DNA of 64,000 bases from Plantactinospora mayteni (lineage in GTDB: Bacteria; Actinomycetota; Actinomycetes; Mycobacteriales; Micromonosporaceae). How positions within the stretch are numbered: the stretch's first letter is position 1; every line of letters starts with the position of its first letter. The stretch covers positions 62,001 to 126,000 of the forward strand of contig NZ_BONX01000003.1 in the NCBI RefSeq assembly GCF_016862935.1, given 5' to 3'. The notes below the pieces were generated by a model, which was not told the DNA's origin, did no database searches, and saw only the letters and a program-made list of their open reading frames with translations. A program made the position numbers and the translations under genes. Below are positions 1-64,000 of the stretch, piece by piece.

Positions 1-837
1 GAGCGACCGGACTGGGTGCTGGTCTACGGGGACACCAACTCGACCCTCGCCGGTGCGCTCAGCGCGGTGAAGCTGCACCTGCCGGTGGCGCACCTGGAGG
101 CCGGACTGCGGTCGTTCAACCGGGTGATGCCGGAGGAGCACAACCGGGTGCTCACCGACCACGCCGCCGACCTGCTGCTCGCGCCGACCGAGGAGGCGAT
201 GCGGCACCTGGCCGCCGAGGGGTTGGCCGAGCGCTCGATCCTGGTCGGCGACGTCATGGTCGATGTCTGCCAGAGTGTCCGCGACTCGATACTCTCCGGG
301 GAGCAGCGTCCGGCCGCGCTGCCGGACGGCATCGACGCCCGCCACCCGTACCTGCTCGCCACCGTGCACCGCGCCGAGAACACCGACGATCCCGCGCGCC
401 TCGCCACGCTGGTGGACGCGCTGGCCACCCTGCCACTGCCGGTGGCCCTGCTCGCCCACCCGCGACTCGTCGCGCGCGCCGACGAATACGGCGTGAAGCT
501 GGCCCGGGGCGCGATCCGGATCGGGCGCCCCCTGCCGTACGCGGACATGGTGAGCGTGGTCCTCGGCTCGGCGGGAGTCGTCACCGACTCGGGTGGCCTT
601 CAGAAGGAGGCCTACCTGCTCGGTCGCCCGTGCACCACGCTGCGCCCGGAGACCGAGTGGCCGGAGACCCTCGACGGGGACTGGAACCGACTCGTCCCGC
701 ATCCGCTGGAGCTGCCGTCCGACGCCTGGGTGGAGATCGCCACCCGCCCCATGCCCACCGCCGCCCGCAACGCGCCGTACGGCGACGGGCAGGCGGCCCG
801 GCGGGTGGTGGAGGCACTCACCGGCACGCCGATCTGA
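1..837 (+). CDS. wecB: UDP-N-acetylglucosamine 2-epimerase (non-hydrolysing), 5' end cut by window
   Basis: Cytoplasmic enzyme that interconverts UDP-GlcNAc and UDP-ManNAc, or a related 2,3-diamino sugar nucleotide, for surface polymers. The frame is open from base 1, so roughly the first 100 residues are outside the window; 278 codons remain of a family that is usually about 370-390 aa. Family motifs seen in order are GDTNSTLAG, HLEAGLRS, NRVLTD, the nucleotide-binding DSGGLQKEAY and LRPETEWPE. The sugar-nucleotide aminotransferase and dehydrogenase at 7.8-10 kb make a diacetamido-sugar variant (WbpI/WlbD type) possible; sequence alone does not decide this. It heads the plus-strand run into two glycosyltransferases. 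Confidence 0.93.
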   Translation, partial: ERPDWVLVYGDTNSTLAGALSAVKLHLPVAHLEAGLRSFNRVMPEEHNRVLTDHAADLLLAPTEEAMRHLAAEGLAERSILVGDVMVDVCQSVRDSILSGEQRPAALPDGIDARHPYLLATVHRAENTDDPARLATLVDALATLPLPVALLAHPRLVARADEYGVKLARGAIRIGRPLPYADMVSVVLGSAGVVTDSGGLQKEAYLLGRPCTTLRPETEWPETLDGDWNRLVPHPLELPSDAWVEIATRPMPTAARNAPYGDGQAARRVVEALTGTPI

Positions 838-864
838 TCGGCCCAGCACAGGCCCCTCGACCAG

Positions 865-896
865 CCCGTCCCCGGAAAGACCCGTCCCCGGAAAGA
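865..896 (+). repeat. Perfect 16-bp tandem duplication upstream of a glycosyltransferase
   Basis: CCCGTCCCCGGAAAGA occurs twice back to back (865-880 and 881-896), between the epimerase stop and the ATG at 911. Each copy carries a purine-rich GGAAAGA, but the second is 14 nt from the start codon, farther than usual for a ribosome binding site. Probably a simple slippage duplication. Confidence 0.8.
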
Positions 897-910
897 TCGG
901 CAATAGCGCG

Positions 911-2347
911 ATGCCAAACCCGATACCGTCCTCGCTCAGTCAACTGACCCGCGCCGTCCGTTCCCGGCCACGCCGTGGTGCCCGGCCACACGTGATCTAC
1001 CTGGCGATCGGGTTTCCACCCGCGGCGAAGAGTTCGGCGTACCGACTGCGCGAGACCGCCAACCAGTTCTGCGCGATCGGCTGGGACGTCACCGTCATCA
1101 CCATCTGCGAAGAGGCGTGGGAGCGGGAGTACGGGCTGGACCACACCCTCTCCGAGGGGGTCGACCCACGGATCAAGGTGGTCGAGCTGCCGCTCATGCG
1201 CGCGGACCTGGAAACCGACATCCGCAACTTCTCCGAGGCGAGAGCGCTCCGCCCGCGCGAGTGGATCGAGCGGCAGCGCAAACAGGAACTCAAGGTCTTC
1301 CCGGAGCCGGCCTTCGGCGGCTGGCGGTACGCCCTGGAGAAGGCGGTCGTACGGGAACACCGGGCACACGCCGCCGACCTGCTCATGACGACCTGCGCAC
1401 CGTACGTCAACCTCGCCGCGACGTGGCAACTGTGGCAGGAGCACCGGGTGCCGTACGTGGTGGACTTCCGGGACGGCTGGTCGGTCGACGTGATCAGCGG
1501 TGAGACGGCGTTCACCGAGAAGTCCCCCGCCGGTCAGTGGGAGAAACGGGTACTCGAACAGGCCCAGGCGGTCTGGTGCGTCAACGAACCGATCGCGCGG
1601 TTCTACCGCGACCGTTATCCGGTGGTGGCCGACCGGGTCCGGGTGGTCCGCAACGGCTTCGACAGCGACTCCATCCCGTCCGTGCCGCACCGGCCGGATC
1701 CCGCCGCCGGACTCACCTTCGGCTACCTGGGCTCGATCAACTTCGCTCCCGCGCTGCTGGACTCGGTGCTCACCGCCTGGCGGATGGCCCGGCGCACGGA
1801 CCCGGTGCTCGCCCGCAGCCGGTTCGAGGTGCGCGGGCACATCGGCGCGGGTGCGCTGCGCGAGGCGAACGCGCACAGCGAACTGCTGGGCGCGGCGGCC
1901 CGGGACGACGTGGAGTTCGGCGGGCCGGTGCCGAAGGCCGAGGTCGTCGACGTCTTCGGGCGTTGGGACGCTCTGGTCCTGATGCTGGTCGGCGGGCAGT
2001 ACGTCACCTCCGGCAAGGTCTACGAGTACGCCGCCAGCGGGCTACCGGTGATGTCGGCCCACGACGTGGACCACGACGCCGTGAACATCCTGTCCGGGCA
2101 TCCACTCTGGACCGGGGCGGTCGGGCTGGACGTGGAGCGGCTCGCGACGGCGTTCTCCGAGGCGGCCAGGCTCGCGCTCGACGCCACGGACGCCGATCGG
2201 GCCGCCGCCCGAGCCCACGCGGAACGCTTCGCCCGAGGCGCCCTGCTCGCCCCCGCCGTCACCGAGGCCGCCCGACTGGCCCTGGGCGCCTCCGCCGCCG
2301 GCACACCGACCATCACCGGACCGACCGGAGGCAGGCAACTTCCATGA
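911..2347 (+). CDS. Glycosyltransferase, GT-B fold (family 4-like)
   Basis: Predicted cytoplasmic transferase of a sugar from a nucleotide donor to a growing surface polysaccharide; 478 aa. ATG 911 gives MPNPIPSS and is the first good start; the open frame extends upstream but overlaps the epimerase. The N-terminal Rossmann-like half begins VIYLAIGFPPAAKSSAYR, where the PP-x-x-SS loop is typical of family-4 enzymes. It continues with YVVDFRDGW and a linker VRVVRNGFD. The C-terminal half contains FGYLGSINFAPALL and the donor-side SGKVYEYAASGLPV. Its stop overlaps the next start (ATGA at 2344-2347), so the two are translationally coupled. Donor and acceptor cannot be read from the sequence. Confidence 0.85.
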   Translation: MPNPIPSSLSQLTRAVRSRPRRGARPHVIYLAIGFPPAAKSSAYRLRETANQFCAIGWDVTVITICEEAWEREYGLDHTLSEGVDPRIKVVELPLMRADLETDIRNFSEARALRPREWIERQRKQELKVFPEPAFGGWRYALEKAVVREHRAHAADLLMTTCAPYVNLAATWQLWQEHRVPYVVDFRDGWSVDVISGETAFTEKSPAGQWEKRVLEQAQAVWCVNEPIARFYRDRYPVVADRVRVVRNGFDSDSIPSVPHRPDPAAGLTFGYLGSINFAPALLDSVLTAWRMARRTDPVLARSRFEVRGHIGAGALREANAHSELLGAAARDDVEFGGPVPKAEVVDVFGRWDALVLMLVGGQYVTSGKVYEYAASGLPVMSAHDVDHDAVNILSGHPLWTGAVGLDVERLATAFSEAARLALDATDADRAAARAHAERFARGALLAPAVTEAARLALGASAAGTPTITGPTGGRQLP

Positions 2348-4479
2348 TCAACGTGCTCATCGTCGCGGGCACGGCACCACGGCAGGATTCGGTGCTGGCC
2401 GACGCCCTGGAGCGATTCCGGCGGGAGGGCGTACGGGTCCGGCTGATCGTCGACTTCGACCTGAGCCGGATCTCGCTCGACCCGGCCCTGGCCGAGCTGC
2501 GTGGACTCCGGGAGACCGAGCCGGACGACCGGCTGCGCCGGGCCATGGGTGGAATCGAAGGCTCTCGCGCGGTCTGGGTGCGGGCCTGGCACGACCGGGT
2601 GGTCCGGCAGTGGGTCCACGAGGCCGACGTGCTGGTGTCGATGGACATGATGGCCGTGTACGCGGTGTGGGAGATGGGGCACCGGCGGCCCGACGCGGAC
2701 GCCTGTCACGGGGTGGGCCCGGCCGCCAGAGCGGTACAGGCCCGGCTCGCGGGGGTGCCCCGGCCAAAGCGTGGCCTGCGGGACACGGTCGCGACCCGGA
2801 CCGGCATCGTCGTACGCGGCACCCGGCGGAACGCGACGAGCCGGGCCCGCCGGGCCATGCGGATCGGGATGGCTCCGGCCGTGATGCGCAGCGGCGCCGG
2901 GGCCTGGTTCTGGCGCACCGCAGTAGCGGCACCGGCCCTGCCCGACCGGATCCGGACCGCTGTCGCATACCGGGTGCACCAGCGCACGGTGGAGGCGGAC
3001 CGGCCCCAGCAGGCGGCTGCCGCCTCGGCCGCGGCTGCCGCCAGGCTCGAAGACCCCCGGGCCCGGGCCACCCTGCTGAACCGGGAGGCCAGTTGGGAAC
3101 TGGCAATCGGTCACGTCCCGGTCTGCCTCCGCGAGGCGGTCGCCGCCGAGCTGGCCGTCGCCGACGAGATGCTCCGCAAGAAGAGCACCCTGAAGGCGGC
3201 CCACGCGGCCCACCGGGCGATGAAGCTGCTGTTCCACCGGGTGGTGCACTTCGAGCAGCCGACGTCCCCGCTCGCCGAAAACCCCGCGGAGTTCCTGGCG
3301 CCGCTCTGGGACAGCGCCACCGGCCGTGCCCTCGCCGCGGCACAGGGCCGGGCGCAGGCCGCCGCGACTCCGCCGACGGACCGGCCACTACATCTGCTGA
3401 TCCTGACGAACGGCGCCGGACATCCCGCCGGAGCGCTCCGGCAGCGGTACGACGGCCGTCCCGACGTACACGTCCGGTACGTCGACCTCGGCGAGGATGT
3501 CGGAGACGGGCCGTTCAGGACCGACCCGGCGGCGCAGCTCGGTCACCTGCTCGCCGGCTCCAGCGAGTACGGCAACCGGGTACGCGAGTGGTTGCGGCCC
3601 CATCTGGAGTGGGCCGACATCGCGGTCGCGGACCGCGCCGAGGCGGCTGCCGCCATGACGCTGGTCGACCCGGGCGATACCCGGATCGTGGTCTGCCTGC
3701 CCGACTTCGAGCTGCTCGGCCCCTGGCCGCAGCTCACCGACTTCTCCAGGGTGGACGAGCTGGTCCTCTCCTCGACCGACCTGCTGGACCTGGCCACCAC
3801 GATGCTGCCACGGCTGCGTGCCGACCAGGCACCGGAGCTGTCGGTCGTCGGCGACGCGCCGGACCTGCGGGCCCACCAGCGCCCGAAGGACCCCGCCGCC
3901 CGTTACACCCTCGGGTTGCTGGGCACGAACTCGGTCGACGCCCGCTGGGCCGTCGAGGTGCTCCGCCGGCTCCGGGCCACCGACCCGCGCTACCGGCTGT
4001 TCGTCGGCGGCGACGACCTGACTCCACCACCGGGCGCCTCGGTCCGGCGCTACCACGAGGAGATCCTGGCTGAGCTGGCGGAGCTGGAACGGTCCGGGGC
4101 GGTGACCCGGGTCGAACAGGTGGCGGACGTGCCGGAGGCGTTGACCGGGATCGGCGTGATCCTGGGCAGCCCGGTCCGGGAGACCTTCCACCACGCACAT
4201 ATCGAGGGTGCGGCCAGCGGCGCCACACCGATACTCCGCAACTGGCCGATCCTCTCCGGCACGGCGCGGGGAGTCCGGACGCTCGTCCCGGCGGAGTGGG
4301 TGGCCGACACCCCGGAGCAGGCGGTCCGGAGGATCCTCGACCTGACGGCCACCGAGCAGAGCTGGCGGGACAACGGTGCCGCCGCCGCAGCGGAGGCCCT
4401 GGCCACCTGGGGCGGGGATGCCTCCGGACGGCAGTTCGACGAGCTGCTCCGGATCCCGCTCGCCGATCCGGTCGGCTAG
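2344..4479 (+). CDS. Large glycosyltransferase-like protein of the polysaccharide locus
   Basis: A 711-aa soluble protein coupled by ATGA overlap to the preceding glycosyltransferase. I recognise two parts. The N-terminal part starts MINVLIVAGTAPRQDS and runs into a basic, alanine/arginine-rich middle (about 150-270). The C-terminal half (about 350-710) looks like the nucleotide-binding half of a GT-B enzyme: YTLGLLGTNSVDARW, RYRLFVGGDD, and HIEGAASGATPILRNW at the place where family-4 enzymes have the E-x7-E donor motif. No membrane segments or signal peptide are visible. A role in polymer assembly is inferred from position and fold; the acceptor is unknown. It ends at a convergent terminator hairpin. 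Confidence 0.7.
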   Translation: MINVLIVAGTAPRQDSVLADALERFRREGVRVRLIVDFDLSRISLDPALAELRGLRETEPDDRLRRAMGGIEGSRAVWVRAWHDRVVRQWVHEADVLVSMDMMAVYAVWEMGHRRPDADACHGVGPAARAVQARLAGVPRPKRGLRDTVATRTGIVVRGTRRNATSRARRAMRIGMAPAVMRSGAGAWFWRTAVAAPALPDRIRTAVAYRVHQRTVEADRPQQAAAASAAAAARLEDPRARATLLNREASWELAIGHVPVCLREAVAAELAVADEMLRKKSTLKAAHAAHRAMKLLFHRVVHFEQPTSPLAENPAEFLAPLWDSATGRALAAAQGRAQAAATPPTDRPLHLLILTNGAGHPAGALRQRYDGRPDVHVRYVDLGEDVGDGPFRTDPAAQLGHLLAGSSEYGNRVREWLRPHLEWADIAVADRAEAAAAMTLVDPGDTRIVVCLPDFELLGPWPQLTDFSRVDELVLSSTDLLDLATTMLPRLRADQAPELSVVGDAPDLRAHQRPKDPAARYTLGLLGTNSVDARWAVEVLRRLRATDPRYRLFVGGDDLTPPPGASVRRYHEEILAELAELERSGAVTRVEQVADVPEALTGIGVILGSPVRETFHHAHIEGAASGATPILRNWPILSGTARGVRTLVPAEWVADTPEQAVRRILDLTATEQSWRDNGAAAAAEALATWGGDASGRQFDELLRIPLADPVG

Positions 4480-4492
4480 CCAGTCGGTCGTC

Positions 4493-4522
4493 GCGGCGGC
4501 CGGTCGGACGACCGGCCGCCGC
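4493..4522. terminator. Bidirectional terminator hairpin between convergent genes
   Basis: Perfect 13-bp GC stem, GCGGCGGCCGGTC at 4493-4505 and its complement at 4510-4522, with a GGAC loop. It lies between the stop codons of the plus-strand gene (4479) and the minus-strand gene (4532). There is no U-tract, as is common in actinobacteria. Confidence 0.6.
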
Positions 4523-4531
4523 CGCCCGCCG

Positions 4532-6040
4532 TTACCCGCTCGCCTTCGACGGCTGGCGCACGATCCGGTCGAACAGGTTCCGCGTGGCGACCTGCACCTT
4601 CTGGTTGACGAAACCCCGCCGGTTGAGCGCCAGCGTCCAGTGCAGCGTCGCCGCGTCGAAGATCACGGCACCCTGCGAGGTCTCGTAGAGATGGGTGTTC
4701 TGTTCGAGCCAGAAACCGTTCCGCTGCGGGTACGGGGACGCGGAGAGCACGGTGGCGTCGACCCCGGTCGGCACCGGCATCGCCGGGTCGAACCCATCGG
4801 CCTCACCGCCGACCAGCCGTGGGAGCAGATCGCCGTCGGCCACCTTGCAACCGCCCCAGAACCAGTGGTCGGCGCCACGCACCACGAGTGGTTGCGGGGC
4901 TGCGATGATGCCGTTGTATTGCACCCCGAGTAGCCGCTGCTCGGCGTCCTCACCCCCCGGGCGGACGTCGCGCCACTTGGTGGTGCAGACCCGGCCGTCG
5001 AGCCCAGGTTCTGGATCCGGATCGGTCTTGTAGCAGGTGACGACCCGGTTCGCCCGGCCGTCACTCGACTGGCCCAGCCGAATCTGCCAGTACACGTTGT
5101 TGGCAGCCAGGAAGGCCAGGCTCACTCCCTGGTCCACGGCCCTTTCGGTCGCCCGCCGCATCTCCGCCGTCCAGTACTCGTCGTGACCGCAGAAGACCAG
5201 TCCCCGGTAGCGTCCCGGGTCGAGCCGACCGGTGTGCAGGTCCATGGTCGACGCGTACGTGACGTCGTAACCGAGCCGTTCGACCCACTGCACGAAGTCG
5301 TGGTCGCGGTCGAACTGCTTCGGCCAGCCGATCCCTGAATACGGACGGTCGAAGGAGACCCGGACGGCCCGGGACTCGTAGCTCATCGGCACACCCGGCG
5401 CGGGGTAGCCGTAGTAGAGGCTCTTGCCCCGACGCCCGTCCCGGGGCCACAGGTTGTATGCCTGGTACGTCGAGAACGGCATCACGACGCAGAGCTGCGC
5501 GAGGTGCCGATCGTCGCGTACCACGAACGGCGTGTACCCGGTCTGCCCGTCCGCGCCGACGAAGGCCGCGAGATACACCCCGGAGAGCCAGTCGGCGGGC
5601 ACGGACAGGCTCCAGGTCACCGGCCAGTGACACTCGATGGTCCCGGTCACGGGGTCGGCGGGTGGCACGGAGCGGACCTCGCCGGGCAGCGGCTCGGTGG
5701 TGAGCATCAGCCGGGCCCCGTCGCCGGCATACCAGCCGAGCCGGTAGATCGCGATGGTGAGGCGCTGGGGCGAGCCGACCGCGACGTGGAAGTCGATCTT
5801 CCCGCCGTGCGGGACGCTGGTCGCCGAGGCGTACCCCTGGATCTGCGGTGCCGGGTCGTCGGCGTCGCGGGGGCCCTCGCCCGCGGGCCGCCAGGCGGTC
5901 GTGCCGGGCAGCTTGTTCTCGGGCTTCACCACCTCGCCCCGGTATGTCAGCAGCAATGCGGCCTCGGCAGACGTCAACGTGCCCAACGGCAGGGCAGCGG
6001 TGAGGAGGCCGAGGGCAGCTCGGCGGGAAAAACGGCGCAC
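4532..6040 (-). CDS. Tat-exported N,N-dimethylformamidase large-subunit-like protein
   Basis: A 502-aa exported protein starting at GTG 6040, the first in-frame start. The N terminus MRRFSRRAALGLLTAALPLG is a twin-arginine signal ending near SAEA. The body matches the domain of the N,N-dimethylformamidase beta subunit: GRRGKSLYYGYPAPGVPMSY, the glutamine-amidotransferase-like LVFCGHDEYWTAEMR and LAANNVYWQIR. Many actinobacterial homologues sit in polysaccharide loci and have no proven amide substrate, so amide hydrolysis is unproven. It is last in the minus-strand group 10002 to 4532, 87 nt after a glycosyltransferase. A role in modifying a surface glycan outside the cell is inference. Confidence 0.75.
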   Translation of the reverse strand: MRRFSRRAALGLLTAALPLGTLTSAEAALLLTYRGEVVKPENKLPGTTAWRPAGEGPRDADDPAPQIQGYASATSVPHGGKIDFHVAVGSPQRLTIAIYRLGWYAGDGARLMLTTEPLPGEVRSVPPADPVTGTIECHWPVTWSLSVPADWLSGVYLAAFVGADGQTGYTPFVVRDDRHLAQLCVVMPFSTYQAYNLWPRDGRRGKSLYYGYPAPGVPMSYESRAVRVSFDRPYSGIGWPKQFDRDHDFVQWVERLGYDVTYASTMDLHTGRLDPGRYRGLVFCGHDEYWTAEMRRATERAVDQGVSLAFLAANNVYWQIRLGQSSDGRANRVVTCYKTDPDPEPGLDGRVCTTKWRDVRPGGEDAEQRLLGVQYNGIIAAPQPLVVRGADHWFWGGCKVADGDLLPRLVGGEADGFDPAMPVPTGVDATVLSASPYPQRNGFWLEQNTHLYETSQGAVIFDAATLHWTLALNRRGFVNQKVQVATRNLFDRIVRQPSKASG

Positions 6041-6127
6041 GTGTCCTCATTGGAGTCAGCAGGAATGCCAACGGTGGACCGTGGCGAGCCCGTATCTTAA
6101 GCGCCCTCCGCCATCCTGTGGGGGCAG

Positions 6128-7738
6128 TCAGGAAGCCGCTACCACCTCCAGCGGTGTCGGCGCCCTGACCACCGGAGCGACGTCGGGCCGCAACCGTCGG
6201 TACACGCCGTCGAGCACCTCCGCCTGCGCCTCCCAGGTCCAGTTCTCGAGCAGGCCCGGCCGGTCGTACGCGGCTCGGTAGCGGTCGGGATCGGCGAGTA
6301 CGGTCCGGACCGCCCGCAGGTAGTCGGCGAGGTCACCGGCCCGGAACACCTCGCCCTGCCCGGTGGAGCGGGTGGTCTCCGCCATGGTGCGGACGTCGCT
6401 GCACACGATCGGCAGCCGGGCGTGCGAGTACTCGAGGAACTTCGTGATCAGCGCGAGTTCGTGGTTCGGCTTGTGCAGGATCGGGATGACCCCGGCGTTC
6501 GCCGTCGCCAGGAACGCGGAGACCTGCCAGTGCGGCACGTACGGCAGCAGGTGCACCCGGTCGCCGACGCCGAGTTCCACGGCTCGGGCATGCAACGCCT
6601 CCGACGGGGCGTTGTTGGCGCTCGGATGCAGGGTGACAAGTGCGATGTGCGCGTCGGACAGCTCGCGCAGCGCCTCGACCATCAGGTCCACGCCCCGCGA
6701 CGGGTTCACCCCGCCGCAGTAGACCAGCAGCGGCGTCTCCCGCCCGATCCCGCACATCGCGCGGAGATCGGGCACCGGCTGGTCGGCCGGGCCCTCGGCG
6801 GACGAGCCGGACGGGGCGTTGAGCACCACCTCCGGGCGCTCCGGCAGCTTGTGCACCTGCTGGAGCAACTCGGCCAGGGTGGCGGAGACGGTGACCACGG
6901 CGTCGGCCTGTGGGGCGTACTCGGCGGTGTAGGCGATCTGGGCGGGAAGCCAGCGTGGGTTGTCCGCCCGGCCGGTCACCCCGGCGACGTACTCGTGCGC
7001 GTCCCAGACGACCTTGACGTCGCGTCCCCGGGCCCGGGCCCGCTGTGCGGCCCGGACGCCGACACCGACCATCCGGAAGTCGTTGGCGTGGATGATGTCG
7101 GGTTTCAGCGAGTCGACCACCGGCCCGAACCCGAGTTCGAAGTCCCACAGCCCCGGGTCCAGCCGCCGCCAGCTCCGGTTACCCATCGTGCGTTGCCAGA
7201 AGCCCATCGACAGCCGGGTGAGCAGGGTCTTCGGATCCTGCTGGCCCTGGCGGAGCCGGTGCAGTTCGCCGCCCCGGAACCTCGCCCACCGGGCGAGGAA
7301 CTTGCCGACGACCCGGGACGGCAGCAGCAGCAGGTTGCCGAGCAGGTATCCGGCCTGCCCGCCACCGGACCGCCGGGCCGCCGCCAGCACCGCCCGCCGC
7401 TGTTGGATGTCCCGCTGCCATGCCTTGATGGCGTTGATCCGCTGCGCCGAGTAGCGGCCGGGTCGGTAGGCCAGCGGGCGGCGCGGCGACCGCCGGTGGT
7501 TCATGGGGTGCTGCCCCAGCGGTCGCGGCACCGTGACCAGCCGGACCGCCGCCTCCCCGATGGTCCAGGTCTGCTGCGGTGACGAGTTGCTGTAGATCCC
7601 GACCAGGGTGACGTCCCAGCCCGCCGCCGCGGCGGACCGGGCCTGCTTCTGTACGCGGGAGTCACCCTGCACACCGTTGTCGACGAGCATCACCACGCGC
7701 CCACGCCCGGGCGGTGGCGCGCTGCCCTCGTTGTTCAT
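6128..7738 (-). CDS. Glycosyltransferase family 4-like protein
   Basis: A 536-aa GT-B enzyme. ATG 7738 is preceded by GGAAGGG six bases upstream. The N-terminal domain has VVMLVDNGVQGDSRVQKQARSA, the usual opening of family-4 transferases that act on surface polymers, then DIIHANDFRMVGVG and VVWDAHEYVAGV. The C-terminal donor-binding domain has LVYCGGVNPSRGVDLMVEAL, VHLLPYVPHW and LALITKFLEYSHARLPIV, with E in the ITKFLE position expected to contact the nucleotide sugar. It follows the Gfo/Idh dehydrogenase by 22 nt and is likely in its operon. Sugar donor is unknown; the linked amino-sugar enzymes suggest a diamino sugar. Confidence 0.88.
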   Translation of the reverse strand: MNNEGSAPPPGRGRVVMLVDNGVQGDSRVQKQARSAAAAGWDVTLVGIYSNSSPQQTWTIGEAAVRLVTVPRPLGQHPMNHRRSPRRPLAYRPGRYSAQRINAIKAWQRDIQQRRAVLAAARRSGGGQAGYLLGNLLLLPSRVVGKFLARWARFRGGELHRLRQGQQDPKTLLTRLSMGFWQRTMGNRSWRRLDPGLWDFELGFGPVVDSLKPDIIHANDFRMVGVGVRAAQRARARGRDVKVVWDAHEYVAGVTGRADNPRWLPAQIAYTAEYAPQADAVVTVSATLAELLQQVHKLPERPEVVLNAPSGSSAEGPADQPVPDLRAMCGIGRETPLLVYCGGVNPSRGVDLMVEALRELSDAHIALVTLHPSANNAPSEALHARAVELGVGDRVHLLPYVPHWQVSAFLATANAGVIPILHKPNHELALITKFLEYSHARLPIVCSDVRTMAETTRSTGQGEVFRAGDLADYLRAVRTVLADPDRYRAAYDRPGLLENWTWEAQAEVLDGVYRRLRPDVAPVVRAPTPLEVVAAS

Positions 7739-7760
7739 GTAAGCCCTTCCCGACGGTCGG

Positions 7761-8816
7761 TCAGACGGAAGCAGGAACGTCCACAGTAGACGCGCTGGCG
7801 CTGGTCGACGCCGACGGCGCCACGGATACTGTCACGCCCGCCGTGGCCGACTCCAACAGTCCGGCGGCGACGTGCACCGTACGGAGACCCTGGCGCAGCG
7901 TCACGATGTCGCTCTCCTTGCCCTCCACGGCATCCCGGAACCGCTCGTGCTCCACCAGCAGCGGCTCACGCTTCGGGATGGCGTACCGGACCATGTCGCC
8001 CTCGGCGACGCCGCGGAACGCCCGCAGCGCCTCCCACTCGGTGTCGATGGCGCCGTTGGCGTAGAAGGTCAGGTCGGCGGTGAGCGTGTCCGCGACGAAG
8101 CAGCCCCGGTCACCGGTGATCACCGTCGACCGCTCCTTGAGCGGGCTCAGCCAGTTCACCAGGTGGTTCACCATGGTGCCGTTGGCGAGTTGGCCGACGG
8201 CGGCCACCATGTCCTCGTGCAGCCGCCCGCTGCGCGACACCGTACGGGCCGACACCGAGGTGTATTCCTGGCCGGTGACCCAGCTCGTCAGGTCGATGTC
8301 GTGGGTGGCCAGGTCCATCACCACGCCGACGTCGGCGATCCGGTGCGGGAACGGGCCCTGCCGGCGGGTGACCACCTGGAAGACCTCGCCCAGCTCCCCC
8401 GCCTCCAGCCGGAGCCGCAGGTTCTGCAACGCCGGGTTGTACCGCTCGATGTGCCCGACGCCGGCCACCAGGCCAGCCGCCTCGAACGCCTCGACCAGTC
8501 GGGTGGCCGCGTCGACCGACTGGGCCAGCGGCTTCTCGATCAGGGCGCTGACGCCGTTGGCCGCCAGCTCCAGGCCGACCGGCTCGTGCAGCGCGGTCGG
8601 GCAGGCCACCACCGCATAGTCGATCTTCATGTCGATCAGCTCGGAGACCGTGGACAGCACCGGCACGCCGAGCGCGCCGGTGGAGTCACCGGCCGGATCG
8701 ACCACGGCGACCAACCGCACACCGTCCAGGTTGGACAGGATCCGGGCATGGTTCCGGCCCATCGCGCCGAGCCCGATCAGCCCGGCCCGCAACGTACCCC
8801 CTCCCTGGTTGCTCAT
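7761..8816 (-). CDS. Gfo/Idh/MocA-family NAD(P)-dependent sugar dehydrogenase
   Basis: A 351-aa oxidoreductase that probably oxidises a nucleotide sugar. ATG 8816 (MSNQGGG) is chosen because it overlaps the stop of a short upstream ORF (ATGA). The Rossmann motif is GLIGLGAMGRNHARIL, the family EKP motif is seen as ALIEKPLAQS, and the catalytic region has DLATHDIDLTSWV, with the His/Asp of the second domain. With the aminotransferase directly upstream it forms the pair known from WlbA/WlbC-type pathways to 2,3-diamino sugars (3-keto formation, then transamination). The expected N-acetyltransferase partner is not seen nearby. The C-terminal tail is rich in Ser/Ala/Val (SASASTVD). Confidence 0.85.
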   Translation of the reverse strand: MSNQGGGTLRAGLIGLGAMGRNHARILSNLDGVRLVAVVDPAGDSTGALGVPVLSTVSELIDMKIDYAVVACPTALHEPVGLELAANGVSALIEKPLAQSVDAATRLVEAFEAAGLVAGVGHIERYNPALQNLRLRLEAGELGEVFQVVTRRQGPFPHRIADVGVVMDLATHDIDLTSWVTGQEYTSVSARTVSRSGRLHEDMVAAVGQLANGTMVNHLVNWLSPLKERSTVITGDRGCFVADTLTADLTFYANGAIDTEWEALRAFRGVAEGDMVRYAIPKREPLLVEHERFRDAVEGKESDIVTLRQGLRTVHVAAGLLESATAGVTVSVAPSASTSASASTVDVPASV

Positions 8817-8896
8817 CGGCCCGCCTCGCTTCGCTCGCCGGCCCGACGAGACACGACCGCACTGTGCCGAATGATTCGCTCGCAACGCTCGCTCAT
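8813..8896 (-). CDS. 27-codon coupling ORF (copy A of an 84-nt intergenic module)
   Basis: A short frame beginning MSERCERIIR and ending GERSEAGR. Its ATG overlaps the aminotransferase stop (ATGA, 8896-8893), and its own TGA overlaps the start of the dehydrogenase (ATGA, 8816-8813). A second module of identical length and 68% DNA identity occupies the same kind of position at 39608-39691. The peptide is basic with repeated E-R-S/E-R-I pieces and has no recognised function. The likely role is to carry ribosomes from one gene to the next. Translation is inferred from the double overlap and length conservation. Confidence 0.6.
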   Translation of the reverse strand: MSERCERIIRHSAVVSRRAGERSEAGR

Positions 8897-10002
8897 CGGG
8901 CGCCCGCCAGGCTGTTGGCGGCGTCCGCGATCCGCTCCAGGTGGTGCTGGGTCAGCGACGGGTGGATCGGCAGCGACACCACCTCGCGGGCGGCCCGCTC
9001 GGTCTCCGGCAGCTCCCACGGGCCGGGCTTGCCGTCGGCGTCGAGGAAGGGCTTGAGCCGGTGGATCGGGGTCGGGTAGTAGACCGCGTTCCCCACCCCC
9101 TGCTCCAGCAGCTTCTGCTGGGCGGCGTCCCGGTCCCCCGACACCCGCACCGTGTACTGGTGGTAGACGTGCCGCGCCGCGTCGGCCACCGGCGGGGTGA
9201 GGACACCGGTGATCCGGGAGTCGAGGAACTTGGCGTTCGCCCGCCGCTGCTCGGTCCACTCCGGGAGCTGCTTGAGCTGCACCCGACCGATCGCCGCCGC
9301 CACGTCGGTGAGCCGCATGTTCGCCCCGACGATCTCGTTGGCGTACCGCTGCTCCATGCCCTGGTTGCGCAGCAGCCGCAGGGTACGGGCGAACTCCGGG
9401 TCCGGGGTGGTGATCATGCCGCCCTCGAGGGAGTGCATGTTCTTGGTCGGGTAGAAGCTGAAGCAGCCGGCGATGCCGAACGAGCCGACCGGCTGGCCGG
9501 CCAGCGCCGCGCCGTGCGCCTGGGCGGCGTCCTCGATCACGGCCAGGTTGTGCCGCTGCGCGATCGGCATCAGCCGGTCCATCGCGGCGGGGTGGCCGTA
9601 GAGGTGCACCGGCATGATCGCCTTGGTCCGCGGGGTGATCGCCGCCTCCACCGCGGCCGGGTCCAGGCAGAAGCTGCCGGCCTCGATGTCCGCGAAGACC
9701 GGCACGGCGCCGACCAGCCGGACCGCGTTGGCGGTGGCCGCGAAGGAGAACGAGGGGACGATCACCTCGTCACCCGGGCCGAGGTCCATCGCCAGCAGGG
9801 CCAGGTGCAGGGCCGAGGTGCCCGAGTTGACCGCGACACAGTGCCGGCCGGCCACCAGCTCGGAGAACTCCTCCTCGAACGCGGCCACCTCCGGGCCCTG
9901 CACCACCCGGCCGCTGCGCAGCACCCGGACGGCGGCTTCGACCTCGGCGTCTCCGATGACTGGTTTCGCGGGCGGGATCAGGTCTGCGTTCTGCCCGGCC
10001 AT
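8893..10002 (-). CDS. DegT/DnrJ/EryC1/StrS-family PLP sugar aminotransferase
   Basis: A 369-aa PLP enzyme that transaminates a keto-sugar nucleotide. Two ATGs lie close together; 10002 is preferred because AGGAGG (10009-10014) is six bases upstream of it, whereas it abuts the ATG at 10008. Family motifs are VAVNSGTSALHLALLAMDLGPGDEV, FVDI-type FADIEAGSFCLDP, AVIEDAAQAHG and the PLP-lysine region FYPTKNMHSLEGG. The C terminus has YYPTPIHRL and RAAREVVSLPIHPSLT, both typical of the family. It is the first gene of a minus-strand unit followed by the short coupling ORF and the dehydrogenase. It probably makes a 3-amino sugar for the locus glycan; the exact substrate is inferred from context only. 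Confidence 0.92.
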   Translation of the reverse strand: MAGQNADLIPPAKPVIGDAEVEAAVRVLRSGRVVQGPEVAAFEEEFSELVAGRHCVAVNSGTSALHLALLAMDLGPGDEVIVPSFSFAATANAVRLVGAVPVFADIEAGSFCLDPAAVEAAITPRTKAIMPVHLYGHPAAMDRLMPIAQRHNLAVIEDAAQAHGAALAGQPVGSFGIAGCFSFYPTKNMHSLEGGMITTPDPEFARTLRLLRNQGMEQRYANEIVGANMRLTDVAAAIGRVQLKQLPEWTEQRRANAKFLDSRITGVLTPPVADAARHVYHQYTVRVSGDRDAAQQKLLEQGVGNAVYYPTPIHRLKPFLDADGKPGPWELPETERAAREVVSLPIHPSLTQHHLERIADAANSLAGAR

Positions 10003-10089
10003 GGGCATCCTCCTGTCGATGGGGGGATCGCAATCGGCATGCGATGCTAGCTGGTTTCGGGATAGCGGGATCGAGTGGTGCGGGGTATG

Positions 10090-10884
10090 TCACGAGGGGC
10101 GGACGGCACCGGCACCGTTCGGCACGGCGTCGGGCAGAGCGGGGTCAGGTTCGGGCAGAGCGGAGTCGGGCAGTGCGGGGTCAGGCAGCACCGGGTCGGC
10201 CGGGGCGGGGTCGTCGACCCGCTCACCGGTCGGGGTGGAGTCGATCCGCGTCGGGCTGGAGTTGATCCGCTCAGCGGTCGGGGTGGAGTCGGCACCGAGT
10301 CCGGCCGCGATCGCGGCGGCCATTCGTGGCAGGTACGCCTCCGGGAGTGGGGTACGGGCGACGGCGAGCCGCCAGTAGAGCGGACCGACGATCAGGTCCA
10401 CGGCCTCGTCCGGATCCGCGCCCGAGGGTAGCTCCCCACGGTCGACCGCCCGGCCGAGCAACAGTATGCCGATGTCCCGCTGGTTCGCCCGCAGGGCCTC
10501 TTCGAGGGTCTGGGCGATCTGCGGGTTGCGGGCCGCCTCGGCCAGCAGATCCGGGATGATCTGCGAGGCCAGCGGGTGTCGCAGGGCCCGGGCCAGGATC
10601 CGCAGCAGCACTTCCAGGTCTCCCCGTAGGCTGCCGGTGTCCGGCAACGGTAGGCTCTGCCCCGCGACCCGGGAGACTATCTCCAGCACCAGCTCCAGCT
10701 TCGAGTTCCACCGGCGATAGATCGCCGTCTTGCCGACGCCGGCCCGGCGCGCGACTGCCTCGATCGACAGCCGTCCGTAGCCGACCGCGGCGAGTTCCTG
10801 CATGACGGCTCGGCGGATCGCGTCGGTGATCTCCCCTCGGAGTACCGCCGCTCCCGCTGGAGCACGCCGGTTGTCGGTCGCCAC
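10090..10884 (-). CDS. TetR/AcrR-family transcriptional repressor
   Basis: A 264-aa regulator. GTG 10884 is chosen because a TATATT -10 box lies seven bases upstream (10892-10897), the geometry of a leaderless transcript, and because longer frames add no conserved sequence. The N-terminal HTH is clear: GEITDAIRRAVMQELAAVGY then IEAVARRAGVGKTAIYRRW. The ligand-binding part runs to about residue 200. The last 50 residues are low-complexity Pro/Asp/Ala (DPALPDSALPEPD-like repeats), encoded by a degenerate GC tandem repeat at about 10105-10290. It is divergent from the ABC exporter, with a palindrome between them (10925-10942), so it probably represses the exporter and itself. Confidence 0.88.
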   Translation of the reverse strand: MATDNRRAPAGAAVLRGEITDAIRRAVMQELAAVGYGRLSIEAVARRAGVGKTAIYRRWNSKLELVLEIVSRVAGQSLPLPDTGSLRGDLEVLLRILARALRHPLASQIIPDLLAEAARNPQIAQTLEEALRANQRDIGILLLGRAVDRGELPSGADPDEAVDLIVGPLYWRLAVARTPLPEAYLPRMAAAIAAGLGADSTPTAERINSSPTRIDSTPTGERVDDPAPADPVLPDPALPDSALPEPDPALPDAVPNGAGAVRPS

Positions 10885-10891
10885 GTCGGCC

Positions 10892-10943
10892 AATATAGCG
10901 CGAGGACGGTACGGTTGCGTCCCGACGTAGGATCGACTACGTT
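10892..10943. promoter_or_regulatory. Divergent promoters and TetR-type operator
   Basis: Plus strand: TTGCGT (10915-10920), a 17-bp gap, then TACGTT (10938-10943) as -35/-10 for the ABC exporter. Between them lies the inverted repeat ACGTAG-N6-CTACGT (10925-10942). Minus strand: TATATT (10892-10897) seven bases before the tetR GTG. A repressor bound here would block the exporter promoter. Pattern seen; function inferred. Confidence 0.5.
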
Positions 10944-11038
10944 GCCACGCAAGCGACGACCGATTGGCACCCTTTCCCCCCGCCACGGTCACCCTGTCGC
11001 GCCCATCTTGCAGCCCGAACAGATCGGAGCGCCCAGCT

Positions 11039-11935
11039 ATGGCCCCCACGGCGGTAGCCGATCCCGACTCGGGCCTGACCGGGGCAGAACTCGCCGCCCG
11101 GTACGGCCTGACAGTCGCTGGCGAAAGACCCACGCTGGTCGGTTACACGAAGCAGTTGTGGTCCTACCGGCACTTCATCTCGGCGTACGCGAACGCGAAG
11201 CTGGTCGCGATGTTCGCCACCGCCCGCCTCGGCCGGGTCTGGCAGGTGTTGACCCCGCTGACCAACGCGGCGATCTACTACCTGATCTTCGGCGTCATCC
11301 TGAACACGCAGAACGGCATCGACAACTTCATCGCGTACCTCTGCGTCGGCCTCTTCGTCTTCAACTTCAGCCAGACGGTGGTGCTCGGTGGCACCCAGTC
11401 GATCACCGGCAACCTCGGGCTGATCCGGGCGCTGCACTTCCCCCGGGCCGCCCTGCCGACCGCGGTGACGCTGACCCAGTTCCAGAGCCTGATCTCGGCG
11501 ATGGTGGTGCTGATCGCGATCGTGCTGGTCACCGGGGAGCCGATCACCCTGCAATGGCTGCTGCTGGTGCCGGCGCTGCTGCTCCAGTCGGTCTTCAACG
11601 CCGGGATCGCCCTCGGGATGGCCCGACTCGGTTCCAAGGTCACCGACCTGAAGCAGCTCATGCCGTTCGTCATGCGGACCTGGATGTACGGCTCCGGCGT
11701 GCTCTACAGCGTGGACAACTTCGCCGAGAACCTGCCGGCCTGGGCGGCGACGCTCGTGGAGGCGAACCCGCTGCTGGTCTACATCGAGTTGGTCCGGCAC
11801 GCCCTGCTGGAGAACGCACCGCTGACCTCGGCGGCACCCCGGCTCTGGCTGCTGGCGTTCGGCTGGGCCCTGCTGGCCGGCATCGGCGGTTATGTCTACT
11901 TCTGGCGTGGCGAACAGGAGTACGGTCGTGGTTGA
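11039..11935 (+). CDS. ABC-2 type polysaccharide/teichoic acid export permease (TagG-like)
   Basis: A 298-aa integral membrane permease, subunit of a two-gene exporter that flips undecaprenyl-linked polymer across the membrane. ATG 11039 has GGAG nine bases upstream. An in-frame TTG at 10964 would add an unconserved leader. The short cytosolic N terminus includes LVGYTKQLWSYRHFI, followed by about six hydrophobic segments: LTNAAIYYLIFGVIL, AYLCVGLFVFNFSQTVVLGG, LISAMVVLIAIVLV, LLLVPALLLQSVFNAG, then two near the C terminus ending GYVYFWRGEQEYG. The stop overlaps the ATPase start by eight bases. Teichoic-acid-type cargo is inferred from the cytidylyltransferase and TagF-like genes downstream. 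Confidence 0.9.
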   Translation: MAPTAVADPDSGLTGAELAARYGLTVAGERPTLVGYTKQLWSYRHFISAYANAKLVAMFATARLGRVWQVLTPLTNAAIYYLIFGVILNTQNGIDNFIAYLCVGLFVFNFSQTVVLGGTQSITGNLGLIRALHFPRAALPTAVTLTQFQSLISAMVVLIAIVLVTGEPITLQWLLLVPALLLQSVFNAGIALGMARLGSKVTDLKQLMPFVMRTWMYGSGVLYSVDNFAENLPAWAATLVEANPLLVYIELVRHALLENAPLTSAAPRLWLLAFGWALLAGIGGYVYFWRGEQEYGRG

Positions 11936-12731
11936 GCAGCACGAGATCTCCCCCGGCGTGACGAGCACCGCCGACCGGCGCATTCCCACGGTCATCGCCG
12001 ACAACGTGCACCTGATCTACCGGGTGCACGGGGCCGCCTCCGGCACCACCCCGGTCGCGACGCTCAAGCGGATCGTCTCCCGGGCCCCGCAGGCCAACGT
12101 CCGCGAGGTGCACGCGGTCAAGGGAGTCAGCTTCACGGCGTACCGGGGCGAGGCGATCGGGCTGATCGGCAGCAACGGCTCCGGCAAGTCGACCCTGCTC
12201 CGGGCGATCGCCGGGCTGATGCCGACCAACCGGGGCGCGATCTACACCCAGGGGCAGCCGTCCCTGCTCGGCGTCAACGCCGCCCTGCTCAACGACCTCT
12301 CCGGTGAGCGGAACGTGGTGCTGGGCTGCCTGGCCATGGGCATGTCGCCGGAGCAGGTCCGCAAGCTCACCCCGGAGATCATCGAGTTCTCCGGGATCAA
12401 CGAGCGGGGCGACTTCGCCTCGCTGCCGATGCGGACGTACTCCTCGGGCATGGCGGCTCGGCTGCGGTTCTCGATCGCGGCGGCGAAGAAGCACGACGTA
12501 CTGCTGATCGACGAGGCGCTGGCCACCGGTGACGTCCGGTTCCGGCGGCGCAGCGAGGCCCGGGTCCGTGAACTGCGGGCCGAGGCCGGCACGATCTTCC
12601 TGGTCAGCCACGGAATCGGGACGATCCGGGACACCTGCGAGCGGACCATCTGGCTGGAGTCCGGGGAGATCCGGGCGGACGGCCCGACCGGACTGGTAGT
12701 GCCGGAGTACGAGAAGTTCATGAAGAAGTAA
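11928..12731 (+). CDS. ABC exporter ATP-binding subunit (TagH-like)
   Basis: A 267-aa ATPase that powers the permease encoded just upstream. GTG 11928 is chosen because AGGAG (11916-11920) lies seven bases before it and it overlaps the permease stop; ATG 11892 would overlap far more. It has Walker A GLIGSNGSGKSTLL, signature YSSGMAARLRFSIA, Walker B VLLIDEALATGD and H-loop FLVSHG. The N-terminal NVHLIYRVHG and the weakly conserved stretch ahead of Walker A are typical of polysaccharide-export ATPases. No C-terminal carbohydrate-binding extension is present, so substrate choice probably rests with the permease. Confidence 0.93.
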   Translation: MVEQHEISPGVTSTADRRIPTVIADNVHLIYRVHGAASGTTPVATLKRIVSRAPQANVREVHAVKGVSFTAYRGEAIGLIGSNGSGKSTLLRAIAGLMPTNRGAIYTQGQPSLLGVNAALLNDLSGERNVVLGCLAMGMSPEQVRKLTPEIIEFSGINERGDFASLPMRTYSSGMAARLRFSIAAAKKHDVLLIDEALATGDVRFRRRSEARVRELRAEAGTIFLVSHGIGTIRDTCERTIWLESGEIRADGPTGLVVPEYEKFMKK

Positions 12732-12745
12732 CCCAACCCGCCTGG

Positions 12746-12780
12746 CCGGTGTCGAGTGGACCACTATCCCTCGGCACCGG
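12746..12780 (+). terminator. Terminator-like hairpin after the ABC exporter
   Basis: CCGGTGTCGAG (12746-12756) pairs with CTCGGCACCGG (12770-12780) over 11 bp with one G-U pair and a 13-nt loop, 15 nt after the ATPase stop. No U-tract follows. Confidence 0.45.
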
Positions 12781-12915
12781 TTGGCGTCGTGCCGCGCTAG
12801 GGTCCTAGAGGCTGTGGGGCGGGCCGGACGGCGGTCGCCACGGCACAGTCAGACCCCCCAACCGGTGCGATGACAGCCCCTAATCGGAACAGTGGTAGCT
12901 CAGTGAGGATCGGCA

Positions 12916-14478
12916 ATGGCGCATGACCTGACCACGGGCACCGCCGCGCGGTGGCGGCCCGCCCGGACCGTGGCGGTGGTGCTGGCCGGGGGCACCGGAA
13001 CCCGGGTCGGACTGGGCATCCCCAAGCAGCTCCTCAAGATCGCCGGCAAGCCGATCCTCGAACACACCATCACGGTCTTCGAATCCGCGCCGGAGATCGA
13101 CGAGATCATCGTGCTGATGGCGCCCGGCTTCCTCACCGAGGCGCGGCAGATCGTCGACAAGGCCGGCTTCCGCAAGGTCAGCCAGGTGATCGAGGGCGGC
13201 GACACCCGCAACGCCACCACCCGGCTGGCGCTGGCCGCGATCGGGCCGGACGACTGCAACGTGCTCTTCCACGACGCGGTCCGGCCGCTGCTGAGCCCCC
13301 GGATCGTCCGGGAGTGCGTCAACGCGCTCTGGACGTACTCCGCCGTCGACGTGGCCATCCCGTCCGCCGACACGATCATCCAGGTGGACGAGGACGACTG
13401 CATCACCGACATCCCGGTACGGTCCCGGCTGCGCCGGGGGCAGACACCGCAGGCGTTCCGGTCGGGCACCATCCGGGCCGCGTACGCGCTGGCCGCCGAG
13501 GATCCGGAGTTCAGTGCCACCGACGACTGCGGGGTGGTACTGCGCTACCTGCCCGAGGTGCCGATCAAGGTCATCGAGGGTTCGGACGAGAACATCAAGG
13601 TGACCCACCCGGTCGACGTACACCTGGCGGACAAACTGTTCCAGCTCGCCGCCGCCCAGGCGCCCCGGCTGGTGGACGAGCGGGCGTACGTCGAGGAGCT
13701 GAGCGGCCGGACGGTGGTGGTCTTCGGCGGCAGCGAGGGCATCGGAGCGCGGCTGGCCGAGGTGGCCCGGAGCTACGGCGCGGACGTCTTCCCGGTCAGC
13801 CGGTCGAGCACCGGCACCCACGTGGAGCGGGGCGAGGACGTCGCCGCCGCGCTGCGTGGCGCGTTCGAGGCGACCGGCCGGATCGACCACGTGGTGGTGA
13901 CCGCCGGGGTGCTCCGGATGGGCGCGCTCGCCGAGATGGACGAGGCGACCATCGCGCACATGCTCCAGGTCAACCTGGTCGCGCCGGTGGACATCGCCCG
14001 GCGGGCGCTGCCCTATCTGCGGCAGACCCGGGGCCAACTGCTGCTCTACACCTCCAGTTCCTACACCCGGGGCCGGGCCCGGTACGCCCTCTACTCCGCC
14101 ACCAAGGCCGCCGTGGTCAACCTCACCCAGGCGCTCGCCGACGAGTGGTCCGAGTGCGGCGTACGGGTGAACTGCGTCAACCCCGAGCGGACCGCGACCC
14201 CGATGCGGACCCGGGCGTTCGGGGAGGAGCCGGAGCACACCCTGCTGGCGGCCGACACGGTGGCCCGGGTCTCGCTGGACGTGCTGCTCTCCGGGCTGAC
14301 CGGCCAGGTGGTCGACGTCCGCCGCTCCCCCGGCGACCCGGCCGCCGAGCCCACCGACCAGTCCGCCGACGCGGACGACGCCGAGCCGGACAGTTCCGGC
14401 CAGGGGAACGGGCTCGGCCGGATCGGGCGGCAACGCTCCGCCGAACTGGTGCCGCCGCCCCGGGTCGGCACCGCCTAG
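12916..14478 (+). CDS. Bifunctional cytidylyltransferase / short-chain reductase (TarI-TarJ type fusion)
   Basis: A 520-aa two-domain enzyme; ATG 12916 has GAGGAT just upstream. Residues about 10-240 are an IspD-like nucleotidyltransferase: VVLAGGTGTRVGLGIPKQLL, EIIVLMAPG, LFHDAVRPLLS and GQTPQAFR. Residues about 255-470 are an SDR: VVFGGSEGIGARLAEVA and catalytic YALYSATKAAVV (YxxxK). Fusions of this kind are known to make CDP-ribitol from ribulose 5-phosphate for teichoic acids or capsules, and that is the likely reaction here. IspD activity in isoprenoid synthesis is less likely because of the fused reductase and the teichoic-type neighbours. The last 45 residues are acidic and low-complexity. 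Confidence 0.88.
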   Translation: MAHDLTTGTAARWRPARTVAVVLAGGTGTRVGLGIPKQLLKIAGKPILEHTITVFESAPEIDEIIVLMAPGFLTEARQIVDKAGFRKVSQVIEGGDTRNATTRLALAAIGPDDCNVLFHDAVRPLLSPRIVRECVNALWTYSAVDVAIPSADTIIQVDEDDCITDIPVRSRLRRGQTPQAFRSGTIRAAYALAAEDPEFSATDDCGVVLRYLPEVPIKVIEGSDENIKVTHPVDVHLADKLFQLAAAQAPRLVDERAYVEELSGRTVVVFGGSEGIGARLAEVARSYGADVFPVSRSSTGTHVERGEDVAAALRGAFEATGRIDHVVVTAGVLRMGALAEMDEATIAHMLQVNLVAPVDIARRALPYLRQTRGQLLLYTSSSYTRGRARYALYSATKAAVVNLTQALADEWSECGVRVNCVNPERTATPMRTRAFGEEPEHTLLAADTVARVSLDVLLSGLTGQVVDVRRSPGDPAAEPTDQSADADDAEPDSSGQGNGLGRIGRQRSAELVPPPRVGTA

Positions 14479-14535
14479 CCAGGTTCCGCACCGGCCGGAC
14501 CACCGTCCGGCGATCCGTCTCAGGGAAGGAAGCGC

Positions 14536-16236
14536 ATGCGTGGCGATCTGGTCAGGAAACTGACCGTCCGGTGTCTGAGTGCCGGCCTGGCCGTGCTGTC
14601 CTTCCTGGTCCTCGCCCTCACCTCGGCCGAGCCGCTGGGCCTCGCCCTGGCGGTGGCCGGTGCGGTCGCGGTCTGGCTGGAGCGCCGGGTCAATCCCCGC
14701 GCCGACCTGGTCGCCGAGCCGGTCCTGCTGATCGCCGGAGTGCTGGTCGGATACGCCCACCGGGTGCCGGAGGCCCGGTTGAACTGGGTGGCGCTGGCGC
14801 TCACCGGAGTGGCGCTGCTCGGGCTGACCCTGGCCGAGCGGCCACTGCGGGGCGCCGCCGAGCTGGAGGTGCGCGCGGCCAACCTCGGCGTACGGTCGTC
14901 GCCGCTGCTCGTCGCCGACCGGCTCGGGCCGGCGGTGCTGGTCCTGCTGGTCGTACTCGCCGGCACCGCGGCGCTGACCCTGCCGGTCTGGCCCGCCCTG
15001 ATACTCACCGTGCTGGTCGGCGCCGGTGCCACGGTCGGTGCGGTCGGGCCGATCGCGCTGCGCCGGCTGCGGCCCTCCGGCGGGCAGAGCGCGGTCACCC
15101 AGGCACTCCGGCGGCACCAGCCCGAGTTCCTGCTCTACTTCTCCGCGCCGCCCGGCTCGGAATACCAGGTCATGATGTGGCTGCCGTACCTGGAGCGGAT
15201 CGGCCGGCCGTTCATGGTGCTGCTCCGGGAGCCGAACTTCCTGCCGACGATCTCGGCCGCCACCAGGGCGCCGGTGGTGGTCTGCCCGACGCCGCGCTCG
15301 ATCGACGAGGCGATCGTGCCGAGCCTGCGGGTGGCGTTCTACGTCAACCACGGCGCCAAGAACAGCCACAGCATCCGGTTCGCGCACCTCACGCACATCC
15401 AGTTGCACCACGGCGACAGCGACAAGGCGCCGAGCGCCAACCCGGTCTCCGCGATCTTCGACCGGATCTTCGTGGCCGGGCAGGCGGCGATCGACCGGTA
15501 CGCCCGCAACGGCGTGACGATCCCCCGGGAGAAGTTCGCCATCGTCGGCCGGCCACAGGTGGAGTCGATCGCGGTCAGCCGGGAGCCGATCCGGGACCGG
15601 GCCGACCAGGTGGTGCTCTACACGCCGACCTGGACCGGGCACAACGCCGACGTCGACCACTGCTCGCTGCCGGTCGGCGAGACCCTGGTCCGCAAGCTGT
15701 TGGAGCGGGGCGCGACGGTGATCCTCCGGGCCCACCCGTACACCTCGCAGAATCCGGCGTCGGCCCGGCAGCTCGCCCGGATCGAGCAGCTCCTCGCCGA
15801 GCACCGGACCAGTACGGGGCGGCGGCACGTCTTCGGCGCCGACGCGGCGAAGAAGATGAGCCTGGTCGACTGCGTCAACGCCTCCGACGCGCTGATCTCG
15901 GACGTCTCCGCGGTGATCTCCGACTACCTCTACTCCGGCAAGCCGTACGCGGTCACCGACCGGGTCGGCGAGGGAGACCGGTTCGTCGAGGGCTTCCCGC
16001 TGGCCGGCTCGGGCTACGTGCTGGACTCGCAGATGTCCAATCTGGACGACGTACTGGGCCGGCTGCTGGAGAGCGATCCGCTGGCCGAGACCCGGTGGCG
16101 GACCCGTACCCGCTATCTCGGCGACTTCCCGGAGCAGCGGTACGCCGACGGGTTCCTCGACGAGGCCCGCCGGCAGTTGGACAGCGCCGCTGCCGCGCCG
16201 ACCGTGCCGTCCCCCCGCCCCGCGCCGGTCTCCTGA
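14536..16236 (+). CDS. CDP-glycerol glycerophosphotransferase-family polymerase with N-terminal membrane region
   Basis: A 566-aa protein that probably transfers polyol-phosphate from a CDP-polyol to a wall polymer at the inner membrane face. ATG 14536 follows GGAAGGAAG. Residues about 10-180 contain four to five hydrophobic segments (LAVLSFLVLALTSA, PVLLIAGVLVGYA, AVLVLLVVLAGTAALTLPV). The catalytic part (about 190-550) has the TagB/TagF-type motifs: VAFYVNHGAKNSHSIRFAHL, QLHHGDSDKAPS, the P-T-W core seen as VLYTPTWTGH, VILRAHPYTSQ and ISDVSAVISDYLYSGKPY. Directly after the CDP-polyol-forming gene, it is its likely user. Ribitol versus glycerol specificity cannot be read from sequence. Confidence 0.88.
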   Translation: MRGDLVRKLTVRCLSAGLAVLSFLVLALTSAEPLGLALAVAGAVAVWLERRVNPRADLVAEPVLLIAGVLVGYAHRVPEARLNWVALALTGVALLGLTLAERPLRGAAELEVRAANLGVRSSPLLVADRLGPAVLVLLVVLAGTAALTLPVWPALILTVLVGAGATVGAVGPIALRRLRPSGGQSAVTQALRRHQPEFLLYFSAPPGSEYQVMMWLPYLERIGRPFMVLLREPNFLPTISAATRAPVVVCPTPRSIDEAIVPSLRVAFYVNHGAKNSHSIRFAHLTHIQLHHGDSDKAPSANPVSAIFDRIFVAGQAAIDRYARNGVTIPREKFAIVGRPQVESIAVSREPIRDRADQVVLYTPTWTGHNADVDHCSLPVGETLVRKLLERGATVILRAHPYTSQNPASARQLARIEQLLAEHRTSTGRRHVFGADAAKKMSLVDCVNASDALISDVSAVISDYLYSGKPYAVTDRVGEGDRFVEGFPLAGSGYVLDSQMSNLDDVLGRLLESDPLAETRWRTRTRYLGDFPEQRYADGFLDEARRQLDSAAAAPTVPSPRPAPVS

Positions 16237-16272
16237 GCGGCGCGTCGACACCGGTCTCCTGAGCGGTGTCGA
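16222..16272 (+). terminator. Two tandem, covarying terminator-like hairpins
   Basis: GCGCCG (16222-16227) pairs with CGGCGC (16238-16243), then TCGACACCG (16245-16253) pairs with CGGTGTCGA (16264-16272). Both loops are the same 10 nt, GTCTCCTGAG; the first loop contains the stop codon of the gene. The 16-nt core is duplicated at a 26-bp interval. The stem bases differ between copies yet keep pairing. Confidence 0.6.
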
Positions 16273-16341
16273 TGCCGCTCGGCTGGGCACGGGCGGCGGC
16301 GGTCTCCGGAGCACCGTCGGCGGTTGTGCCATGATGCGTCG

Positions 16342-17139
16342 GTGACGATGATCAGGACCAGCCACGACCGGAACGAGCTGGCCGGCCTGCTGCGCCGCGA
16401 CCCCCACCTGCACGCGTACGAACTCGGCGACCTCGACGACTTCTACTGGCCGTACACCACCTGGTATCGGCTGGACGAGGCGGTGGCGCTGCTCTACCAG
16501 GGCGGGCCCACTCCGGTGCTGCTGGCGCTGCACCGCTCACCGGCGGTGCTGAGCGAACTGCTCACCGGCCTGCTCCCGGTGCTGCCCCGGCACTTCGAGG
16601 CGCACCTCTCCCCCGGCGGCGAAACGGTGCTGGCCCGGGAATACCCGGTCAGGTCGCGCGGGGCGCACCTGAAGATGGCGCTCACCGACCCGGACCGGCT
16701 GGCCCGGGTGGCGCCGGGCGGCGAGGTGCTGACCGAGGCCGACGTACCCGAGCTGACCGCGTTCTACCGGACGGCCTATCCGGAAAACTGGTTCGATCCC
16801 CGGATGGTCGAGACCGGCCACTACGTGGGGCTGCGCCGGGACGGTGAACTCGTCGCCGTCGCCGGGGTGCACGTCTGGTCGCCGCGCTACCGGGTGAGCG
16901 CGTTGGGCAACGTGGCGACGGTTCCGGGGTACCGGGGGCAGGGGCTGGCCAGCACGGTGGTGGCGACGCTCTGCCGGCGGCTGCTGGAGACCGTCGACAC
17001 GGTGGCACTGAACGTCGTCGCGGAGAACACCGCCGCGTACAAGCTCTACGACCGGCTCGGCTTCACCCCGGTCGCCGAGTACGCCGAGTACGTCGTCGGC
17101 GAGCCGCCGGCACCGGCCTCGGACGTCCGTCCTGTTTGA
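16342..17139 (+). CDS. GNAT-family N-acetyltransferase
   Basis: A 265-aa cytosolic acetyltransferase. The start is uncertain between GTG 16342 and ATG 16348; neither has a clear ribosome site. The N-terminal third (ELAGLLRRDPHLHAYELGDLDDF) resembles an extra domain of two-domain GNATs. The acetyl-CoA fold is C-terminal: ALGNVATVPGYRGQGLASTVVATLCRRLL, with the Q/RxxGxG/A pyrophosphate loop seen as RGQGLA, then LNVVAENTAAYKLYDRLGF. The substrate is unknown. It sits after the terminators of the wall-polymer genes and may be unrelated to them. Confidence 0.85.
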   Translation: MTMIRTSHDRNELAGLLRRDPHLHAYELGDLDDFYWPYTTWYRLDEAVALLYQGGPTPVLLALHRSPAVLSELLTGLLPVLPRHFEAHLSPGGETVLAREYPVRSRGAHLKMALTDPDRLARVAPGGEVLTEADVPELTAFYRTAYPENWFDPRMVETGHYVGLRRDGELVAVAGVHVWSPRYRVSALGNVATVPGYRGQGLASTVVATLCRRLLETVDTVALNVVAENTAAYKLYDRLGFTPVAEYAEYVVGEPPAPASDVRPV

Positions 17140-17198
17140 ACCGGATCACCGACATGGACCGGATCACCGACTTGAACCGGATCACCGGCTTGGACCTG
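17136..17198. repeat. 18-bp tandem repeat, three full copies and one partial
   Basis: Units begin at 17136, 17154, 17172 and 17190 with the core GACCGGATCACCGAC or a one-to-two-base variant. The array overlaps the stop codon of the GNAT gene. Because 18 is a multiple of three, it keeps one frame open in both directions, but no gene is apparent. Confidence 0.8.
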
Positions 17199-17351
17199 TC
17201 CGACCCTTGTCAACGGTCGGCACCCCGGGCACCATGTCAACGTTCTCGAAAGCCGCCAGTCCGCCAGGCTGCCGGACCTCTCGTCCGCCCGGTCCGTACG
17301 CCTGTCGCCCACCTGTCTTTCGTCAGCTGATCTGTCGCCGAGGAGGCGCCG

Positions 17352-17918
17352 GTGCTTGAGGAGTTCATGGGCATTCCCGCCCACCCCTTCCTGGTCCATG
17401 CCGCGGTGGTCTTCGTGCCACTGCTCGCGTTGACCGCGGTCGGGTACGCGTTCCTTCCGTTCGTCCGCCCGCACCTGCGGTGGGTACTGGGACTGCTCGC
17501 GGTCGCCACCCCGCTCGCCGCGCTGGGAGCCAAGCTCTCCGGTGACCAGTTCCTCGCCCGGCTGGAGTCCCGCAACCGGGTCAGCCCGGAGTACGTCCCC
17601 CGGTTGGCCGAGCACCAGGACCTCGGCACCAACACCCTGTACGCGACGATCGCGCTCGGGGTGCTGACCCTGGCACTGGTCTTCCTGGTCAAGCCCAAGC
17701 CCCGGGTCACCGCCACGCCCGTGACCGTTGGGGCCGCCGGGACCGACGGGACCGGCGGGGACGCTGCGGCCGGTGCGACCGCCGCGACCGCCAAGGGGTC
17801 ATCGGTGCTGCTGACCGTGGTGCTCGGGGTGCTGACCCTGGCTGCTGCCGGGATCACCCTCTACTTCGTGTTCCGTACTGGTGACACGGGCGCCAAGGCG
17901 GTGTGGGAGGGCCAGTGA
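17352..17918 (+). CDS. DUF2231-family membrane protein
   Basis: A 188-aa membrane protein of unknown function. GTG 17352 has AGGAGG five bases upstream (17341-17346). The family hallmark is the N-terminal IPAHPFLVHAAVVFVPLLAL, with conserved His residues. Four hydrophobic segments can be counted: VVFVPLLALTAVGYAF, WVLGLLAVATPLAALGA, TLYATIALGVLTLALVF and SSVLLTVVLGVLTLAAAGI. The loop before the last is Ala/Thr/Gly-rich. Family members are often proposed to bind metal or haem through the histidines, but no function is established. It is monocistronic, ending at a strong convergent terminator. Confidence 0.85.
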   Translation: MLEEFMGIPAHPFLVHAAVVFVPLLALTAVGYAFLPFVRPHLRWVLGLLAVATPLAALGAKLSGDQFLARLESRNRVSPEYVPRLAEHQDLGTNTLYATIALGVLTLALVFLVKPKPRVTATPVTVGAAGTDGTGGDAAAGATAATAKGSSVLLTVVLGVLTLAAAGITLYFVFRTGDTGAKAVWEGQ

Positions 17919-17954
17919 TCCCCGCCTGACCACGGGCCCGGCCGACGACACGAC

Positions 17955-18021
17955 GACGCCGGCCCGCCCCCACACCCTCGGTCGGCACGGGTCGTCCGGG
18001 TGGGTGGGGCGGGCCGGCGTC
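17955..18021. terminator. Strong bidirectional terminator
   Basis: A 16-bp perfect stem: GACGCCGGCCCGCCCC (17955-17970) and its complement at 18006-18021, with a 35-nt GC-rich loop. On the plus strand it is followed by TTGTCGG. It lies between the convergent DUF2231 gene and the C39-type peptidase gene. Confidence 0.65.
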
Positions 18022-18050
18022 TTGTCGGTGCTACCGGCGGGTGGGTCGGA

Positions 18051-18908
18051 TCAGGACGAGTAGCCCCGGGTGGCCGCCCAGTTCGCCAGGTCGACGGTGC
18101 TCATCCAGTAGTTGCTGTCCTCGCCCGGGATGGCCGGGTCGGCGATCTTCACCGTACGGCCGTTGTCGCGGTAGCCGACCACGGTCAGGTAGTGCCCGCC
18201 GGGGTAGCTGTGCCAGCCGCCGTCGAGATCGGTGGCCGAGCCGGCGATGTTGACGACCACGGCGTACCCGCTGGTGACGGCGTGCACGACGTCCGCCTGG
18301 AGTCGGTCCATCTGGGCCGAGGTGGCCGCGCCGCCGGGGATGGCGGTGGTGCCGTAGAAGTCGGTACCAGTGATCTTGTTCAGCGCCCGGGTGGTGTCCT
18401 CGGCCGAGTTCGTACCGCTCGTCGTGGTGCCGAGTTCGGCGGCGACGGCGTCCTGGCTCGGCTGCTTGTCCCGGACGGTCAGCGCGATCCGGGTGGCGGC
18501 CGGGCCGCAGTACCAGCCGTTGATCTGGGTCTGGAACTGGTAGTCCAGCAGCTTCGACTTCGGGGGCGCCGGTGGCTTGCTCGGGGTGCTGGCCGGGGCC
18601 GCCTTCGCCTTGGTGGCCGCCGGGGCCGGTTCGGTGGTCGCCGGCTGCGACGGGGTCGCCGGGGCGGTCGTCTCCGGTGCGGTGCTCTCGGGTGCGGCGG
18701 TGACGGCCGCTCCGGCCTGACCCGCTGCCGGGGCGCCGAGTTCGGCGACCGCGACGGTCGAGGCGTCCGGGGTCTCCGCCGAGCCGGTCGAGGTCAGCAC
18801 GATCCCGGTGGACACGGCGGCGGCGAGTACCGCGGCCGAGGCGAGCGCGAGCCGGTTGCGCCGGCTCGACATGGCGGTCCTGAACCGCCCGTTAATTGCG
18901 TGCTTCAA
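18051..18908 (-). CDS. Secreted C39-like cysteine peptidase
   Basis: A 285-aa exported protein. TTG 18908 is preferred over the internal ATG 18872 because GGAGG (18915-18919) lies six bases upstream. The signal sequence is RRNRLALASAAVLAAAVSTGIVL, probably cut near GSAE. An Ala/Pro/Thr-rich linker (about 55-120) leads to a papain-like C39 domain: the nucleophile region YQTQINGWYCGPAATRIAL-type (QINGWYCGPAA seen), the histidine in GGHYLTVVGYRD and the aspartate in VKIADPAIPG. These are the Cys-His-Asp residues of the family. As a free-standing secreted form it probably cuts peptides or cross-links outside the cell rather than bacteriocin leaders. Substrate unknown. Confidence 0.83.
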   Translation of the reverse strand: MKHAINGRFRTAMSSRRNRLALASAAVLAAAVSTGIVLTSTGSAETPDASTVAVAELGAPAAGQAGAAVTAAPESTAPETTAPATPSQPATTEPAPAATKAKAAPASTPSKPPAPPKSKLLDYQFQTQINGWYCGPAATRIALTVRDKQPSQDAVAAELGTTTSGTNSAEDTTRALNKITGTDFYGTTAIPGGAATSAQMDRLQADVVHAVTSGYAVVVNIAGSATDLDGGWHSYPGGHYLTVVGYRDNGRTVKIADPAIPGEDSNYWMSTVDLANWAATRGYSS

Positions 18909-19743
18909 CGTTATCCTCCAGGGGAAATGCGCGTCATTGCTACCGGGGGGCATGGAATGACGCGACGTTTCTGTCGCTGCCGGAATGTGTCGCGGGTCGC
19001 GCGAAATCGCACGGGAAAGGTCCGCCGATTCGCATTCGGCGGGGTCGGACCGACGGTTGCGCCGACCGGTGGCTGCGCCGCTATCGGCGTACCGGTGGAA
19101 TCAGCGCCACCACGATCCTGGGCCGATCGGCGGCCTCACCGGGAACTGCCGGCCAGCTTGGCCGGCGGGCCCGGAGCGCCCACGCGTCGACGGCTTACGC
19201 GGCACAGATCGCTATCGGGCCAGCTTGGGGTGCCGGCCGGGGGCCGGGCGGTCCGGGACGGTCGCGGTGGCCGGGGGCGGCGCCGCGACGCAGCGAGGGA
19301 ACTGGGGGGACGGGCCGGGGCCCGGGTGATGCGGCACGAACAGCTACTCCTTCCGACACCGCCTACCGGGTTAGCTGACGGATTCGGGCGGGGAAGGCAG
19401 CCCTACCACGGGCCAGCGGCTCGCGGATTCACCCCAGATAACTATGGGTCCCCGGCTCGTTACCGAACGACTCGGCGGGTCCGCTCCGGTGTCACCCGCA
19501 TGGCGACCAAGGGGCCGGAGCAGACCCGCCGACATTACTGGCCGTGTTCTGCCGTTGCCAACCGCGCTGAACAGCGAAAACAGTGATTGAGAGCGCGATT
19601 GGGACGGCCGGCGGCCGGGATCCTGGGCCACCCCTGGCGGGCAGATAAACCAGCATGATCATGTACGCGTACGGTATGACGGAAATGACCGGCTTGGCGG
19701 GGTGGTCCCAGCATGGGACGAGGACTCCAGGAGGCTCCTTCCG
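18909..19743. other. Long intergenic region without a supported gene
   Basis: About 835 bp between the divergent peptidase and ThDP-enzyme genes. No frame shows recognisable protein sequence. It holds a short hairpin (GCCGGCCA-GCT-TGGCCGGC, 19148-19166). Near the plus-strand gene are two abutting palindromes at 19654-19672. The middle part (19250-19500) looks like unannotated spacer. Confidence 0.55.
19654..19672 (+). promoter_or_regulatory. Abutting palindromes upstream of the ThDP decarboxylase gene
   Basis: CATGATCATG (19654-19663) and GTACGCGTAC (19663-19672) share one base. They lie about 70-90 bp before ATG 19744 in a locally AT-richer stretch. A candidate operator; no regulator is assigned. 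Confidence 0.35.
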
Positions 19744-21345
19744 ATGACAACGGTGCACGAAGCGACCTACGACCTGCTCCGTTCCCTCGGCCTGACCACC
19801 CTGTTCGGCAACCCGGGCTCCACCGAGGAGCCATTCCTGAAGAACTTTCCGGCCGACTTCTCCTACGTCCTGGCTCTCCAGGAGGCCAGCGCGGTCGCGA
19901 TGGCGGACGGCTACGCCCAGGCCAGCGGCCGGCCGGTACACGTCAATCTGCACACCGCGCCCGGCACCGGAAACGGAATGGGCAGCCTCGTCACCGCCTG
20001 GCACAACAAGACACCCATGATCGTGACCGCCGGACAGCAGACCCGGACGATGAATTTGTCCGAGCCGATGCTGACGAATGTGCGCCCGACCCAACTGCCC
20101 GAGCCGTACGTCAAATGGAGTCACGAGCCACTGCGCGCGCAGGACATCCCGGAAGCATTCATGCGTGCGCTCGCCACCGCCGTACAGCCGCCGGCCGGGC
20201 CGGTGTACCTCTCCCTGCCGCTGGACGACTGGGACGAGCCGGCCACCGGCACCGCCCAGGTACGCCGGGTGAGCACCCGGGTCGCGCCCGATCCGGCGGA
20301 ACTGGACCGGTTCGCCGAGATCCTGGCGGCCAGCCGGCAGCCCATGCTGGTGATCGGCTCCGGAGTCGACCGGGCCGGTGGCTGGGCCGAGGCGGTCACC
20401 CTGGCCGAGCGGACCCGGGCACCGGTCTGGCAGCCGCCGTTCGCCGACCGGGTCGGCTTCCCGCAGGACCACCCGCAGTTCCAGGGACTGCTGCCGCCGG
20501 CGATCGGGCCGCTGGCCGAGAAACTTGTCGGCCACGACACCGTACTGGTGGTCGGTGCCCCGGTGTTCCGTTACTACCCGTACGTCCCCGGTCGGCAGGG
20601 CTATCTGCCGGACGGTACCCGGCTGCTGCACGTCACCGACGATCCGGCCGAGGCGGCCCGGGCACCGGTCGGGGACAGCCTGGTCGGCGACGTGACGCTG
20701 GCCTGCGCCGGGCTGGCCGAGCGGCTGCCGCCGACCGACCGGCCGATGCCACCGCCCCGGGCCGCCGCGCCGGACGGGGCCGACGGCACCCCGCTGCACC
20801 CGGAGGCGCTCTTCGGCGCGCTCGCCGCCGAGTGGCCGGCGGACGGGATCGTGGTCCCCGAGTCCCCCTCCAACCTCAGCGTGCTGCACCGGCAACTGAC
20901 CATCACCCGGCCGGGTTCGTACTTCAAGATGGCCAGCGGTGGCCTGGGCTTCGCGCTGCCGGCGGCGGTCGGCATCGCGCTCGCCCAGCGGGACACCGGG
21001 CAGCACCGGCCGGTGGTGGCGGTGATCGGGGACGGCTCGTTCCAGTACTCGCCGCAGGCGCTCTGGACCGCCGCCCAGCACCGGCTGCCGATCGTCTTCG
21101 TCGTGCCGGTCAACCAGGAGTACGGCGTGCTGAAAGCCTTCGCCGAGTTGGAGGACGCGCCGGGGGTGCCCGGACTGGAACTTCCCGGACTAGACATCCC
21201 CGGCATCGCCCGTGGCTACGGCTGCACCGCCTACCAGGTGGAGTCGGTCGACGAGTTCCGGGCGGCGTTCCGGGCGGCGCTCGGCACGGAGAGCCCGACC
21301 GTACTGGCGGTACCCATCACCCGGGACGTCGCCCCGCTGCTCTGA
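19744..21345 (+). CDS. mdlC: Benzoylformate decarboxylase-like ThDP enzyme
   Basis: A 533-aa thiamine-diphosphate enzyme expected to decarboxylate an aromatic 2-keto acid such as benzoylformate. ATG 19744 has AGGAGG nine bases upstream. The N-terminal domain has FGNPGSTEEPFLKNFP, LALQEASAVAMADGYAQASG (the glutamate that activates ThDP) and NLHTAPGTGNGMGSL (active-site His). The C-terminal ThDP fold has the GDG...N motif seen as VAVIGDGSFQYSPQALW followed by PVNQEYG. Where the P. putida enzyme has its second catalytic His in VFRYHQY, this protein reads VFRYYPY, so that residue is replaced by Tyr. Activity may therefore differ. It converges on a flavin amine oxidase gene, consistent with aromatic amine or amino-acid breakdown. 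Confidence 0.85.
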   Translation: MTTVHEATYDLLRSLGLTTLFGNPGSTEEPFLKNFPADFSYVLALQEASAVAMADGYAQASGRPVHVNLHTAPGTGNGMGSLVTAWHNKTPMIVTAGQQTRTMNLSEPMLTNVRPTQLPEPYVKWSHEPLRAQDIPEAFMRALATAVQPPAGPVYLSLPLDDWDEPATGTAQVRRVSTRVAPDPAELDRFAEILAASRQPMLVIGSGVDRAGGWAEAVTLAERTRAPVWQPPFADRVGFPQDHPQFQGLLPPAIGPLAEKLVGHDTVLVVGAPVFRYYPYVPGRQGYLPDGTRLLHVTDDPAEAARAPVGDSLVGDVTLACAGLAERLPPTDRPMPPPRAAAPDGADGTPLHPEALFGALAAEWPADGIVVPESPSNLSVLHRQLTITRPGSYFKMASGGLGFALPAAVGIALAQRDTGQHRPVVAVIGDGSFQYSPQALWTAAQHRLPIVFVVPVNQEYGVLKAFAELEDAPGVPGLELPGLDIPGIARGYGCTAYQVESVDEFRAAFRAALGTESPTVLAVPITRDVAPLL

Positions 21346-21379
21346 CGGTTCCGGCGCCGGACCGCCGCCCGGCGGGTGG

Positions 21380-22981
21380 TCAGCTCGCCATCACCCGCTG
21401 GTGCAGCGCGGTGACCACCGAGCGGGCCGAGACGAAGGCGCCGTGCTGCCAGGCCACCTCGTGGCTCAGCCAGTCACCCGCGAAGTAGACCCGACCGGCC
21501 GGCCGGAGCAACAGTTCGTAGCCGGCGGTACCGTGCGGCGGCGAGGTCCAGGCGCCCTCCAGATAGCGGGTCCGATCCCAGGCGTGTGAGTACGCCGTCA
21601 CCAGCTCGGAACGGTACTTCCCGCCGTGGATCTTCACGCCCTGCATGACCGCCCGCTCCTGGCGCTGCGCCGGAGTCAGCGCGCTGTACGCCCGCGCGTT
21701 CGCGCCGGTGTTGTAGTAGCCGACGATCAGGCCCCGCCGGCCGTGGAAGCCGTACGACGGGTACCAGATGTGCGACAGGTCGAGGTCGGTCTCCGTGATG
21801 CCGCCGTAGATCCGCTGGTCAAGCTCCCACCAGCGGCTCCGGTACTCCAGACCGATCTTGCCGGAGGCGGTGACCGGGAAGCTGCCGAGCGCCGCCGTCA
21901 GGCCGGTACCGAGGTTGTGCGGCACCCGGGCCATCAGGTGCGGCGGCAGGGTCGCCACGCAGAAGTCGGCCCGGACCAGGCGCTCCCGGCCACCCTGCCG
22001 GTAGGTCACCTCGACCCGGCCACCCCGGTCGGTCACCCCGGTCACCTCGGCACCGAGCTGGATCCGGTGCGTACCGATCGCCTTCGCCAGCGCCCGGGGG
22101 ATCTGGTCCATCCCGCCGACCGGCTGGAACATCAACATCGCCTGGTCATAGCCGAGTTCGAAGGAGAAGTACCGGCCGACGTTGCTGGCGAAGACGTCGG
22201 CCAGCGGCGGCGGGGCACCCAGCGGTACGCCCTCGTCGTTGCCCGCGCCCGGATAGCTGGCGTACCCTCGCCGGCCGGTGCCGGTGTACGCCCACCCACT
22301 GGTGCGACCGCCGATCGCGCCGTAGCTCTGGAGGAACGAGAGCAGCCGCTGCTTGTCGTCGACGGTCAGCCGGTCGTCCAGCGCTCCCTGGTCGGTCGCC
22401 TTGGCCAGCAGCTCGGAGACGTAGCCGTAGACGTCCGCCTTGGCGGTACGGTAGCGGACCGGCGAGGTCATCCCGGCCGACTCGTTGTAGATCCAGGCGT
22501 CCGCGTTGGCGTTGGTGAACACCTCCACCGGTACGCCCAGCTCGCGGCAGTAGTCCATGGTGACCATCCACTGCGCGATCCGGCCCGGGCCGGCGTTGAG
22601 ATACATCCCGTCGGAGAACCCGGCCCGCTGGGTGTGCCCGTCGAGATCGGTCTCCACGGTGCCGCCCCGGACGGTCAGGTTCCGGCCGCCGGCCCGGGAT
22701 CGCGCCTCCAGCACCGTGCAGTCGTACCCGGCCTTGCCCAGCTCGTACGCGACCGCGAGGCCGGCGACGCCGCCGCCGAGCACCACCACCCGGGCGCCGG
22801 ACCGGCCGGTCAGGTGGAAGTCGGCACGGGTCGGTGCCCGGAACGGCGGTGCCGCCGAGGCGGCGGTCGGGGCGAGCCCGAGCGCACCCATCGTGGCGAG
22901 CATCGCGCCCGCCCCGCCGCTGACGCCGACCGCACGCAGGAAACCGCGCCGGCTGACCGTGGACTGGTCGTACTGGTTCAT
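21380..22981 (-). CDS. Tat-exported flavin monoamine / L-amino-acid oxidase
   Basis: A 533-aa FAD enzyme oxidising an amine or amino acid with release of peroxide. ATG 22981 (MNQYDQ) is chosen because GGAGG lies just upstream and it overlaps the stop of a short leader frame. The twin-arginine signal is VSRRGFLRAVGVSGGAGAML, cleaved near ASAAP. The FAD motif is VVVLGGGVAGLAVAYELGKAGYD followed by EARSRAGGR. The C-terminal FAD segment reads GRVYFAGDWLSHEVAWQHGA, and KIGLEYRSRWWE is typical of the family. The convergent decarboxylase and the nearby AraC gene suggest a shared pathway on aromatic substrates; that link is inferred. Confidence 0.88.
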   Translation of the reverse strand: MNQYDQSTVSRRGFLRAVGVSGGAGAMLATMGALGLAPTAASAAPPFRAPTRADFHLTGRSGARVVVLGGGVAGLAVAYELGKAGYDCTVLEARSRAGGRNLTVRGGTVETDLDGHTQRAGFSDGMYLNAGPGRIAQWMVTMDYCRELGVPVEVFTNANADAWIYNESAGMTSPVRYRTAKADVYGYVSELLAKATDQGALDDRLTVDDKQRLLSFLQSYGAIGGRTSGWAYTGTGRRGYASYPGAGNDEGVPLGAPPPLADVFASNVGRYFSFELGYDQAMLMFQPVGGMDQIPRALAKAIGTHRIQLGAEVTGVTDRGGRVEVTYRQGGRERLVRADFCVATLPPHLMARVPHNLGTGLTAALGSFPVTASGKIGLEYRSRWWELDQRIYGGITETDLDLSHIWYPSYGFHGRRGLIVGYYNTGANARAYSALTPAQRQERAVMQGVKIHGGKYRSELVTAYSHAWDRTRYLEGAWTSPPHGTAGYELLLRPAGRVYFAGDWLSHEVAWQHGAFVSARSVVTALHQRVMAS

Positions 22982-23085
22982 CCTGCCTCCCCGCCGCGTC
23001 CGTCTTCGCCGCATCTGTCGTCGCGCTCGTCGTCACGGCCGTGGAGACCGAGCTGCCTGGTTCGTCGTCCACCGCTTTCGCTCAT
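22978..23085 (-). CDS. 35-codon leader ORF before the amine oxidase
   Basis: A frame starting MSESGGRRTR and ending GRGGEAG, whose TGA overlaps the amine oxidase ATG (ATGA, 22981-22978). A run of six G residues, GGGGGGA, sits just before its ATG as a strong ribosome site. The peptide is hydrophilic (Arg, Asp, Gly) with no family I recognise. It is probably a translational-coupling leader. It shares only the MSE start and the E-A-G end with the 27-codon modules. Confidence 0.5.
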   Translation of the reverse strand: MSESGGRRTRQLGLHGRDDERDDRCGEDGRGGEAG

Positions 23086-23223
23086 GCCGTCCCCCCTTCG
23101 AAGATCCGTGGGACGCCGAGTCTGTAAGGGGTGTGTTTCCGCGACAGAACAGAGAAGATTGCCGATTTGTTTCCAGGTCGACGCTAGCCGGACGACCCCC
23201 GAGCAGGCCGGATAGCCTCGCGG

Positions 23224-23247
23224 ACCGGACGGACATGTCCGTCCGGT
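23224..23247. promoter_or_regulatory. 24-bp perfect palindrome in the divergent araC/amine-oxidase interval
   Basis: The half-site ACCGGACGGACA is followed directly by its reverse complement. It lies about 140 bp from the leader ORF start on the minus strand and 124 bp before the AraC GTG. This is the best operator candidate in the window for control of the amine oxidase and the adjacent regulator. Confidence 0.55.
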
Positions 23248-23358
23248 TACCCCCGTCCGGTCCGCCGGACTTCTCGCCTCCGGCCGGTTCTCACCGCGCC
23301 GGCACCGGCCAGCGTGGACGGCGGTGAGCTGATTTGGCGGGTTCGATGTCCGCGTGTC

Positions 23359-23370
23359 TACACTGACGCC
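23359..23370 (+). promoter_or_regulatory. Leaderless -10 box of the araC-type gene
   Basis: TACACT (23359-23364) lies six bases before GTG 23371; a weak TTGGCG -35 is at 23334-23339. There is no ribosome binding site, so the transcript probably begins at or next to the start codon. Confidence 0.45.
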
Positions 23371-24333
23371 GTGCGCGATGCCCTGTCGAGCCTGCTCCAG
23401 GACGTCCGGCCCGAGGGCGTGATCTTCGACCGGTCGACGGTCCGGCCGCCCTGGTCGCTGCGGGTCGTGGAGGCCGCCCCGCTCACCCTGCTGACCATGC
23501 TCGGCGGGGAGGCGTGGTTGCGGCCGGACGGCGGCGCGCCGGTCCCGCTGCGCCACCGGGACGTGGCGCTCGTGGTCGGCACCGCACCGTACGAGGTCGC
23601 CGACGCCCCCGAGACCACCCCGCTGGTCGTGGTGCACGGCAACGACCACTGCACCACCCCGGACGGGCTCGCCGTCGACGAGGGACTTCCGATGTGCCGG
23701 ATGGACGGCGATCCGGCCCGGTCGGTGGTACTCAAGGGCACCTACCGGATCCGGGGCAGCGTCGCCCGGCGGGTCCTGACCGCACTGCCCCGGGTCGCTC
23801 TGGTACCGGCCGACCCCGCCGGCTCCCCGACCATGCAGATGATCGTCCAGGAGATCGGCCGCGACAAACCCGGCCAGCGGGTCGTCCTCGACCGCCTGCT
23901 CGACCTGCTGCTCGTCGCCACCCTGCGGGACTGGTTCGACCGGCCGGGCTCGTGCACGCCACGCTGGTACCACGCACACGGCGACCTGGTCGTCGGTCCG
24001 GCACTGCGACTGCTGCACGACGACCCGGCACACCCGTGGACGGTGGCGACCCTGGCCGCCAAGATCGGCATCTCCCGGGCGGCATTCGCCAAGCGCTTCA
24101 CCGAGCTGGTCGGGCAGGCACCGATGGCGTACCTCGCCGACTGGCGAACCTGCCTCGCCGCCGACCTGCTGCGGCAGACCGACGCCACCGTCGACGCCAT
24201 CGCCCGACAGGTCGGGTACGCCAACGGCTACGCCCTGAGCGTCGCCTTCAAGCGCACCCAGGGCGTACGGCCCAGCGAGCACCGTGCCGCGTCCCGGACC
24301 CCGGTGCCGGGGCCCGAGACGGTCGACCGCTAA
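23371..24333 (+). CDS. AraC-family transcriptional regulator with N-terminal cupin
   Basis: A 320-aa regulator. GTG 23371 fits the -10 box just upstream; the longer frame adds no conserved sequence. Residues about 20-180 form a cupin-like sensing domain (PPWSLRVVEAAPLTLL, LRHRDVALVVGTAPY). The C-terminal double HTH has WTVATLAAKIGISRAAFAKRF and ATVDAIARQVGYANGYALSVAFKRTQGVRPSEHR. Homologues often control adjacent reductases. Here the convergent MDR reductase ends six bases away, while the amine oxidase is divergent across a 24-bp palindrome. Which of these it controls is inferred. Confidence 0.9.
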   Translation: MRDALSSLLQDVRPEGVIFDRSTVRPPWSLRVVEAAPLTLLTMLGGEAWLRPDGGAPVPLRHRDVALVVGTAPYEVADAPETTPLVVVHGNDHCTTPDGLAVDEGLPMCRMDGDPARSVVLKGTYRIRGSVARRVLTALPRVALVPADPAGSPTMQMIVQEIGRDKPGQRVVLDRLLDLLLVATLRDWFDRPGSCTPRWYHAHGDLVVGPALRLLHDDPAHPWTVATLAAKIGISRAAFAKRFTELVGQAPMAYLADWRTCLAADLLRQTDATVDAIARQVGYANGYALSVAFKRTQGVRPSEHRAASRTPVPGPETVDR

Positions 24334-24339
24334 CGGCCG

Positions 24340-25404
24340 CTAGCGGGCCTCGTCGGCGAGCCGGACCAGCATCTTTCCGACGTTGCCGCCCCGGAGCATC
24401 TCCAGGAAGGCGCCCGGAGCCGCCTCGATCCCCTCCCGGACGGTGGTCGCGGTCCGCAGTGTGCCGTCGGCCAGCCAGCCGGCGGCCAGCGGAAGATACT
24501 CGGCGAACCGGTCCAGGTGGTCGGTCACCAGCATGCCGCGCAGGCTGAGTCGCTTGGTCAGCGCCAGCATCAGGTTGGTCGGGCCGGGCACCGGCGCGGT
24601 CGCGTTGTAGACGCTGATCGCGCCGACCAGCGCGACCCGGCCGCCGACGTGCAGGGCGGCCAGGGCTGCCTCCAGATGGTCGGTGCCGACGTTGTCCAGG
24701 TAGACGTCGATGCCGTCGGGCGCCGCCGCCGCCAACTGCGCGCCGATCGCATCCGCCCGGTAGTCGAGCCCCGCGTCGTAGCCGAACTCCTCGACCAGCC
24801 GCTTCGCCTTCTCCGGGCCGCCGGCCGAGCCGATCACCCGGGCCGCGCCGAGCCTGCGGGCGAACTGCCCGGCGAGCGAGCCCACCGCACCGGCGGCGGC
24901 GGAGACGAAGACCACGTCACCGGGGCGGACCGGGGCGGTGTCGGTGAGCGCGACGTACGCGGTCAGCCCGGGTATCCCGAGCACTCCGAGGTACGCCTCG
25001 GCAGGCGCGACGGCGGTGTCGACCACGGTCGCGGCGGCCGCGTCGAGGACGGCGTACTCGCGCCAGCCGAGGAAGTGCGACACGGTCGCCCCGACCGGTA
25101 CCGACGGGGCCTCGGAGGCGACGACCTCGCCAACCGCACCGCCGTCCAGAGCGGCACCGACCCGGAACGGCGGGATGTACGACTCCCGGTCGTCCATCCG
25201 CCCCCGCATGTACGGGTCGACCGACATCCAGGTGTTCCGCACCAGGACCTGCCCCGGTCCCGGCGCCGGTGCGGTGGTGCCGACCAGTTCGAAGTTCTCC
25301 GGACCGGGTTCACCCTGCGGCCGGACGGCCAGCCGGATCTCCCGACTGGTCAGTCCCGGGCCGGCGGATCCGGTCCCGGGGACAAGGATGGGTGCGTCGC
25401 TCAT
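24340..25404 (-). CDS. Zinc-independent MDR-family NADPH-dependent reductase (CurA-like)
   Basis: A 354-aa cytosolic medium-chain reductase acting on an alpha,beta-unsaturated carbonyl or similar compound. ATG 25404 gives MSDAPILVPG. It has the family opening VLVRNTWMSVDPYMRGRMDD, the NADP-binding VFVSAAAGAVGSLAGQFARRLG and ARVIGSAGGPEKAKRLVEEFG, and DVYLDNVGTDHLEAAL. No zinc-binding cysteines are visible. The C-terminal GGNVGKMLVRL is typical of the curcumin/prostaglandin-reductase branch. It converges on the AraC gene with only six bases between stops. Confidence 0.9.
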   Translation of the reverse strand: MSDAPILVPGTGSAGPGLTSREIRLAVRPQGEPGPENFELVGTTAPAPGPGQVLVRNTWMSVDPYMRGRMDDRESYIPPFRVGAALDGGAVGEVVASEAPSVPVGATVSHFLGWREYAVLDAAAATVVDTAVAPAEAYLGVLGIPGLTAYVALTDTAPVRPGDVVFVSAAAGAVGSLAGQFARRLGAARVIGSAGGPEKAKRLVEEFGYDAGLDYRADAIGAQLAAAAPDGIDVYLDNVGTDHLEAALAALHVGGRVALVGAISVYNATAPVPGPTNLMLALTKRLSLRGMLVTDHLDRFAEYLPLAAGWLADGTLRTATTVREGIEAAPGAFLEMLRGGNVGKMLVRLADEAR

Positions 25405-25533
25405 GCCACCGAGTCAACCGCGCCGAGCCGGGACGGTGAATGGCTCGGACGCTCGGAACGATGTCCGAACGTCCAGCCGGTCGCGGTCGGCACGGGTCCG
25501 CCGGACCCGCCGCGACGCCGAGCGGCCGGCGGG

Positions 25534-25545
25534 TACGGTGGCGCC
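25534..25545 (+). promoter_or_regulatory. Leaderless -10 box of the YbaK-type gene
   Basis: TACGGT (25534-25539) lies six bases before ATG 25546, with no ribosome binding site: the same spacing as at several other genes in this window. Confidence 0.4.
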
Positions 25546-26010
25546 ATGTCCGCGATCACCGCTCTCACCTCGGCCGGTGTCCCGCACCGGGTGATCCGGC
25601 ACGGGCCGGTCCGCAGCGTCGCCGAGGCCGCCGAGGCGATCGGCGTCGAGGTGCCGGACGTGGTGAAGACCATCGTGGTACGCCGCGCCACGCAGGACTT
25701 CGTCTTCGTCCTGGTACCCGGCGACCGGGTGATCTCCTGGCCGAAGCTGCGTACCCTGCTCGCGGTCAACCGGCTCGCCCTGCCGGACGCCGACGAGGCC
25801 AGGTCGGCGACCGGCTACGAGCGCGGCACCATCACCCCGTTCGGCTCCCGGACGGCGTGGCCGGTGGTGGCCGACGAACGGATCCGGGGCCGCACCATCA
25901 CGCTCGGCACCGGCGAGCGCGGCAGCGCCGTGGCGCTGGACGCCGACGCGGCGGTGGCCGCCCTCGACGGCCGGATCGCCGACGTCACCGACCCGGAACC
26001 GCCCCGCTGA
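25546..26010 (+). CDS. YbaK/EbsC-family aminoacyl-tRNA deacylase
   Basis: A 154-aa single-domain editing protein that removes mischarged amino acids from tRNA. ATG 25546 follows a leaderless-type -10 box. Family features are GVPHRVIRHGPVRSVAEAAEAIGV, the conserved lysine in VVKTIVVRR, FVFVLVPGDRVISWPKL and YERGTITPFGS (the GxxxPFG loop). The last part TLGTGERGSAVALD matches the C-terminal strand pair. Length is normal. It is monocistronic, convergent with the topoisomerase genes. Which tRNA it edits is not evident. Confidence 0.9.
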   Translation: MSAITALTSAGVPHRVIRHGPVRSVAEAAEAIGVEVPDVVKTIVVRRATQDFVFVLVPGDRVISWPKLRTLLAVNRLALPDADEARSATGYERGTITPFGSRTAWPVVADERIRGRTITLGTGERGSAVALDADAAVAALDGRIADVTDPEPPR

Positions 26011-26037
26011 CTCGGCAGGGGCGGCCGGGCAACCGGG

Positions 26038-28563
26038 TCAGCCGCGTTCGATCAGGTGACCCACCTTGTCCGGGCCGAACATCGCCGCCCCGGAGCCGTC
26101 CCGGCGCTGGTCCGGCTCGGGCAGCGCCATCGGCTCGCCGCGCTTGCTGATGCCCACCGGTCGCGGCCCGATCCAGGCGACGACCAGTTTGGACTCCCCC
26201 TTGAGGAAGCGCTGTGCGCGTACCCCGCCGGTGGCCCGGCCCTTCGCCGGATAGAGCGCGAACGGGGTCACCTTCACGCCGCTGCCGCTGGAGGTGACCA
26301 CCATCGACTCGCCGTGCTCCGCCTCGTCGGTGCGGACCGCGCCGAAGAAGACCACCTCGGCGTCGGCGCCCAGGTTGATCCCGGCCATGCCGCCGCCCTT
26401 GACACCCTGCGGCCGGACCAGCGTCGCCGGGAAGCGCAGCAGCGAGGCGTCCGAGGCGACGAAGGCGAGCGTCTCCGCGCCGTCGGTGAGCCAGGTCGCC
26501 CCGACCACCTCGTCGCCGTCGCGCAGCCCGATCACCTCGAACTCGTCGGACCGGACCGGCCAGTCCGGGGCGCAGACCTTGACCACACCCTGCCTGGTCC
26601 CGAGTGCCAGGCCGGGCGAACCGGCACCGCGCTCACCGAGCGGCGCCAACCCGACCACCGTCTCCCCCGGCTCCAGCGGCACCAACTCGGCGGTGGACAT
26701 CCCGCCGGAGAGCGACACCGTACCGGCCTGCTCCGGCAGCACCGGCAGCGGCAGTACATCGGTCTTGAACGCCCGCCCCGCGCTGGTCACCAGCAGCACC
26801 TGACCCCGGGCGGTGGTGTGCACCACGGCGCGTACGGCGTCGTGCTTGGTCCGACCGTTGCGCCGCCGCCCCTCGGCGGCCTCCTCCGACTCGGCGGCGG
26901 TCCGGGCGACCAGCCCGGTGGCGGAGAGGATCACCTGGCACGGGTCGTCGGCGACCTCCAGCGGCCCGGCCGGGGCCGACGCCGCCAGTACCTCCTTGAG
27001 GTCCCCGTCGATCAGCGTGGTACGCCGACGCGCGGCGAACTCGTCCACCACCGCGGCCAACTCGTCGGAGACGACCTTGCGGAGCACCCGGTCGTCGTCC
27101 AGGATCTCGGTCAGCGCGGCGATCTCGTCGCGCAGCCGCTCCCGCTCCACCTCCAGCTCGATCCGGTCGAACTTGGTGAGCCGGCGCAGCGGGGTGTCCA
27201 GGATGTAGGTCGCCTGGATCTCGGAGAGCCCGAACTGGCTCATCAGGCCGTCCTTGGCCGCCTGGGCGTTCTCGCTGGCCCGGATCAGCCGGACCACCTC
27301 GTCGATGTCGAGCAGCGCCATCAGCAGGCCGTCGACCAGGTGCAGCCGGTCGGCGCGCTTCTGCCGGCGGAACGTCGTACGCCGGGTCACCACCTCGTAG
27401 CGGTGGGCCAGGAAGACCTCCAGCAGGCGCTTGAGCCCGAGGGTCTGCGGCTGGCCGTCCACCAGGACGAGGTTGTTGACCCCGAACGACTGCTCCAGCG
27501 GGGTGAGCCGGTAGAGGTCGGCGAGCAGCGCCTGCGGGTTGACCCCGACCTTGCACTCGATCACCAGCCGGGTGCCGTTCTCCCGGTCGGTCAGGTCCTT
27601 GACGTCGGCGATGCCCTGGAGCCGGGCCGCCTGCCGCTGCCCCTTGCGCGGGCCGGAGGTGATCAGCTTGCCGCGTACCTCGTCGGTGATCGCCTCGATG
27701 ATCTTCTCGGCGCCGACCCCGTACGGCAACTCGACCACGGTGATCGCCTGCCGGCCCCGGCTCCCCTCCAGCGGCCCCGTCTCCACCCGGGCCCGCATCC
27801 GCACCACGCCCCGCCCCGTCTCGTACGCCTTGCGCACCTCGTCCAGCCCGAGCAGCAGGCCACCGGTGGGCAGGTCCGGACCGGGGACGAACTCCATCAG
27901 CCTGTCCAGGTCGGCATCCGGGTGGTCGATCAACCACCGGGCCGCCGCGACGACCTCGCCGAGGTTGTGCGGGATCATGTTGGTGGCCATTCCGACCGCG
28001 ATCCCGGAGGTGCCGTTGACCAGCAGGTTCGGGAACGCGGCCGGCAGCACCGAGGGCTCGGTCAGCGAGCCGTCGTAGTTCGGCTTGAAGTCGACGGTCC
28101 CCTCGCCGAGCTCCCCGACCAGCAGCATCGCCTCCCGGGACATCCGCGCTTCGGTGTACCTCGCGGCTGCCGGTCCATCGTCCGGGGATCCAAAATTTCC
28201 ATGCCCGTCGATGAGTGGCACGTTCAACGAAAAGTCCTGGGCCAACCGGACCATCGCGTCGTAGATCGCGGTGTCGCCGTGCGGATGATACTTACCCATC
28301 ACGTCGCCGACGACCCTGGCCGACTTCACGTGCGCCCGGTCCGGCCGGTGCCCCTGCTCGTTCATCGAGTAGAGGATCCGCCGGTGCACCGGCTTGAGGC
28401 CGTCCCGTGCGTCCGGGAGCGCGCGGGAGTGGATCACCGAGAAGGCGTACTCCAGGTAGGAGTCCTCGACCTCGGTGGCCAGTGGGTTGTCGAGGACCCG
28501 GGCCCCCGCCTGGTCGAAGGAGGACAGGTCGACCTTGGGTCCCTTACCCGTACGGCGTGCCAT
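26038..28563 (-). CDS. Type IIA topoisomerase subunit A (ParC/GyrA-like, topoisomerase IV type)
   Basis: An 841-aa DNA-cleaving subunit. The breakage-reunion domain has [24 protein letters not shown], the quinolone-region [18 protein letters not shown] and the catalytic tyrosine in [13 protein letters not shown]. The C-terminal beta-pinwheel (about 520-830) lacks the QRRGGKG GyrA box needed for negative supercoiling, so a decatenating topoisomerase IV-like role is more likely than gyrase. Threonine stands at the usual fluoroquinolone-resistance serine position (HGDT-A-IYD). It follows the B subunit by 78 nt on the same strand, forming one unit. Actinomycetes usually carry a separate gyrBA near the origin. 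Confidence 0.93.
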
Positions 28564-28641
28564 GACTTTGAGCGCTCTCTTCCCTCGCCCGGCCGGTGCC
28601 CCCGGCCGCTGTCGGTTCCGCGTGCTGGTCCGCCCGGCGGA

Positions 28642-30699
28642 TCAGGCGTCGATCGCCTCCTGGTCGACCCGGTTGGCCGAGTCGATCAGCCAGTTCTTCC
28701 GGGGCTCGACCTTCTCACCCATCAGCAGTTCGAGGACCTGCTCGGCCGCCTCGACGTCGTCCATGGTTATCCGCCGGACCATCCGGCTGGCCGGGTTCAT
28801 GGTGGTGTCCCACAGCTCGTCGGCGTCCATCTCGCCGAGCCCCTTGAACCGGGGAATCGGGGTGACCACCTGCTTCTTGGCCTTCTCCAGCCGGCCGACC
28901 GTGGCGACCATCTCCGCCTGGGTGTAGGTGTAGTGGGTCTCCGCGTTCTTGCCCTTGGTGCTGATCTTGTGCAGCGGCGGCACGGCGGCGTAGAGCCGGC
29001 CCGCCTCGATGACCGGCCGCATGTACTTGGCGAAGAGCGTGATCAGCAGGGTACGGATGTGCGAGCCGTCCACGTCGGCGTCGGCCATGATCAGGATGCG
29101 GCCGTACCGCAGCGAGGCCAGCTCGAAAGTACGCCCGGAACCCGCCCCGAGCACCTGGACGATCGCCGAGCACTCGGCGTTGTCCAGCACCTGCTGGAGG
29201 CTGGCCTTCTGCACGTTGAGGATCTTGCCCCGGATCGGCAGCAGCGCCTGGTATTCGCTGGAGCGGGCCAGCCGGGCGGTGCCGAGCGCGCTGTCCCCCT
29301 CGACGATGAACAGTTCACTGCGCTCGACCCCGGTGGAGCGGCAGTCGACCAGCTTCGGCGGCATCGCCGCGCCCTCCAGCGCGGTCTTACGCCGGGCGGC
29401 GTCCTTCTGCTGCTTCTGGGTCAGCCGGACCCGGGCCGCGTCGACGATCTTCTGGAGCACCGTACGCGCCTCGGTCTTGGTCTTGCGATCCTCCAGCCAG
29501 GCCCGGATGTGCTGCTCGACGACGGCCTGCACCACCTTGGTCACCGGGGCGGTGGAGAGTTCGTCCTTGGTCTGCGAGGTGAACTGCGGCTCCGGGATCC
29601 GGACGTGCACGACGGCGGTGAGGCCCTCGAGGATGTCGTCCAGGACCGGCGCGTCCTCCTTCGGTTTGAGCAGCCCACGGGCGTTGCGGATCGCGTCGAC
29701 CAGGGCCCGGGTGGCGCCCCGCTCGAAGCCCCGGCGGTGGGTGCCGCCGTGCACGTTCCGGATGGTGTTGGTGAAGCACTCGACGGTGCGCTCGTAGCCG
29801 GTGCCCCAGCGGAACGCCACCTCGACCTCGGCCCGGCGCTCGACGTTGCTCCGCATCACGCCGTTGGCGTCGGCGGCGTTCTCCCGGTAGCTGCCCTCAC
29901 CGGTGATCAACAGGGTGCCGGAGACCGGCTTGTCGGCGGCCGGTGCGAGGTAGTCGACCATGTCGGCCAGGCCGTTCGGGAAGTGGAACGTCTCGGCGCT
30001 GATCGCCCCGCCCGTGGCGTCCCGCAGCACGTAGGTCACGCCGGGCACCAGGAACGCGGTGTGCCGGAGCTTGGTGCGGACCGCCTCGACGTCGAGGGTG
30101 GCGCCGCTCTCGAAGTAGCGCGCGTCGTACCAGTAGCGGATCGAGGTGCCGGTCGACTCGCCGCGCTTCATCTTGCCGAGCAGCCGCAGCCCGGGGTGGG
30201 CGGCGAAGGTGGCCCCGGCGCCTGCCCCGTCGAATATTCCCGGTACGCCGTGCTGGAACGACATCTGGTGGATCTTGCCGTCCCGGCGCACCGTGACGTC
30301 GAACCGCCGGGAGAGCGCGTTGACCGCCGAGGCGCCCACCCCGTGCAGGCCGCCGGAGGTCTTGTAGCCGGAGTTGCCAAACTTGCCGCCCGCGTGCAGC
30401 CGGGTCAGCACCAGCTCGACGCCGGAGAGCCCGGACTTGGCGTGCACGTCGGTCGGGATCCCCCGGCCGTCGTCGTCGACCTGCACCGAGCCGTCGGCGT
30501 GCAGGGTGACCTCGACCCGGGTCGCGTGACCGGCGACCCCCTCGTCGGTGGAGTTGTCCACGATCTCGTTGAAGAGGTGACCCACGCCACGGCCGTCGGT
30601 CGACCCGATATACATGCCGGGCCGCTTCCGGACCGCGTCCAGACCCTCGAGGTGGGTGAGGTCGTCGGCCCCGTACAGGATTTCAGGCTGTGCAGTCAA
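28642..30699 (-). CDS. Type IIA topoisomerase subunit B (ParE/GyrB-like)
   Basis: A 685-aa ATPase/TOPRIM subunit paired with the A subunit downstream. The start is TTG 30699 (MTAQPEILYG) with GGGAG nine bases upstream. The GHKL ATPase has LEGLDAVRKRPGMYIGST, EIVDNSTDEG and SGGLHGVGASAVNALS. TOPRIM has LFIVEGDSALGTA, PIRGKILNVQKAS and MADADVDGSHIRTLLI. The C-terminal RFKGLGEMDADELWDTTMNP is the standard ParE/GyrB end. Length fits the short, insertion-free subfamily. It is divergent from the nucleotidyltransferase gene at 30973. Confidence 0.93.
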   Translation of the reverse strand: MTAQPEILYGADDLTHLEGLDAVRKRPGMYIGSTDGRGVGHLFNEIVDNSTDEGVAGHATRVEVTLHADGSVQVDDDGRGIPTDVHAKSGLSGVELVLTRLHAGGKFGNSGYKTSGGLHGVGASAVNALSRRFDVTVRRDGKIHQMSFQHGVPGIFDGAGAGATFAAHPGLRLLGKMKRGESTGTSIRYWYDARYFESGATLDVEAVRTKLRHTAFLVPGVTYVLRDATGGAISAETFHFPNGLADMVDYLAPAADKPVSGTLLITGEGSYRENAADANGVMRSNVERRAEVEVAFRWGTGYERTVECFTNTIRNVHGGTHRRGFERGATRALVDAIRNARGLLKPKEDAPVLDDILEGLTAVVHVRIPEPQFTSQTKDELSTAPVTKVVQAVVEQHIRAWLEDRKTKTEARTVLQKIVDAARVRLTQKQQKDAARRKTALEGAAMPPKLVDCRSTGVERSELFIVEGDSALGTARLARSSEYQALLPIRGKILNVQKASLQQVLDNAECSAIVQVLGAGSGRTFELASLRYGRILIMADADVDGSHIRTLLITLFAKYMRPVIEAGRLYAAVPPLHKISTKGKNAETHYTYTQAEMVATVGRLEKAKKQVVTPIPRFKGLGEMDADELWDTTMNPASRMVRRITMDDVEAAEQVLELLMGEKVEPRKNWLIDSANRVDQEAIDA

Positions 30700-30972
30700 C
30701 GAGGTGAACTCCCAGAGTTGCCGGTCGTGCGCCGCTGGTCGGCGGGCTGGGCGCCGGGGTGGGCCCCACGCCGGTAGCGAGCGTACCCACTGGGTCGACC
30801 GGGGGACGGCACCGTCCGGCCGGGCCGGGCCGCGTGGCGAGGAACATCACCCGATTGTCGCCGCCGGGTACGACAGGAGTCGACCGAGGGCCCGCCGCGC
30901 CGTCCCTGGCACGGCTGGTGCGGGCGGTGCGGGTGTGATCTCGGATGCGGCCGGGACCTCGGGTACGGCACG
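30700..30972. other. Divergent promoter region, topoisomerase / nucleotidyltransferase
   Basis: 273 bp between two outward-facing genes. It must hold both promoters, but I see no convincing -35/-10 pair, palindrome or repeat. Confidence 0.4.
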
Positions 30973-31923
30973 ATGTCCGCCATGTCCAGGCGATCAACGG
31001 CTCCCCGGCTGCCCGACGGTACCCAGGTGGTGCTGCGGCAGACCGCCGCCGACCTGGCGGGTACCCGGGTGCAGCGCGGCGCCACCGGCCGGGTACTCGG
31101 CCACGACCCGACCGACGACGGCTACCTGGTCCAGCTCACCGACGGGCGGCGGCTACGCAGCCCGCGCGGGCAGCTCGCGCTGCGCAAGGCGTACCAGCGG
31201 AACCTGGCGGTCGAGGCGGGGACGGCGGCGGTCGACGGGCCCGGCCTGGTCGCCCGGCACACCATCTATGCCGCGGTGGTCGGCTCCCGCGCCTTCGGGC
31301 TGGCCACCGAGGAGTCCGACACCGACGTCCGGGGCGTCTACGCCGCTCCGGCGACCGCCTTCTGGTCGCTGGCCAAGCCACCGAGCCACCTCGACGGGCC
31401 GGAGCCGGAACGGTTCTCCTGGGAGGTCGAGCGCTTCTGCGAGCTGGCCCTGAAGGCCAACCCGAACCTGCTGGAGGTGCTGCACTCCCGCACCGTGCTC
31501 ACCGTCACCCCGGTCGGCGAGGAACTCCTCGAACTGCGGCCGGCGTTCCTGTCCCAGCTCGTCTACCAGACCTATTCCGGCTATGTGCTCAGTCAGTTCA
31601 AGAAGCTGGAGGCGGACCTGCGGCAACGCGGCGAGCCCCGGTGGAAGCACGTCATGCACCTGCTCCGGCTGCTGGTAGCCGCCGGTGACCTGCTCCGGCA
31701 AGGCCGGCTGGAACTGGACGTGGGGCCGTACCGCGACCGGCTGCTGGCCGTACGCCGGGGCGAGGTCCCGTGGGCCGAGGTGGAACGCTGGCGGCTGGCC
31801 CTGCACGCCGACCTCGACGACGCCGTCACCCACACCCCGCTGCCGGCGGCGCCCGACGCGGCCCGGGTCGACGCCTGGCTCTACTCGGTACGCGCCCGCA
31901 GCGCCCGGGAGGCACTGGGATGA
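30973..31923 (+). CDS. Pol-beta-superfamily nucleotidyltransferase (YcgL-like), first of a pair
   Basis: A 316-aa protein with a nucleotidyltransferase domain. ATG 30973 gives MSAMSRRS; a second ATG at 30982 is possible. Residues about 10-70 form a small beta-rich N-terminal domain (VLGHDPTDDGYLVQLTDGRRLRSPRGQ). The catalytic core begins YAAVVGSRAFGLATEESDTDVRGVY, the G-S-x-D-x-D type metal-binding pattern of the superfamily. The helical C-terminal half includes FCELALKANPNLLEVL and KHVMHLLRLLVAAGDLLR. Its stop overlaps the start of a paralogue (ATGA, 31920-31923). The biological substrate of this family is unknown to me. Confidence 0.82.
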   Translation: MSAMSRRSTAPRLPDGTQVVLRQTAADLAGTRVQRGATGRVLGHDPTDDGYLVQLTDGRRLRSPRGQLALRKAYQRNLAVEAGTAAVDGPGLVARHTIYAAVVGSRAFGLATEESDTDVRGVYAAPATAFWSLAKPPSHLDGPEPERFSWEVERFCELALKANPNLLEVLHSRTVLTVTPVGEELLELRPAFLSQLVYQTYSGYVLSQFKKLEADLRQRGEPRWKHVMHLLRLLVAAGDLLRQGRLELDVGPYRDRLLAVRRGEVPWAEVERWRLALHADLDDAVTHTPLPAAPDAARVDAWLYSVRARSAREALG

Positions 31924-32015
31924 CGCACTCGGAGGGCACGGAGATGACGCACCCGGGAGGCACTGGGATGACGCGCTCGGAAGGCACCGGGATGACGCGC
32001 CCGGAGGGCTCCCGG
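31907..32015 (+). repeat. 24-nt tandem repeat in which each unit is a ribosome site plus ATG
   Basis: ATGs at 31920, 31944, 31968 and 31992 are all in one frame, each preceded at seven to eight bases by GGGAGG, GGAGGG, GGGAGG or GGAAGG. The unit core is ATGACGC, then a variable C/T pair, CGGAGGGCAC. The array starts inside the end of the upstream gene and encodes repeated M-T-x-x-E/G-G-T residues. Confidence 0.85.
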
Positions 32016-32834
32016 GCGACCGGCGACACCGGCCGGAGCGGAGCCGCACCCGACCTGACCCGGCTGGACCCGGCCGCGCTGCGCGACGTGCTGGCCGACC
32101 AGCCCTACCCGCTGCTCTTCGCCACCGTCTCCGGCGCCCACCTCTACGGCTTCCCGTCCCGGGACTCCGACGTCGACCTGCGCGGCGCGCACCTGCTGCC
32201 GGCCGCCGAGGTGGTCGGGCTGCGGCACGGTCCGGCCACAGTGGACCGGAGCTGGACCCGGGACGGGGTCGAGATAGACCTGGTCACCCACGACGCGGCG
32301 AAGTTCGGCCAACTGCTGCTGCGGCGCAACGGGTACGTCCTGGAGCAGCTCCTCTCCCCGCTCGTCGTGCTGACCGGGGACGCGCACGCCGAGCTGGCCG
32401 CGCTGGCGCCCGGCTGTCTCACCCGGCACCACGCGCACCACTACCGGGGCTTCGCGCAGACCCAGCACCGGCTGTTCGACCAGACCGGAGAGTTGAAGCC
32501 GCTGCTCTACACGTTCCGGACCCTGCTCACCGGCATCCACCTGATGCGGACCGGCCGACTGGTGGCCCAGCTACCGACCCTGGCGGCGGAACTGGCCGAG
32601 GCGCCGAACTACCTCGGCGCGCTGATCGGAGCCAAGGCAGCCGGCGAGCACGACCTGCTCGCCGGAGTCGCCGAGGCGCCCGGAGCCGACCGGCTGGACG
32701 CCGATCTCACCGCCCTGCACGCCGCGCTGGACGAGGCGCAGCAGGCGTCCCGGCTGCCCGAGCGGCCGACGGCGGAGCCGGCCGTACATGACCTGCTGGT
32801 CCGGATCCGGCTGGCCACCGTACCCAGGGGCTAG
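31920..32834 (+). CDS. Pol-beta-superfamily nucleotidyltransferase, second of a pair
   Basis: A 304-aa paralogue of the preceding gene, coupled to it by ATGA. The start could be any of four in-frame ATGs (31920, 31944, 31968, 31992), each with its own ribosome site; the first is reported because it overlaps the upstream stop. The conserved part begins near residue 38: LLFATVSGAHLYGFPSRDSDVDLRGAHL, with the same metal-binding arrangement as the first copy. DGVEIDLVTHDAAKFGQLLLRRNGYVLEQLLSPL follows. The C terminus (RIRLATVPRG) ends at a TAG that is part of the left CTAG of the MITE next door, so the insertion may have trimmed the protein. Confidence 0.82.
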   Translation: MTHSEGTEMTHPGGTGMTRSEGTGMTRPEGSRATGDTGRSGAAPDLTRLDPAALRDVLADQPYPLLFATVSGAHLYGFPSRDSDVDLRGAHLLPAAEVVGLRHGPATVDRSWTRDGVEIDLVTHDAAKFGQLLLRRNGYVLEQLLSPLVVLTGDAHAELAALAPGCLTRHHAHHYRGFAQTQHRLFDQTGELKPLLYTFRTLLTGIHLMRTGRLVAQLPTLAAELAEAPNYLGALIGAKAAGEHDLLAGVAEAPGADRLDADLTALHAALDEAQQASRLPERPTAEPAVHDLLVRIRLATVPRG

Positions 32835-32999
32835 GGGCTGTCTCGCGGATCTCGGTGGAGCGAGGCGGAGTCCAGGCGGTGATCCGGCAAGGCGGAGGTT
32901 TGTCCGGATACCGGTGTCGTATCCGGGCGAACCTCCAACGCCGCCGGGCGCCGTCTGGGCCCGCCGCAGCCCGCCAGAGATCCGCGAGACAGCCCCTAG
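32831..32999. mobile_element. Fold-back MITE with 19-bp perfect terminal repeats and CTAG flanks
   Basis: The ends GGGCTGTCTCGCGGATCTC (32835-32853) and its complement (32977-32995) are perfect. Each is flanked by CTAG (32831-32834, 32996-32999), a plausible target duplication of the type used by IS5-group transposases. The interior also pairs: GGAGGTTTGTCCGGATAC against GGAGGTTCGCCCGGATAC near the centre, and weaker matches between. The whole element can therefore fold into one long hairpin. No coding sequence. It lies between a nucleotidyltransferase stop and the SDR stop. Confidence 0.75.
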
Positions 33000-33028
33000 C
33001 CCTCCGAGCCCTGGTCCGCTGACGAGTC

Positions 33029-34048
33029 TCAGTCCTCCGAGCCGGCCGGGACCAGGTCGCGGATCCGGTACGTCTCGACCAGGCGGTCGTGCAACGCGTC
33101 CAGCCGGACGTCGACCCGCTGCCGGACCGGATCGGCGTCGTACCAGTCGACGATCTCCCGAGCGCCCTGCGCGAACGGCACCGTCGCCACGAAGTCCGGC
33201 ACCAGCCGGCGCAGCTTGGTGTTGTCGAAGACCATCGAGTGCGCCTTGTCGCCGAGCAGCCCGGCACCCCACTCGGGATCCGCCGCCGCGATCGCGTCCG
33301 ACGGCACGTGCACGATCCGGGCCGGTACGCCGGCCGCCGCCGCCAGCGTCTCGGCGATCTGGTTCCAGGTGAGCGCTTCGTCGGAGGTGATGTGGAAGAC
33401 GTCCCCGATCGCGGCGGGATGCCCGAGCAGCGGCACGAAGCCCCGGGCGAAGTCCGTGTGGTGGGTGAGTGTCCACAGTGATGTGCCGTCCCCGTGCACG
33501 ACGATCTCCCGACCCCGGCGCATCCGGTCGAGCACGGTCCAGCCGCCGTCGAACGGCACCGCGGTCCGGTCGTAGGTGTGCGACGGGCGCACGATCGTGG
33601 CCGGGAACCCCTCCTCCCGGTACGCCCGGACGAGCAGGTCCTCACAGGCGATCTTGTCCCGGGAGTATCGCCAGTACGGGTTGCGCAGCGGGGTCGACTC
33701 CACGATCGGCAGCCGGGCCGGCGGGGTCTGGTAGGCCGAGGCCGAGCTGATGAAGACGTACTGGCCGGTCCGGTCCCGGAACAGCTCCATGCTGGTACGC
33801 AGGTGTGCCGGGGTGAAGGCGATCCAGTCGACCACCGCGTCGAACTCCCGACCGCCCAGCGCGGCCCGGACCGAGTCCGGATCGCGGATGTCGGCCCGGA
33901 GCACGGTGACCCCGGCCGGCAGCGGTCGTCGGGTGGTGGTGCCCCGGTTGAGCACCGTCAGCTCGATCCCCCGCTCGACGGCGAGCCGGGAACAGGCGGA
34001 GCTGATGATGCCGCTGCCACCGACGAAGAGAACCCTGCGGGCGCTGAT
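33029..34048 (-). CDS. NAD-dependent epimerase/dehydratase-family protein (extended SDR)
   Basis: About 340 aa; acts on a nucleotide sugar or similar compound. The Rossmann motif is VLFVGGSGIISSACSRLAVERG, followed by FDAVVDWIAFTP, FISSASAY and the catalytic pair in YSRDK (YxxxK). VRPSHTYDRT and HHTDFARGFVPLLGHP fit extended SDRs. The start is odd: AGGAGG with seven-base spacing leads to an in-frame ATC at 34048, five codons before the first conserved residue, and no ATG, GTG or TTG is nearby. The next in-frame ATGs lie far upstream inside the 32-bp repeat array (up to 34258). I report the ATC as the likely start; annotation tools would probably extend it. Confidence 0.78.
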   Translation of the reverse strand: MSARRVLFVGGSGIISSACSRLAVERGIELTVLNRGTTTRRPLPAGVTVLRADIRDPDSVRAALGGREFDAVVDWIAFTPAHLRTSMELFRDRTGQYVFISSASAYQTPPARLPIVESTPLRNPYWRYSRDKIACEDLLVRAYREEGFPATIVRPSHTYDRTAVPFDGGWTVLDRMRRGREIVVHGDGTSLWTLTHHTDFARGFVPLLGHPAAIGDVFHITSDEALTWNQIAETLAAAAGVPARIVHVPSDAIAAADPEWGAGLLGDKAHSMVFDNTKLRRLVPDFVATVPFAQGAREIVDWYDADPVRQRVDVRLDALHDRLVETYRIRDLVPAGSED

Positions 34049-34473
34049 GGTGCCACCTCCTGTGCTCCTCGCCGACCTTCCCCGGAACGCCGTCGCGCTG
34101 GCCGCTCTGGAAAGCGTGTCGGTCTCGCCACCATGGAAGGCTGTCAGTATGGCCGTTGTCCGGTGCGGGTCACAACGCGCGGCGTCGTATCGCATGTGGG
34201 TCACCACGCGCGGCGTCGTATCGCATGCCGGGTCACCACGCGCGGCGTCGTATCGCATGCCGGGTCACCACGCGCGGCGTCGTATCGCAGCCGCACGACG
34301 ACGGTGGTCAGCGACCCAGCACCATCGGTCACCCGAGGCGCGGAAGGGACGCGCGCTAACATGTCCATGATCGGCGATCGGTCCCGTGCCGAGGCTCCGG
34401 TCCGCACCTGTCCGCACCGGCTGCCCGTCCCGCCGGCGGCCTCGTGGCACCGTCCGCCGGAGGTACCCCACCG
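34049..34473. other. Divergent intergenic region containing a tandem repeat array
   Basis: 425 bp between the SDR (minus) and the HTH membrane protein (plus). It holds the 32-bp direct repeats at 34170-34290 and otherwise ordinary GC-rich spacer. No promoter is clear enough to call. Confidence 0.5.
34170..34290. repeat. 32-bp direct repeats, 3.8 copies
   Basis: Units start at 34170, 34201, 34233 and 34265. The core CGCGGCGTCGTATCGCA is identical in all four; the first unit is 31 bp with three changes and the last is partial. They abut with no spacer, unlike CRISPR. Their position between divergent genes suggests a multi-site protein target. Confidence 0.85.
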
Positions 34474-35493
34474 ATGCCCGATGGCACCGACGACCTCGAT
34501 CCTGGCAGCGCCGAGACGCCGACCGACCTCGTCGGGCTGCTCCGGCAGTTGCGCGACCGGTCGGGGTTGAGCTTTCGGCGGATCGAGCGGCTGGCCCGGG
34601 CGGCCGGTGACAACCTGCCGGCGAGCACCCTCGCCACCATGTTGGGTCGGAACACCCTGCCCCGCGAGGAGTTGGTCCGGGCGCTGACCCGGGCCTGCGG
34701 TGAGTCCCCGGAGTCGGTGGACCGGTGGCTGGCGGCACGCCGACGCCTCGTGGACGCCGCCGCGATGCCGCCGACTGCCGGGCCGGCCGGGCCGGAGCCG
34801 GCCGTACTCCCCGGCCCGCCCGACCGGCGACCCCGGCCCGGCCTGCTGCTGCTGGCCGTCGCCACGGGTGCGGTGGTGGCGATCGCCGCCGTCCTCACCG
34901 GATGGTGGCTGTCCCGACCGGCCGACCGGGACGGCACCGCCCGGACCGGTCCGACCGGGACCGTCCGATCCGCTCCGACCGGCGACGTCGACCCGGGTAC
35001 CCGGGAGGCCGGCGGCCAAGGCGCGACCCGGATCCGGGTGGCGCACTCCGGGCTCTGCCTCTCCGAACGCGCCGGACGCGGCGACGGACAGGTCTTCCAG
35101 GCGAGCTGTGCCGGGGCGTTCCCGGCGAGGAGCCTGAGTGCCCCGATCACCGCCTCAGGTGGCGGCATCAGCTATCTGATCCGGACCGACCACCCGGAGT
35201 TCGGACCCGGCTGCATGGGCATCCGGGAGGGCAGCCGGAAGGTGGGTGCCCGGGTCGAGGACGACTACTGCGGCCAGGAGGGGGCCGGGGAGCAGTTCCA
35301 CCTGGACCCGGTCGAGTCGCCCCGGCCGGGCTTCCGGCTCCGGCTCGTACACAGCGGGCTCTGCGTCACCGTCGACCACTTGGACGCCGAGTGGGCCGAA
35401 CTGGTCCAGCGGCCCTGCGATCCGGGGCACGCCGGTCAGGTGTTCCTGGTCGAACCGGCACCGCCGGAGATCCGGCCCGCACCGCTGCGCTGA
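34474..35493 (+). CDS. Membrane-anchored HTH protein with extracytoplasmic beta-trefoil-like domain
   Basis: A 339-aa single-pass membrane protein. ATG 34474 has GGAGG ten bases upstream. Residues about 10-95 are an XRE-type HTH: LVGLLRQLRDRSGLSFRRIERLA, STLATMLGRNTLPREELVRAL and the actinobacterial CGESPESVDRWLAARRR ending. A Pro-rich linker leads to one membrane segment, GLLLLAVATGAVVAIAAVLT (about 130-150). The outside part has two similar units, IRVAHSGLCLSE and LRLVHSGLCVTV, each with paired cysteines, resembling ricin-type beta-trefoil lectins. It could sense a sugar outside and act through the HTH inside; that is inference. The targets may include the repeats upstream. Confidence 0.75.
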   Translation: MPDGTDDLDPGSAETPTDLVGLLRQLRDRSGLSFRRIERLARAAGDNLPASTLATMLGRNTLPREELVRALTRACGESPESVDRWLAARRRLVDAAAMPPTAGPAGPEPAVLPGPPDRRPRPGLLLLAVATGAVVAIAAVLTGWWLSRPADRDGTARTGPTGTVRSAPTGDVDPGTREAGGQGATRIRVAHSGLCLSERAGRGDGQVFQASCAGAFPARSLSAPITASGGGISYLIRTDHPEFGPGCMGIREGSRKVGARVEDDYCGQEGAGEQFHLDPVESPRPGFRLRLVHSGLCVTVDHLDAEWAELVQRPCDPGHAGQVFLVEPAPPEIRPAPLR

Positions 35494-35662
35494 CCCCACG
35501 ACGTTCCTGCTCTGCTCCTCGATCTCGTTCGACAGCTCGGTCGCCGGGATCTACTGGACGCTGGCCTGCGGCGGCACCCTGGTCGTCCCCAGTGACCGCC
35601 CCACCGACCTGGTCGCGGTCGGCCAGGCGGCGAGCCGGCCGGATGAGGACGGAGCCGGATGA
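35492..35662 (+). pseudogene. Remnant of an NRPS adenylation domain
   Basis: An out-of-place frame without a start codon reads FLLCSSISFDSSVAGIYW and then ACGGTLVVPSDRPTDL before a TGA. This is the SFDSSVAG...GGTLVVP core of an amino-acid adenylation domain, in register for about 45 residues, after which similarity is lost. It begins directly at the stop of the HTH gene. A complete NRPS is nowhere in the window, so this is a fragment left by deletion or rearrangement. Confidence 0.6.
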
Positions 35663-35830
35663 GGACCGGGGGGGTGCCGAGGTGCCCGGCGAGTCCGAGG
35701 TGGCCGAGGACCCGGAAGGTTGCATCCGGGGATCGTGGCCGGAAGGATTTCTTCCTGATTGAGGTCGTGCTTGATGTCGTGCTCTGCCGGACGGCGACGG
35801 GCCGGACGGCGACGGGTGGTGAACCAGCGG
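35663..35830. other. Spacer after the NRPS remnant
   Basis: About 170 bp rich in GAGG/CCGG direct near-repeats (35675-35725) up to the SDR start. The open frame upstream of the SDR (from TTG 35759) is very basic and looks noncoding. No clear promoter. Confidence 0.4.
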
Positions 35831-36577
35831 ATGCGACGACTGGACGGCAAGGTTGCCCTGGTCACGGGGGCTTACGGCGGCATCGGCGCGGCCACGGCCC
35901 GACGCCTCGCCGCCGAGGGCGCGGCGGTCGGCCTGGTCGATCTCCGGGCTCCGGACCAGGTCGCGGAGGAGATCGTCGCGGCCGGTGGCCGGGCCTTCCC
36001 GATCGTCGCCGACGTCTCCGACGAGACCGCCTGGGACGGCGCGGTGACGACGCTGCGTGATCGATTCGGCCCGGTGGACATCCTGGTCAGCAACGCCTAC
36101 TTCAGCGAGGTCGCCCCGGCGCACCAGACCAGCCGGCAGTCCTGGGACCGACAGCTCGCGGTGAGCCTCACCGGCACCTTCCTCGGCCTGCGGGCCTGCC
36201 TGGCCGACCTGCGCGCCGGTCGGGGCGCGGCGGTGCTCGTCTCCTCCGTGCACGCGCTGGTCGGGCTGCCCGGGCACCCCGCCTATGCCGCCGCCAAGGG
36301 CGGGCTGGTCGCGCTCGGCCGCCAGCTCGCCGTCGAGTACGGCCCCGAGGTGCGGGTCAACACCGTCCTGCCCGGCCCGATCCGCACCGCCGCCTGGGAC
36401 AGGGTGTCCGAAGTGGACCGGCAGCGCAGCGTCGCGGAGACCGTGGCCGGCCGGTTCGGCACCCCGGACGAGGTGGCGGCGGCCATCGCCTTCCTCGCCT
36501 CGCCGGACGCCGGCTACGTCACCGGTACCACCCTGGTGGTGGACGGCGGTTGGACCGCGGTGAAAGCCTCGGCCTGA
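35831..36577 (+). CDS. Short-chain dehydrogenase/reductase
   Basis: A 248-aa NAD(P)-dependent oxidoreductase. ATG 35831 (MRRLDGKVALVTG) matches the usual family start; GTG 35819 is also possible and neither has a strong ribosome site. Cofactor motif VALVTGAYGGIGAATARRLA, then SNAYF in place of the usual NNAG, catalytic Ser in VLVSSVHALVG and YAAAKGGLVAL (YxxxK). The C terminus AGYVTGTTLVVDGGWTA is standard. The SNAYF change alters the structural Asn-Asn-Ala-Gly region but keeps the first Asn. It is 58 nt upstream of the GST-like gene and probably co-transcribed. Substrate unknown. Confidence 0.88.
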   Translation: MRRLDGKVALVTGAYGGIGAATARRLAAEGAAVGLVDLRAPDQVAEEIVAAGGRAFPIVADVSDETAWDGAVTTLRDRFGPVDILVSNAYFSEVAPAHQTSRQSWDRQLAVSLTGTFLGLRACLADLRAGRGAAVLVSSVHALVGLPGHPAYAAAKGGLVALGRQLAVEYGPEVRVNTVLPGPIRTAAWDRVSEVDRQRSVAETVAGRFGTPDEVAAAIAFLASPDAGYVTGTTLVVDGGWTAVKASA

Positions 36578-36635
36578 CACGTCACCATCGGACGAACGAG
36601 TCCGCTCCGCACGATCACCGGAGGTACTCCTCGCG

Positions 36636-37625
36636 ATGTCCGTCGCCGCCCGCACCGCCAGCCCCGTCGACTTCGACGAGTTCGGTCCCTACCTGCCGAA
36701 GAACCGCGCCGGCCAGCCGCTGCAACGGGCCGACCCGGCATTTCGCGACCGGATCACCGCGGACGGGTCGAGCGGGTTCCGGGCCGAGCCGCAGCGCTAC
36801 CACCTGTACGCGGCGGCGCCCTGCCCGTTCTCCCACCGGTCCACCATCGTCCTGCGGTTGAGGGGCCTCACCGACGTCGTGTCGATCTCTCTGGTGGATC
36901 CGATCCGGGACGGCCGGGGCTGGGCGTTCCGTGCCGGGGAGGGGCACGGCCCGGACGAGGTGAACGGCTTCGCCTTCCTGTCGGAGGCGTACGAGGCCAC
37001 CGATCCGGAGTACGACAGCCACGTCTCGGTACCCGTGCTCTGGGACCGGAGGACGGGCCGGATCGTCTGCAACGACTACCGGGTACTGAGTACGGATCTC
37101 GCCACCGCGTTCGACGAGTGGGCGACGGACGACGGCGACCTCTACCCGGCCGACCTGCGTACCGAGATCGACGAGTTGCACGACTTCCTCTACACCCGGG
37201 TCCACGACGGCCCCTACCGGTGCGGGTTCGCCCCCTCACAGGAGGCGTACGAGCGGGAGGTGCGTGACCTGTTCGAGGCGCTGGACCAGCTCGACGCTCG
37301 GCTGGCACGGCAGCGCTACCTGTTCGGCGACCGGCTCACCGAAGCCGACGTACGGCTCTGGGTCACCCTGGCCCGGTTCGACGCGGTCTACGCGACCCAT
37401 TTCAAGGCGAACCTGCGCCGAATCGTCGACTACCCCCACCTGTGGGCGTACGCCCGCGACCTCTACCAGCGGCCGGCGTTCCGCGAGTCCACCGACTTCG
37501 CACAGATCAAGCGCCACTACTTCGTCACCCACCCGTGGCTGAACCCGACCCGGATCGTTCCGGCCGGGCCCGATCTGGACTGGACCGCGCCACACACCCG
37601 AGCCGCCCTGACGGGTGGCCGGTGA
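36636..37625 (+). CDS. Glutathionyl-hydroquinone reductase-like (Xi-class GST) protein
   Basis: A 329-aa thiol-dependent reductase; ATG 36636 has GGAGG 11 bases upstream. The N-terminal thioredoxin-fold part has YAAAPCPFSHRSTIVLRLRGL, where C-P-F-S-H replaces the CPWAHR of proteobacterial enzymes. VNGFAFLSEAYEATDPEYDSHVSVPVLWD follows. The helical C-terminal domain has LDARLARQRYLFGDRLTEADVRLWVTLARFDAVY, typical of the class. Actinomycetes make mycothiol rather than glutathione, so the thiol partner is probably not glutathione. It may reduce a conjugated quinone made by neighbouring genes; this is inference. Confidence 0.88.
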   Translation: MSVAARTASPVDFDEFGPYLPKNRAGQPLQRADPAFRDRITADGSSGFRAEPQRYHLYAAAPCPFSHRSTIVLRLRGLTDVVSISLVDPIRDGRGWAFRAGEGHGPDEVNGFAFLSEAYEATDPEYDSHVSVPVLWDRRTGRIVCNDYRVLSTDLATAFDEWATDDGDLYPADLRTEIDELHDFLYTRVHDGPYRCGFAPSQEAYEREVRDLFEALDQLDARLARQRYLFGDRLTEADVRLWVTLARFDAVYATHFKANLRRIVDYPHLWAYARDLYQRPAFRESTDFAQIKRHYFVTHPWLNPTRIVPAGPDLDWTAPHTRAALTGGR

Positions 37626-37688
37626 CCGACAACCACCGCTGGACTCCTCGATGCGAATTGGCGGCGGGGCGGCGCGTCGTTCCGCCGA

Positions 37689-38654
37689 TCAGGCGATAGC
37701 CGCCGCATCGCGCTGGCGGGGGCCCGACTCGACCGCCCCGGCCACCCGTTGCGCCCACTGCTCCCAGTCGTCGAACTCCAGAAACCGGCCCAGCCGCGCG
37801 AGCTGCGCCAGCGGGTCGTCGACGAGTTCCTCGTACGTCATCCGCAACAGGTCCCGCGGCCCGGCATCGGCGATGGCCTGCTCGGCCTCGCTGGTGAGGA
37901 ACGCGCACAACCCCCGGTAACGCTGGACGTCCTGGCCACGCTCGCTCATCGTCTCGGCGGTCAATCGGCTCGGCAGGTAGCGCTCCAGCTCCTCCGGCAC
38001 CTGCTGGTCGGCGCCGACTTCGAACGGGTCGATCCCGTACTGGCCGAGAAACTCCAGCCTGAGCTGGAGAAGCTGGAAGGAGGAGTGCCGGCTCATCGAC
38101 CGGGCGGTGTCCTCCCGGTTGCGGGTCAGGTAGACGATTTTCGCGGTGGGGAACTCCTCCAGCAGGTACCGCGCGAGGTGGCTGGAACCGCCCGAACGCT
38201 CGACCCACCGCCGCCGGGCGGCGAGCGAGGTGAGCAGGTCCAGGAACATCTGATGGTGCCGAGCCAACGACTGAGCCGGAAACCCGGGCACCAGTTCGGC
38301 GAGCATGTCGAACAGGTGGTCCGGGTCGGACGAGATCTTCGGCAGCGTGGTCGCGAGGACCCGGGGCAGCTCGACGAGGTTGCCGGCCCATCGACCGTCG
38401 GCCGGGTAGCACACCTCGGCCGGGCCGAGGCCGATCCGGAACAGCGTGGCGAGTTCCGGTCTGGGGCTGCTCAACCGTGACCAGTATTCGGCTCCGCTGA
38501 GCACCCCTCTGGCGCCGGTCCAGGTCTCCACCGACGCGAAGAACTCATGGGCCGAGAGGGTGTCGGACTGCTCGGCGACCAAGTCGGACAGCAGCGTCGA
38601 CCCGCACCGACCGGTACTGATGATGATCGCCTGGCCAGCGGGCGGTGACTCCAT
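37689..38654 (-). CDS. Sulfotransferase-family protein
   Basis: A 321-aa cytosolic PAPS-dependent sulfotransferase, last gene of the megasynthase operon. ATG 38654 has GAGGAGG seven bases upstream. The 5'-phosphosulfate loop is AIIISTGRCGSTLLSDLVAEQ, and the 3'-phosphate motif is AKIVYLTRNREDTARSMSRHSS. The middle part (LPRVLATTLPKISSDPDHLFDML and HHQMFLDLLTSLAARRRWVERSGGSSHLARY) fits the family. With hydrolase, ACP and synthases upstream, it probably sulfates the product or a releasable acyl intermediate. In some PKS systems such sulfation primes decarboxylative release, but the adjacent hydrolase is not fused here and the idea is untested. Confidence 0.85.
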   Translation of the reverse strand: MESPPAGQAIIISTGRCGSTLLSDLVAEQSDTLSAHEFFASVETWTGARGVLSGAEYWSRLSSPRPELATLFRIGLGPAEVCYPADGRWAGNLVELPRVLATTLPKISSDPDHLFDMLAELVPGFPAQSLARHHQMFLDLLTSLAARRRWVERSGGSSHLARYLLEEFPTAKIVYLTRNREDTARSMSRHSSFQLLQLRLEFLGQYGIDPFEVGADQQVPEELERYLPSRLTAETMSERGQDVQRYRGLCAFLTSEAEQAIADAGPRDLLRMTYEELVDDPLAQLARLGRFLEFDDWEQWAQRVAGAVESGPRQRDAAAIA

Positions 38655-38740
38655 CGAAGGTCCTCCTCTGCGATGCGGATCAGTGAGCGAAATCAGTAAG
38701 CGGAGTCAGTGAGTCGATCAGTGAGCGGATCAGTGGGTGG
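38655..38740. repeat. Degenerate 12-13-bp tandem repeats
   Basis: Copies of ATCAGTGAGCG, with one or two changes, start at about 38679, 38692, 38705, 38717 and 38729. The array fills the gap between the sulfotransferase and hydrolase genes and enters the end of the hydrolase frame. Confidence 0.6.
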
Positions 38741-39611
38741 TCGCCGGGGCGGACGGCTGATCCCGACCGTCCTGACCGGAGAGCCCGGTGTGGCCCGGCT
38801 GGCCGGGTGGAAGGCCGCAGTCCTCGCGTAGCCAGGACAGCACGATGTCGCGTACGGCAGCCGGCTGGTCGACGAGGAGGGAGTGCCGCTGGCCGGGTAC
38901 GGTGACGAACCGCGCCCGCGGCAACAGCCGCCGGGCCTCGGGGACCAGTCCGACCACGGGCGAGGCGCCGCCGTACACCCACAGCACCGGGCAGCCGATC
39001 GCGGCGATCACCTCCTCCGCCGGTAGCCGGCTGGCCGGCAGGTCGCGTACGAGGCTCGTGCCGGCGAGCACCTCCCGGGCGGTCCTGGCCCGACGGCTGG
39101 CGAGTTCCCCGCGTTCGGCCCTGATCTCGGCGAGCGCGTGTTCACGCGGCAGGTACGCGGCGGCGTGGTCGAGCTGCTGGGCCACCTGCTCGAACCACGC
39201 CGCCGTGGGCGGGGAGGACTCGATCGCGGCGATGGCGGTGACCCGCTCGGGGTGTCGTACCGCGTAGCCGAACGCGATCGTGCCGCCGAAGGAGTTGCCG
39301 AACAGGTGGATCGGGCCGGTCACGTCGAGCGCGGCCAGCAGCGCCGTCAGGTCGTCGACGAAGTCGTCCAACGCGTAGCCTTCCGGCGGGCGTTCGGTGT
39401 GCCCGTGGCCGCGCAGGTCGTACATGATCACGCGGAGGCCGGCGGCGGCGAGCGGATGGGCGAGGGTGAGATACCAGCTGGCCAGGGTGTCCGTGGTCAG
39501 GCCGTGGATCAACACGGCGGTCGGTGCGGCACCGTGCCGGCCGGCGACCGCTTCGGCTGGGGCGACTTCCTCCACGTGCACGGACAGCCCGTTGGCCCGA
39601 ACCATACTCAT
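38730..39611 (-). CDS. Alpha/beta-hydrolase
   Basis: A 293-aa hydrolase of the fold used by thioesterases and esterases. ATG 39611 (MSMVRANG) has GGAG seven bases upstream and overlaps the stop of a short coupling ORF (ATGA). It has the oxyanion loop VLIHGLTTDTLASW, a Ser nucleophile in IHLFGNSFGGTIAFGYA (GNSFGG), the acid in VLWVYGGASPVVG (Asp is not evident at the usual place) and the histidine in FVTVPGQRHSLLVD. It lies between the ACP and sulfotransferase in the megasynthase operon, so release of the acyl chain or product editing is the likely job. It has no signal peptide. Confidence 0.85.
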   Translation of the reverse strand: MSMVRANGLSVHVEEVAPAEAVAGRHGAAPTAVLIHGLTTDTLASWYLTLAHPLAAAGLRVIMYDLRGHGHTERPPEGYALDDFVDDLTALLAALDVTGPIHLFGNSFGGTIAFGYAVRHPERVTAIAAIESSPPTAAWFEQVAQQLDHAAAYLPREHALAEIRAERGELASRRARTAREVLAGTSLVRDLPASRLPAEEVIAAIGCPVLWVYGGASPVVGLVPEARRLLPRARFVTVPGQRHSLLVDQPAAVRDIVLSWLREDCGLPPGQPGHTGLSGQDGRDQPSAPATTH

Positions 39612-39691
39612 GCCGGCACTCCGCTTCGCTCCATGCCGCCACGAGGCACACACACCCTGAACCACACGATTCGCTCGCCAAGCTCGCTCAT
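39608..39691 (-). CDS. 27-codon coupling ORF (copy B of an 84-nt intergenic module)
   Basis: A frame beginning MSELGERIVW and ending MERSGVPA. Its ATG overlaps the ACP stop (ATGA, 39691-39688) and its TGA overlaps the hydrolase ATG (39611-39608). It has the same length as copy A at 8813-8896. I count 57 of 84 identical bases without gaps, 22 of the first 24, and 11 of 27 residues identical. GCCGGCATGAG occurs at both edges of this copy. Probably a coupling element; peptide function unknown. Confidence 0.6.
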   Translation of the reverse strand: MSELGERIVWFRVCVPRGGMERSGVPA

Positions 39692-40044
39692 GCCGGCGTA
39701 CCCGCTCTGCCCTGGCTGGTGTCTACGGTGCCGACGCTGGTGTCCGGGGTGCCGCTGGCTTCCGTCCGGTCGAGCGCGGCGGCGATGTGTTCGACGAGCT
39801 GGCCGACCTGTAGTTGCCGGATCGAGTCCAGGTCGAGGCCGGCCACGAGCTGGGCGAGGTTGACCGCGTCGCCGTAGCGCCCCTGTAGACGACCGGCGAG
39901 GGAGACGACGTCGATGCTCTCCATCTCCAGGTCGTCCTGGAACCTGGTCGCCATGGTGATCTCACCGTCGACTCCGGCGTCGTCGAGGATCGCGTGCAGC
40001 ATCTCGCCAACCTCGGCGAGGATCACGGCCCGGTCCACAGGCAT
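39688..40044 (-). CDS. Discrete acyl carrier protein
   Basis: A 118-aa carrier protein; ATG 40044 follows AAGGGA. It is helical and acidic: MLHAILDDAGVDGEITMATRFQDDLEMESIDVVSLAGRLQ carries the phosphopantetheine serine in E-S-I-D, where many ACPs have D-S-L. The rest, VNLAQLVAGLDLDSIRQLQVGQLVEHIAAAL, matches helices III-IV. The C terminus is a short Thr/Gly/Ser tail. It lies 27 nt after the second synthase, which carries its own PPTase and could load it. As the megasynthase already has two internal ACPs, this one may serve an accessory or offloading step. Confidence 0.85.
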   Translation of the reverse strand: MPVDRAVILAEVGEMLHAILDDAGVDGEITMATRFQDDLEMESIDVVSLAGRLQGRYGDAVNLAQLVAGLDLDSIRQLQVGQLVEHIAAALDRTEASGTPDTSVGTVDTSQGRAGTPA

Positions 40045-40071
40045 GTGATGTCCCTTCTCGTGGTCCGGTCG

Positions 40072-43000
40072 CTACGGGCGGCCGGTTCGGTGGGCAGGCT
40101 CCGGCCCCCAGGTCCAGCCGACGACGTACCGCCGTACCGGCAGGTCTTCAGGATTCGCCACGTCTCGGTGCGCGACCTGGTAGACGCGGTCGCCGACCTC
40201 GACGATCAGCGTGCTCGGGTTGGCGTCCACCACCGCGAACCGGCCCGGGTCCCCGGTGAGGCCGGTGCCCTCCGCCTTGGCGGCGGCTTCCTTCGCGACC
40301 TGGAAGCGGGCGAGCCACGGGGACAGGTCCTCGCCGGTCGCCACCGAGGCGAGCAGCCGCCGTTCCGGTTCGGACAGCGCGGCCATGACCGTGCCGTCCG
40401 GCTGGTCCGCGATCTCGGCGACGTCGATGCCGACGCCGGGGGCACCGGGCGGTGCGTCGGGCGGGCGGGGCTTCGCGATCGCCACTCCGACCTCGGCCGT
40501 GTGGGCGAGTGAGACGTGACAGTCGCGGAAGCCCCGACCGGGCCGCAGGCGTACCCGGGGCCGGCCGTTCGGCTCGTTCGTGACGGTCAACTCGATCGGG
40601 TAGACGTCGGTATGGCCGGCTTCCCACTGCTGGAAGCGGACGGCGTCCTTGACCGCGATCCGGCCGAGCAGCCAGTGCTTGCGTTCCCTGGGCGGCTGCC
40701 GCTCGTAGTCGGCGTAACCGCTGGTACCAAGGATGCCGCGAGCGGCCATGCCGCGGGTGACCAGGTCCGTCCAGCAGTCGAAGGCCATGTTCCAGCCCTC
40801 CGGTTGGCGCAGCGACATCGGATTGCGCTCGGGAAAGCGCTCCGCCGGACGGGCTGTGGGATGGCTGTCGAACCGCCGGTCGACGCAGCCCTCGATCTGT
40901 GCCCACACCCGGCCGTCGACGGAGAGCTGGGTGTCGGCGACGAGTTGCCGGTCGTCGATCGAGCGCACCCGGGCCACGCACTCGAGCGTCGTACCGGGCG
41001 CCGGTGACGGCCCGAAGAACCGGACGTGGCCGAACTCCATCGGCAGCGCCACGGTCCGCACCGGCTGCGTCGTGATGAGCCAGTTGCCGACCAACTGGAG
41101 CGCGTTGTCGAGCAGCGCGCCGGGCGGGGCCGGGGCGGTCACCACGCCACGGACGTGCATGTCGCCGAGGGCGTGCACCTTTGTCACGCCCCGGAACAGG
41201 GGACCGTGGAACATCAGGCGTTCGGCGTACATCTCGTCGGCGGGCAACTCTGGCGGGCGCTCGGTGGCCGGGTCGTACCGCCAGACCGCCGGAGGGTCGG
41301 CCGGGTAGTCCGGCGCCACCTCCACCGTCGCGCGGGCGTAACCGTCGAGGACCACATCGAGTCGGCCCGGTCCGACCGGCTGGGCAGTGATCTCGACGTC
41401 CTGCGGCGGCGCCGCGATCAACCAACGGTTGAACCGCGCGGCGCGTACCCCGACCACCCGGGTACCCGGGGCGGCCTGCTCGGCGGCGTCCACCATGTGC
41501 TGGACGACGGTGGTGGCCGGTACCACCGGCCAGCGGTCCTCCGCGTCGGGCCAGTCGTCGGGTTGGACGAAGAAGCAGTGGTCACGCAGGTACGGCATGG
41601 TGTCGAGGGCGACCCGCAGGACCGTGCGGTACGGGCGCGGCGGTGGTGTCGGGGTCGTCTGCCCGGTCCCACCATCGGTGGCCTCGACGGCCGGTGTGGC
41701 GGAGAGCAGCGTGGCGAGTTCCGCCGCAGCACTGGAGTGGCCGGCGAGCCTGTGCAGCGTGGCCAGGGCCGACGATCCTGGCAGCGCCGCATCGGCCGGC
41801 GCCACCACCGAGCCCTGCGCCGACCCGGAGTCCTGCACCGTTATCGAGGCCCGCGCCGGCACGGAATCCTGCGCCAGTGTCGAGGCCCGCGCCGGCACGG
41901 AATCCTGCGCCGGGACGGAGTCCTGCGCCATTGTCGAGGCCCGCGCCGGCACGGAGTCCTGCGCCGTTGTCGAGGCAGGCGCCGGCACGGAGTCCCGCGC
42001 CGTTGCCGAGGCCCGCGCCCCCACGGAGTCCTGCGCCGGGACGGGGACGGCTCCTTCCACAGCGGCTGAGCCGGGTCTGCCCGCTACCTCGATCGGGCTG
42101 GACGTGGCGCCGGCGCCACCGGCGTCCTCCGGGCTGCCGCCCGGCGCGAGGTGCACCGAGACGCCGAGCAGACCGTCGGCTCCCTCCCCGAGGCGGACCA
42201 GCGGGCCACCGAGGTCGAGCCGCACGGTCGGGCCTCGGCGGGCGGGCTGGGCGGTGGCGGGCGCCGTGACCCGGGTACGCGCGGCGAGGACGCGCAGGTC
42301 CGGTGCGGCGCCCTCGACCCACAGTGCGGTGGCGACCCGGCGCAGTTGGTCCAGCCCGCTGCGGTGCGTGACGTTGACCGGCATGGCGAGGTGGTCGCGG
42401 CCACGCAGGTTGTCGCCGATGACCGAGGCGAGCTGTCCGGCGCCGACCTGTAGGAACACCCGGACGCCGGAGTCGTACATGGCCCCGACGGTCTGCCGGA
42501 ACCAGACCGGTTCGAGCATGTGCCGGACGAAGATCTCCAGTACCCGGGCCGGCTCGGTGGGGAACGGCGCCCTGAGCGTGCTGGACCAGACGGGTACCCG
42601 GGTGGGGCGGACCTGCCAGCGACGCAGGGCCGCGCCGATCGACTCCAACCCGGACGCGAACATCGGCGTGTGGAAGGCAGAGCGGAACGGCAGCTTCTGG
42701 CAGAGCAGGCCGTCGTCGCGGAGCGCCTCGACGAGCAGTTCTATCTCGCTCTCGGGTCCGTTGACGATGCACTGGGCGGGCGCGTTGTCGTGGGAGAGCG
42801 CCACCCCCGGGAAGCTGGCGAGTCGCGGGGTGACCTGTTCCGCGGCCCCGCCGATCACGGCGAACGCGCGGCCGGGCACCTCGACCGACGTCGAGTTGAA
42901 CGCGGCGAGGAACTCGTCGATGGATGCCGAGCTGACCTGCCCGGTGGTGGCCGCGGCGGTCCATTCACCGATGCTGTGCCCGGCGACCGCGTGCGGGGTG

Positions 43001-45033
43001 ATTCCGATCCGGCGCAGGGCGTCGTCGAGCAGCCTGCCGACCTCGATCACGCCGGTACCGTGCCGGCCGAGATCGTCGGCGGACCACTGCCGGTCCGGCA
43101 GACCGAAGTGCGCCGCGATGTCCGCGGTGCGCGGACTGAACTCCGCCTCGAGCCCGGGATACACGAAGGCGAGCTGCCCACCGGAGTCGTCGGCGAGCAG
43201 TGGGGTGGGGCTGAACCAGATGTCCCGGGCACCGCGCCAGGACTGTCCTCTGGCGACGGCTCGCCGGGCGGTGCCGAGGCGTTTGGGGTCGGGGCTGACG
43301 ATGCCGAGCCGGCAGCGTTCGTCCGGCGCCAGCGGCCGTACGCCGGCGTGGGCGGCCTGACGCGCCCGGGCGGCACCGAGGAGGCGTACGTCGTGATCGT
43401 CGGTGTCGAGCAGGCGGGCGAGCGCGGCCGGCTCGGGGGCGGCCAGCCACAGCACCTCGTCGGGCTGCTCGACGGTGACCCGTACCGTGGCCGGACCGCC
43501 CACCTCCCCAGCGGCAACGGACTCCACTGCGGCAACGGACTCCCGCACGGCCATGGACTCCGCTGCGGGCACCGGCACCCGCCCGGTCACCGGGCCGGCC
43601 GAGCCCGTGCCGCCCCGCCGGTCCGCGAATGCGTCCGGGGTCTCCTCCAGGACCACGTGGGCGTTGATGCCGCCGAAGCCGAACGCGTTGACGCCGGCTC
43701 GGCGCGGTCCGTCGCTCTCCCACGGCTGGGCGGTGGTGATCGGCGCGAACCGGGTACGCTCCAGCTCCGGCCGCGGCGTGTCGCAGTGCAATGTCGGCAG
43801 CAGCACACCGCGGTGCACGGCCAGGGCCGCCTTGACCAGGCTGGCGATCCCGGCCGCCGGCATGGCATGGCCGATCATCGACTTCACCGAACCGATCACC
43901 GGTCGTGCCCCACCCCGATGCGGACCGAACACCTCGGCGACGGTGGTGAGTTCGGCGCCGTCCCCGGTCGGCGTCGCGGTGCCGTGCGCCTCCAGCAGGC
44001 CCAGCGCGTCCGGTGCGGTCGGGTCCAGCCCGGCCGCCGCCCAGGCTTGCCGGACGGCCAACACCTGACCGGCGCTGGCCGGATTGACCATGCTCGCGGC
44101 CCGCCCGTCGCTGGACATCCCGCTGCCGCGGATCACCGCGTACGTCCGGTCGCCGTCGCGCACCGCGTCGGCCATCCGCTTGAGTACGACGACCCCGGTG
44201 CCCTCGCCGATGAGCAGCCCGTCCGCCGAGCTGTCGAACGGCCGGATCTCGCCCCGTCGGGAGAGGGCGCCGAGTTGGCTGAACACGGACCAGAAACTGA
44301 TGTCGTGCACGTGGTGTACGCCACCGGCGAGAACCGCGTCGAGCCGGCCGCTGTTCAGCTCGCCGATCGCCTGGTCCACCGCGATCAGCGACGAGGCGCA
44401 GGCGGCATCCAACGTGTACGCGGGCCCGAGCAGGTTGAGCCGGTTGGCCACCCGGGAGGCGGCCAGGTTCGGCACCAGTCCGATCGTCCCCTCCGGCTGA
44501 TGCTTGCCGAGCCGCTCGTCGAACCTCGCCCGTACCGCGTCCAACCGGCTCTCCGGCAGGTCCGGGATCAACTCGCGGAGCACCTGGATGACCTGGCTGG
44601 ACATCCGCACCCGCTGCGCGTACCGGGCCTGGGCCGGGCTGAGGATGCCACCCCGGCCGAATATCACCCCCACCCGCTCACGGGCGGGCAGCCGGTCCAT
44701 TCCCCCGGCGTCCTCGATCGCCGCCGCCGCGACGTTCAGCGCGATGAGCTGGTCCGGCTCGATCTCGGCGATGGACGCCGGCATGATGCCGAACTTGAGC
44801 GGATCGAAGGTGGCCAGGTCGTCGACGAACCCGCCCCGACGGCAGTAGAGCCGGTCCGGCCGGTCTGCCCGGTCCGGGTCGTAGAACTCCGCGTCCCATC
44901 GGTGCGGCGGCGTCTCGGTGATCGCGTCGACGCCCTCGACCAGGTTGCGCCAGTAGCTGTCCAGGTCACCCGCGGCCGGCAGCAGCACCGCCATCCCCAC
45001 GATCGCGACCGGGTCACCGGGCATGCCGGTCAC
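40072..45033 (-). CDS. PUFA/enediyne-like polyketide synthase subunit KS-AT-DH-PPTase
   Basis: A 1653-aa multifunctional synthase. GTG 45033 overlaps the stop of the first synthase (GTGA). KS (about 5-470) has active-site DAACASSLIAVD, EAHGTATPTGD and GSVKSMIGHAMPAAG, all catalytic residues present. AT-like domain (about 620-930) has GHSIGEW. A low-complexity linker with A-Q-D-S-V-P-A-R-A-S repeats (about 990-1080) follows. The dehydratase-like double hotdog (about 1140-1410) has DHCFF but lacks the usual HxxxGxxxxP spacing; HGPLFRG and LLDNALQ are present. The C-terminal PPTase (about 1450-1650) has GVGIDVAEIAD and FQVAKEAAAKAEGTGL. No ACP is present, so it must act on carriers of the partner protein or the discrete ACP. 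Confidence 0.88.
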   Translation of the reverse strand: MTGMPGDPVAIVGMAVLLPAAGDLDSYWRNLVEGVDAITETPPHRWDAEFYDPDRADRPDRLYCRRGGFVDDLATFDPLKFGIMPASIAEIEPDQLIALNVAAAAIEDAGGMDRLPARERVGVIFGRGGILSPAQARYAQRVRMSSQVIQVLRELIPDLPESRLDAVRARFDERLGKHQPEGTIGLVPNLAASRVANRLNLLGPAYTLDAACASSLIAVDQAIGELNSGRLDAVLAGGVHHVHDISFWSVFSQLGALSRRGEIRPFDSSADGLLIGEGTGVVVLKRMADAVRDGDRTYAVIRGSGMSSDGRAASMVNPASAGQVLAVRQAWAAAGLDPTAPDALGLLEAHGTATPTGDGAELTTVAEVFGPHRGGARPVIGSVKSMIGHAMPAAGIASLVKAALAVHRGVLLPTLHCDTPRPELERTRFAPITTAQPWESDGPRRAGVNAFGFGGINAHVVLEETPDAFADRRGGTGSAGPVTGRVPVPAAESMAVRESVAAVESVAAGEVGGPATVRVTVEQPDEVLWLAAPEPAALARLLDTDDHDVRLLGAARARQAAHAGVRPLAPDERCRLGIVSPDPKRLGTARRAVARGQSWRGARDIWFSPTPLLADDSGGQLAFVYPGLEAEFSPRTADIAAHFGLPDRQWSADDLGRHGTGVIEVGRLLDDALRRIGITPHAVAGHSIGEWTAAATTGQVSSASIDEFLAAFNSTSVEVPGRAFAVIGGAAEQVTPRLASFPGVALSHDNAPAQCIVNGPESEIELLVEALRDDGLLCQKLPFRSAFHTPMFASGLESIGAALRRWQVRPTRVPVWSSTLRAPFPTEPARVLEIFVRHMLEPVWFRQTVGAMYDSGVRVFLQVGAGQLASVIGDNLRGRDHLAMPVNVTHRSGLDQLRRVATALWVEGAAPDLRVLAARTRVTAPATAQPARRGPTVRLDLGGPLVRLGEGADGLLGVSVHLAPGGSPEDAGGAGATSSPIEVAGRPGSAAVEGAVPVPAQDSVGARASATARDSVPAPASTTAQDSVPARASTMAQDSVPAQDSVPARASTLAQDSVPARASITVQDSGSAQGSVVAPADAALPGSSALATLHRLAGHSSAAAELATLLSATPAVEATDGGTGQTTPTPPPRPYRTVLRVALDTMPYLRDHCFFVQPDDWPDAEDRWPVVPATTVVQHMVDAAEQAAPGTRVVGVRAARFNRWLIAAPPQDVEITAQPVGPGRLDVVLDGYARATVEVAPDYPADPPAVWRYDPATERPPELPADEMYAERLMFHGPLFRGVTKVHALGDMHVRGVVTAPAPPGALLDNALQLVGNWLITTQPVRTVALPMEFGHVRFFGPSPAPGTTLECVARVRSIDDRQLVADTQLSVDGRVWAQIEGCVDRRFDSHPTARPAERFPERNPMSLRQPEGWNMAFDCWTDLVTRGMAARGILGTSGYADYERQPPRERKHWLLGRIAVKDAVRFQQWEAGHTDVYPIELTVTNEPNGRPRVRLRPGRGFRDCHVSLAHTAEVGVAIAKPRPPDAPPGAPGVGIDVAEIADQPDGTVMAALSEPERRLLASVATGEDLSPWLARFQVAKEAAAKAEGTGLTGDPGRFAVVDANPSTLIVEVGDRVYQVAHRDVANPEDLPVRRYVVGWTWGPEPAHRTGRP
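41800..42060 (-). repeat. Coding tandem repeat in the synthase linker
   Basis: Repeats of about 39 nt encode variants of AQDSVPARAST; five to seven copies lie between the AT and DH domains of the second synthase. Copies differ in length (one is a short AQDSVP unit), so the array probably expands and contracts by recombination. Confidence 0.8.
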
Positions 45034-48000
45034 CAGCCCGACGCGGTGTAGACGACGGAGGTGAGCGTCGGGTCGCCCCAGGCCAACTCCCTCAGCAGGC
45101 TCTGTGCGCCTTCCTCCGGGTCGATCAGGCCGATGCCGCGCCGGGCGAGTTCCCGGCCCAGTTCCGGGCTGACCATGCCGCCGTGCCCCTCGGCCGGCGC
45201 CCACGGCCCCCAGTGCACCGTCAGGCAGCGGTTGCCGGTCCGGGCCGCCCATCGGGCGCCCATCGTCTCCAGGGCGTCGTTGGCTGCCGCGTAGTCGCAC
45301 TGGCCACGGTTGCCGAACACCGCCGCGATGCTGCCGTAGAACACGACGAACCTCGGACGACTGCCGAGGGCGTCCAGCGCGTCCAGCACCGACCGGGCGC
45401 CCGTCACCTTCGTGTCGAAGACCCGGCCGAACGACTCAGGATCCTTGTCGACGATCAGCTTGTCCTCGATCACGCCGGCGGCGTACACCAGCCCGTCGAT
45501 GCGGCCGTACTGATCGTGGATCGCGGTGATCAACCGCTCGGTCGCCTGCGCGTCGCGGGCGTCCAGGTTGTGGTAGCGCACTCTGGCGCCCAGTTCACCG
45601 AGTTCCCGCACGGTGGCCTCGACCTCACGGCCGGCGAGGACCCCCTGGGCCGCGCGGGCGATCGCCGCCGGGGAGCCGATCCGCTGGCGCGCGAGCACCG
45701 CCCGCACCGCCGCCGCGTCGGTGGCCGTCGCCAGGGCCGGATCCGGGGGGCCGGACGGCAACGGGGTACGGCCGGCAAGCTCGATCCGGCACCGGGCAGC
45801 CGACGCGAGGGCACGGGCGACCCAGGAGGTGATGCCACGGGCGCCGCCGATCAGCAGCACCACCGAGTCGCGGTCCAGTCCCATCGCCCGCGCCTCCGCC
45901 ACGCCGTCGCCGGCCGGGCCGGCACCACCGGCCGCCAGCGCCCCGAGGCTCGCCGGCATCAGGTCGTACCCGGACCGCCGGCCGCCGCGCCGGTTCACCA
46001 CCGCCGCCTCGCCCCCGACCAGCATCTCGTCGACCAGTGTCTGGGCGAGCCGCTCCGCGGGCTCCGTACCGTCCACGACGACCAGGCGCGAGCTGATCGA
46101 CGGGTGCTCCCGGCCGATGGTGCGGAACAGGCCGCGCAGCCCGTCCGCCTCCGCACCGGCGTTCGGGTCGGCGACCGCCAACACCCGGGGCACCCCGCCG
46201 GTCACTGCCCTCTTGATCAGCTCGAACGCACCCGGGAGCACCGGTGCCTGCCCGCTGGCCAGCCCGTCGAGCAGGACCAGCCCGTCCGCCCCGTCCAGAC
46301 TGCCGGGCTCGGCCGCGCTGCCGATGCGTACGGTCGCCCCGTGTCCACGTAGCAGGTCGACCAGCCGTACGGCGGCCGGTGCGGGTCCGCTGACCACCAG
46401 CGTGCTATCCGCGAGCGCCGTCGCTGGTTGCCTCGGTGCCTCCGGGACCGAAACCATCGTGGCTAGCATCCGCGTCGGCGCGACACCGAGCGACGTGGCA
46501 CCGTCCACCGGTCTCGGGCCGCCCACCGCCGTCACCGGCGCCGGGGCCGGTGACGGGGTCGGTGACGGGGCCGGGTGCTGCTGCCCGGCGGGCACCGCCA
46601 CGGCCGGTCCGGTACGCGCCCGTACCGGTGCGGCGGACGACACCTCGGCCACGGCCGGTCGGGCGGCCTCGGTCGAGGACCGTACGGGGACCGTGGCGGC
46701 CACGGCGTCGTTCACCCGGTTGGTGAGCCAGTCGACCATCGCCCGTACGGTCCGGGCCTTCACCAGCCCCTCCAGCTCCGACTCATCGCCGTCGGCCGAC
46801 AGGCCGAGCCGGGTGGTCACCTCGCCGGCCACCTCCGCCCGCTTGATCGAGTCGATGCTGAGATCGGCCTCCAGATCCAGGTCGAGTTCGATCAGGTCGG
46901 CCGGATAACCGGTCCGCTCGCTGAGTACCACCAACACGGCGGCCTGGAAGTCCCTCGCGATCGGCATCGCGTCCCCGCCCGGTGCCGGCGAGACGGCCGG
47001 GGCGACGGGCCCGCCGGCCGGCGGCGCCACGGCGGCGACGTTCGCCGTCATCGTCCGGGCCGCCGGGGCGACGCCGACGGCCGCCGGAGGGGCAGCCACC
47101 GCACCGTTCGCCACCGGAGATGCCACGGCGTCGTTCACCCGGCTGGTGAGCCAGTCGACCATCGCCCGTACGGTCCGGGCCTTCACCAACCCCTCCAACT
47201 CCGATTCATCGCCCTCGGCCGACAGGCCGAGCCGGGTGGCCACCTCGCCGGCCACCTCCGCCCGCTTGATCGAGTCGATGCTGAGATCGGCCTCCAGATC
47301 CAGGTCGAGTTCGATCAGGTCGGCCGGATAACCGGTCCGCTCGCTGAGCACCACCAACACCGCGGCCTGGAAGCCGAGCCCCGACGGCTCCGTCGCGAGC
47401 GTGCCAACCGGTACGGCGGCCACGGCGCTCCCGGTGCCACCGCCAGCGCCGGCTCCTCCGCCGCTGATGCTGACTCCTCCGGCCCCGATGCCGGCTCCTC
47501 CGGCGCCGGTGCTGGCTCTTCCGTTGCCGGGCGGCTCGACCATCGGCACCGTGACCGACGTCGGCCCGGCCGGGAGGGGCACGGGTGGGCTGCCCGTGGC
47601 CGGCGCCGGCGAGATGGACCGGGCCTGACTCACCGGCGCCGGCAGGATCGGTACGGCATGGTTCGCCACCGGCGTTGGCGTTGGCGTTGGCGTGACCCGT
47701 ACCGGCGGGCCTGCCGTGACGGCTGTGGTCTCGACCGGTGGGCCTGCCGGATGGTGGTTCCCCGGTAACCGTCCGACGAGATGTCCGCCGCCGGTGCTGC
47801 CGAGGTAGGCGAGCATGACGTCGTGCTGAGCGGCGATCAACTCGCGATTGGTCCGGAGGAATTCGGCGAGCAGTTCGTCCCGCCCATCCCGCCGGTCACG
47901 GTCGTCGCTGCCACCGGCCGTGGGCCCGACTGTTGCGATCATGGACAACTCCTTGCTGCGTCGCGGGGGCGTCATGCCGCCCGGGAGGCTGCCTCCGTCG

Positions 48001-51000
48001 CGGTCGCGGACGAGCTGCCCGTCGACGGTCCAGAAGGGGCGGTCGTCGGGCTCGGTCGTGCCCGCCACGACGGTGTCGCGGCCGTGGTAGAGCCAGCCGG
48101 TCTGTACCGGTACCCCGGTGCAGGCGAGCTGTGCCACGGCGATGAGGAAGTCCCGGAGCCCTTCACCGGTACGCCGGTCGCAGGCCACGGCGAGGTGTGG
48201 CCGGTCGGCGAGGACGGCCTGGACCAGGCCGGTCAGCACCTGCCCGGGTCCGGCCTCGACGAAGGTACGGGCGCCGGCTGCGTACATGGCTTCGATCTGT
48301 TCGACGAAGCGGACCGGGGCACCGAGCTGGGCCGCGAGTTCGTGCCGCAGCTCGTCGGCGTCCACCGGGTAGGCGGTGGCGGTGCGGTTGGCCCAGACCG
48401 GGATGGTGGGCGCGGCGACCGGTTGAGCGGCGAGCACCTGCGCGAAGTGATCGACGGCGGTGGCGACGAGGGGGCTGTGGAACGCGCAGGCGACGTTGAG
48501 CCCGCGAGCCGTCAGACCGGCGGCCTTGAGCGCCGAGATCGCCGCCCGCACCGCCGGGGTGCGGCCGGAGATCACCTGCTGGGTGGGTGCGTTGCTGTTG
48601 GCCAGGACGACCTGCTCGGCAAGGCCGGAACTGGCCAGAACCGCGCCGACCCGGTCGGCGGTGGCGGTGACCGCGGCCATGGTGCCCGGATCGGTCTCCG
48701 GACCGTCACCGACGGCGGCGAGGATCGCGTCGGCGCGCTGCCGGCTGAGCCGCAGCAGGGTCGACGGGTCGTACGCGCCGGCCGCGCAGAGCGCGACGAG
48801 TTCGCCGTAGCTGTGTCCCGCGGTGAGGTCGGGGTGGATGTTGAGCCGGCGGAGCAGGTGGTCGACGGCGAGCCCGCCGATGCCGAGTACGGGCTGGGCC
48901 ACCCGGGTGTCGCGGAGCCGGTCCTGCTGGGCGCCCTCCGTGGCGGTATCGAACGCGCTCGGCGGGAAGAGCAGGTCAGCCCACTCCTGGCCGAGCCCGA
49001 GATACTGGCGCAGCTCGGGAAAGGTGACGAACAGGTCGGTCAGGGCGCCGGGATGTTGACTGCCCTGCCCGGGGAAGAGGAACGCGACCTTCCCGGCGGC
49101 GGTGCCGGATCCGGTGTGCTGCGGTGGCGGCTGGACGAGTCCCTGTCCGGGATCGTGCTCGCCGGCGAGCGCGCGGTTCAGCAGCAGATCGAGTTCGGTG
49201 ACGTCCCGGGCGACGATCGCGACCTGGGCCTCTCCCGAGCGTGGGTCGGCCTGGGCGGCGGCCGTACCGGCCAGGTCACGTAGCCGCCACGGCCGGCCGT
49301 ACCGGTCGGTGGTCCGCAGCGTGGCGGCCAGCTTCCGTACGCCCCGGTGCGCCGCGGCCCGGTCGGGGCCCCGGAAGCAGAACAGCTCCGCCGGCCACTC
49401 CTGGCGCGCGTGGCGCGGTTCCGGGGTACGCGGGTGCGCGGCGAGCACCACGTGGTAGTTGGTGCCGCCGAAGCCGAAGGCGCTGACCCCGGCGAACCGC
49501 TCGCCGGGCGGGGCGCTCCAGGGGCGGGCCGAGGTGTTGAAGGCGAACGGGCTGCGCTGCGGGTCCCAGGCCGGATTGGGGCGGCTCAGGTTGATGGTCG
49601 GCGGCCGGACCCCGGTGTACAGCGCGAGAGCCGTCTTGATCACACCGGCGAGCCCGGCGGCGCACTTCGTGTGGCCGATCTGCGACTTGACCGAGCCGAG
49701 CGTACAACTGCCCGACCGGGCCCCCGACTCGACGAAGAACCTGGTCAGGGTCTCCAACTCGGTACGGTCCCCGACGACGGTGCCGGTGCCGTGCGCCTCG
49801 ACCAACCCGACCTGTCGCGGGGAGATGCCGCTGCGCGCGTACGCCCGGTCGAGCGCCCGGCGCTGCCCCTCGGCGCGCGGCGCGGTCAGGCCCAGCGCGC
49901 GCCCGTCGCTGGACCCACCGACCCCCTTGACGACGGCGTAGATGCGGTCACCGTCGCGCTCGGCGTCGGCGAGCCGCTTGAGTACGACACAGGCGACCCC
50001 CTCGCCGAGGGCGATGCCGTCGCCGGTGCTGTCGAACGGGCGGCACCGACCGGTGGGCGACAGCGCGTGCGCCGAGGTGAACATCAGGTAGTCGTTGATG
50101 CCGTTGTGCAGATCGGCGCCGCCGCAGATCATCAGGTCGCTGCTGCCCGCCGCCAGCTCCTTGCACGCCGCGTCCATGGCCGCCAGCGACGAGGCGCAGG
50201 CCGCGTCCACAGTGAAGTTCGGTCCGCCCAGGTCCAGTCGGTTCGCGACCCGCCCGGCGATCACGTTGGCCAGCATGCCGGGGAACGAGTCCTCGGTGAC
50301 CCTGGGCAGCTGGTTCTCCAGCTCGGCGGGGACGTCGCCGAAGTACGCCGGCAGCATGGTACGCAGTGTCTGCGCGTGTCCCATGTCGCTGCCCGCCTCG
50401 GCACCGAACACCACCCCGGTACGGGAGTGGTCGACGCCCGGCACGTCGTAGCCGTACCCGGCGTCAACGAGGGCCCGGTGCGACGCCTCCAGGGCCAGCA
50501 GTTGGGTCGGGTCGATGCTCGCCAACGCCGCCGGCGGGATGCCGTACCGGATGGCGTCGAACGGCACCGGCGCGATGAACGCGCCCCACTTCGACACGCT
50601 GATCCGGCCCGCCCGGCCCGGCGCCACCTCGGACGCGTAGTAGGTCTCCACCGGCCATCGCTGGGCGGGCACCTCCCGGATGGCGTCGCGACCGCCGAGA
50701 ATCGTCTGCCAGAAGCTGGGCAGGTCCGGCGAGTCCGGAAAGACGCAGGACATGCCGACGATGGCCACGTCCAGCGGGGCCACCGGCACCGGTGCGGCCC
50801 GGACGGTCTCCGGCTCGGGCGTCGCGGCCAGCGCGGCTCTCCGCTCGGCGTGCAGGCGCTGCGCCCCGACGGTCACCCCGGCGTGCAGGTCGGCCACGGT
50901 CGTCCGCGTGTCACGCAGCACGGCCACCTGGCCCGCCATGAAGAGCCCTTCCGCGTGCTGACCCGCCTCGTCCACCGCGACCAGCGCGTCCCCGTCGCGC

Positions 51001-52748
51001 CGTCGGCCCTTGCTGGCGATCCGCAGCCGGCCGACGTTGAGCATCTCCAGCCGTTCCCACACCTGCCGGCCGGCCGCCCCCGCCGCCGCCAGCTCCTGCC
51101 GCACCCGGTGGAAGTCGTCGACGTACGGGCTGGGCAGGCAGCGGGTGACGTGTCCCGGCGCCGTCTCCAGCATCGCCGTACCGGTCGCCGCGATCGCCTG
51201 GCGCTGGAACAGCGGCTGGATCGCCCCGCAGTCGACCGCCTCCCTCGTGAAGAGGTAGGCGGTGCCCAGCAACACCCCGACCTGTACGCCGCGCCGCGCC
51301 AACGGCCCCGCCAGCGCCGCCACCATCGCCGCCGAACGGGCGTCGTGGATGCCACCGGCGAAGAACACCTGCACCTCACCGGCGGTACCGGCTGGGGCGC
51401 TGTCGAGGAAGTCCGCCAGGGTCAGCGCCTGCGCCTCCCAGAGCGGAAAGCTCGTCCGCGGCCCCACGTGCCCACCGCACTCGGCGCCCTCGAACACGAA
51501 TCGCCGCGATCCGGCGCGGAGGAACTGCCGCAACAGGCCCGGCGACGGTACGTGCAGGAACGTGGTGATGCCCTCGGCCTCCAGTGCCTTGGCCTGCCCT
51601 GGCCGACCGCCCGCGATGATCGCCACCCGGGGCCGGACCTCCCGCACCGCCGCGAGTTGCGCGGCTCGTACCTCCTCCGGGACGAACCCGAGCACCCCCA
51701 CTCCCCAGGGCCGCTCGCCCAGCGCCCGCGCGGCCTCCCGCAGCATCCGTTGGGACTGTTCGCCGCTGGCCAGGGCGAGCGCGACGAACGGCAGCGCGCC
51801 GTCACCGGCCACCGCCGCCGCGAACGCCGCCACGTCGCTGACCCGCGTCATCGGCCCCTGCGCCACCGGGATCCGCACCCCGAGCGCCCGCGCCAACGGC
51901 GAACCCGGGGCCAGCAGTTCGCCCGGGACGTCGTCGGTGAGCGCGTCGTCGATCTCCGCACGGATGCCGCGCACCGCGGCGGCCGTACTTCGCCAGCGCT
52001 CCCGGAACACCGCCGCCAACCAGCCGTCCTGACCGACCGGGAGCAGCTCGGCGGTGCCGTCCGGCCGACCGTCCCGGCGTACGCCCCGCACGCCGTCGCG
52101 CAGCACCGTCTCCGAGCCGTCCATCCGCGCGATCACGGCCCGCACGTCCTCCGGCAGGTCCGACTCCGGCATCAGCGCCAACTGGTCGTCCAGGACCACT
52201 CCGGTCGCCCCGCCGACCACACACGCGGCGGCGGTACGCGGCCCGATCCCGCCGGCCACCCAGATCGGCAGGTCCAGCGCCTCGTCGGCGAGCAACTGCT
52301 GCAACAGGACGAACGAACTCAGCTCGCCGCCCCGTCCGCCCGACTCCGAGCCGCGGGCGATCAACCCGTACGCACCGGCGGTGGCCGCCGCGCGTGCCTC
52401 CGTACGACTGGTCACCTCCGCCAGCACTCGGTACCGCCCGGCGGCCTCACCCACCGGCCACGGGCTGTCCGGCGGCAACACCACCTGGCCAAGGTTGCCC
52501 TTCGCGGCCCGCTCCACATCCGTCATCGCAGCGGCACAACCCGCCGGGATCCGTACCCCGATCGGCGTCGCCGACCACGACGCCGCCTGTTCCAGTGCCC
52601 ACAACGCCCGGGGGTCGCCCCGGGCAAGATCGAGCACGCCCACCCCGCCGCCGCTACCGGCGGCCGCCACGATCCGTGGACCAGGCTCGACCCCGCCGCA
52701 CGGGTTCACCACGATGACCGGATCACGCCCGGCGGTTGCAGTACTCAT
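45030..52748 (-). CDS. PUFA-synthase-like megasynthase: tandem FMN reductase-like barrels-KS-AT-ACP-ACP-KR
   Basis: A 2572-aa synthase, first gene of a probable 15-kb operon. ATG 52748 (MSTATAGRDP) is chosen; GTG 52793 is possible. Residues about 1-640 hold two nitronate-monooxygenase/PfaD-like barrels: the first with VAGGIGPRTAAACVVGGATGV, the second with FEGAECGGHVGPRTSF and FFAGGIHDARSAAM. KS (660-1100): DAACASSLAAMD, EAHGTGTVVGD, GSVKSQIGHTKCAAG. AT (1220-1540): FLFPGQGSQHPG and GHSYGELVAL. Two nearly identical ACPs (about 1792-1875 and 1933-2016) each carry LSIDSIKRAE. KR (2290-2560): LLIGGARGITSW, YGSIAAVFG and DYAAANDALE (S-Y-N). It should build and reduce a chain iteratively with its partner. 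Product unknown; streptomycete PUFA-like loci are the nearest known kind. Confidence 0.88.
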   Translation of the reverse strand: MSTATAGRDPVIVVNPCGGVEPGPRIVAAAGSGGGVGVLDLARGDPRALWALEQAASWSATPIGVRIPAGCAAAMTDVERAAKGNLGQVVLPPDSPWPVGEAAGRYRVLAEVTSRTEARAAATAGAYGLIARGSESGGRGGELSSFVLLQQLLADEALDLPIWVAGGIGPRTAAACVVGGATGVVLDDQLALMPESDLPEDVRAVIARMDGSETVLRDGVRGVRRDGRPDGTAELLPVGQDGWLAAVFRERWRSTAAAVRGIRAEIDDALTDDVPGELLAPGSPLARALGVRIPVAQGPMTRVSDVAAFAAAVAGDGALPFVALALASGEQSQRMLREAARALGERPWGVGVLGFVPEEVRAAQLAAVREVRPRVAIIAGGRPGQAKALEAEGITTFLHVPSPGLLRQFLRAGSRRFVFEGAECGGHVGPRTSFPLWEAQALTLADFLDSAPAGTAGEVQVFFAGGIHDARSAAMVAALAGPLARRGVQVGVLLGTAYLFTREAVDCGAIQPLFQRQAIAATGTAMLETAPGHVTRCLPSPYVDDFHRVRQELAAAGAAGRQVWERLEMLNVGRLRIASKGRRRDGDALVAVDEAGQHAEGLFMAGQVAVLRDTRTTVADLHAGVTVGAQRLHAERRAALAATPEPETVRAAPVPVAPLDVAIVGMSCVFPDSPDLPSFWQTILGGRDAIREVPAQRWPVETYYASEVAPGRAGRISVSKWGAFIAPVPFDAIRYGIPPAALASIDPTQLLALEASHRALVDAGYGYDVPGVDHSRTGVVFGAEAGSDMGHAQTLRTMLPAYFGDVPAELENQLPRVTEDSFPGMLANVIAGRVANRLDLGGPNFTVDAACASSLAAMDAACKELAAGSSDLMICGGADLHNGINDYLMFTSAHALSPTGRCRPFDSTGDGIALGEGVACVVLKRLADAERDGDRIYAVVKGVGGSSDGRALGLTAPRAEGQRRALDRAYARSGISPRQVGLVEAHGTGTVVGDRTELETLTRFFVESGARSGSCTLGSVKSQIGHTKCAAGLAGVIKTALALYTGVRPPTINLSRPNPAWDPQRSPFAFNTSARPWSAPPGERFAGVSAFGFGGTNYHVVLAAHPRTPEPRHARQEWPAELFCFRGPDRAAAHRGVRKLAATLRTTDRYGRPWRLRDLAGTAAAQADPRSGEAQVAIVARDVTELDLLLNRALAGEHDPGQGLVQPPPQHTGSGTAAGKVAFLFPGQGSQHPGALTDLFVTFPELRQYLGLGQEWADLLFPPSAFDTATEGAQQDRLRDTRVAQPVLGIGGLAVDHLLRRLNIHPDLTAGHSYGELVALCAAGAYDPSTLLRLSRQRADAILAAVGDGPETDPGTMAAVTATADRVGAVLASSGLAEQVVLANSNAPTQQVISGRTPAVRAAISALKAAGLTARGLNVACAFHSPLVATAVDHFAQVLAAQPVAAPTIPVWANRTATAYPVDADELRHELAAQLGAPVRFVEQIEAMYAAGARTFVEAGPGQVLTGLVQAVLADRPHLAVACDRRTGEGLRDFLIAVAQLACTGVPVQTGWLYHGRDTVVAGTTEPDDRPFWTVDGQLVRDRDGGSLPGGMTPPRRSKELSMIATVGPTAGGSDDRDRRDGRDELLAEFLRTNRELIAAQHDVMLAYLGSTGGGHLVGRLPGNHHPAGPPVETTAVTAGPPVRVTPTPTPTPVANHAVPILPAPVSQARSISPAPATGSPPVPLPAGPTSVTVPMVEPPGNGRASTGAGGAGIGAGGVSISGGGAGAGGGTGSAVAAVPVGTLATEPSGLGFQAAVLVVLSERTGYPADLIELDLDLEADLSIDSIKRAEVAGEVATRLGLSAEGDESELEGLVKARTVRAMVDWLTSRVNDAVASPVANGAVAAPPAAVGVAPAARTMTANVAAVAPPAGGPVAPAVSPAPGGDAMPIARDFQAAVLVVLSERTGYPADLIELDLDLEADLSIDSIKRAEVAGEVTTRLGLSADGDESELEGLVKARTVRAMVDWLTNRVNDAVAATVPVRSSTEAARPAVAEVSSAAPVRARTGPAVAVPAGQQHPAPSPTPSPAPAPVTAVGGPRPVDGATSLGVAPTRMLATMVSVPEAPRQPATALADSTLVVSGPAPAAVRLVDLLRGHGATVRIGSAAEPGSLDGADGLVLLDGLASGQAPVLPGAFELIKRAVTGGVPRVLAVADPNAGAEADGLRGLFRTIGREHPSISSRLVVVDGTEPAERLAQTLVDEMLVGGEAAVVNRRGGRRSGYDLMPASLGALAAGGAGPAGDGVAEARAMGLDRDSVVLLIGGARGITSWVARALASAARCRIELAGRTPLPSGPPDPALATATDAAAVRAVLARQRIGSPAAIARAAQGVLAGREVEATVRELGELGARVRYHNLDARDAQATERLITAIHDQYGRIDGLVYAAGVIEDKLIVDKDPESFGRVFDTKVTGARSVLDALDALGSRPRFVVFYGSIAAVFGNRGQCDYAAANDALETMGARWAARTGNRCLTVHWGPWAPAEGHGGMVSPELGRELARRGIGLIDPEEGAQSLLRELAWGDPTLTSVVYTASGW
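46701..47373 (-). repeat. 250-bp direct repeat encoding tandem ACP domains
   Basis: 46701-46950 and 47124-47373 align without gaps at an offset of 423 bp; I count about eight differences, near 97% identity. They encode the two ACPs. The proline/alanine-rich segments between them are not conserved. This suggests recent duplication or gene conversion. Confidence 0.9.
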
Positions 52749-53350
52749 GCGAAATCCCGTCCTAGGGCCAGGCGCGGCGAGGACCTCGTCCACCGCGCCG
52801 GTGCGGTGCTCACGGGCGCCGTCTTGACCCCTGCGAACTTACGCTCTTTGACGACGTTTTGGCAGGTCATAGACTCGAAAGTGCTAAAAGTGAGTTATTT
52901 TTCGGTTCTTTCCTGAAACAGCCTCGTCTTTCTGGCGCGGCCGACTCCAGTCGGAACTACGACTCCTCGTCTTTTCTCCCGAGATCCCTCGCGGAGTTTC
53001 ACATTGCCTGCACCTAATGCCCCATTCATGAGCTAACGTCATGATGTAACCGGTTGACACCCACCTCAGGCCGGAGGGGCCGATGGCGCAGGACATCCGT
53101 TTCAGTACTTCTTCAGGCTGATTTAGCCCGCTCTGCACACCCAGGCAGAGCCCGCACACCCTCGGTGTCCCGGACGACGCAAGCGATTCCCGGGACGACA
53201 GCAGCGACCTTCGCCGCGGGGCGTCACCCCCGCGCGTCGGTGGATGCCGCCCATCAGAGGGTTCCTCCCGCACCTTCCCCTTGCCGTCCGCCCTGCCGAC
53301 GTTCGTGGCGACAGCCACGCGACGAATCCCAACCCGAGAAAGGATCACGA
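52749..53350. other. Divergent AT-rich regulatory region between synthase operon and secreted-protein gene
   Basis: 602 bp, AT-rich from about 52843 to 52935. Minus-strand side: a stem (GGCGCGG 52771-52777 with CCGCGCC 52793-52799) lies just before the synthase ATG. Also present are the palindrome CCGACT-CC-AGTCGG (52941-52954) and two copies of CCTCGTCTTT (52922 and 52965). Plus-strand side: a 12-codon frame (53082-53120) with GGAGG five bases upstream. No confident minus-strand promoter is seen. Confidence 0.5.
52848..52875 (+). promoter_or_regulatory. Near-consensus sigma-70-type promoter
   Basis: TTGACG (52848-52853), a 16-bp spacer, then TAGACT (52870-52875), reading towards the secreted-protein gene at 53351. 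If used, the transcript would have a leader of about 470 nt, long enough for RNA or short-ORF control. Confidence 0.45.
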
Positions 53351-55195
53351 ATGGACAGGACCAGGATTGCCCGGTCTCTGCTCTCCACCGCCGCCGCCAC
53401 CTTCGTGGCGACCTCGCTCGCGCTCGCCGCCATGCCGGCCGCCCGTGGCGCCGCCCCCGACAGCGAATCAGCCGTCGACGGCGAACCACGGGCGGAGAAG
53501 CGCCTGGAAGACGACAAGCCGCTCGAAGCCAACCCGGCGCTGACGGCGCCGGGCATCGCGCCGGAACTGCTGGCGAAGGCCGCACCGGACGAGTGCTTCG
53601 GCGGGAGCAGCCCGCCGCCCAGGGCCTGGGCCGGATGCGAGGACGGGCAGCCGAAGGTGAACCAGTCGTACGTGTGGGGCCTGGCGGCATCCGGCGACAA
53701 CCTGTGGTTCGGGACGGCGCCCAACGTGCAGTGCCTGACGATCGGGACAAGTCTCGCGGTGACCGCACCGATCGAGAACGACGACTACGTGTGCGAGTAC
53801 GGCGAGAGCCCGCAACGGTCGGAGAACCCGGCCATCCCGCCGGCCGGGGGTGACTGGCGACCGCCGAAGATCTACGTCTACAACAAGCCGACCCGCAAGA
53901 TGGTGGACAAGACAGCAGCCATCAGGGGGAGGTCTGAGGTCGACCGGCAACGGTTGGAGTCGACGGTGGGAATTCGTGCCGCCGGCTCACACCAGGGCGT
54001 CGTGCTGCTCGGCGGACCGAGCATCCTCGGCCTGAACCTGTTCGCGTTCGACGGTACGTCGGGCAGGTACCTCGGGTCGACAACCCTCCCCGCATATGGC
54101 ACCATCCGGAACTTCCTGGTCGCCGACCACGCTCTCTACGCCGGTGTGGGTATGGGGATCGACGGTCAGGCCGGCGGAGCGGTGCTGCGCTGGGCCGGCA
54201 GCAAGCGCAGCCCGTTCGCCTTCAGCATGGTCGCCAGCCTGCCGCAGCAGGTCGCGGACCTCGTGGTGCACAAGGGTCGGATGTTCGTCACGACCTGGCC
54301 CAGCGTCGCCCGCAGCTTCGACAGCGAACACACCGCCGGCGTCTGGATGAGCCCATACCTGGTGGACGGGAGCCGGGGCCTCACCACTGCCGACATCAAC
54401 GCCTGGAAACAGGTGTGGAACGTGAGCCAGTACGAGCCCGACCCGGTCGTCGCCGCGACCTACGGCCTCGGCGGTCTCGCCTCGTATGACGGGAACCTCT
54501 ACTGGGGGACGATGCACGTGCCGATGAAGGCCGCGCAGGCCCACACGACACGCTACGCGCCGGAGAGCGAGGCGCAGAACCTCCTCGCCACGAAGAACAC
54601 GCAGCGGAGCGCTAGCATCTTCCGGGCCAGCAGGTTCGACAAGGGCAAGGCCACGGCCGACCTGCTGTACGGCGCGGCGGAGCTGCCCGCGTTCGACCCG
54701 GAGGCGAATAACGGGGCGGGCGACTGGCAGCTCAAACCGACCGGATACAAGCCCAGGTACGGCGCGGCGGGATTCGGCAGCAGCTACAACAACTACACCT
54801 GGAAGATGCTGGTGGCCGGGGGTTCGCTCTACATCGGCACGATGGACTGGAGCTACCTCGTCAAGGATCTGCCGGTGGAGCTCCGCAGCGCGGTCGAGGG
54901 CGGGCTCGGCGCGGTCGATCCCGCGTCGTACGGCGGCGACCTGTGGGAGTTCGACGGCACGAACGGGCCGGCCAAGCCGGTGGACACCAGCGGGGTCGGC
55001 AACTACCTCAACTACGGGATCCGCACGATGGTGGTGGACGGACCAGCCGTCTACCTCGGCATGGCGAACCCGATGAACCTGAGGACCGACCGGAGTGACG
55101 ATATCCCGGAGGGCGGTTGGGAGCTGATCCGGCTGCCCGGGGCCAACGCCCCGTCCACCGCCAAGGAGAAGACGGCCGTCGGCGCGCAGCGGTGA
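53351..55195 (+). CDS. Secreted protein of unknown function, propeller-like
   Basis: A 614-aa exported protein; ATG 53351 follows AAAGGA. The signal peptide is ARSLLSTAAATFVATSLALA, cleaved near AARGAA. The mature part has repeated segments of the kind found in beta-propellers: YVWGLAASGDNLWFGTAPN, HQGVVLLGGPSILGLNLFAFDG, LFVADH-like VADHALYAGVGMGIDG, GNLYWGTMHVPM and GGSLYIGTMDWSYLV. Several cysteines occur near the N terminus (DECFGG, GCEDG, VQCL, YVCEYG), probably disulfide bonded outside the cell. I recognise no catalytic motif. It is divergent from the synthase operon and could be a product-binding, resistance or unrelated surface protein. Confidence 0.72.
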   Translation: MDRTRIARSLLSTAAATFVATSLALAAMPAARGAAPDSESAVDGEPRAEKRLEDDKPLEANPALTAPGIAPELLAKAAPDECFGGSSPPPRAWAGCEDGQPKVNQSYVWGLAASGDNLWFGTAPNVQCLTIGTSLAVTAPIENDDYVCEYGESPQRSENPAIPPAGGDWRPPKIYVYNKPTRKMVDKTAAIRGRSEVDRQRLESTVGIRAAGSHQGVVLLGGPSILGLNLFAFDGTSGRYLGSTTLPAYGTIRNFLVADHALYAGVGMGIDGQAGGAVLRWAGSKRSPFAFSMVASLPQQVADLVVHKGRMFVTTWPSVARSFDSEHTAGVWMSPYLVDGSRGLTTADINAWKQVWNVSQYEPDPVVAATYGLGGLASYDGNLYWGTMHVPMKAAQAHTTRYAPESEAQNLLATKNTQRSASIFRASRFDKGKATADLLYGAAELPAFDPEANNGAGDWQLKPTGYKPRYGAAGFGSSYNNYTWKMLVAGGSLYIGTMDWSYLVKDLPVELRSAVEGGLGAVDPASYGGDLWEFDGTNGPAKPVDTSGVGNYLNYGIRTMVVDGPAVYLGMANPMNLRTDRSDDIPEGGWELIRLPGANAPSTAKEKTAVGAQR

Positions 55196-55248
55196 GCCTT
55201 CCCAGCGTAGGGAAGTGACGATCCGCCGGAAGTGCCGATTCCGTAACC

Positions 55249-55291
55249 GGTCGTTGGCCGGTCGGTGCAGGATGCCGACCGGCCAGCGACC
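55249..55291 (+). terminator. Terminator hairpin after the secreted-protein gene
   Basis: A 17-bp stem with one G-U: GGTCGTTGGCCGGTCGG (55249-55265) and CCGACCGGCCAGCGACC (55275-55291), loop of nine. A TTTTT run follows at 55303. A smaller hairpin CTTCCC-AGCGTA-GGGAAG lies upstream at 55198-55215. Confidence 0.7.
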
Positions 55292-55296
55292 TCCAG

Positions 55297-55388
55297 TGAA
55301 CCTTTTTCAACCTCCCCTTGCGGTCCGGCGGAGCACAAGGTCGGAGGCGGGGCGTGAGCGCCGCGCGGTTCAGGTTGAAAAAGGTTCA
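55297..55388. repeat. 92-bp element with 17-bp perfect inverted ends
   Basis: TGAACCTTTTTCAACCT (55297-55313) is exactly inverted at 55372-55388. The AT-rich ends stand out in this GC-rich DNA. The interior has a further imperfect stem (CCTTG/CAAGG, CCTCC/GGAGG). No coding sequence and no clear target duplication. It could be a small MITE or a structured leader of the lipoprotein gene 38 bp downstream. Confidence 0.6.
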
Positions 55389-55425
55389 GTGACGAGTACC
55401 GGATCCCACGAGGGATGGAGGATTC

Positions 55426-56463
55426 ATGGACCGGCGAGCTAGGGCCTGTCGCACCGCGGTGGCGGTACTGGCGATCGCGAGCGTGCTCACCGTACTGACC
55501 GGCTGCGACCTGGGGCGGTCGCCGCGGCGGGAGGCGGCCACACCGGCCACACCGGCCAGCGTCGCCCCGACCGGGCCGACCGCGACCGCGCCCGCGCCGG
55601 AGAAGCCGGCCGTCGCCCCGGGGTCCTCCGTGCACCGTCTCACGGTGGACGGCCGAAACCGCACGTTCCGGCTGTACCGGCCGGCCAAGCTGTCGTTGTC
55701 GACGCCGGTACCGCTGGTGGTGATGTTGCACGGTGCCCTCGGCAGCGGCCAGCAGGCGGAAACGGCGTACGGGTGGGACGCCATGGCGGACCAGCGCGGC
55801 TTCGTGGTCGCCTACCCGGACGGGCTGAACCGGTCCTGGGCGGTCAGCTCCGACTGCTGCGGATCGCCGGCCCGGGACGGGGTCGACGATGTCGCGTTCA
55901 TCGCGGCGATGGTGGCCGACCTCTCCACCAAGCTGCCGGTCGCCCCAGGCCGGATCTACGCCACCGGAATATCCAACGGCGGGATGCTCGCCTACCGGTT
56001 GGCCTGCGAAACCACCACCTTCGCCGCGATCGGTGTGGTGGCCGGTACGCTCCTCGGGCCGTGCCCGACGCCGGCACCGATCTCCCTGCTCCACATCCAC
56101 GGCACGGCCGACGGCGTGATCCCGTACGACGGTCGGCCGAGCACGCTGAACAACGGCGGAGTCGGGCCGCTACCGGTCAAGATCGACGGTGGGCCCGTGT
56201 CCGACCAGATCGACAGGTGGCGGAAAATCGCTCGGTGTCCCACCCCGGAGGCCCGTACCGCAGGAGCCGTCACCACCTCGGCGGCGCACTGCCCCGGCGG
56301 GCGCGACGTCGATCTGATCACCGTTGCCGGCGCCGGGCACCAGTGGCCGGGCGCGAAACAGTCGACGGCGGAGCGCCTGCTCGGGCTGGATCCGCCCTCG
56401 ACGGCGCTGACCGCCACGGAGTCGATCTGGAACTTCTTCGACACCCACCCACGGGTGGACTGA
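55426..56463 (+). CDS. PHB-depolymerase/LpqP-like secreted esterase lipoprotein
   Basis: A 345-aa lipoprotein esterase; ATG 55426 has GGAGG close upstream. The signal peptide ends in the lipobox LTGC (about residue 26), so it should be anchored outside the membrane. A Pro/Ala/Thr-rich linker precedes the alpha/beta-hydrolase domain. PLVVMLHGALGSGQQ forms the oxyanion region, YATGISNGGMLAYRLACE carries the nucleophile Ser in the G-x-S-N-G-G type of PHB depolymerases, ISLLHIHGTADGVIPYDG supplies the Asp, and GAGHQWPGA the His. It probably cleaves an extracellular polyester or feruloyl-type ester. It ends 78 bp from a convergent gene. Confidence 0.87.
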   Translation: MDRRARACRTAVAVLAIASVLTVLTGCDLGRSPRREAATPATPASVAPTGPTATAPAPEKPAVAPGSSVHRLTVDGRNRTFRLYRPAKLSLSTPVPLVVMLHGALGSGQQAETAYGWDAMADQRGFVVAYPDGLNRSWAVSSDCCGSPARDGVDDVAFIAAMVADLSTKLPVAPGRIYATGISNGGMLAYRLACETTTFAAIGVVAGTLLGPCPTPAPISLLHIHGTADGVIPYDGRPSTLNNGGVGPLPVKIDGGPVSDQIDRWRKIARCPTPEARTAGAVTTSAAHCPGGRDVDLITVAGAGHQWPGAKQSTAERLLGLDPPSTALTATESIWNFFDTHPRVD

Positions 56464-56541
56464 GCTTCCGGCAGCACCGCGCGGAGGCCGCACGCAGGTC
56501 GGCCCCGAACGGGGATTCCACGATCGTCGTCCCGCCGGGGA

Positions 56542-56889
56542 TCAGCCCTTCTTGATCTTCGGGTAGATCTTGGAGTCGCGGACCTCGTCGTGCGAGAAGA
56601 CGTGCACGATCCCGCCGAACGGGGTGTCGGTGAAGTATTGGCCGGGCCGGTCGTTGGCCTCGAACTCGATCTCCACCCGCTGGCCGGTCTGCGGGTCGAT
56701 GCAGGAGAGGTCGATGTCACCATCCCCGCCCCGGACCAACTTCTCGCACCGGTGACGCTCGATGAAGGTGTCGAAGTCGGTCGGCTCGCTGCGACCGCAG
56801 CCGACCAGGCCCGACACGGCGACGCCGAGGGTCAGCAGGGCGACGGTTCGTCGCGTTCGGAGAGACTGGTGCACGACGGCAAGGGCCAT
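56542..56889 (-). CDS. Small lipoprotein of unknown function
   Basis: A 115-aa predicted lipoprotein. ATG 56889 (MALAVVHQ) is the likely start, though its ribosome site is weak; GTG just downstream is also possible. The signal is RRTVALLTLGVAVSGLVGC, with the lipobox LVGC. The mature domain of about 80 residues has two cysteines (RHRCEKL, LSCIDP), probably disulfide bonded, and reads like a small beta-rich fold (QRVEIEFEANDRPGQYF, GIVHVFSHDEV). No family recognised. Convergent with the esterase lipoprotein. Confidence 0.7.
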   Translation of the reverse strand: MALAVVHQSLRTRRTVALLTLGVAVSGLVGCGRSEPTDFDTFIERHRCEKLVRGGDGDIDLSCIDPQTGQRVEIEFEANDRPGQYFTDTPFGGIVHVFSHDEVRDSKIYPKIKKG

Positions 56890-57202
56890 GGCGGTACGGG
56901 AACTCCAAGTCTGGTCACGGTGCTGCCAACGTGCCCCGGCAGGAACGTCAACGCCGAACGGCCGCTGGCTCCGGAGGGGCACGATCTCACCCGCACCCTA
57001 CCGCGTCAGTCCACAGGGGACCGCAACCGGATCTGTGACGCGGCAACCAGGGTGTCTCGGCACCCGGCTACCGCCGATCCGGCGCACCGAAACCGGTCGC
57101 GATGCTCGTCCGCGCAAGGTCGGGCCAGTCACCGGGTCGCCACCGACGCCCTGTGCGGCAACGTCTCGACGGCCGGCGCCACCTGGTCAGCCACGGCTCT
57201 GG
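56890..57202. other. Intergenic spacer
   Basis: 313 bp between the small lipoprotein and the acyltransferase-3 gene, both on the minus strand. No gene, repeat or hairpin stands out. It must contain the promoter of the lipoprotein gene. Confidence 0.5.
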
Positions 57203-58426
57203 TCAGAGCACGGATTTCGCACCCGGCAGTTGCCGGAGGAGGTGGGCCGCGACCGCACTGGCGGCCATGGCGAGGATCGCCACGACGGCGAAGGTGACCA
57301 GCACCGGCAGTCGAGCGTGGGCGAACGCGAACTGGAGGGCGACCACGATCGGCAGGTGAACGAGGTAGATGGCGTAGGAATCGCCGGCCAGCGACCGAGT
57401 CAGTCGGCTGTGACCAGCGACCTTCTCCCGGAACAGGGTCAGCAGGCCGACGCAGAGCCCGACACCCATGAACGTCTCCACGAGCGTCCAGCACGCCGAC
57501 GCCCACGACAGGCCGCCCGGGGCGAAGAAGGGGGTGTCGACGCCGGTGCCGAACAGTACGGCGGCCAGGGCGACGCCGACGGCGAGCCAGGTGTAGCCGG
57601 TACGCCGGGACAGCCGCGACAGCCAGTCGTGCCGGTAGGCGAGCACGCCAGCGGCGAAGAACGCGGCGTACTGGACGAGGCGGGCGGGTTCGGCCTGGAT
57701 GAAATCCAGCAGCGGCACCCACATGTCGAGGGGGTAGCGGATCCGGACCACGAACGCCGCGGCGGCCACGGTCACGGTGAACAGCACGAGCGCGCGGTGT
57801 CCGGGTGTCCGGATCAGCCGGGCGGGAGTGTGTCGGGTACGACGGTGGGACAGGAGGCCGCCGGTCCACCGGAACAGCACGTAGAGCAGGCTGAGGGCGA
57901 GCAGGTTCTGGATGAACCAGAGGTGGCCGAACTGGAGGTCGGGCCAACTCGGGCCGGTCCAGTCCGCCGGCCGCTGCCCGAGGCCGAGGAACACGTCCAG
58001 GTAGTAGCGACCGAACGAGATCGGCGGATAGTCGCGGTACTGGACGTAGTAGGTGTACATCAGCGCGGGCATGATCGTCGCCGCCCCGATCAGGAACGGG
58101 ACACCCAGCCGCTTGAGCCGACCCCGGGTGAATCCCCAGCCGCCCCTGCGGTCGTGCGAGCGGGGTACGAGGTAGGCAGCGGCGAAGAAGAGCAGGCTCA
58201 TCCGGAAGGACCCGCCCACCGCCGACAGCGTCGCCAGTACTCCGGTGTGCTGGTCGCCGCGGAAGTACCACCAGTCGGGCGGCCCGTACGCCTGGGCCGC
58301 GTGGTGGATCACCACCAGCAGGATCATCGCGACCCGCAGGTTGTCCAGGTAGTGCAGATGCGGGCGGGGCCGGACTGTTGGCGGGGAAGGCGTCTCGACG
58401 GGGGTACCCACCGGCATGCTGTCCAT
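57203..58426 (-). CDS. Acyltransferase-3 family membrane protein
   Basis: A 407-aa polytopic enzyme that transfers acyl groups to sugars or other surface molecules. ATG 58426 lies six bases after a TATTTT -10 box (leaderless). The family opening is HLHYLDNLRVAMILLVVIHHAAQAY; the histidine after the first membrane segment is the conserved one. About ten hydrophobic segments follow (LLFFAAAYLV, FLIGAATIMPALMYTYYVQY, YAAFFAAGVLAYRHDWL and others). FGHLWFIQNLLALSLLYVLF fits the family. It is preceded on the same strand by a TetR gene and a TetR-type operator overlapping its promoter. Confidence 0.88.
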   Translation of the reverse strand: MDSMPVGTPVETPSPPTVRPRPHLHYLDNLRVAMILLVVIHHAAQAYGPPDWWYFRGDQHTGVLATLSAVGGSFRMSLLFFAAAYLVPRSHDRRGGWGFTRGRLKRLGVPFLIGAATIMPALMYTYYVQYRDYPPISFGRYYLDVFLGLGQRPADWTGPSWPDLQFGHLWFIQNLLALSLLYVLFRWTGGLLSHRRTRHTPARLIRTPGHRALVLFTVTVAAAAFVVRIRYPLDMWVPLLDFIQAEPARLVQYAAFFAAGVLAYRHDWLSRLSRRTGYTWLAVGVALAAVLFGTGVDTPFFAPGGLSWASACWTLVETFMGVGLCVGLLTLFREKVAGHSRLTRSLAGDSYAIYLVHLPIVVALQFAFAHARLPVLVTFAVVAILAMAASAVAAHLLRQLPGAKSVL

Positions 58427-58432
58427 GCGTTC

Positions 58433-58460
58433 AAAATACTGAACACTTGGTCAGTCAGAA
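58433..58460 (-). promoter_or_regulatory. TetR-type operator over the acyltransferase promoter
   Basis: ACTGAACACTTGGTCAGT (58438-58455) matches its own complement at 14 of 18 positions, the common TetR half-site pattern. The minus-strand -10 TATTTT (58433-58438) ends six bases before the ATG, with a TTCTGA -35 at 16-bp spacing. A bound repressor would cover the promoter. Confidence 0.55.
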
Positions 58461-58521
58461 TCGGGGAAGGCCCCGGACCAAGGTCCGGGATGACCCCGAT
58501 TGCTCGTCCCGATCGACGTGG

Positions 58522-59136
58522 TTAGTCTGCCGTCGGCTCGTGGCCGAACCAGCCGAGCCGCAACAACCGCTGGTTCGCGGCGCTGCGCTCCGCCAACACC
58601 TGCGGGTCGAACATCGACCGGTCCAGGTTCGGCTGCATCACCGGCTCCAGCAGCAGCGGGCCGAGGATCAGACAGAGCATCTGGAAGGGGGCCCACTGCG
58701 GGTCGGTGTTCGCCCGCGTCCGCTCAGCGGCGACCAGCCGGCCCAGCTCGGCGCGGGCACCTGCCAGGAGCCGGCCGAACAGTGCGACGCTGGCCTCGCC
58801 GCCCTCCAACAGCACCCGGCGCAGATAGCCACGCAACAACTGGTCCGCGCCGAACATCCGGGCGGACACTTCCCCGAGCGAGGCCATCAGGTCCGGCGAG
58901 CCGTCGTCAAGTTCCCGCAGGGCAGCGCCCAGTCGGCTCAGTACCTCCTCGTCCACCGCCGCCCGCAGGCCCTCCTTCGAACCGAAGTGGTGGATCACCA
59001 GGGCCGGCGACACCCCGGCCGCCGCCGCCACTGCCCGGGTCGACGTGGCCTCGAAGCCACGCTCCGCGAACAACGCGAGCGCTGCCTCACGAAGCCGCGC
59101 CCGCCCGGTCAGATCCGACGATGAGAGCCCTCGCAC
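58522..59136 (-). CDS. TetR-family transcriptional regulator
   Basis: A 204-aa repressor. GTG 59136 is chosen: TAGCGT (59144-59149) lies seven bases upstream, a leaderless geometry, and the HTH starts a few residues later. The HTH reads RARLREAALALFAERGFEATSTRAVAAAAGVSPALVIHHFGSKEGLRAAV. The C-terminal domain (about 85-204) has VSARMFGADQLLRGYLRRVLLEGG and LILGPLLLEPVMQPNLDRSMF. It is 95 bp upstream of the acyltransferase on the same strand, with a TetR-type operator between, so it most likely represses that gene. Ligand unknown. Confidence 0.9.
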   Translation of the reverse strand: MRGLSSSDLTGRARLREAALALFAERGFEATSTRAVAAAAGVSPALVIHHFGSKEGLRAAVDEEVLSRLGAALRELDDGSPDLMASLGEVSARMFGADQLLRGYLRRVLLEGGEASVALFGRLLAGARAELGRLVAAERTRANTDPQWAPFQMLCLILGPLLLEPVMQPNLDRSMFDPQVLAERSAANQRLLRLGWFGHEPTAD

Positions 59137-59240
59137 AACCCAAACGCTATGCCACCACCGCAGGCCCCCGGCCGGAGGGGACGACAACGCTGACCCCCGC
59201 CGGTTTCCGCCGGCCACTTGCCACCCGGCGGCGTGCGACG

Positions 59241-59263
59241 CCATATAGGATATGGCCGATATC
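59241..59263. promoter_or_regulatory. Overlapping AT-rich palindromes before a lipoprotein gene
   Basis: CCATAT-AGG-ATATGG (59241-59255) overlaps GATAT-GGCCG-ATATC (59249-59263), in the interval between the TetR gene and the lipoprotein gene at 59314. This is a likely repressor site, distinct in sequence from the TetR operator at 58438. Confidence 0.45.
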
Positions 59264-59313
59264 ATCCGTTTGGTTACCCAGGACCACGCAACCCGCCGGA
59301 GGATGAGCAACGC

Positions 59314-60525
59314 ATGCCACCCCACAAGCGCGTCCTGTCCACCCTGACCGCGTCGCTATTGGCGGGCGCCCTGATGGCCTGTACTTCCCCGGACGACGGC
59401 AACGACGAGCGCGGCGCGGACCCCGGCACCGGACAGTCGGGCCCCGACGCCGAGTTCCGAGATCGGAACCTGTTGGTCACGGCCGTCTGCTCGGCCGGCG
59501 CGGACGGCGGTTGGCAGGTCTCGGTGGACGGTTGGGATCCGAAGACCTGGACGCACGAGGCGAAGGCCATCTTCACGGTGCCGGCCACGGTCGTCGCCAC
59601 CGAGCAGCAGACCGAGGCGTACCCGGCGCCGGAGGCCCGTTCGGGTCTGACCGCGCTGTGCACACCCAGCGATTACGGGCCGCTCGGCAGGTCGGCCCGG
59701 GACGGCGAGGACGACACCGCCATCGTCCGGATGGTCCGGTCCCTCTTCGACCGCGACTTCACGAGGCTCGCCGTGGTGATCCGGGACCAGGACAGCGGCG
59801 CCGGCCACGTCGGTTACGTCGACCGTGGTGGACAGCTCACGAACCTGACCGCGACCGACATCGATTTCGGGTCCACCCCGAACGAGCAGTACGCGGTCCT
59901 CAGCCCGGACGGCGCGGAGGTCTGGTTCACCTACCGGGTTACCGACGGCGACACGAGGATCGGTAGCCGGTCGGTGGCCGGGGACCACAAGCGGACCGAG
60001 CGGACCGCCGCCGAGGTGCCCGGCCGGCGTCCGCTGTTCCTGGTCGGAGATCCGGTCCGCGGGGTGGTGGGCTACGACGTCGCCGTCTCGCCGGACGGCA
60101 GACGCTTCAGCGCCTGGGCGCCCGGGGTCAGCGGCAACGGTAACGGCGTGTTCGCGGTCCCGGCTCAGAGCACGGGGCTCACCAACAGTTCCGCAAGGGC
60201 CGGCGACAACGGATGTTCGGGCGCCGTCGGGTGGCTCGACGCCGACACCCTGCTGTGCCCCTTCGGCAACGGCAACCTCGCGGCCCTCGACGTCGACGGC
60301 GGGACGAGCACGCCGAGCGGCCCCATCCTGCCCGACAACAACCGGCAGAACATCGCCATGGTCATCTCCCCGGACGGCAGCCAGGTCGTGTTCCTGAGTG
60401 CGGCCGAGACGGAGCGCGAGTACTGGATCTCCGCCACCCAACCCGGTTCCACGCCGCAGAGGGTGGAACAAGGCGGCGCGTTCTCCGTCCTGGGTGACAC
60501 CGCCATTTTCATCGAGTGGCGCTGA
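59314..60525 (+). CDS. Lipoprotein with TolB/WD40-like propeller features
   Basis: A 403-aa predicted lipoprotein. ATG 59314 (MPPHKRVL) has GGAGG upstream, and the lipobox LMAC is at about residue 23. An acidic Gly/Asp linker precedes the body. The mature part has segments typical of TolB-like propeller blades: YAVLSPDGAEVWFTY, YDVAVSPDGRRFSAW and MVISPDGSQVVFLSA, each with the S-P-D-G turn. This suggests a binding protein without enzyme motifs. It is probably attached to the outer face of the membrane. It is divergent from the TetR gene and convergent with the methyltransferase. Confidence 0.75.
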   Translation: MPPHKRVLSTLTASLLAGALMACTSPDDGNDERGADPGTGQSGPDAEFRDRNLLVTAVCSAGADGGWQVSVDGWDPKTWTHEAKAIFTVPATVVATEQQTEAYPAPEARSGLTALCTPSDYGPLGRSARDGEDDTAIVRMVRSLFDRDFTRLAVVIRDQDSGAGHVGYVDRGGQLTNLTATDIDFGSTPNEQYAVLSPDGAEVWFTYRVTDGDTRIGSRSVAGDHKRTERTAAEVPGRRPLFLVGDPVRGVVGYDVAVSPDGRRFSAWAPGVSGNGNGVFAVPAQSTGLTNSSARAGDNGCSGAVGWLDADTLLCPFGNGNLAALDVDGGTSTPSGPILPDNNRQNIAMVISPDGSQVVFLSAAETEREYWISATQPGSTPQRVEQGGAFSVLGDTAIFIEWR

Positions 60526-60577
60526 TCGGCCGATAGATAGCAGCCGGTGCGCGGGCACGGGGGCTCGCCGACTCAGC

Positions 60578-61186
60578 TCACGCTTCGGTCGCGATCGCCG
60601 CGATGGCGGCGTGCGGCCGATGGGTGCCTTCAGCGGGCCGCTGAAGGCGCTCGACCTCCGTGAAGCCGGCTCGCGCCAGTCGCTCGGAGAACTCGTCGAC
60701 GGGCCAGCGATAGGCGGTCACGACCTTGTGGTCGAAGGCGGCGACCTCGTCACCCACGAAGAGAGCAACCACCAACGTTCCGGCCGGAGCCATCACCCGC
60801 CGAAACCCGGCGAGCACGCCGTCGAGATCGTGCGGCGGCAGGTGGATCAACGAGCCCCAGGCCAGGATGCCGGCGATGGAGTGGTCGGCGACGGCGAGAT
60901 CCTCCATCGACCCGAGTTGGTAGCTACCGCTCGGGTGGGCTGCCTGTGCATGGGCGATGAACTCCGGGACCATGTCGATTCCCGTTGAGTCGGCGCCCAG
61001 CGAGCGAAGGTAATCGGTGAGGTGGCCAGGCCCGCAGCCCAGATCGAGCACCGCGCCGGGTCGGCCCGCCAGATGTCGCCCGATGAAGGCGAGGTCGTCG
61101 GCGTGTACCTGCTGACTTGTGCCGAAAAGCTCGATATAGAGCTCCGCGACGGATGCATACGCCTGCCGGACCGGTTCCAGGTTCAC
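60578..61186 (-). CDS. Class I SAM-dependent methyltransferase
   Basis: A 202-aa enzyme. GTG 61186 is chosen because TATAGT (61193-61198) lies exactly six bases upstream with no ribosome site: a leaderless start. The SAM-binding motif I is GAVLDLGCGPGHLTDYLRSLG, motif II STGIDMVPEF, and LAVADHSIAGILAWGSLIHLPPHDLDGVLAGFRRVMAPAGTLVVALF covers motifs III-IV. Size and layout match small-molecule methyltransferases of the Methyltransf_11/25 type. The substrate is unknown. Confidence 0.9.
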   Translation of the reverse strand: MNLEPVRQAYASVAELYIELFGTSQQVHADDLAFIGRHLAGRPGAVLDLGCGPGHLTDYLRSLGADSTGIDMVPEFIAHAQAAHPSGSYQLGSMEDLAVADHSIAGILAWGSLIHLPPHDLDGVLAGFRRVMAPAGTLVVALFVGDEVAAFDHKVVTAYRWPVDEFSERLARAGFTEVERLQRPAEGTHRPHAAIAAIATEA

Positions 61187-61192
61187 CGCGCG

Positions 61193-61198
61193 ACTATA
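61193..61198 (-). promoter_or_regulatory. Leaderless -10 box of the methyltransferase
   Basis: TATAGT reads towards the GTG at 61186, with six bases between: the clearest example of the leaderless geometry in this window. No good -35 is seen. Confidence 0.55.
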
Positions 61199-61304
61199 CG
61201 AGCCCGCAGAGCGCCGAGGCGGCGGGCGCCCGAGGCGACGGGCGTGACGGAAACCGGTTACAGTTCCTGGACCGGAATCACACGAGCCCCAAGGAGGTGC
61301 CCCG

Positions 61305-63203
61305 GTGACCACCGACCAGCAGCCGGTCTCCGACGCCAGAGCCGACTGGCAGTCCCGCATCGCACTCCGCAGCGATGAAGGCGACCGCGAGGTGACACCG
61401 GTCCTGCCCCCACCGAACGACCTGGCAGCGATACCCGGCCTCGGTCACGTCCGGCTGGGCTGGGCGCCGGTGCCCGAGGCGGTCGGCTACCTGGTGCACC
61501 GCGCCCCGATCTCGGATGGCGCCGTGGACGGACCGTTCGCACCCGTGGACCACCTCGGTGGTGATGTCCTCGCGGTCCCCGACCCCTGGTACGTCGACAC
61601 CACCGGCGAACCCGGCCAGCCGTACGCCTATGCCGTCGGGTCCGTCTCCGAGGTGACCGTCACCGGCCCGCTCGGCGAACCGGTACGGGCCGCCGCGCTG
61701 CCCTTCCCCGTCGCCCCGACCACGGCCACCGTGCCACCGGTCGGCGGCGCGGTCCCGACTGTGGAGTTGCGGCTGGACGGCTCGGCCCAGGGCACTCCCC
61801 TGCACCGGCCCTGGCAACCGATGATCGGCAGCGAACGCCTTTCCCAACTGCTCTGCCGTGACCTGTCCGGCGGGCGGGAGATCGGTGCCGAACTGCTCGC
61901 CGCGCTGCGCCGGATCCGGGCCGAGATCGGCGTCGAGACCGTCCGCGCCCACGCCATCCTGCACGACGACCTCGGCGTCTACCGCGAGGTCGACGGCGAG
62001 CCCGTACACGACTTCAGCGTCGTCGACCAGGTCTACGATCTGGTGCTCGAGGCCGGGCTGCGGCCGGTGGTCGAGCTCGGTTTCATGCCCCGCGAACTGG
62101 CCAGCGACCCGACCCGGACGGTGTTCGGGTACGCCGCCGTCGTCTCACCGCCGAAGGACTGGGACCGGTGGGGCGACCTGGTCCGCGCACTCGTCCGCCA
62201 CCTCCTCGACCGGTACGGCGACACCGTGCTGACCTGGGACTTCGAGGTGTGGAACGAGGCGAACCTGGAGGTCTTCTGGTCCGGTGACCAGGAGGAGTGG
62301 ATGCGGCTCTACGACGTGACCGCCCGAGCCGTGAAGGAGGTCGACCCGCGGATCCCCGTCGGCGGCCCCTCCTCGGCCGCGGCGGGCTGGGTCGACGCGC
62401 TGCTGGAGCACGCCGGCCGCGCCGGCACCCCGGTCGACTTCGTCAGCACCCACACCTACGGCAGTCCCCCGCTGGACCTGCGGCCGACGCTACGCCGGCT
62501 CGGCTTCCCGGACGCCCGGATCCTGTGGACCGAGTGGGGTGTCACCCCGACCCACTTCCACCCGGTCAACGACGGCATGTCGGCGGCGACGTTCCTGCTC
62601 AGTGGCATGCGTTCGGCGGCCGGCCGGGTCGACGCGCTGTCCTACTGGGTGGCCAGCGACCACTTCGAGGAACTCGGCCGCCCGCCTCGGCTGCTGCACG
62701 GCGGCTTCGGCCTGCTCACCGTCGGCGGCATCGCCAAGCCCCGCTACCACGCGCTGTGGATGCTTGCCCGGCTCGGTGACACCGAACTGCCGGTACGGGC
62801 GTCCGGCGACGGCGCCGACGGGCTGGTGCAGAGCTGGGCCAGCCGCCGGACGGATGGCAGCCTGGCGATACTCGTCTGGGTGTCAACGCTCGACCAGTCG
62901 AAACGGGACGGTGAGCCGAGCCTGGCCCGGCGGATCCGGCTCGCCGTCGAGGGCGCCGCCGGCCGTCCGGTACGGATCACCCGGCTGGACCGCGGGCACG
63001 GCGACGTCACCACGCTCGCCGCTCAGCTCGGCGTCGACGACTGGCCGACCGAGACGCAGTGGGCGGCGTTGCGGGCAGCCGACTCGCTGACGGTCGAGGA
63101 GCTCGGGGCGGCGCGGAACGGCGCGGCCACCAACGCGGCGGTGATCGAGCTGGAGCTGCCACAGCCGGGTGCCGTACTCGTCGAACTCGACGCCCGGCCG
63201 TAA
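61305..63203 (+). CDS. GH39-like glycoside hydrolase (beta-xylosidase type)
   Basis: A 632-aa glycosidase without an evident signal peptide. GTG 61305 has AAGGAGG seven bases upstream. Residues about 30-140 form a fibronectin-like N-terminal domain (LGHVRLGWAPVPEAVGYLVHRAP). The catalytic barrel has LRRIRAEIGVETVRAHAIL, the acid/base Glu in WDFEVWNEANLEVFW and the nucleophile Glu in ARILWTEWGVTPTH, the spacing expected of family 39. The C-terminal beta domain is RTDGSLAILVWVSTLDQ. Substrate is probably a xylo- or arabino-oligosaccharide taken up from outside; the peptide-type ABC ATPase next door may or may not be related. Confidence 0.87.
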   Translation: MTTDQQPVSDARADWQSRIALRSDEGDREVTPVLPPPNDLAAIPGLGHVRLGWAPVPEAVGYLVHRAPISDGAVDGPFAPVDHLGGDVLAVPDPWYVDTTGEPGQPYAYAVGSVSEVTVTGPLGEPVRAAALPFPVAPTTATVPPVGGAVPTVELRLDGSAQGTPLHRPWQPMIGSERLSQLLCRDLSGGREIGAELLAALRRIRAEIGVETVRAHAILHDDLGVYREVDGEPVHDFSVVDQVYDLVLEAGLRPVVELGFMPRELASDPTRTVFGYAAVVSPPKDWDRWGDLVRALVRHLLDRYGDTVLTWDFEVWNEANLEVFWSGDQEEWMRLYDVTARAVKEVDPRIPVGGPSSAAAGWVDALLEHAGRAGTPVDFVSTHTYGSPPLDLRPTLRRLGFPDARILWTEWGVTPTHFHPVNDGMSAATFLLSGMRSAAGRVDALSYWVASDHFEELGRPPRLLHGGFGLLTVGGIAKPRYHALWMLARLGDTELPVRASGDGADGLVQSWASRRTDGSLAILVWVSTLDQSKRDGEPSLARRIRLAVEGAAGRPVRITRLDRGHGDVTTLAAQLGVDDWPTETQWAALRAADSLTVEELGAARNGAATNAAVIELELPQPGAVLVELDARP

Positions 63204-63249
63204 CCGGCCACCGGGTCCGCGCGGCACACCGCCGGCGGGCCCGGCTCCG

Positions 63250-63280
63250 GGACCGGCGCCCGTGCTCCAGGCGCCGGTCC
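63250..63280. terminator. Bidirectional terminator between convergent genes
   Basis: A perfect 11-bp stem: GGACCGGCGCC (63250-63260) and GGCGCCGGTCC (63270-63280), loop CGTGCTCCA. It lies between the glycosidase stop (63203) and the ABC ATPase stop (63324). Confidence 0.6.
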
Positions 63281-63323
63281 TGCTCCGGTCGTCACCCCGC
63301 CACCGAGCGCCGGCCAACACCCG

Positions 63324-64000
63324 TCATCCGGGGCGGCGTGCCGCCGAGAACGGGTTGGGGATGGAGTCCAGCAACAGCCGGGTGTAGTCGTCGCGGGCCG
63401 CGCCGACGACCTCCAGGGTCGGGCCCTGCTCCACGAGGTCGCCGTGGTTGAGCACCAACACCTCGTCGGCGAGCAGCCGCGCGCTGAGCAGGTCGTGGGT
63501 GATGTAGAGCATGGCCAACCGCCGGGTCCGCACCAGCTTGCCGAGGAGTTCGAGGATCTCCGCGCGGATCGACACGTCCAGCATGGAGACGGGTTCGTCG
63601 GCGATCAGGATCTCCGGCTCGGGCGCCAACGCGCGGGCCGTCACCACCCGCTGCCGCTGCCCGCCGGAGAGTTGGTGCGGGAGCTTGTCCAGGAACTGCC
63701 CGGCCGGAGCGAGCCCGACGCTCTCCAGCAGCTCGGCGGCCCGCTCCCGGACCGCCGGACCACGCAGGCCGTGATAGTTCACCAGCGGGCGGGACAGGGC
63801 GTACCCGACGGTCCGGGTGGGGTTCAGCGCGCTGAACGGATCCTGGAAGATCATTTGTACGTGCCGGCGGTAGTCGCGCAACGCCCGGCCGCGCAGCCGG
63901 TCGACGCGTACCTCGGTCGTCGAGTCGGCGGCGGTGAACCGGACCTGACCGGACGTCGGGCGTTCGACGCCGGTGACCAGCCGGGCGATCGTGGTCTTGC
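63324..64000 (-). CDS. Oligopeptide/dipeptide ABC transporter ATP-binding protein, N terminus beyond window
   Basis: 225 codons of an OppF/DppF-type ATPase. The frame stays open to the window end, where the last bases encode the K-T-T of Walker A. Then come the Q-loop in HVQMIFQDPFSALNPTRTVG, signature QLSGGQRQRVV, Walker B ILIADEPVSMLDVS and the H-loop YITHDLLSARLLADE. The C-terminal LVEQGPTLEVVGAARDDYTRLLLDSIPNP is the family end. The Q-loop FQDPFSALNP is typical of peptide/nickel-type importers. The rest of the transporter should lie upstream, beyond base 64000. Confidence 0.9.
   Translation of the reverse strand, partial: KTTIARLVTGVERPTSGQVRFTAADSTTEVRVDRLRGRALRDYRRHVQMIFQDPFSALNPTRTVGYALSRPLVNYHGLRGPAVRERAAELLESVGLAPAGQFLDKLPHQLSGGQRQRVVTARALAPEPEILIADEPVSMLDVSIRAEILELLGKLVRTRRLAMLYITHDLLSARLLADEVLVLNHGDLVEQGPTLEVVGAARDDYTRLLLDSIPNPFSAARRPG

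Follow-up and report, generated by a model that had tools for sequence, protein, structure and literature searches.

The synthase region of the DNA studied here (minus strand, 40072-52748) encodes two coupled proteins, A and B, and is explained, at chances judged slightly better than even, as a Type M-like secondary lipid synthase that makes a long-chain, mostly saturated sulfolipid. The region lies in a window of 64,000 nt, the whole stretch of DNA that was analysed (G000:C3:62001-126000, from a genome of 9.84 Mb). Two branches of this synthase carry either a glycosyltransferase or a sulfotransferase at the same operon position, so that the head-group enzyme of a single conserved lipid synthase has been exchanged in nature; setting the branches side by side should show which lipid they have in common and which hydroxyl accepts the head group. 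In addition, the second KS-AT is predicted to be an off-loading unit, and a family of unannotated secreted proteins is tied to the pathway by near-perfect co-occurrence. The domains, their key residues and conservation, the gene swap and the co-occurrence were read directly from the sequences compared; the features are listed in Table 1.

Table 1. Features of the synthase operon and the adjoining genes, in window positions; residue numbers are those of each protein.
Feature	Position	Strand	Evidence
Protein A, PfaD-PfaA fusion, barrel-barrel-KS-MAT-ACP-ACP-KR, 2572 aa	45030..52748	-	ORF, Pfam, NCBIfam, KS tree
First FMN-type barrel of A, residues about 8-235, GSESGGRGG motif	52044..52727	-	PF03060, 7.9e-11
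Second barrel of A, NMO/FabK/PfaD-like enoyl reductase (286-621)	50886..51893	-	PF03060; TIGR03151 FabK
KS-A (660-1104)	49437..50771	-	Pfam, KS tree, alignment
AT-A, malonyl type, GHSYG and conserved Arg	48111..49082	-	Pfam, AT alignment
Two tandem ACPs of A with DSIKR (Ser 1826, Ser 1967)	46701..47366	-	Sequence motif
KR of A (2296-2517)	45198..45863	-	Pfam
Protein B, KS-AT-DH-PPTase, 1653 aa, GTGA overlap with A	40072..45033	-	ORF, Pfam
KS-B (7-464), catalytic Cys and EAHGT intact, own clade	43642..45015	-	KS tree, alignment
AT-B, probably PfaB-like, without malonyl Arg	42442..43023	-	AT alignment
Double-hotdog dehydratase (PS-DH) of B	40831..41613	-	Relatives' Pfam matches, alignment
Sfp-type PPTase of B, GID...KEAAAK	40174..40437	-	Pfam, alignment
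Discrete acyl carrier protein	39688..40044	-	Pfam
Alpha/beta hydrolase, S107, E131 and H243 invariant in 18/18 rows	38730..39611	-	Pfam, alignment
PAPS-type sulfotransferase, Sulfotransfer_3	37689..38654	-	Pfam
Beta-propeller protein, signal peptide (by eye)	53351..55195	+	Fold match, co-occurrence with sulfotransferase-type synthase
Extracellular PHA-depolymerase-type esterase, lipoprotein-like signal (by eye), usually adjoining the propeller gene	55426..56463	+	

The domain order proposed in an earlier note on this DNA, barrel-barrel-KS-AT-ACP-ACP-KR followed by KS-AT-DH-PPTase, was recovered. Pfam matched an NMO barrel, KS, AT, PP-binding and KR domains in A and KS, AT and ACPS/PPTase domains in B; the first barrel was matched when residues 1-250 were searched alone (NMO, 42.4 bits vs. 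a cut-off of 28), and the DH was placed through relatives. The fusion of enoyl reductase and PPTase activities to the synthase was likewise borne out, with NMO/FabK-type barrels in A, both of which keep their glycine motifs, and the PPTase in B. The tandem ACPs of A are near-identical repeats. The gene junction has the minus-strand sequence ...TGGTGACC..., in which the four-base GTGA overlap described before can be read: its last three letters are the TGA stop of A, and its first three, GTG, can serve as the start of B; an ATG three codons after this GTG is an alternative start. The discrete ACP, the hydrolase and the sulfotransferase that had been assigned to the same operon were also found by Pfam. 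The genes gyrA and gyrB are no more than about 10 kb away, and gyrB is adjoined by two overlapping tandem frames of the RlaP family (RNA repair nucleotidyltransferase-like; 30973-32834), possibly a duplication.

The DH of the window's protein B had no Pfam match at E 0.01, and PS-DH (PF14765) matched in an orthologue (L010, 1.8e-11), in L025 (8.6e-11) and in the Beijerinckia DH-PPTase (L027, 5.7e-11). In an alignment of 20 rows, which left out L014, L015, L017, L018, L021, L041 and L048, the DH His, the Asp and Gln of LLDxxxQ, and the GID and KE..K residues of the PPTase were invariant in all rows, and a regular expression for the P0 motif of the PPTase matched two of the 20, the window not among them; as both the expression and the slice searched are rough, this result was given no weight. 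As relatives of the DH-PPTase end are encoded by 16 named loci (64-81% identity), this layout is not due to chance.

The KS domains had been described as catalytically intact, in agreement with the presence of the Cys and EAHGT in all 49 KS-A and KS-B rows; the second catalytic His was seen by eye, in the window only. A maximum-likelihood tree, rooted at its midpoint only, was built with 80 of the 88 KS domains found in frames of at least 300 aa. Short loci duplicating longer ones were left out of this collection, rows of L026, L008, L003, L017 and L020 were dropped as near copies or duplicates, and the tree was without L014 and L015, which hold no KS, and without L078 and L079. The KS-A domains formed one clade (24 rows, 100/99) inside a PUFA/secondary-lipid clade of 35 rows (99/96), the remainder of which were seven PUFA-type, two Type P and two other KSs. 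Within it, a group of 28 rows (97/88) joined KS-A to the KSs of Beijerinckia and Methylosinus and to two others, apart from the seven PUFA-type KSs. The KS-B domains had a clade of their own (25 rows, 100/100), distinct from PfaC-type KSs, and the sulfotransferase-type KSs formed a single clade (100/100) both within KS-A (12 rows) and within KS-B (16 rows). Ten modular KSs clustered away from KS-A and KS-B (96/94), and kinship with modular PKSs was dropped on this tree. KS-A belongs to the PUFA/secondary-lipid clade, near the phenolic-lipid-type synthases, and the PUFA-synthase kinship suggested before was therefore upheld by the phylogeny. PDB 7zma was also considered as a special relative of KS-A and rejected, as its 470 bits are the sum of two ordinary KS domains; a search of the open-licence literature found no paper citing 7zma or its relatives, a weak absence.

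The likeness of the DH-PPTase end to enediyne synthases, also put forward in the earlier note, was not supported. An enediyne-like (warhead) synthase would explain a DH followed by a PPTase at the C-terminus, but the Beijerinckia phenolic-lipid-type locus has a DH-PPTase too. The same genome holds another PKS locus with a KS-AT-KR-DH frame (L068/L075, G000:C23 about 505000-534000), flanked by UnbV_ASPIC and NQR2/RnfD-family proteins, which we take to be of enediyne type. Its KS entered the tree as the eleventh row of the 'modular' group, before these neighbours were found, and joined neither KS-A nor KS-B, although as a single reference with the longest end branch its placement was flagged as unsure by the program. 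On this placement enediyne kinship was dropped, and since no UnbV- or RnfD-type protein was found among the 15 window proteins scanned (26038-56463), while both adjoin L068, a warhead synthase is regarded as extremely improbable.

Regarding the PUFA synthases, the omega-3 PfaA model TIGR02813 was the best NCBIfam model for both proteins, with 906.9 bits for A and 428.2 bits for B, neither reaching its curated cut-off of 1010.1. The canonical PfaABCDE system shares with the window the KS-MAT-ACP-KR order, ACPs with DSIKR, a PfaD-like barrel and a PfaB-like AT, but the window has only two ACPs, its ER and PPTase are fused, and a Pfam scan of A and B (E 0.01) matched neither a FabA-type DH/isomerase nor a CLF, the second KS-like domain. 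For this reason a cis-polyunsaturated product is unlikely, and the 'polyunsaturated' lipid guessed at before is not supported.

Secondary lipid synthases were sorted into 20 types by Shulse and Allen in 2011 (PMC3098273), among which Type M, as listed in the part of that paper used here, comprises Frankia, Actinosynnema mirum, Streptomyces avermitilis and Renibacterium salmoninarum, with products then uncharacterised. In the sections considered of a 2026 survey (PMC13291983), fused pfaDA and a pfaBC with a PPTase domain are described in two Flavobacteriales as closely resembling the Renibacterium synthase, which is still called uncharacterised. Therefore, the fused layout is already known, and its novelty is not supported; the papers considered name no product for it, which counts against the sulfolipid proposed here. 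The window shares with Type M, so described, an actinobacterial origin, the joining of PfaD to PfaA and of a PPTase to a pfaBC-like second protein, and a PPTase close to the synthase, and has tandem ACPs with KS and KR as in secondary lipid synthases. Matched in this manner to the printed description of the layout alone, the window synthase would be Type M-like, with the differences that it is accompanied by a sulfotransferase where the sister branch has a glycosyltransferase and by a linked secreted propeller. This sulfate branch with its secreted propeller partner appears to be new, and no paper joining sulfotransferase, Micromonosporaceae and PUFA-type or iterative synthases was found in the open-licence literature, which is a weak absence.

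Type P synthases (Azotobacter vinelandii ars, Beijerinckia pBIND02) have KSs that are among the nearest kin of those tested, and in Beijerinckia they share the order barrel-barrel-KS-AT-ACP-KR in one protein. According to the portion of PMC3098273 used, Beijerinckia indica ATCC 9039 is of Type P, and this type makes C22-26 chains in Azotobacter. On pBIND02 the barrel-barrel-KS-AT-ACP-KR gene is accompanied by two chalcone-synthase-type genes and by a separate DH-PPTase gene, the product of which (629 aa) had no KS match; in contrast, the window adds KS-B/AT-B, the discrete ACP, the hydrolase and the sulfotransferase. Chalcone-synthase-type genes also adjoin the synthase in the Methylosinus locus. 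These neighbours are compatible with a chain that primes another enzyme encoded elsewhere, e.g. a type III PKS, whose product would be a sulfated phenolic lipid comparable to the sulfated adipostatins, and AdpST is described as sulfating alkylresorcinols in a Streptomyces (PMC12135136, in the part considered). However, no type III PKS, as neighbours Type P, was found among the 15 window proteins scanned (26038-56463), and such a phenolic product is thought very unlikely.

The simplest inference is a long chain, as in the related Type P, that is probably mostly saturated; the saturation is read from the domain content, since the KR-DH-ER set is complete and neither protein yielded a DH/isomerase. 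Against this counts RerA of Rhodococcus, which, as presented in the text considered of PMC11563203, has the order KS-AT-ACP-ACP-KR-DH and makes polyenes. KS, AT, tandem ACPs, KR, DH and an associated PPTase are common to RerA/RerB and the window, so that a conjugated polyene could be made here as well if the barrels were silent or acted in early cycles only, and then be sulfated. Nevertheless, RerA and RerB as described there have no enoyl reductase domain, whereas both barrels of A retain their glycine motifs and the phenolic-lipid-type gene of Beijerinckia encodes a double barrel too, and a polyene is considered improbable.

The two acyltransferases differ in their key residues. The malonyl-binding Arg was found in all the AT-A (24/24), PUFA-type (7/7) and phenolic Type P (2/2) rows of the AT alignment and in none of the 25 AT-B rows, window included, in which this position is occupied by Phe (21) or Leu (4). 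The catalytic Ser and His were kept in 25/25 AT-B rows, and the GHS motif in 20/25, among them the window, with Tyr (GYS) in the other five. Judged by these residues, AT-B is not of the malonyl-loading type. Bacterial PfaB, as characterised in the sections considered of PMC12895367, is a terminal, long-chain acyltransferase without malonyl-CoA binding that is devoid of the malonyl-binding Arg and has Tyr replacing the His of GHSxG; as one of the two PfaBs assayed there still transferred some malonyl to ACP, a missing Arg does not strictly prove a PfaB role. The AT-B motif was also retained in three glycosyltransferase-type loci (L045, L046 and L065) in which KS-B was not found and the DH and PPTase were identified by tblastn. 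From the missing Arg, the likeness to PfaB and this retention without KS-B, AT-B is probably a PfaB-like off-loading acyltransferase, against which it counts that most AT-Bs have GHS and PfaB has GYS. When PfaB structures were searched for with the AT-B sequence, none named PfaB appeared among the best 60 of 74 matches, all of which were malonyl transferases or PKS or FAS ATs. In L045 and L065, single frames of about 3300 aa contain AT-A, the AT-B motif and one KS, so that A and B look fused without KS-B.

To compare head-group genes, 22 loci of the window's branch, counting the window itself, were set against 13 loci of the sister branch. The 22 represent 21 genomes, as L009, from Plantactinospora endophytica NBRC 110450, and L078 lie on separate contigs of a single genome; the 13 include two near-identical plasmids (L025 and L026), and named and unnamed loci may overlap further. 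The branches were assigned by gene content and were later seen as KS clades where their rows entered the tree. A downstream sulfotransferase was present in 20/22 loci of the window's branch, the contigs of the other two (L018 and L078) ending before that point, and in 0/13 of the sister branch. Conversely, a UDPGT/EryCIII-type glycosyltransferase followed PKS-A, PKS-B, ACP and hydrolase in 13/13 sister loci and was found in 0/22 of the window's branch. The ACP and hydrolase were common to both (20/22 and 13/13), a SAM methyltransferase was restricted to the sister branch (6/13 vs. 0/22) and the propeller, in the locus DNA examined, to the window's (18/22 vs. 0/13). Four of the glycosyltransferase-type loci (L062-L065) come from the window's own bacterial family, and the split thus tracks the synthase clade and not the bacterial family. 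Since the glycosyltransferase stands at the position of the sulfotransferase, both are probably alternative polar-head enzymes, and as glycosyltransferase-type rows branch on either side, replacement of the glycosyltransferase by the sulfotransferase is the simpler reading. Another locus (L061, G109:C31) looks intermediate, with fused barrels-KS-AT-ACP-KR, a second protein KS-AT-ACP, and then ACP-like and alpha/beta hydrolase genes.

In CurM and the olefin synthases (OLS), sulfate serves as a leaving group at an ACP-ST-TE end. The window likewise has a sulfotransferase fold and keeps ACP, sulfotransferase and hydrolase together, and its sulfotransferase model was closer to the CurM and OLS domains than to other bacterial sulfotransferases among the matches listed, which counts against a stable sulfolipid. 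Sulfation of a beta-hydroxyl on the ACP-bound chain, release of the acid by the hydrolase and loss of CO2 and sulfate would then yield a long terminal alkene. Unlike in CurM/OLS, the genes of the window are separate, and the same hydrolase family serves glycosyltransferase-type operons that have no sulfotransferase. Kinship of the hydrolase with the CurM TE was rejected: this TE was matched at 8.6e-9, with 57 other PDB sequences scoring higher, and was absent from the 22 PDB sequences matched by the hydrolase profile at 1e-15. Moreover, R67 and R74 are the sole invariant Arg/Lys of the hydrolase in an 18-row alignment, none being in the lid region, and the fold of the sulfotransferase does not show its function. 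A leaving-group role for the sulfate is consequently held to be unlikely. The same doubt, slightly stronger, applies to its more elaborate form, in which a PUFA-family synthase with CurM/OLS-like ACP, sulfotransferase and hydrolase acting in trans would make secreted very-long-chain 1-alkenes with a dedicated propeller, the sulfotransferase having replaced the glycosyltransferase.

For the favoured sulfolipid, we infer the following pathway, and with it the length and saturation of the chain, whether it is released before or after sulfation, and its export. The barrels, KS, malonyl AT, two ACPs and KR of A together with the DH of B would iteratively build a long acyl chain on ACPs activated by the PPTase of B. 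The chain would be mostly saturated, perhaps with a hydroxyl left from an incomplete last cycle. AT-B would take the completed chain from the synthase, with the discrete ACP as a plausible acceptor; the hydrolase would release or transfer the chain, and the sulfotransferase would add sulfate to a hydroxyl. The secreted beta-propeller and the surface esterase may act on the product outside the cell.

The co-occurrence of the sulfotransferase with this synthase, named as a check in the earlier note, was confirmed at the level of genomes in addition to the loci above. Of 396 genomes drawn from the whole phylum, nine had a match to the DH-PPTase end; of 200 genomes of the family, 37 had one, 32 of them at identities of at least 63%, four at 39-47%, which are those of the glycosyltransferase type (L062-L065), and one as a short match. 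A sulfotransferase of at least 51% identity was present in 32/32 genomes with the sulfotransferase-type synthase, and outside them were found one orphan copy and weaker matches of 27-38% (45 genomes in all at 1e-20). The sulfotransferase is thus strictly linked to the window's synthase branch. The orphan (L076, G552:C2:4276147-4277079) is 61% identical to that of the window, and no other operon gene was matched in the surrounding 19 kb.

The propeller gene was detected in the same 32/32 genomes and, at identities of at least 50%, in 0/168 others (limit 1e-30), one match at 33% being found in G443. The esterase was present in 30/32 vs. 10/168 genomes (limit 1e-60). As the genomes are related, Fisher values for these co-occurrences are not independent evidence. 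The propeller protein had no Pfam or NCBIfam match and no match at E 1 in a sequence search of the PDB; by fold it matches many propellers, so no function can be assigned to it. In the 18 loci with the propeller, its gene is found beyond the sulfotransferase in 16 and on the side of PKS-A in the window and L078. A comparison of the propeller across loci left out L014, L017, L020 and L041. In several genomes of one genus (G455, G487, G506, G548 and G571), three neighbouring propeller copies were seen near the sulfotransferase-type operon.
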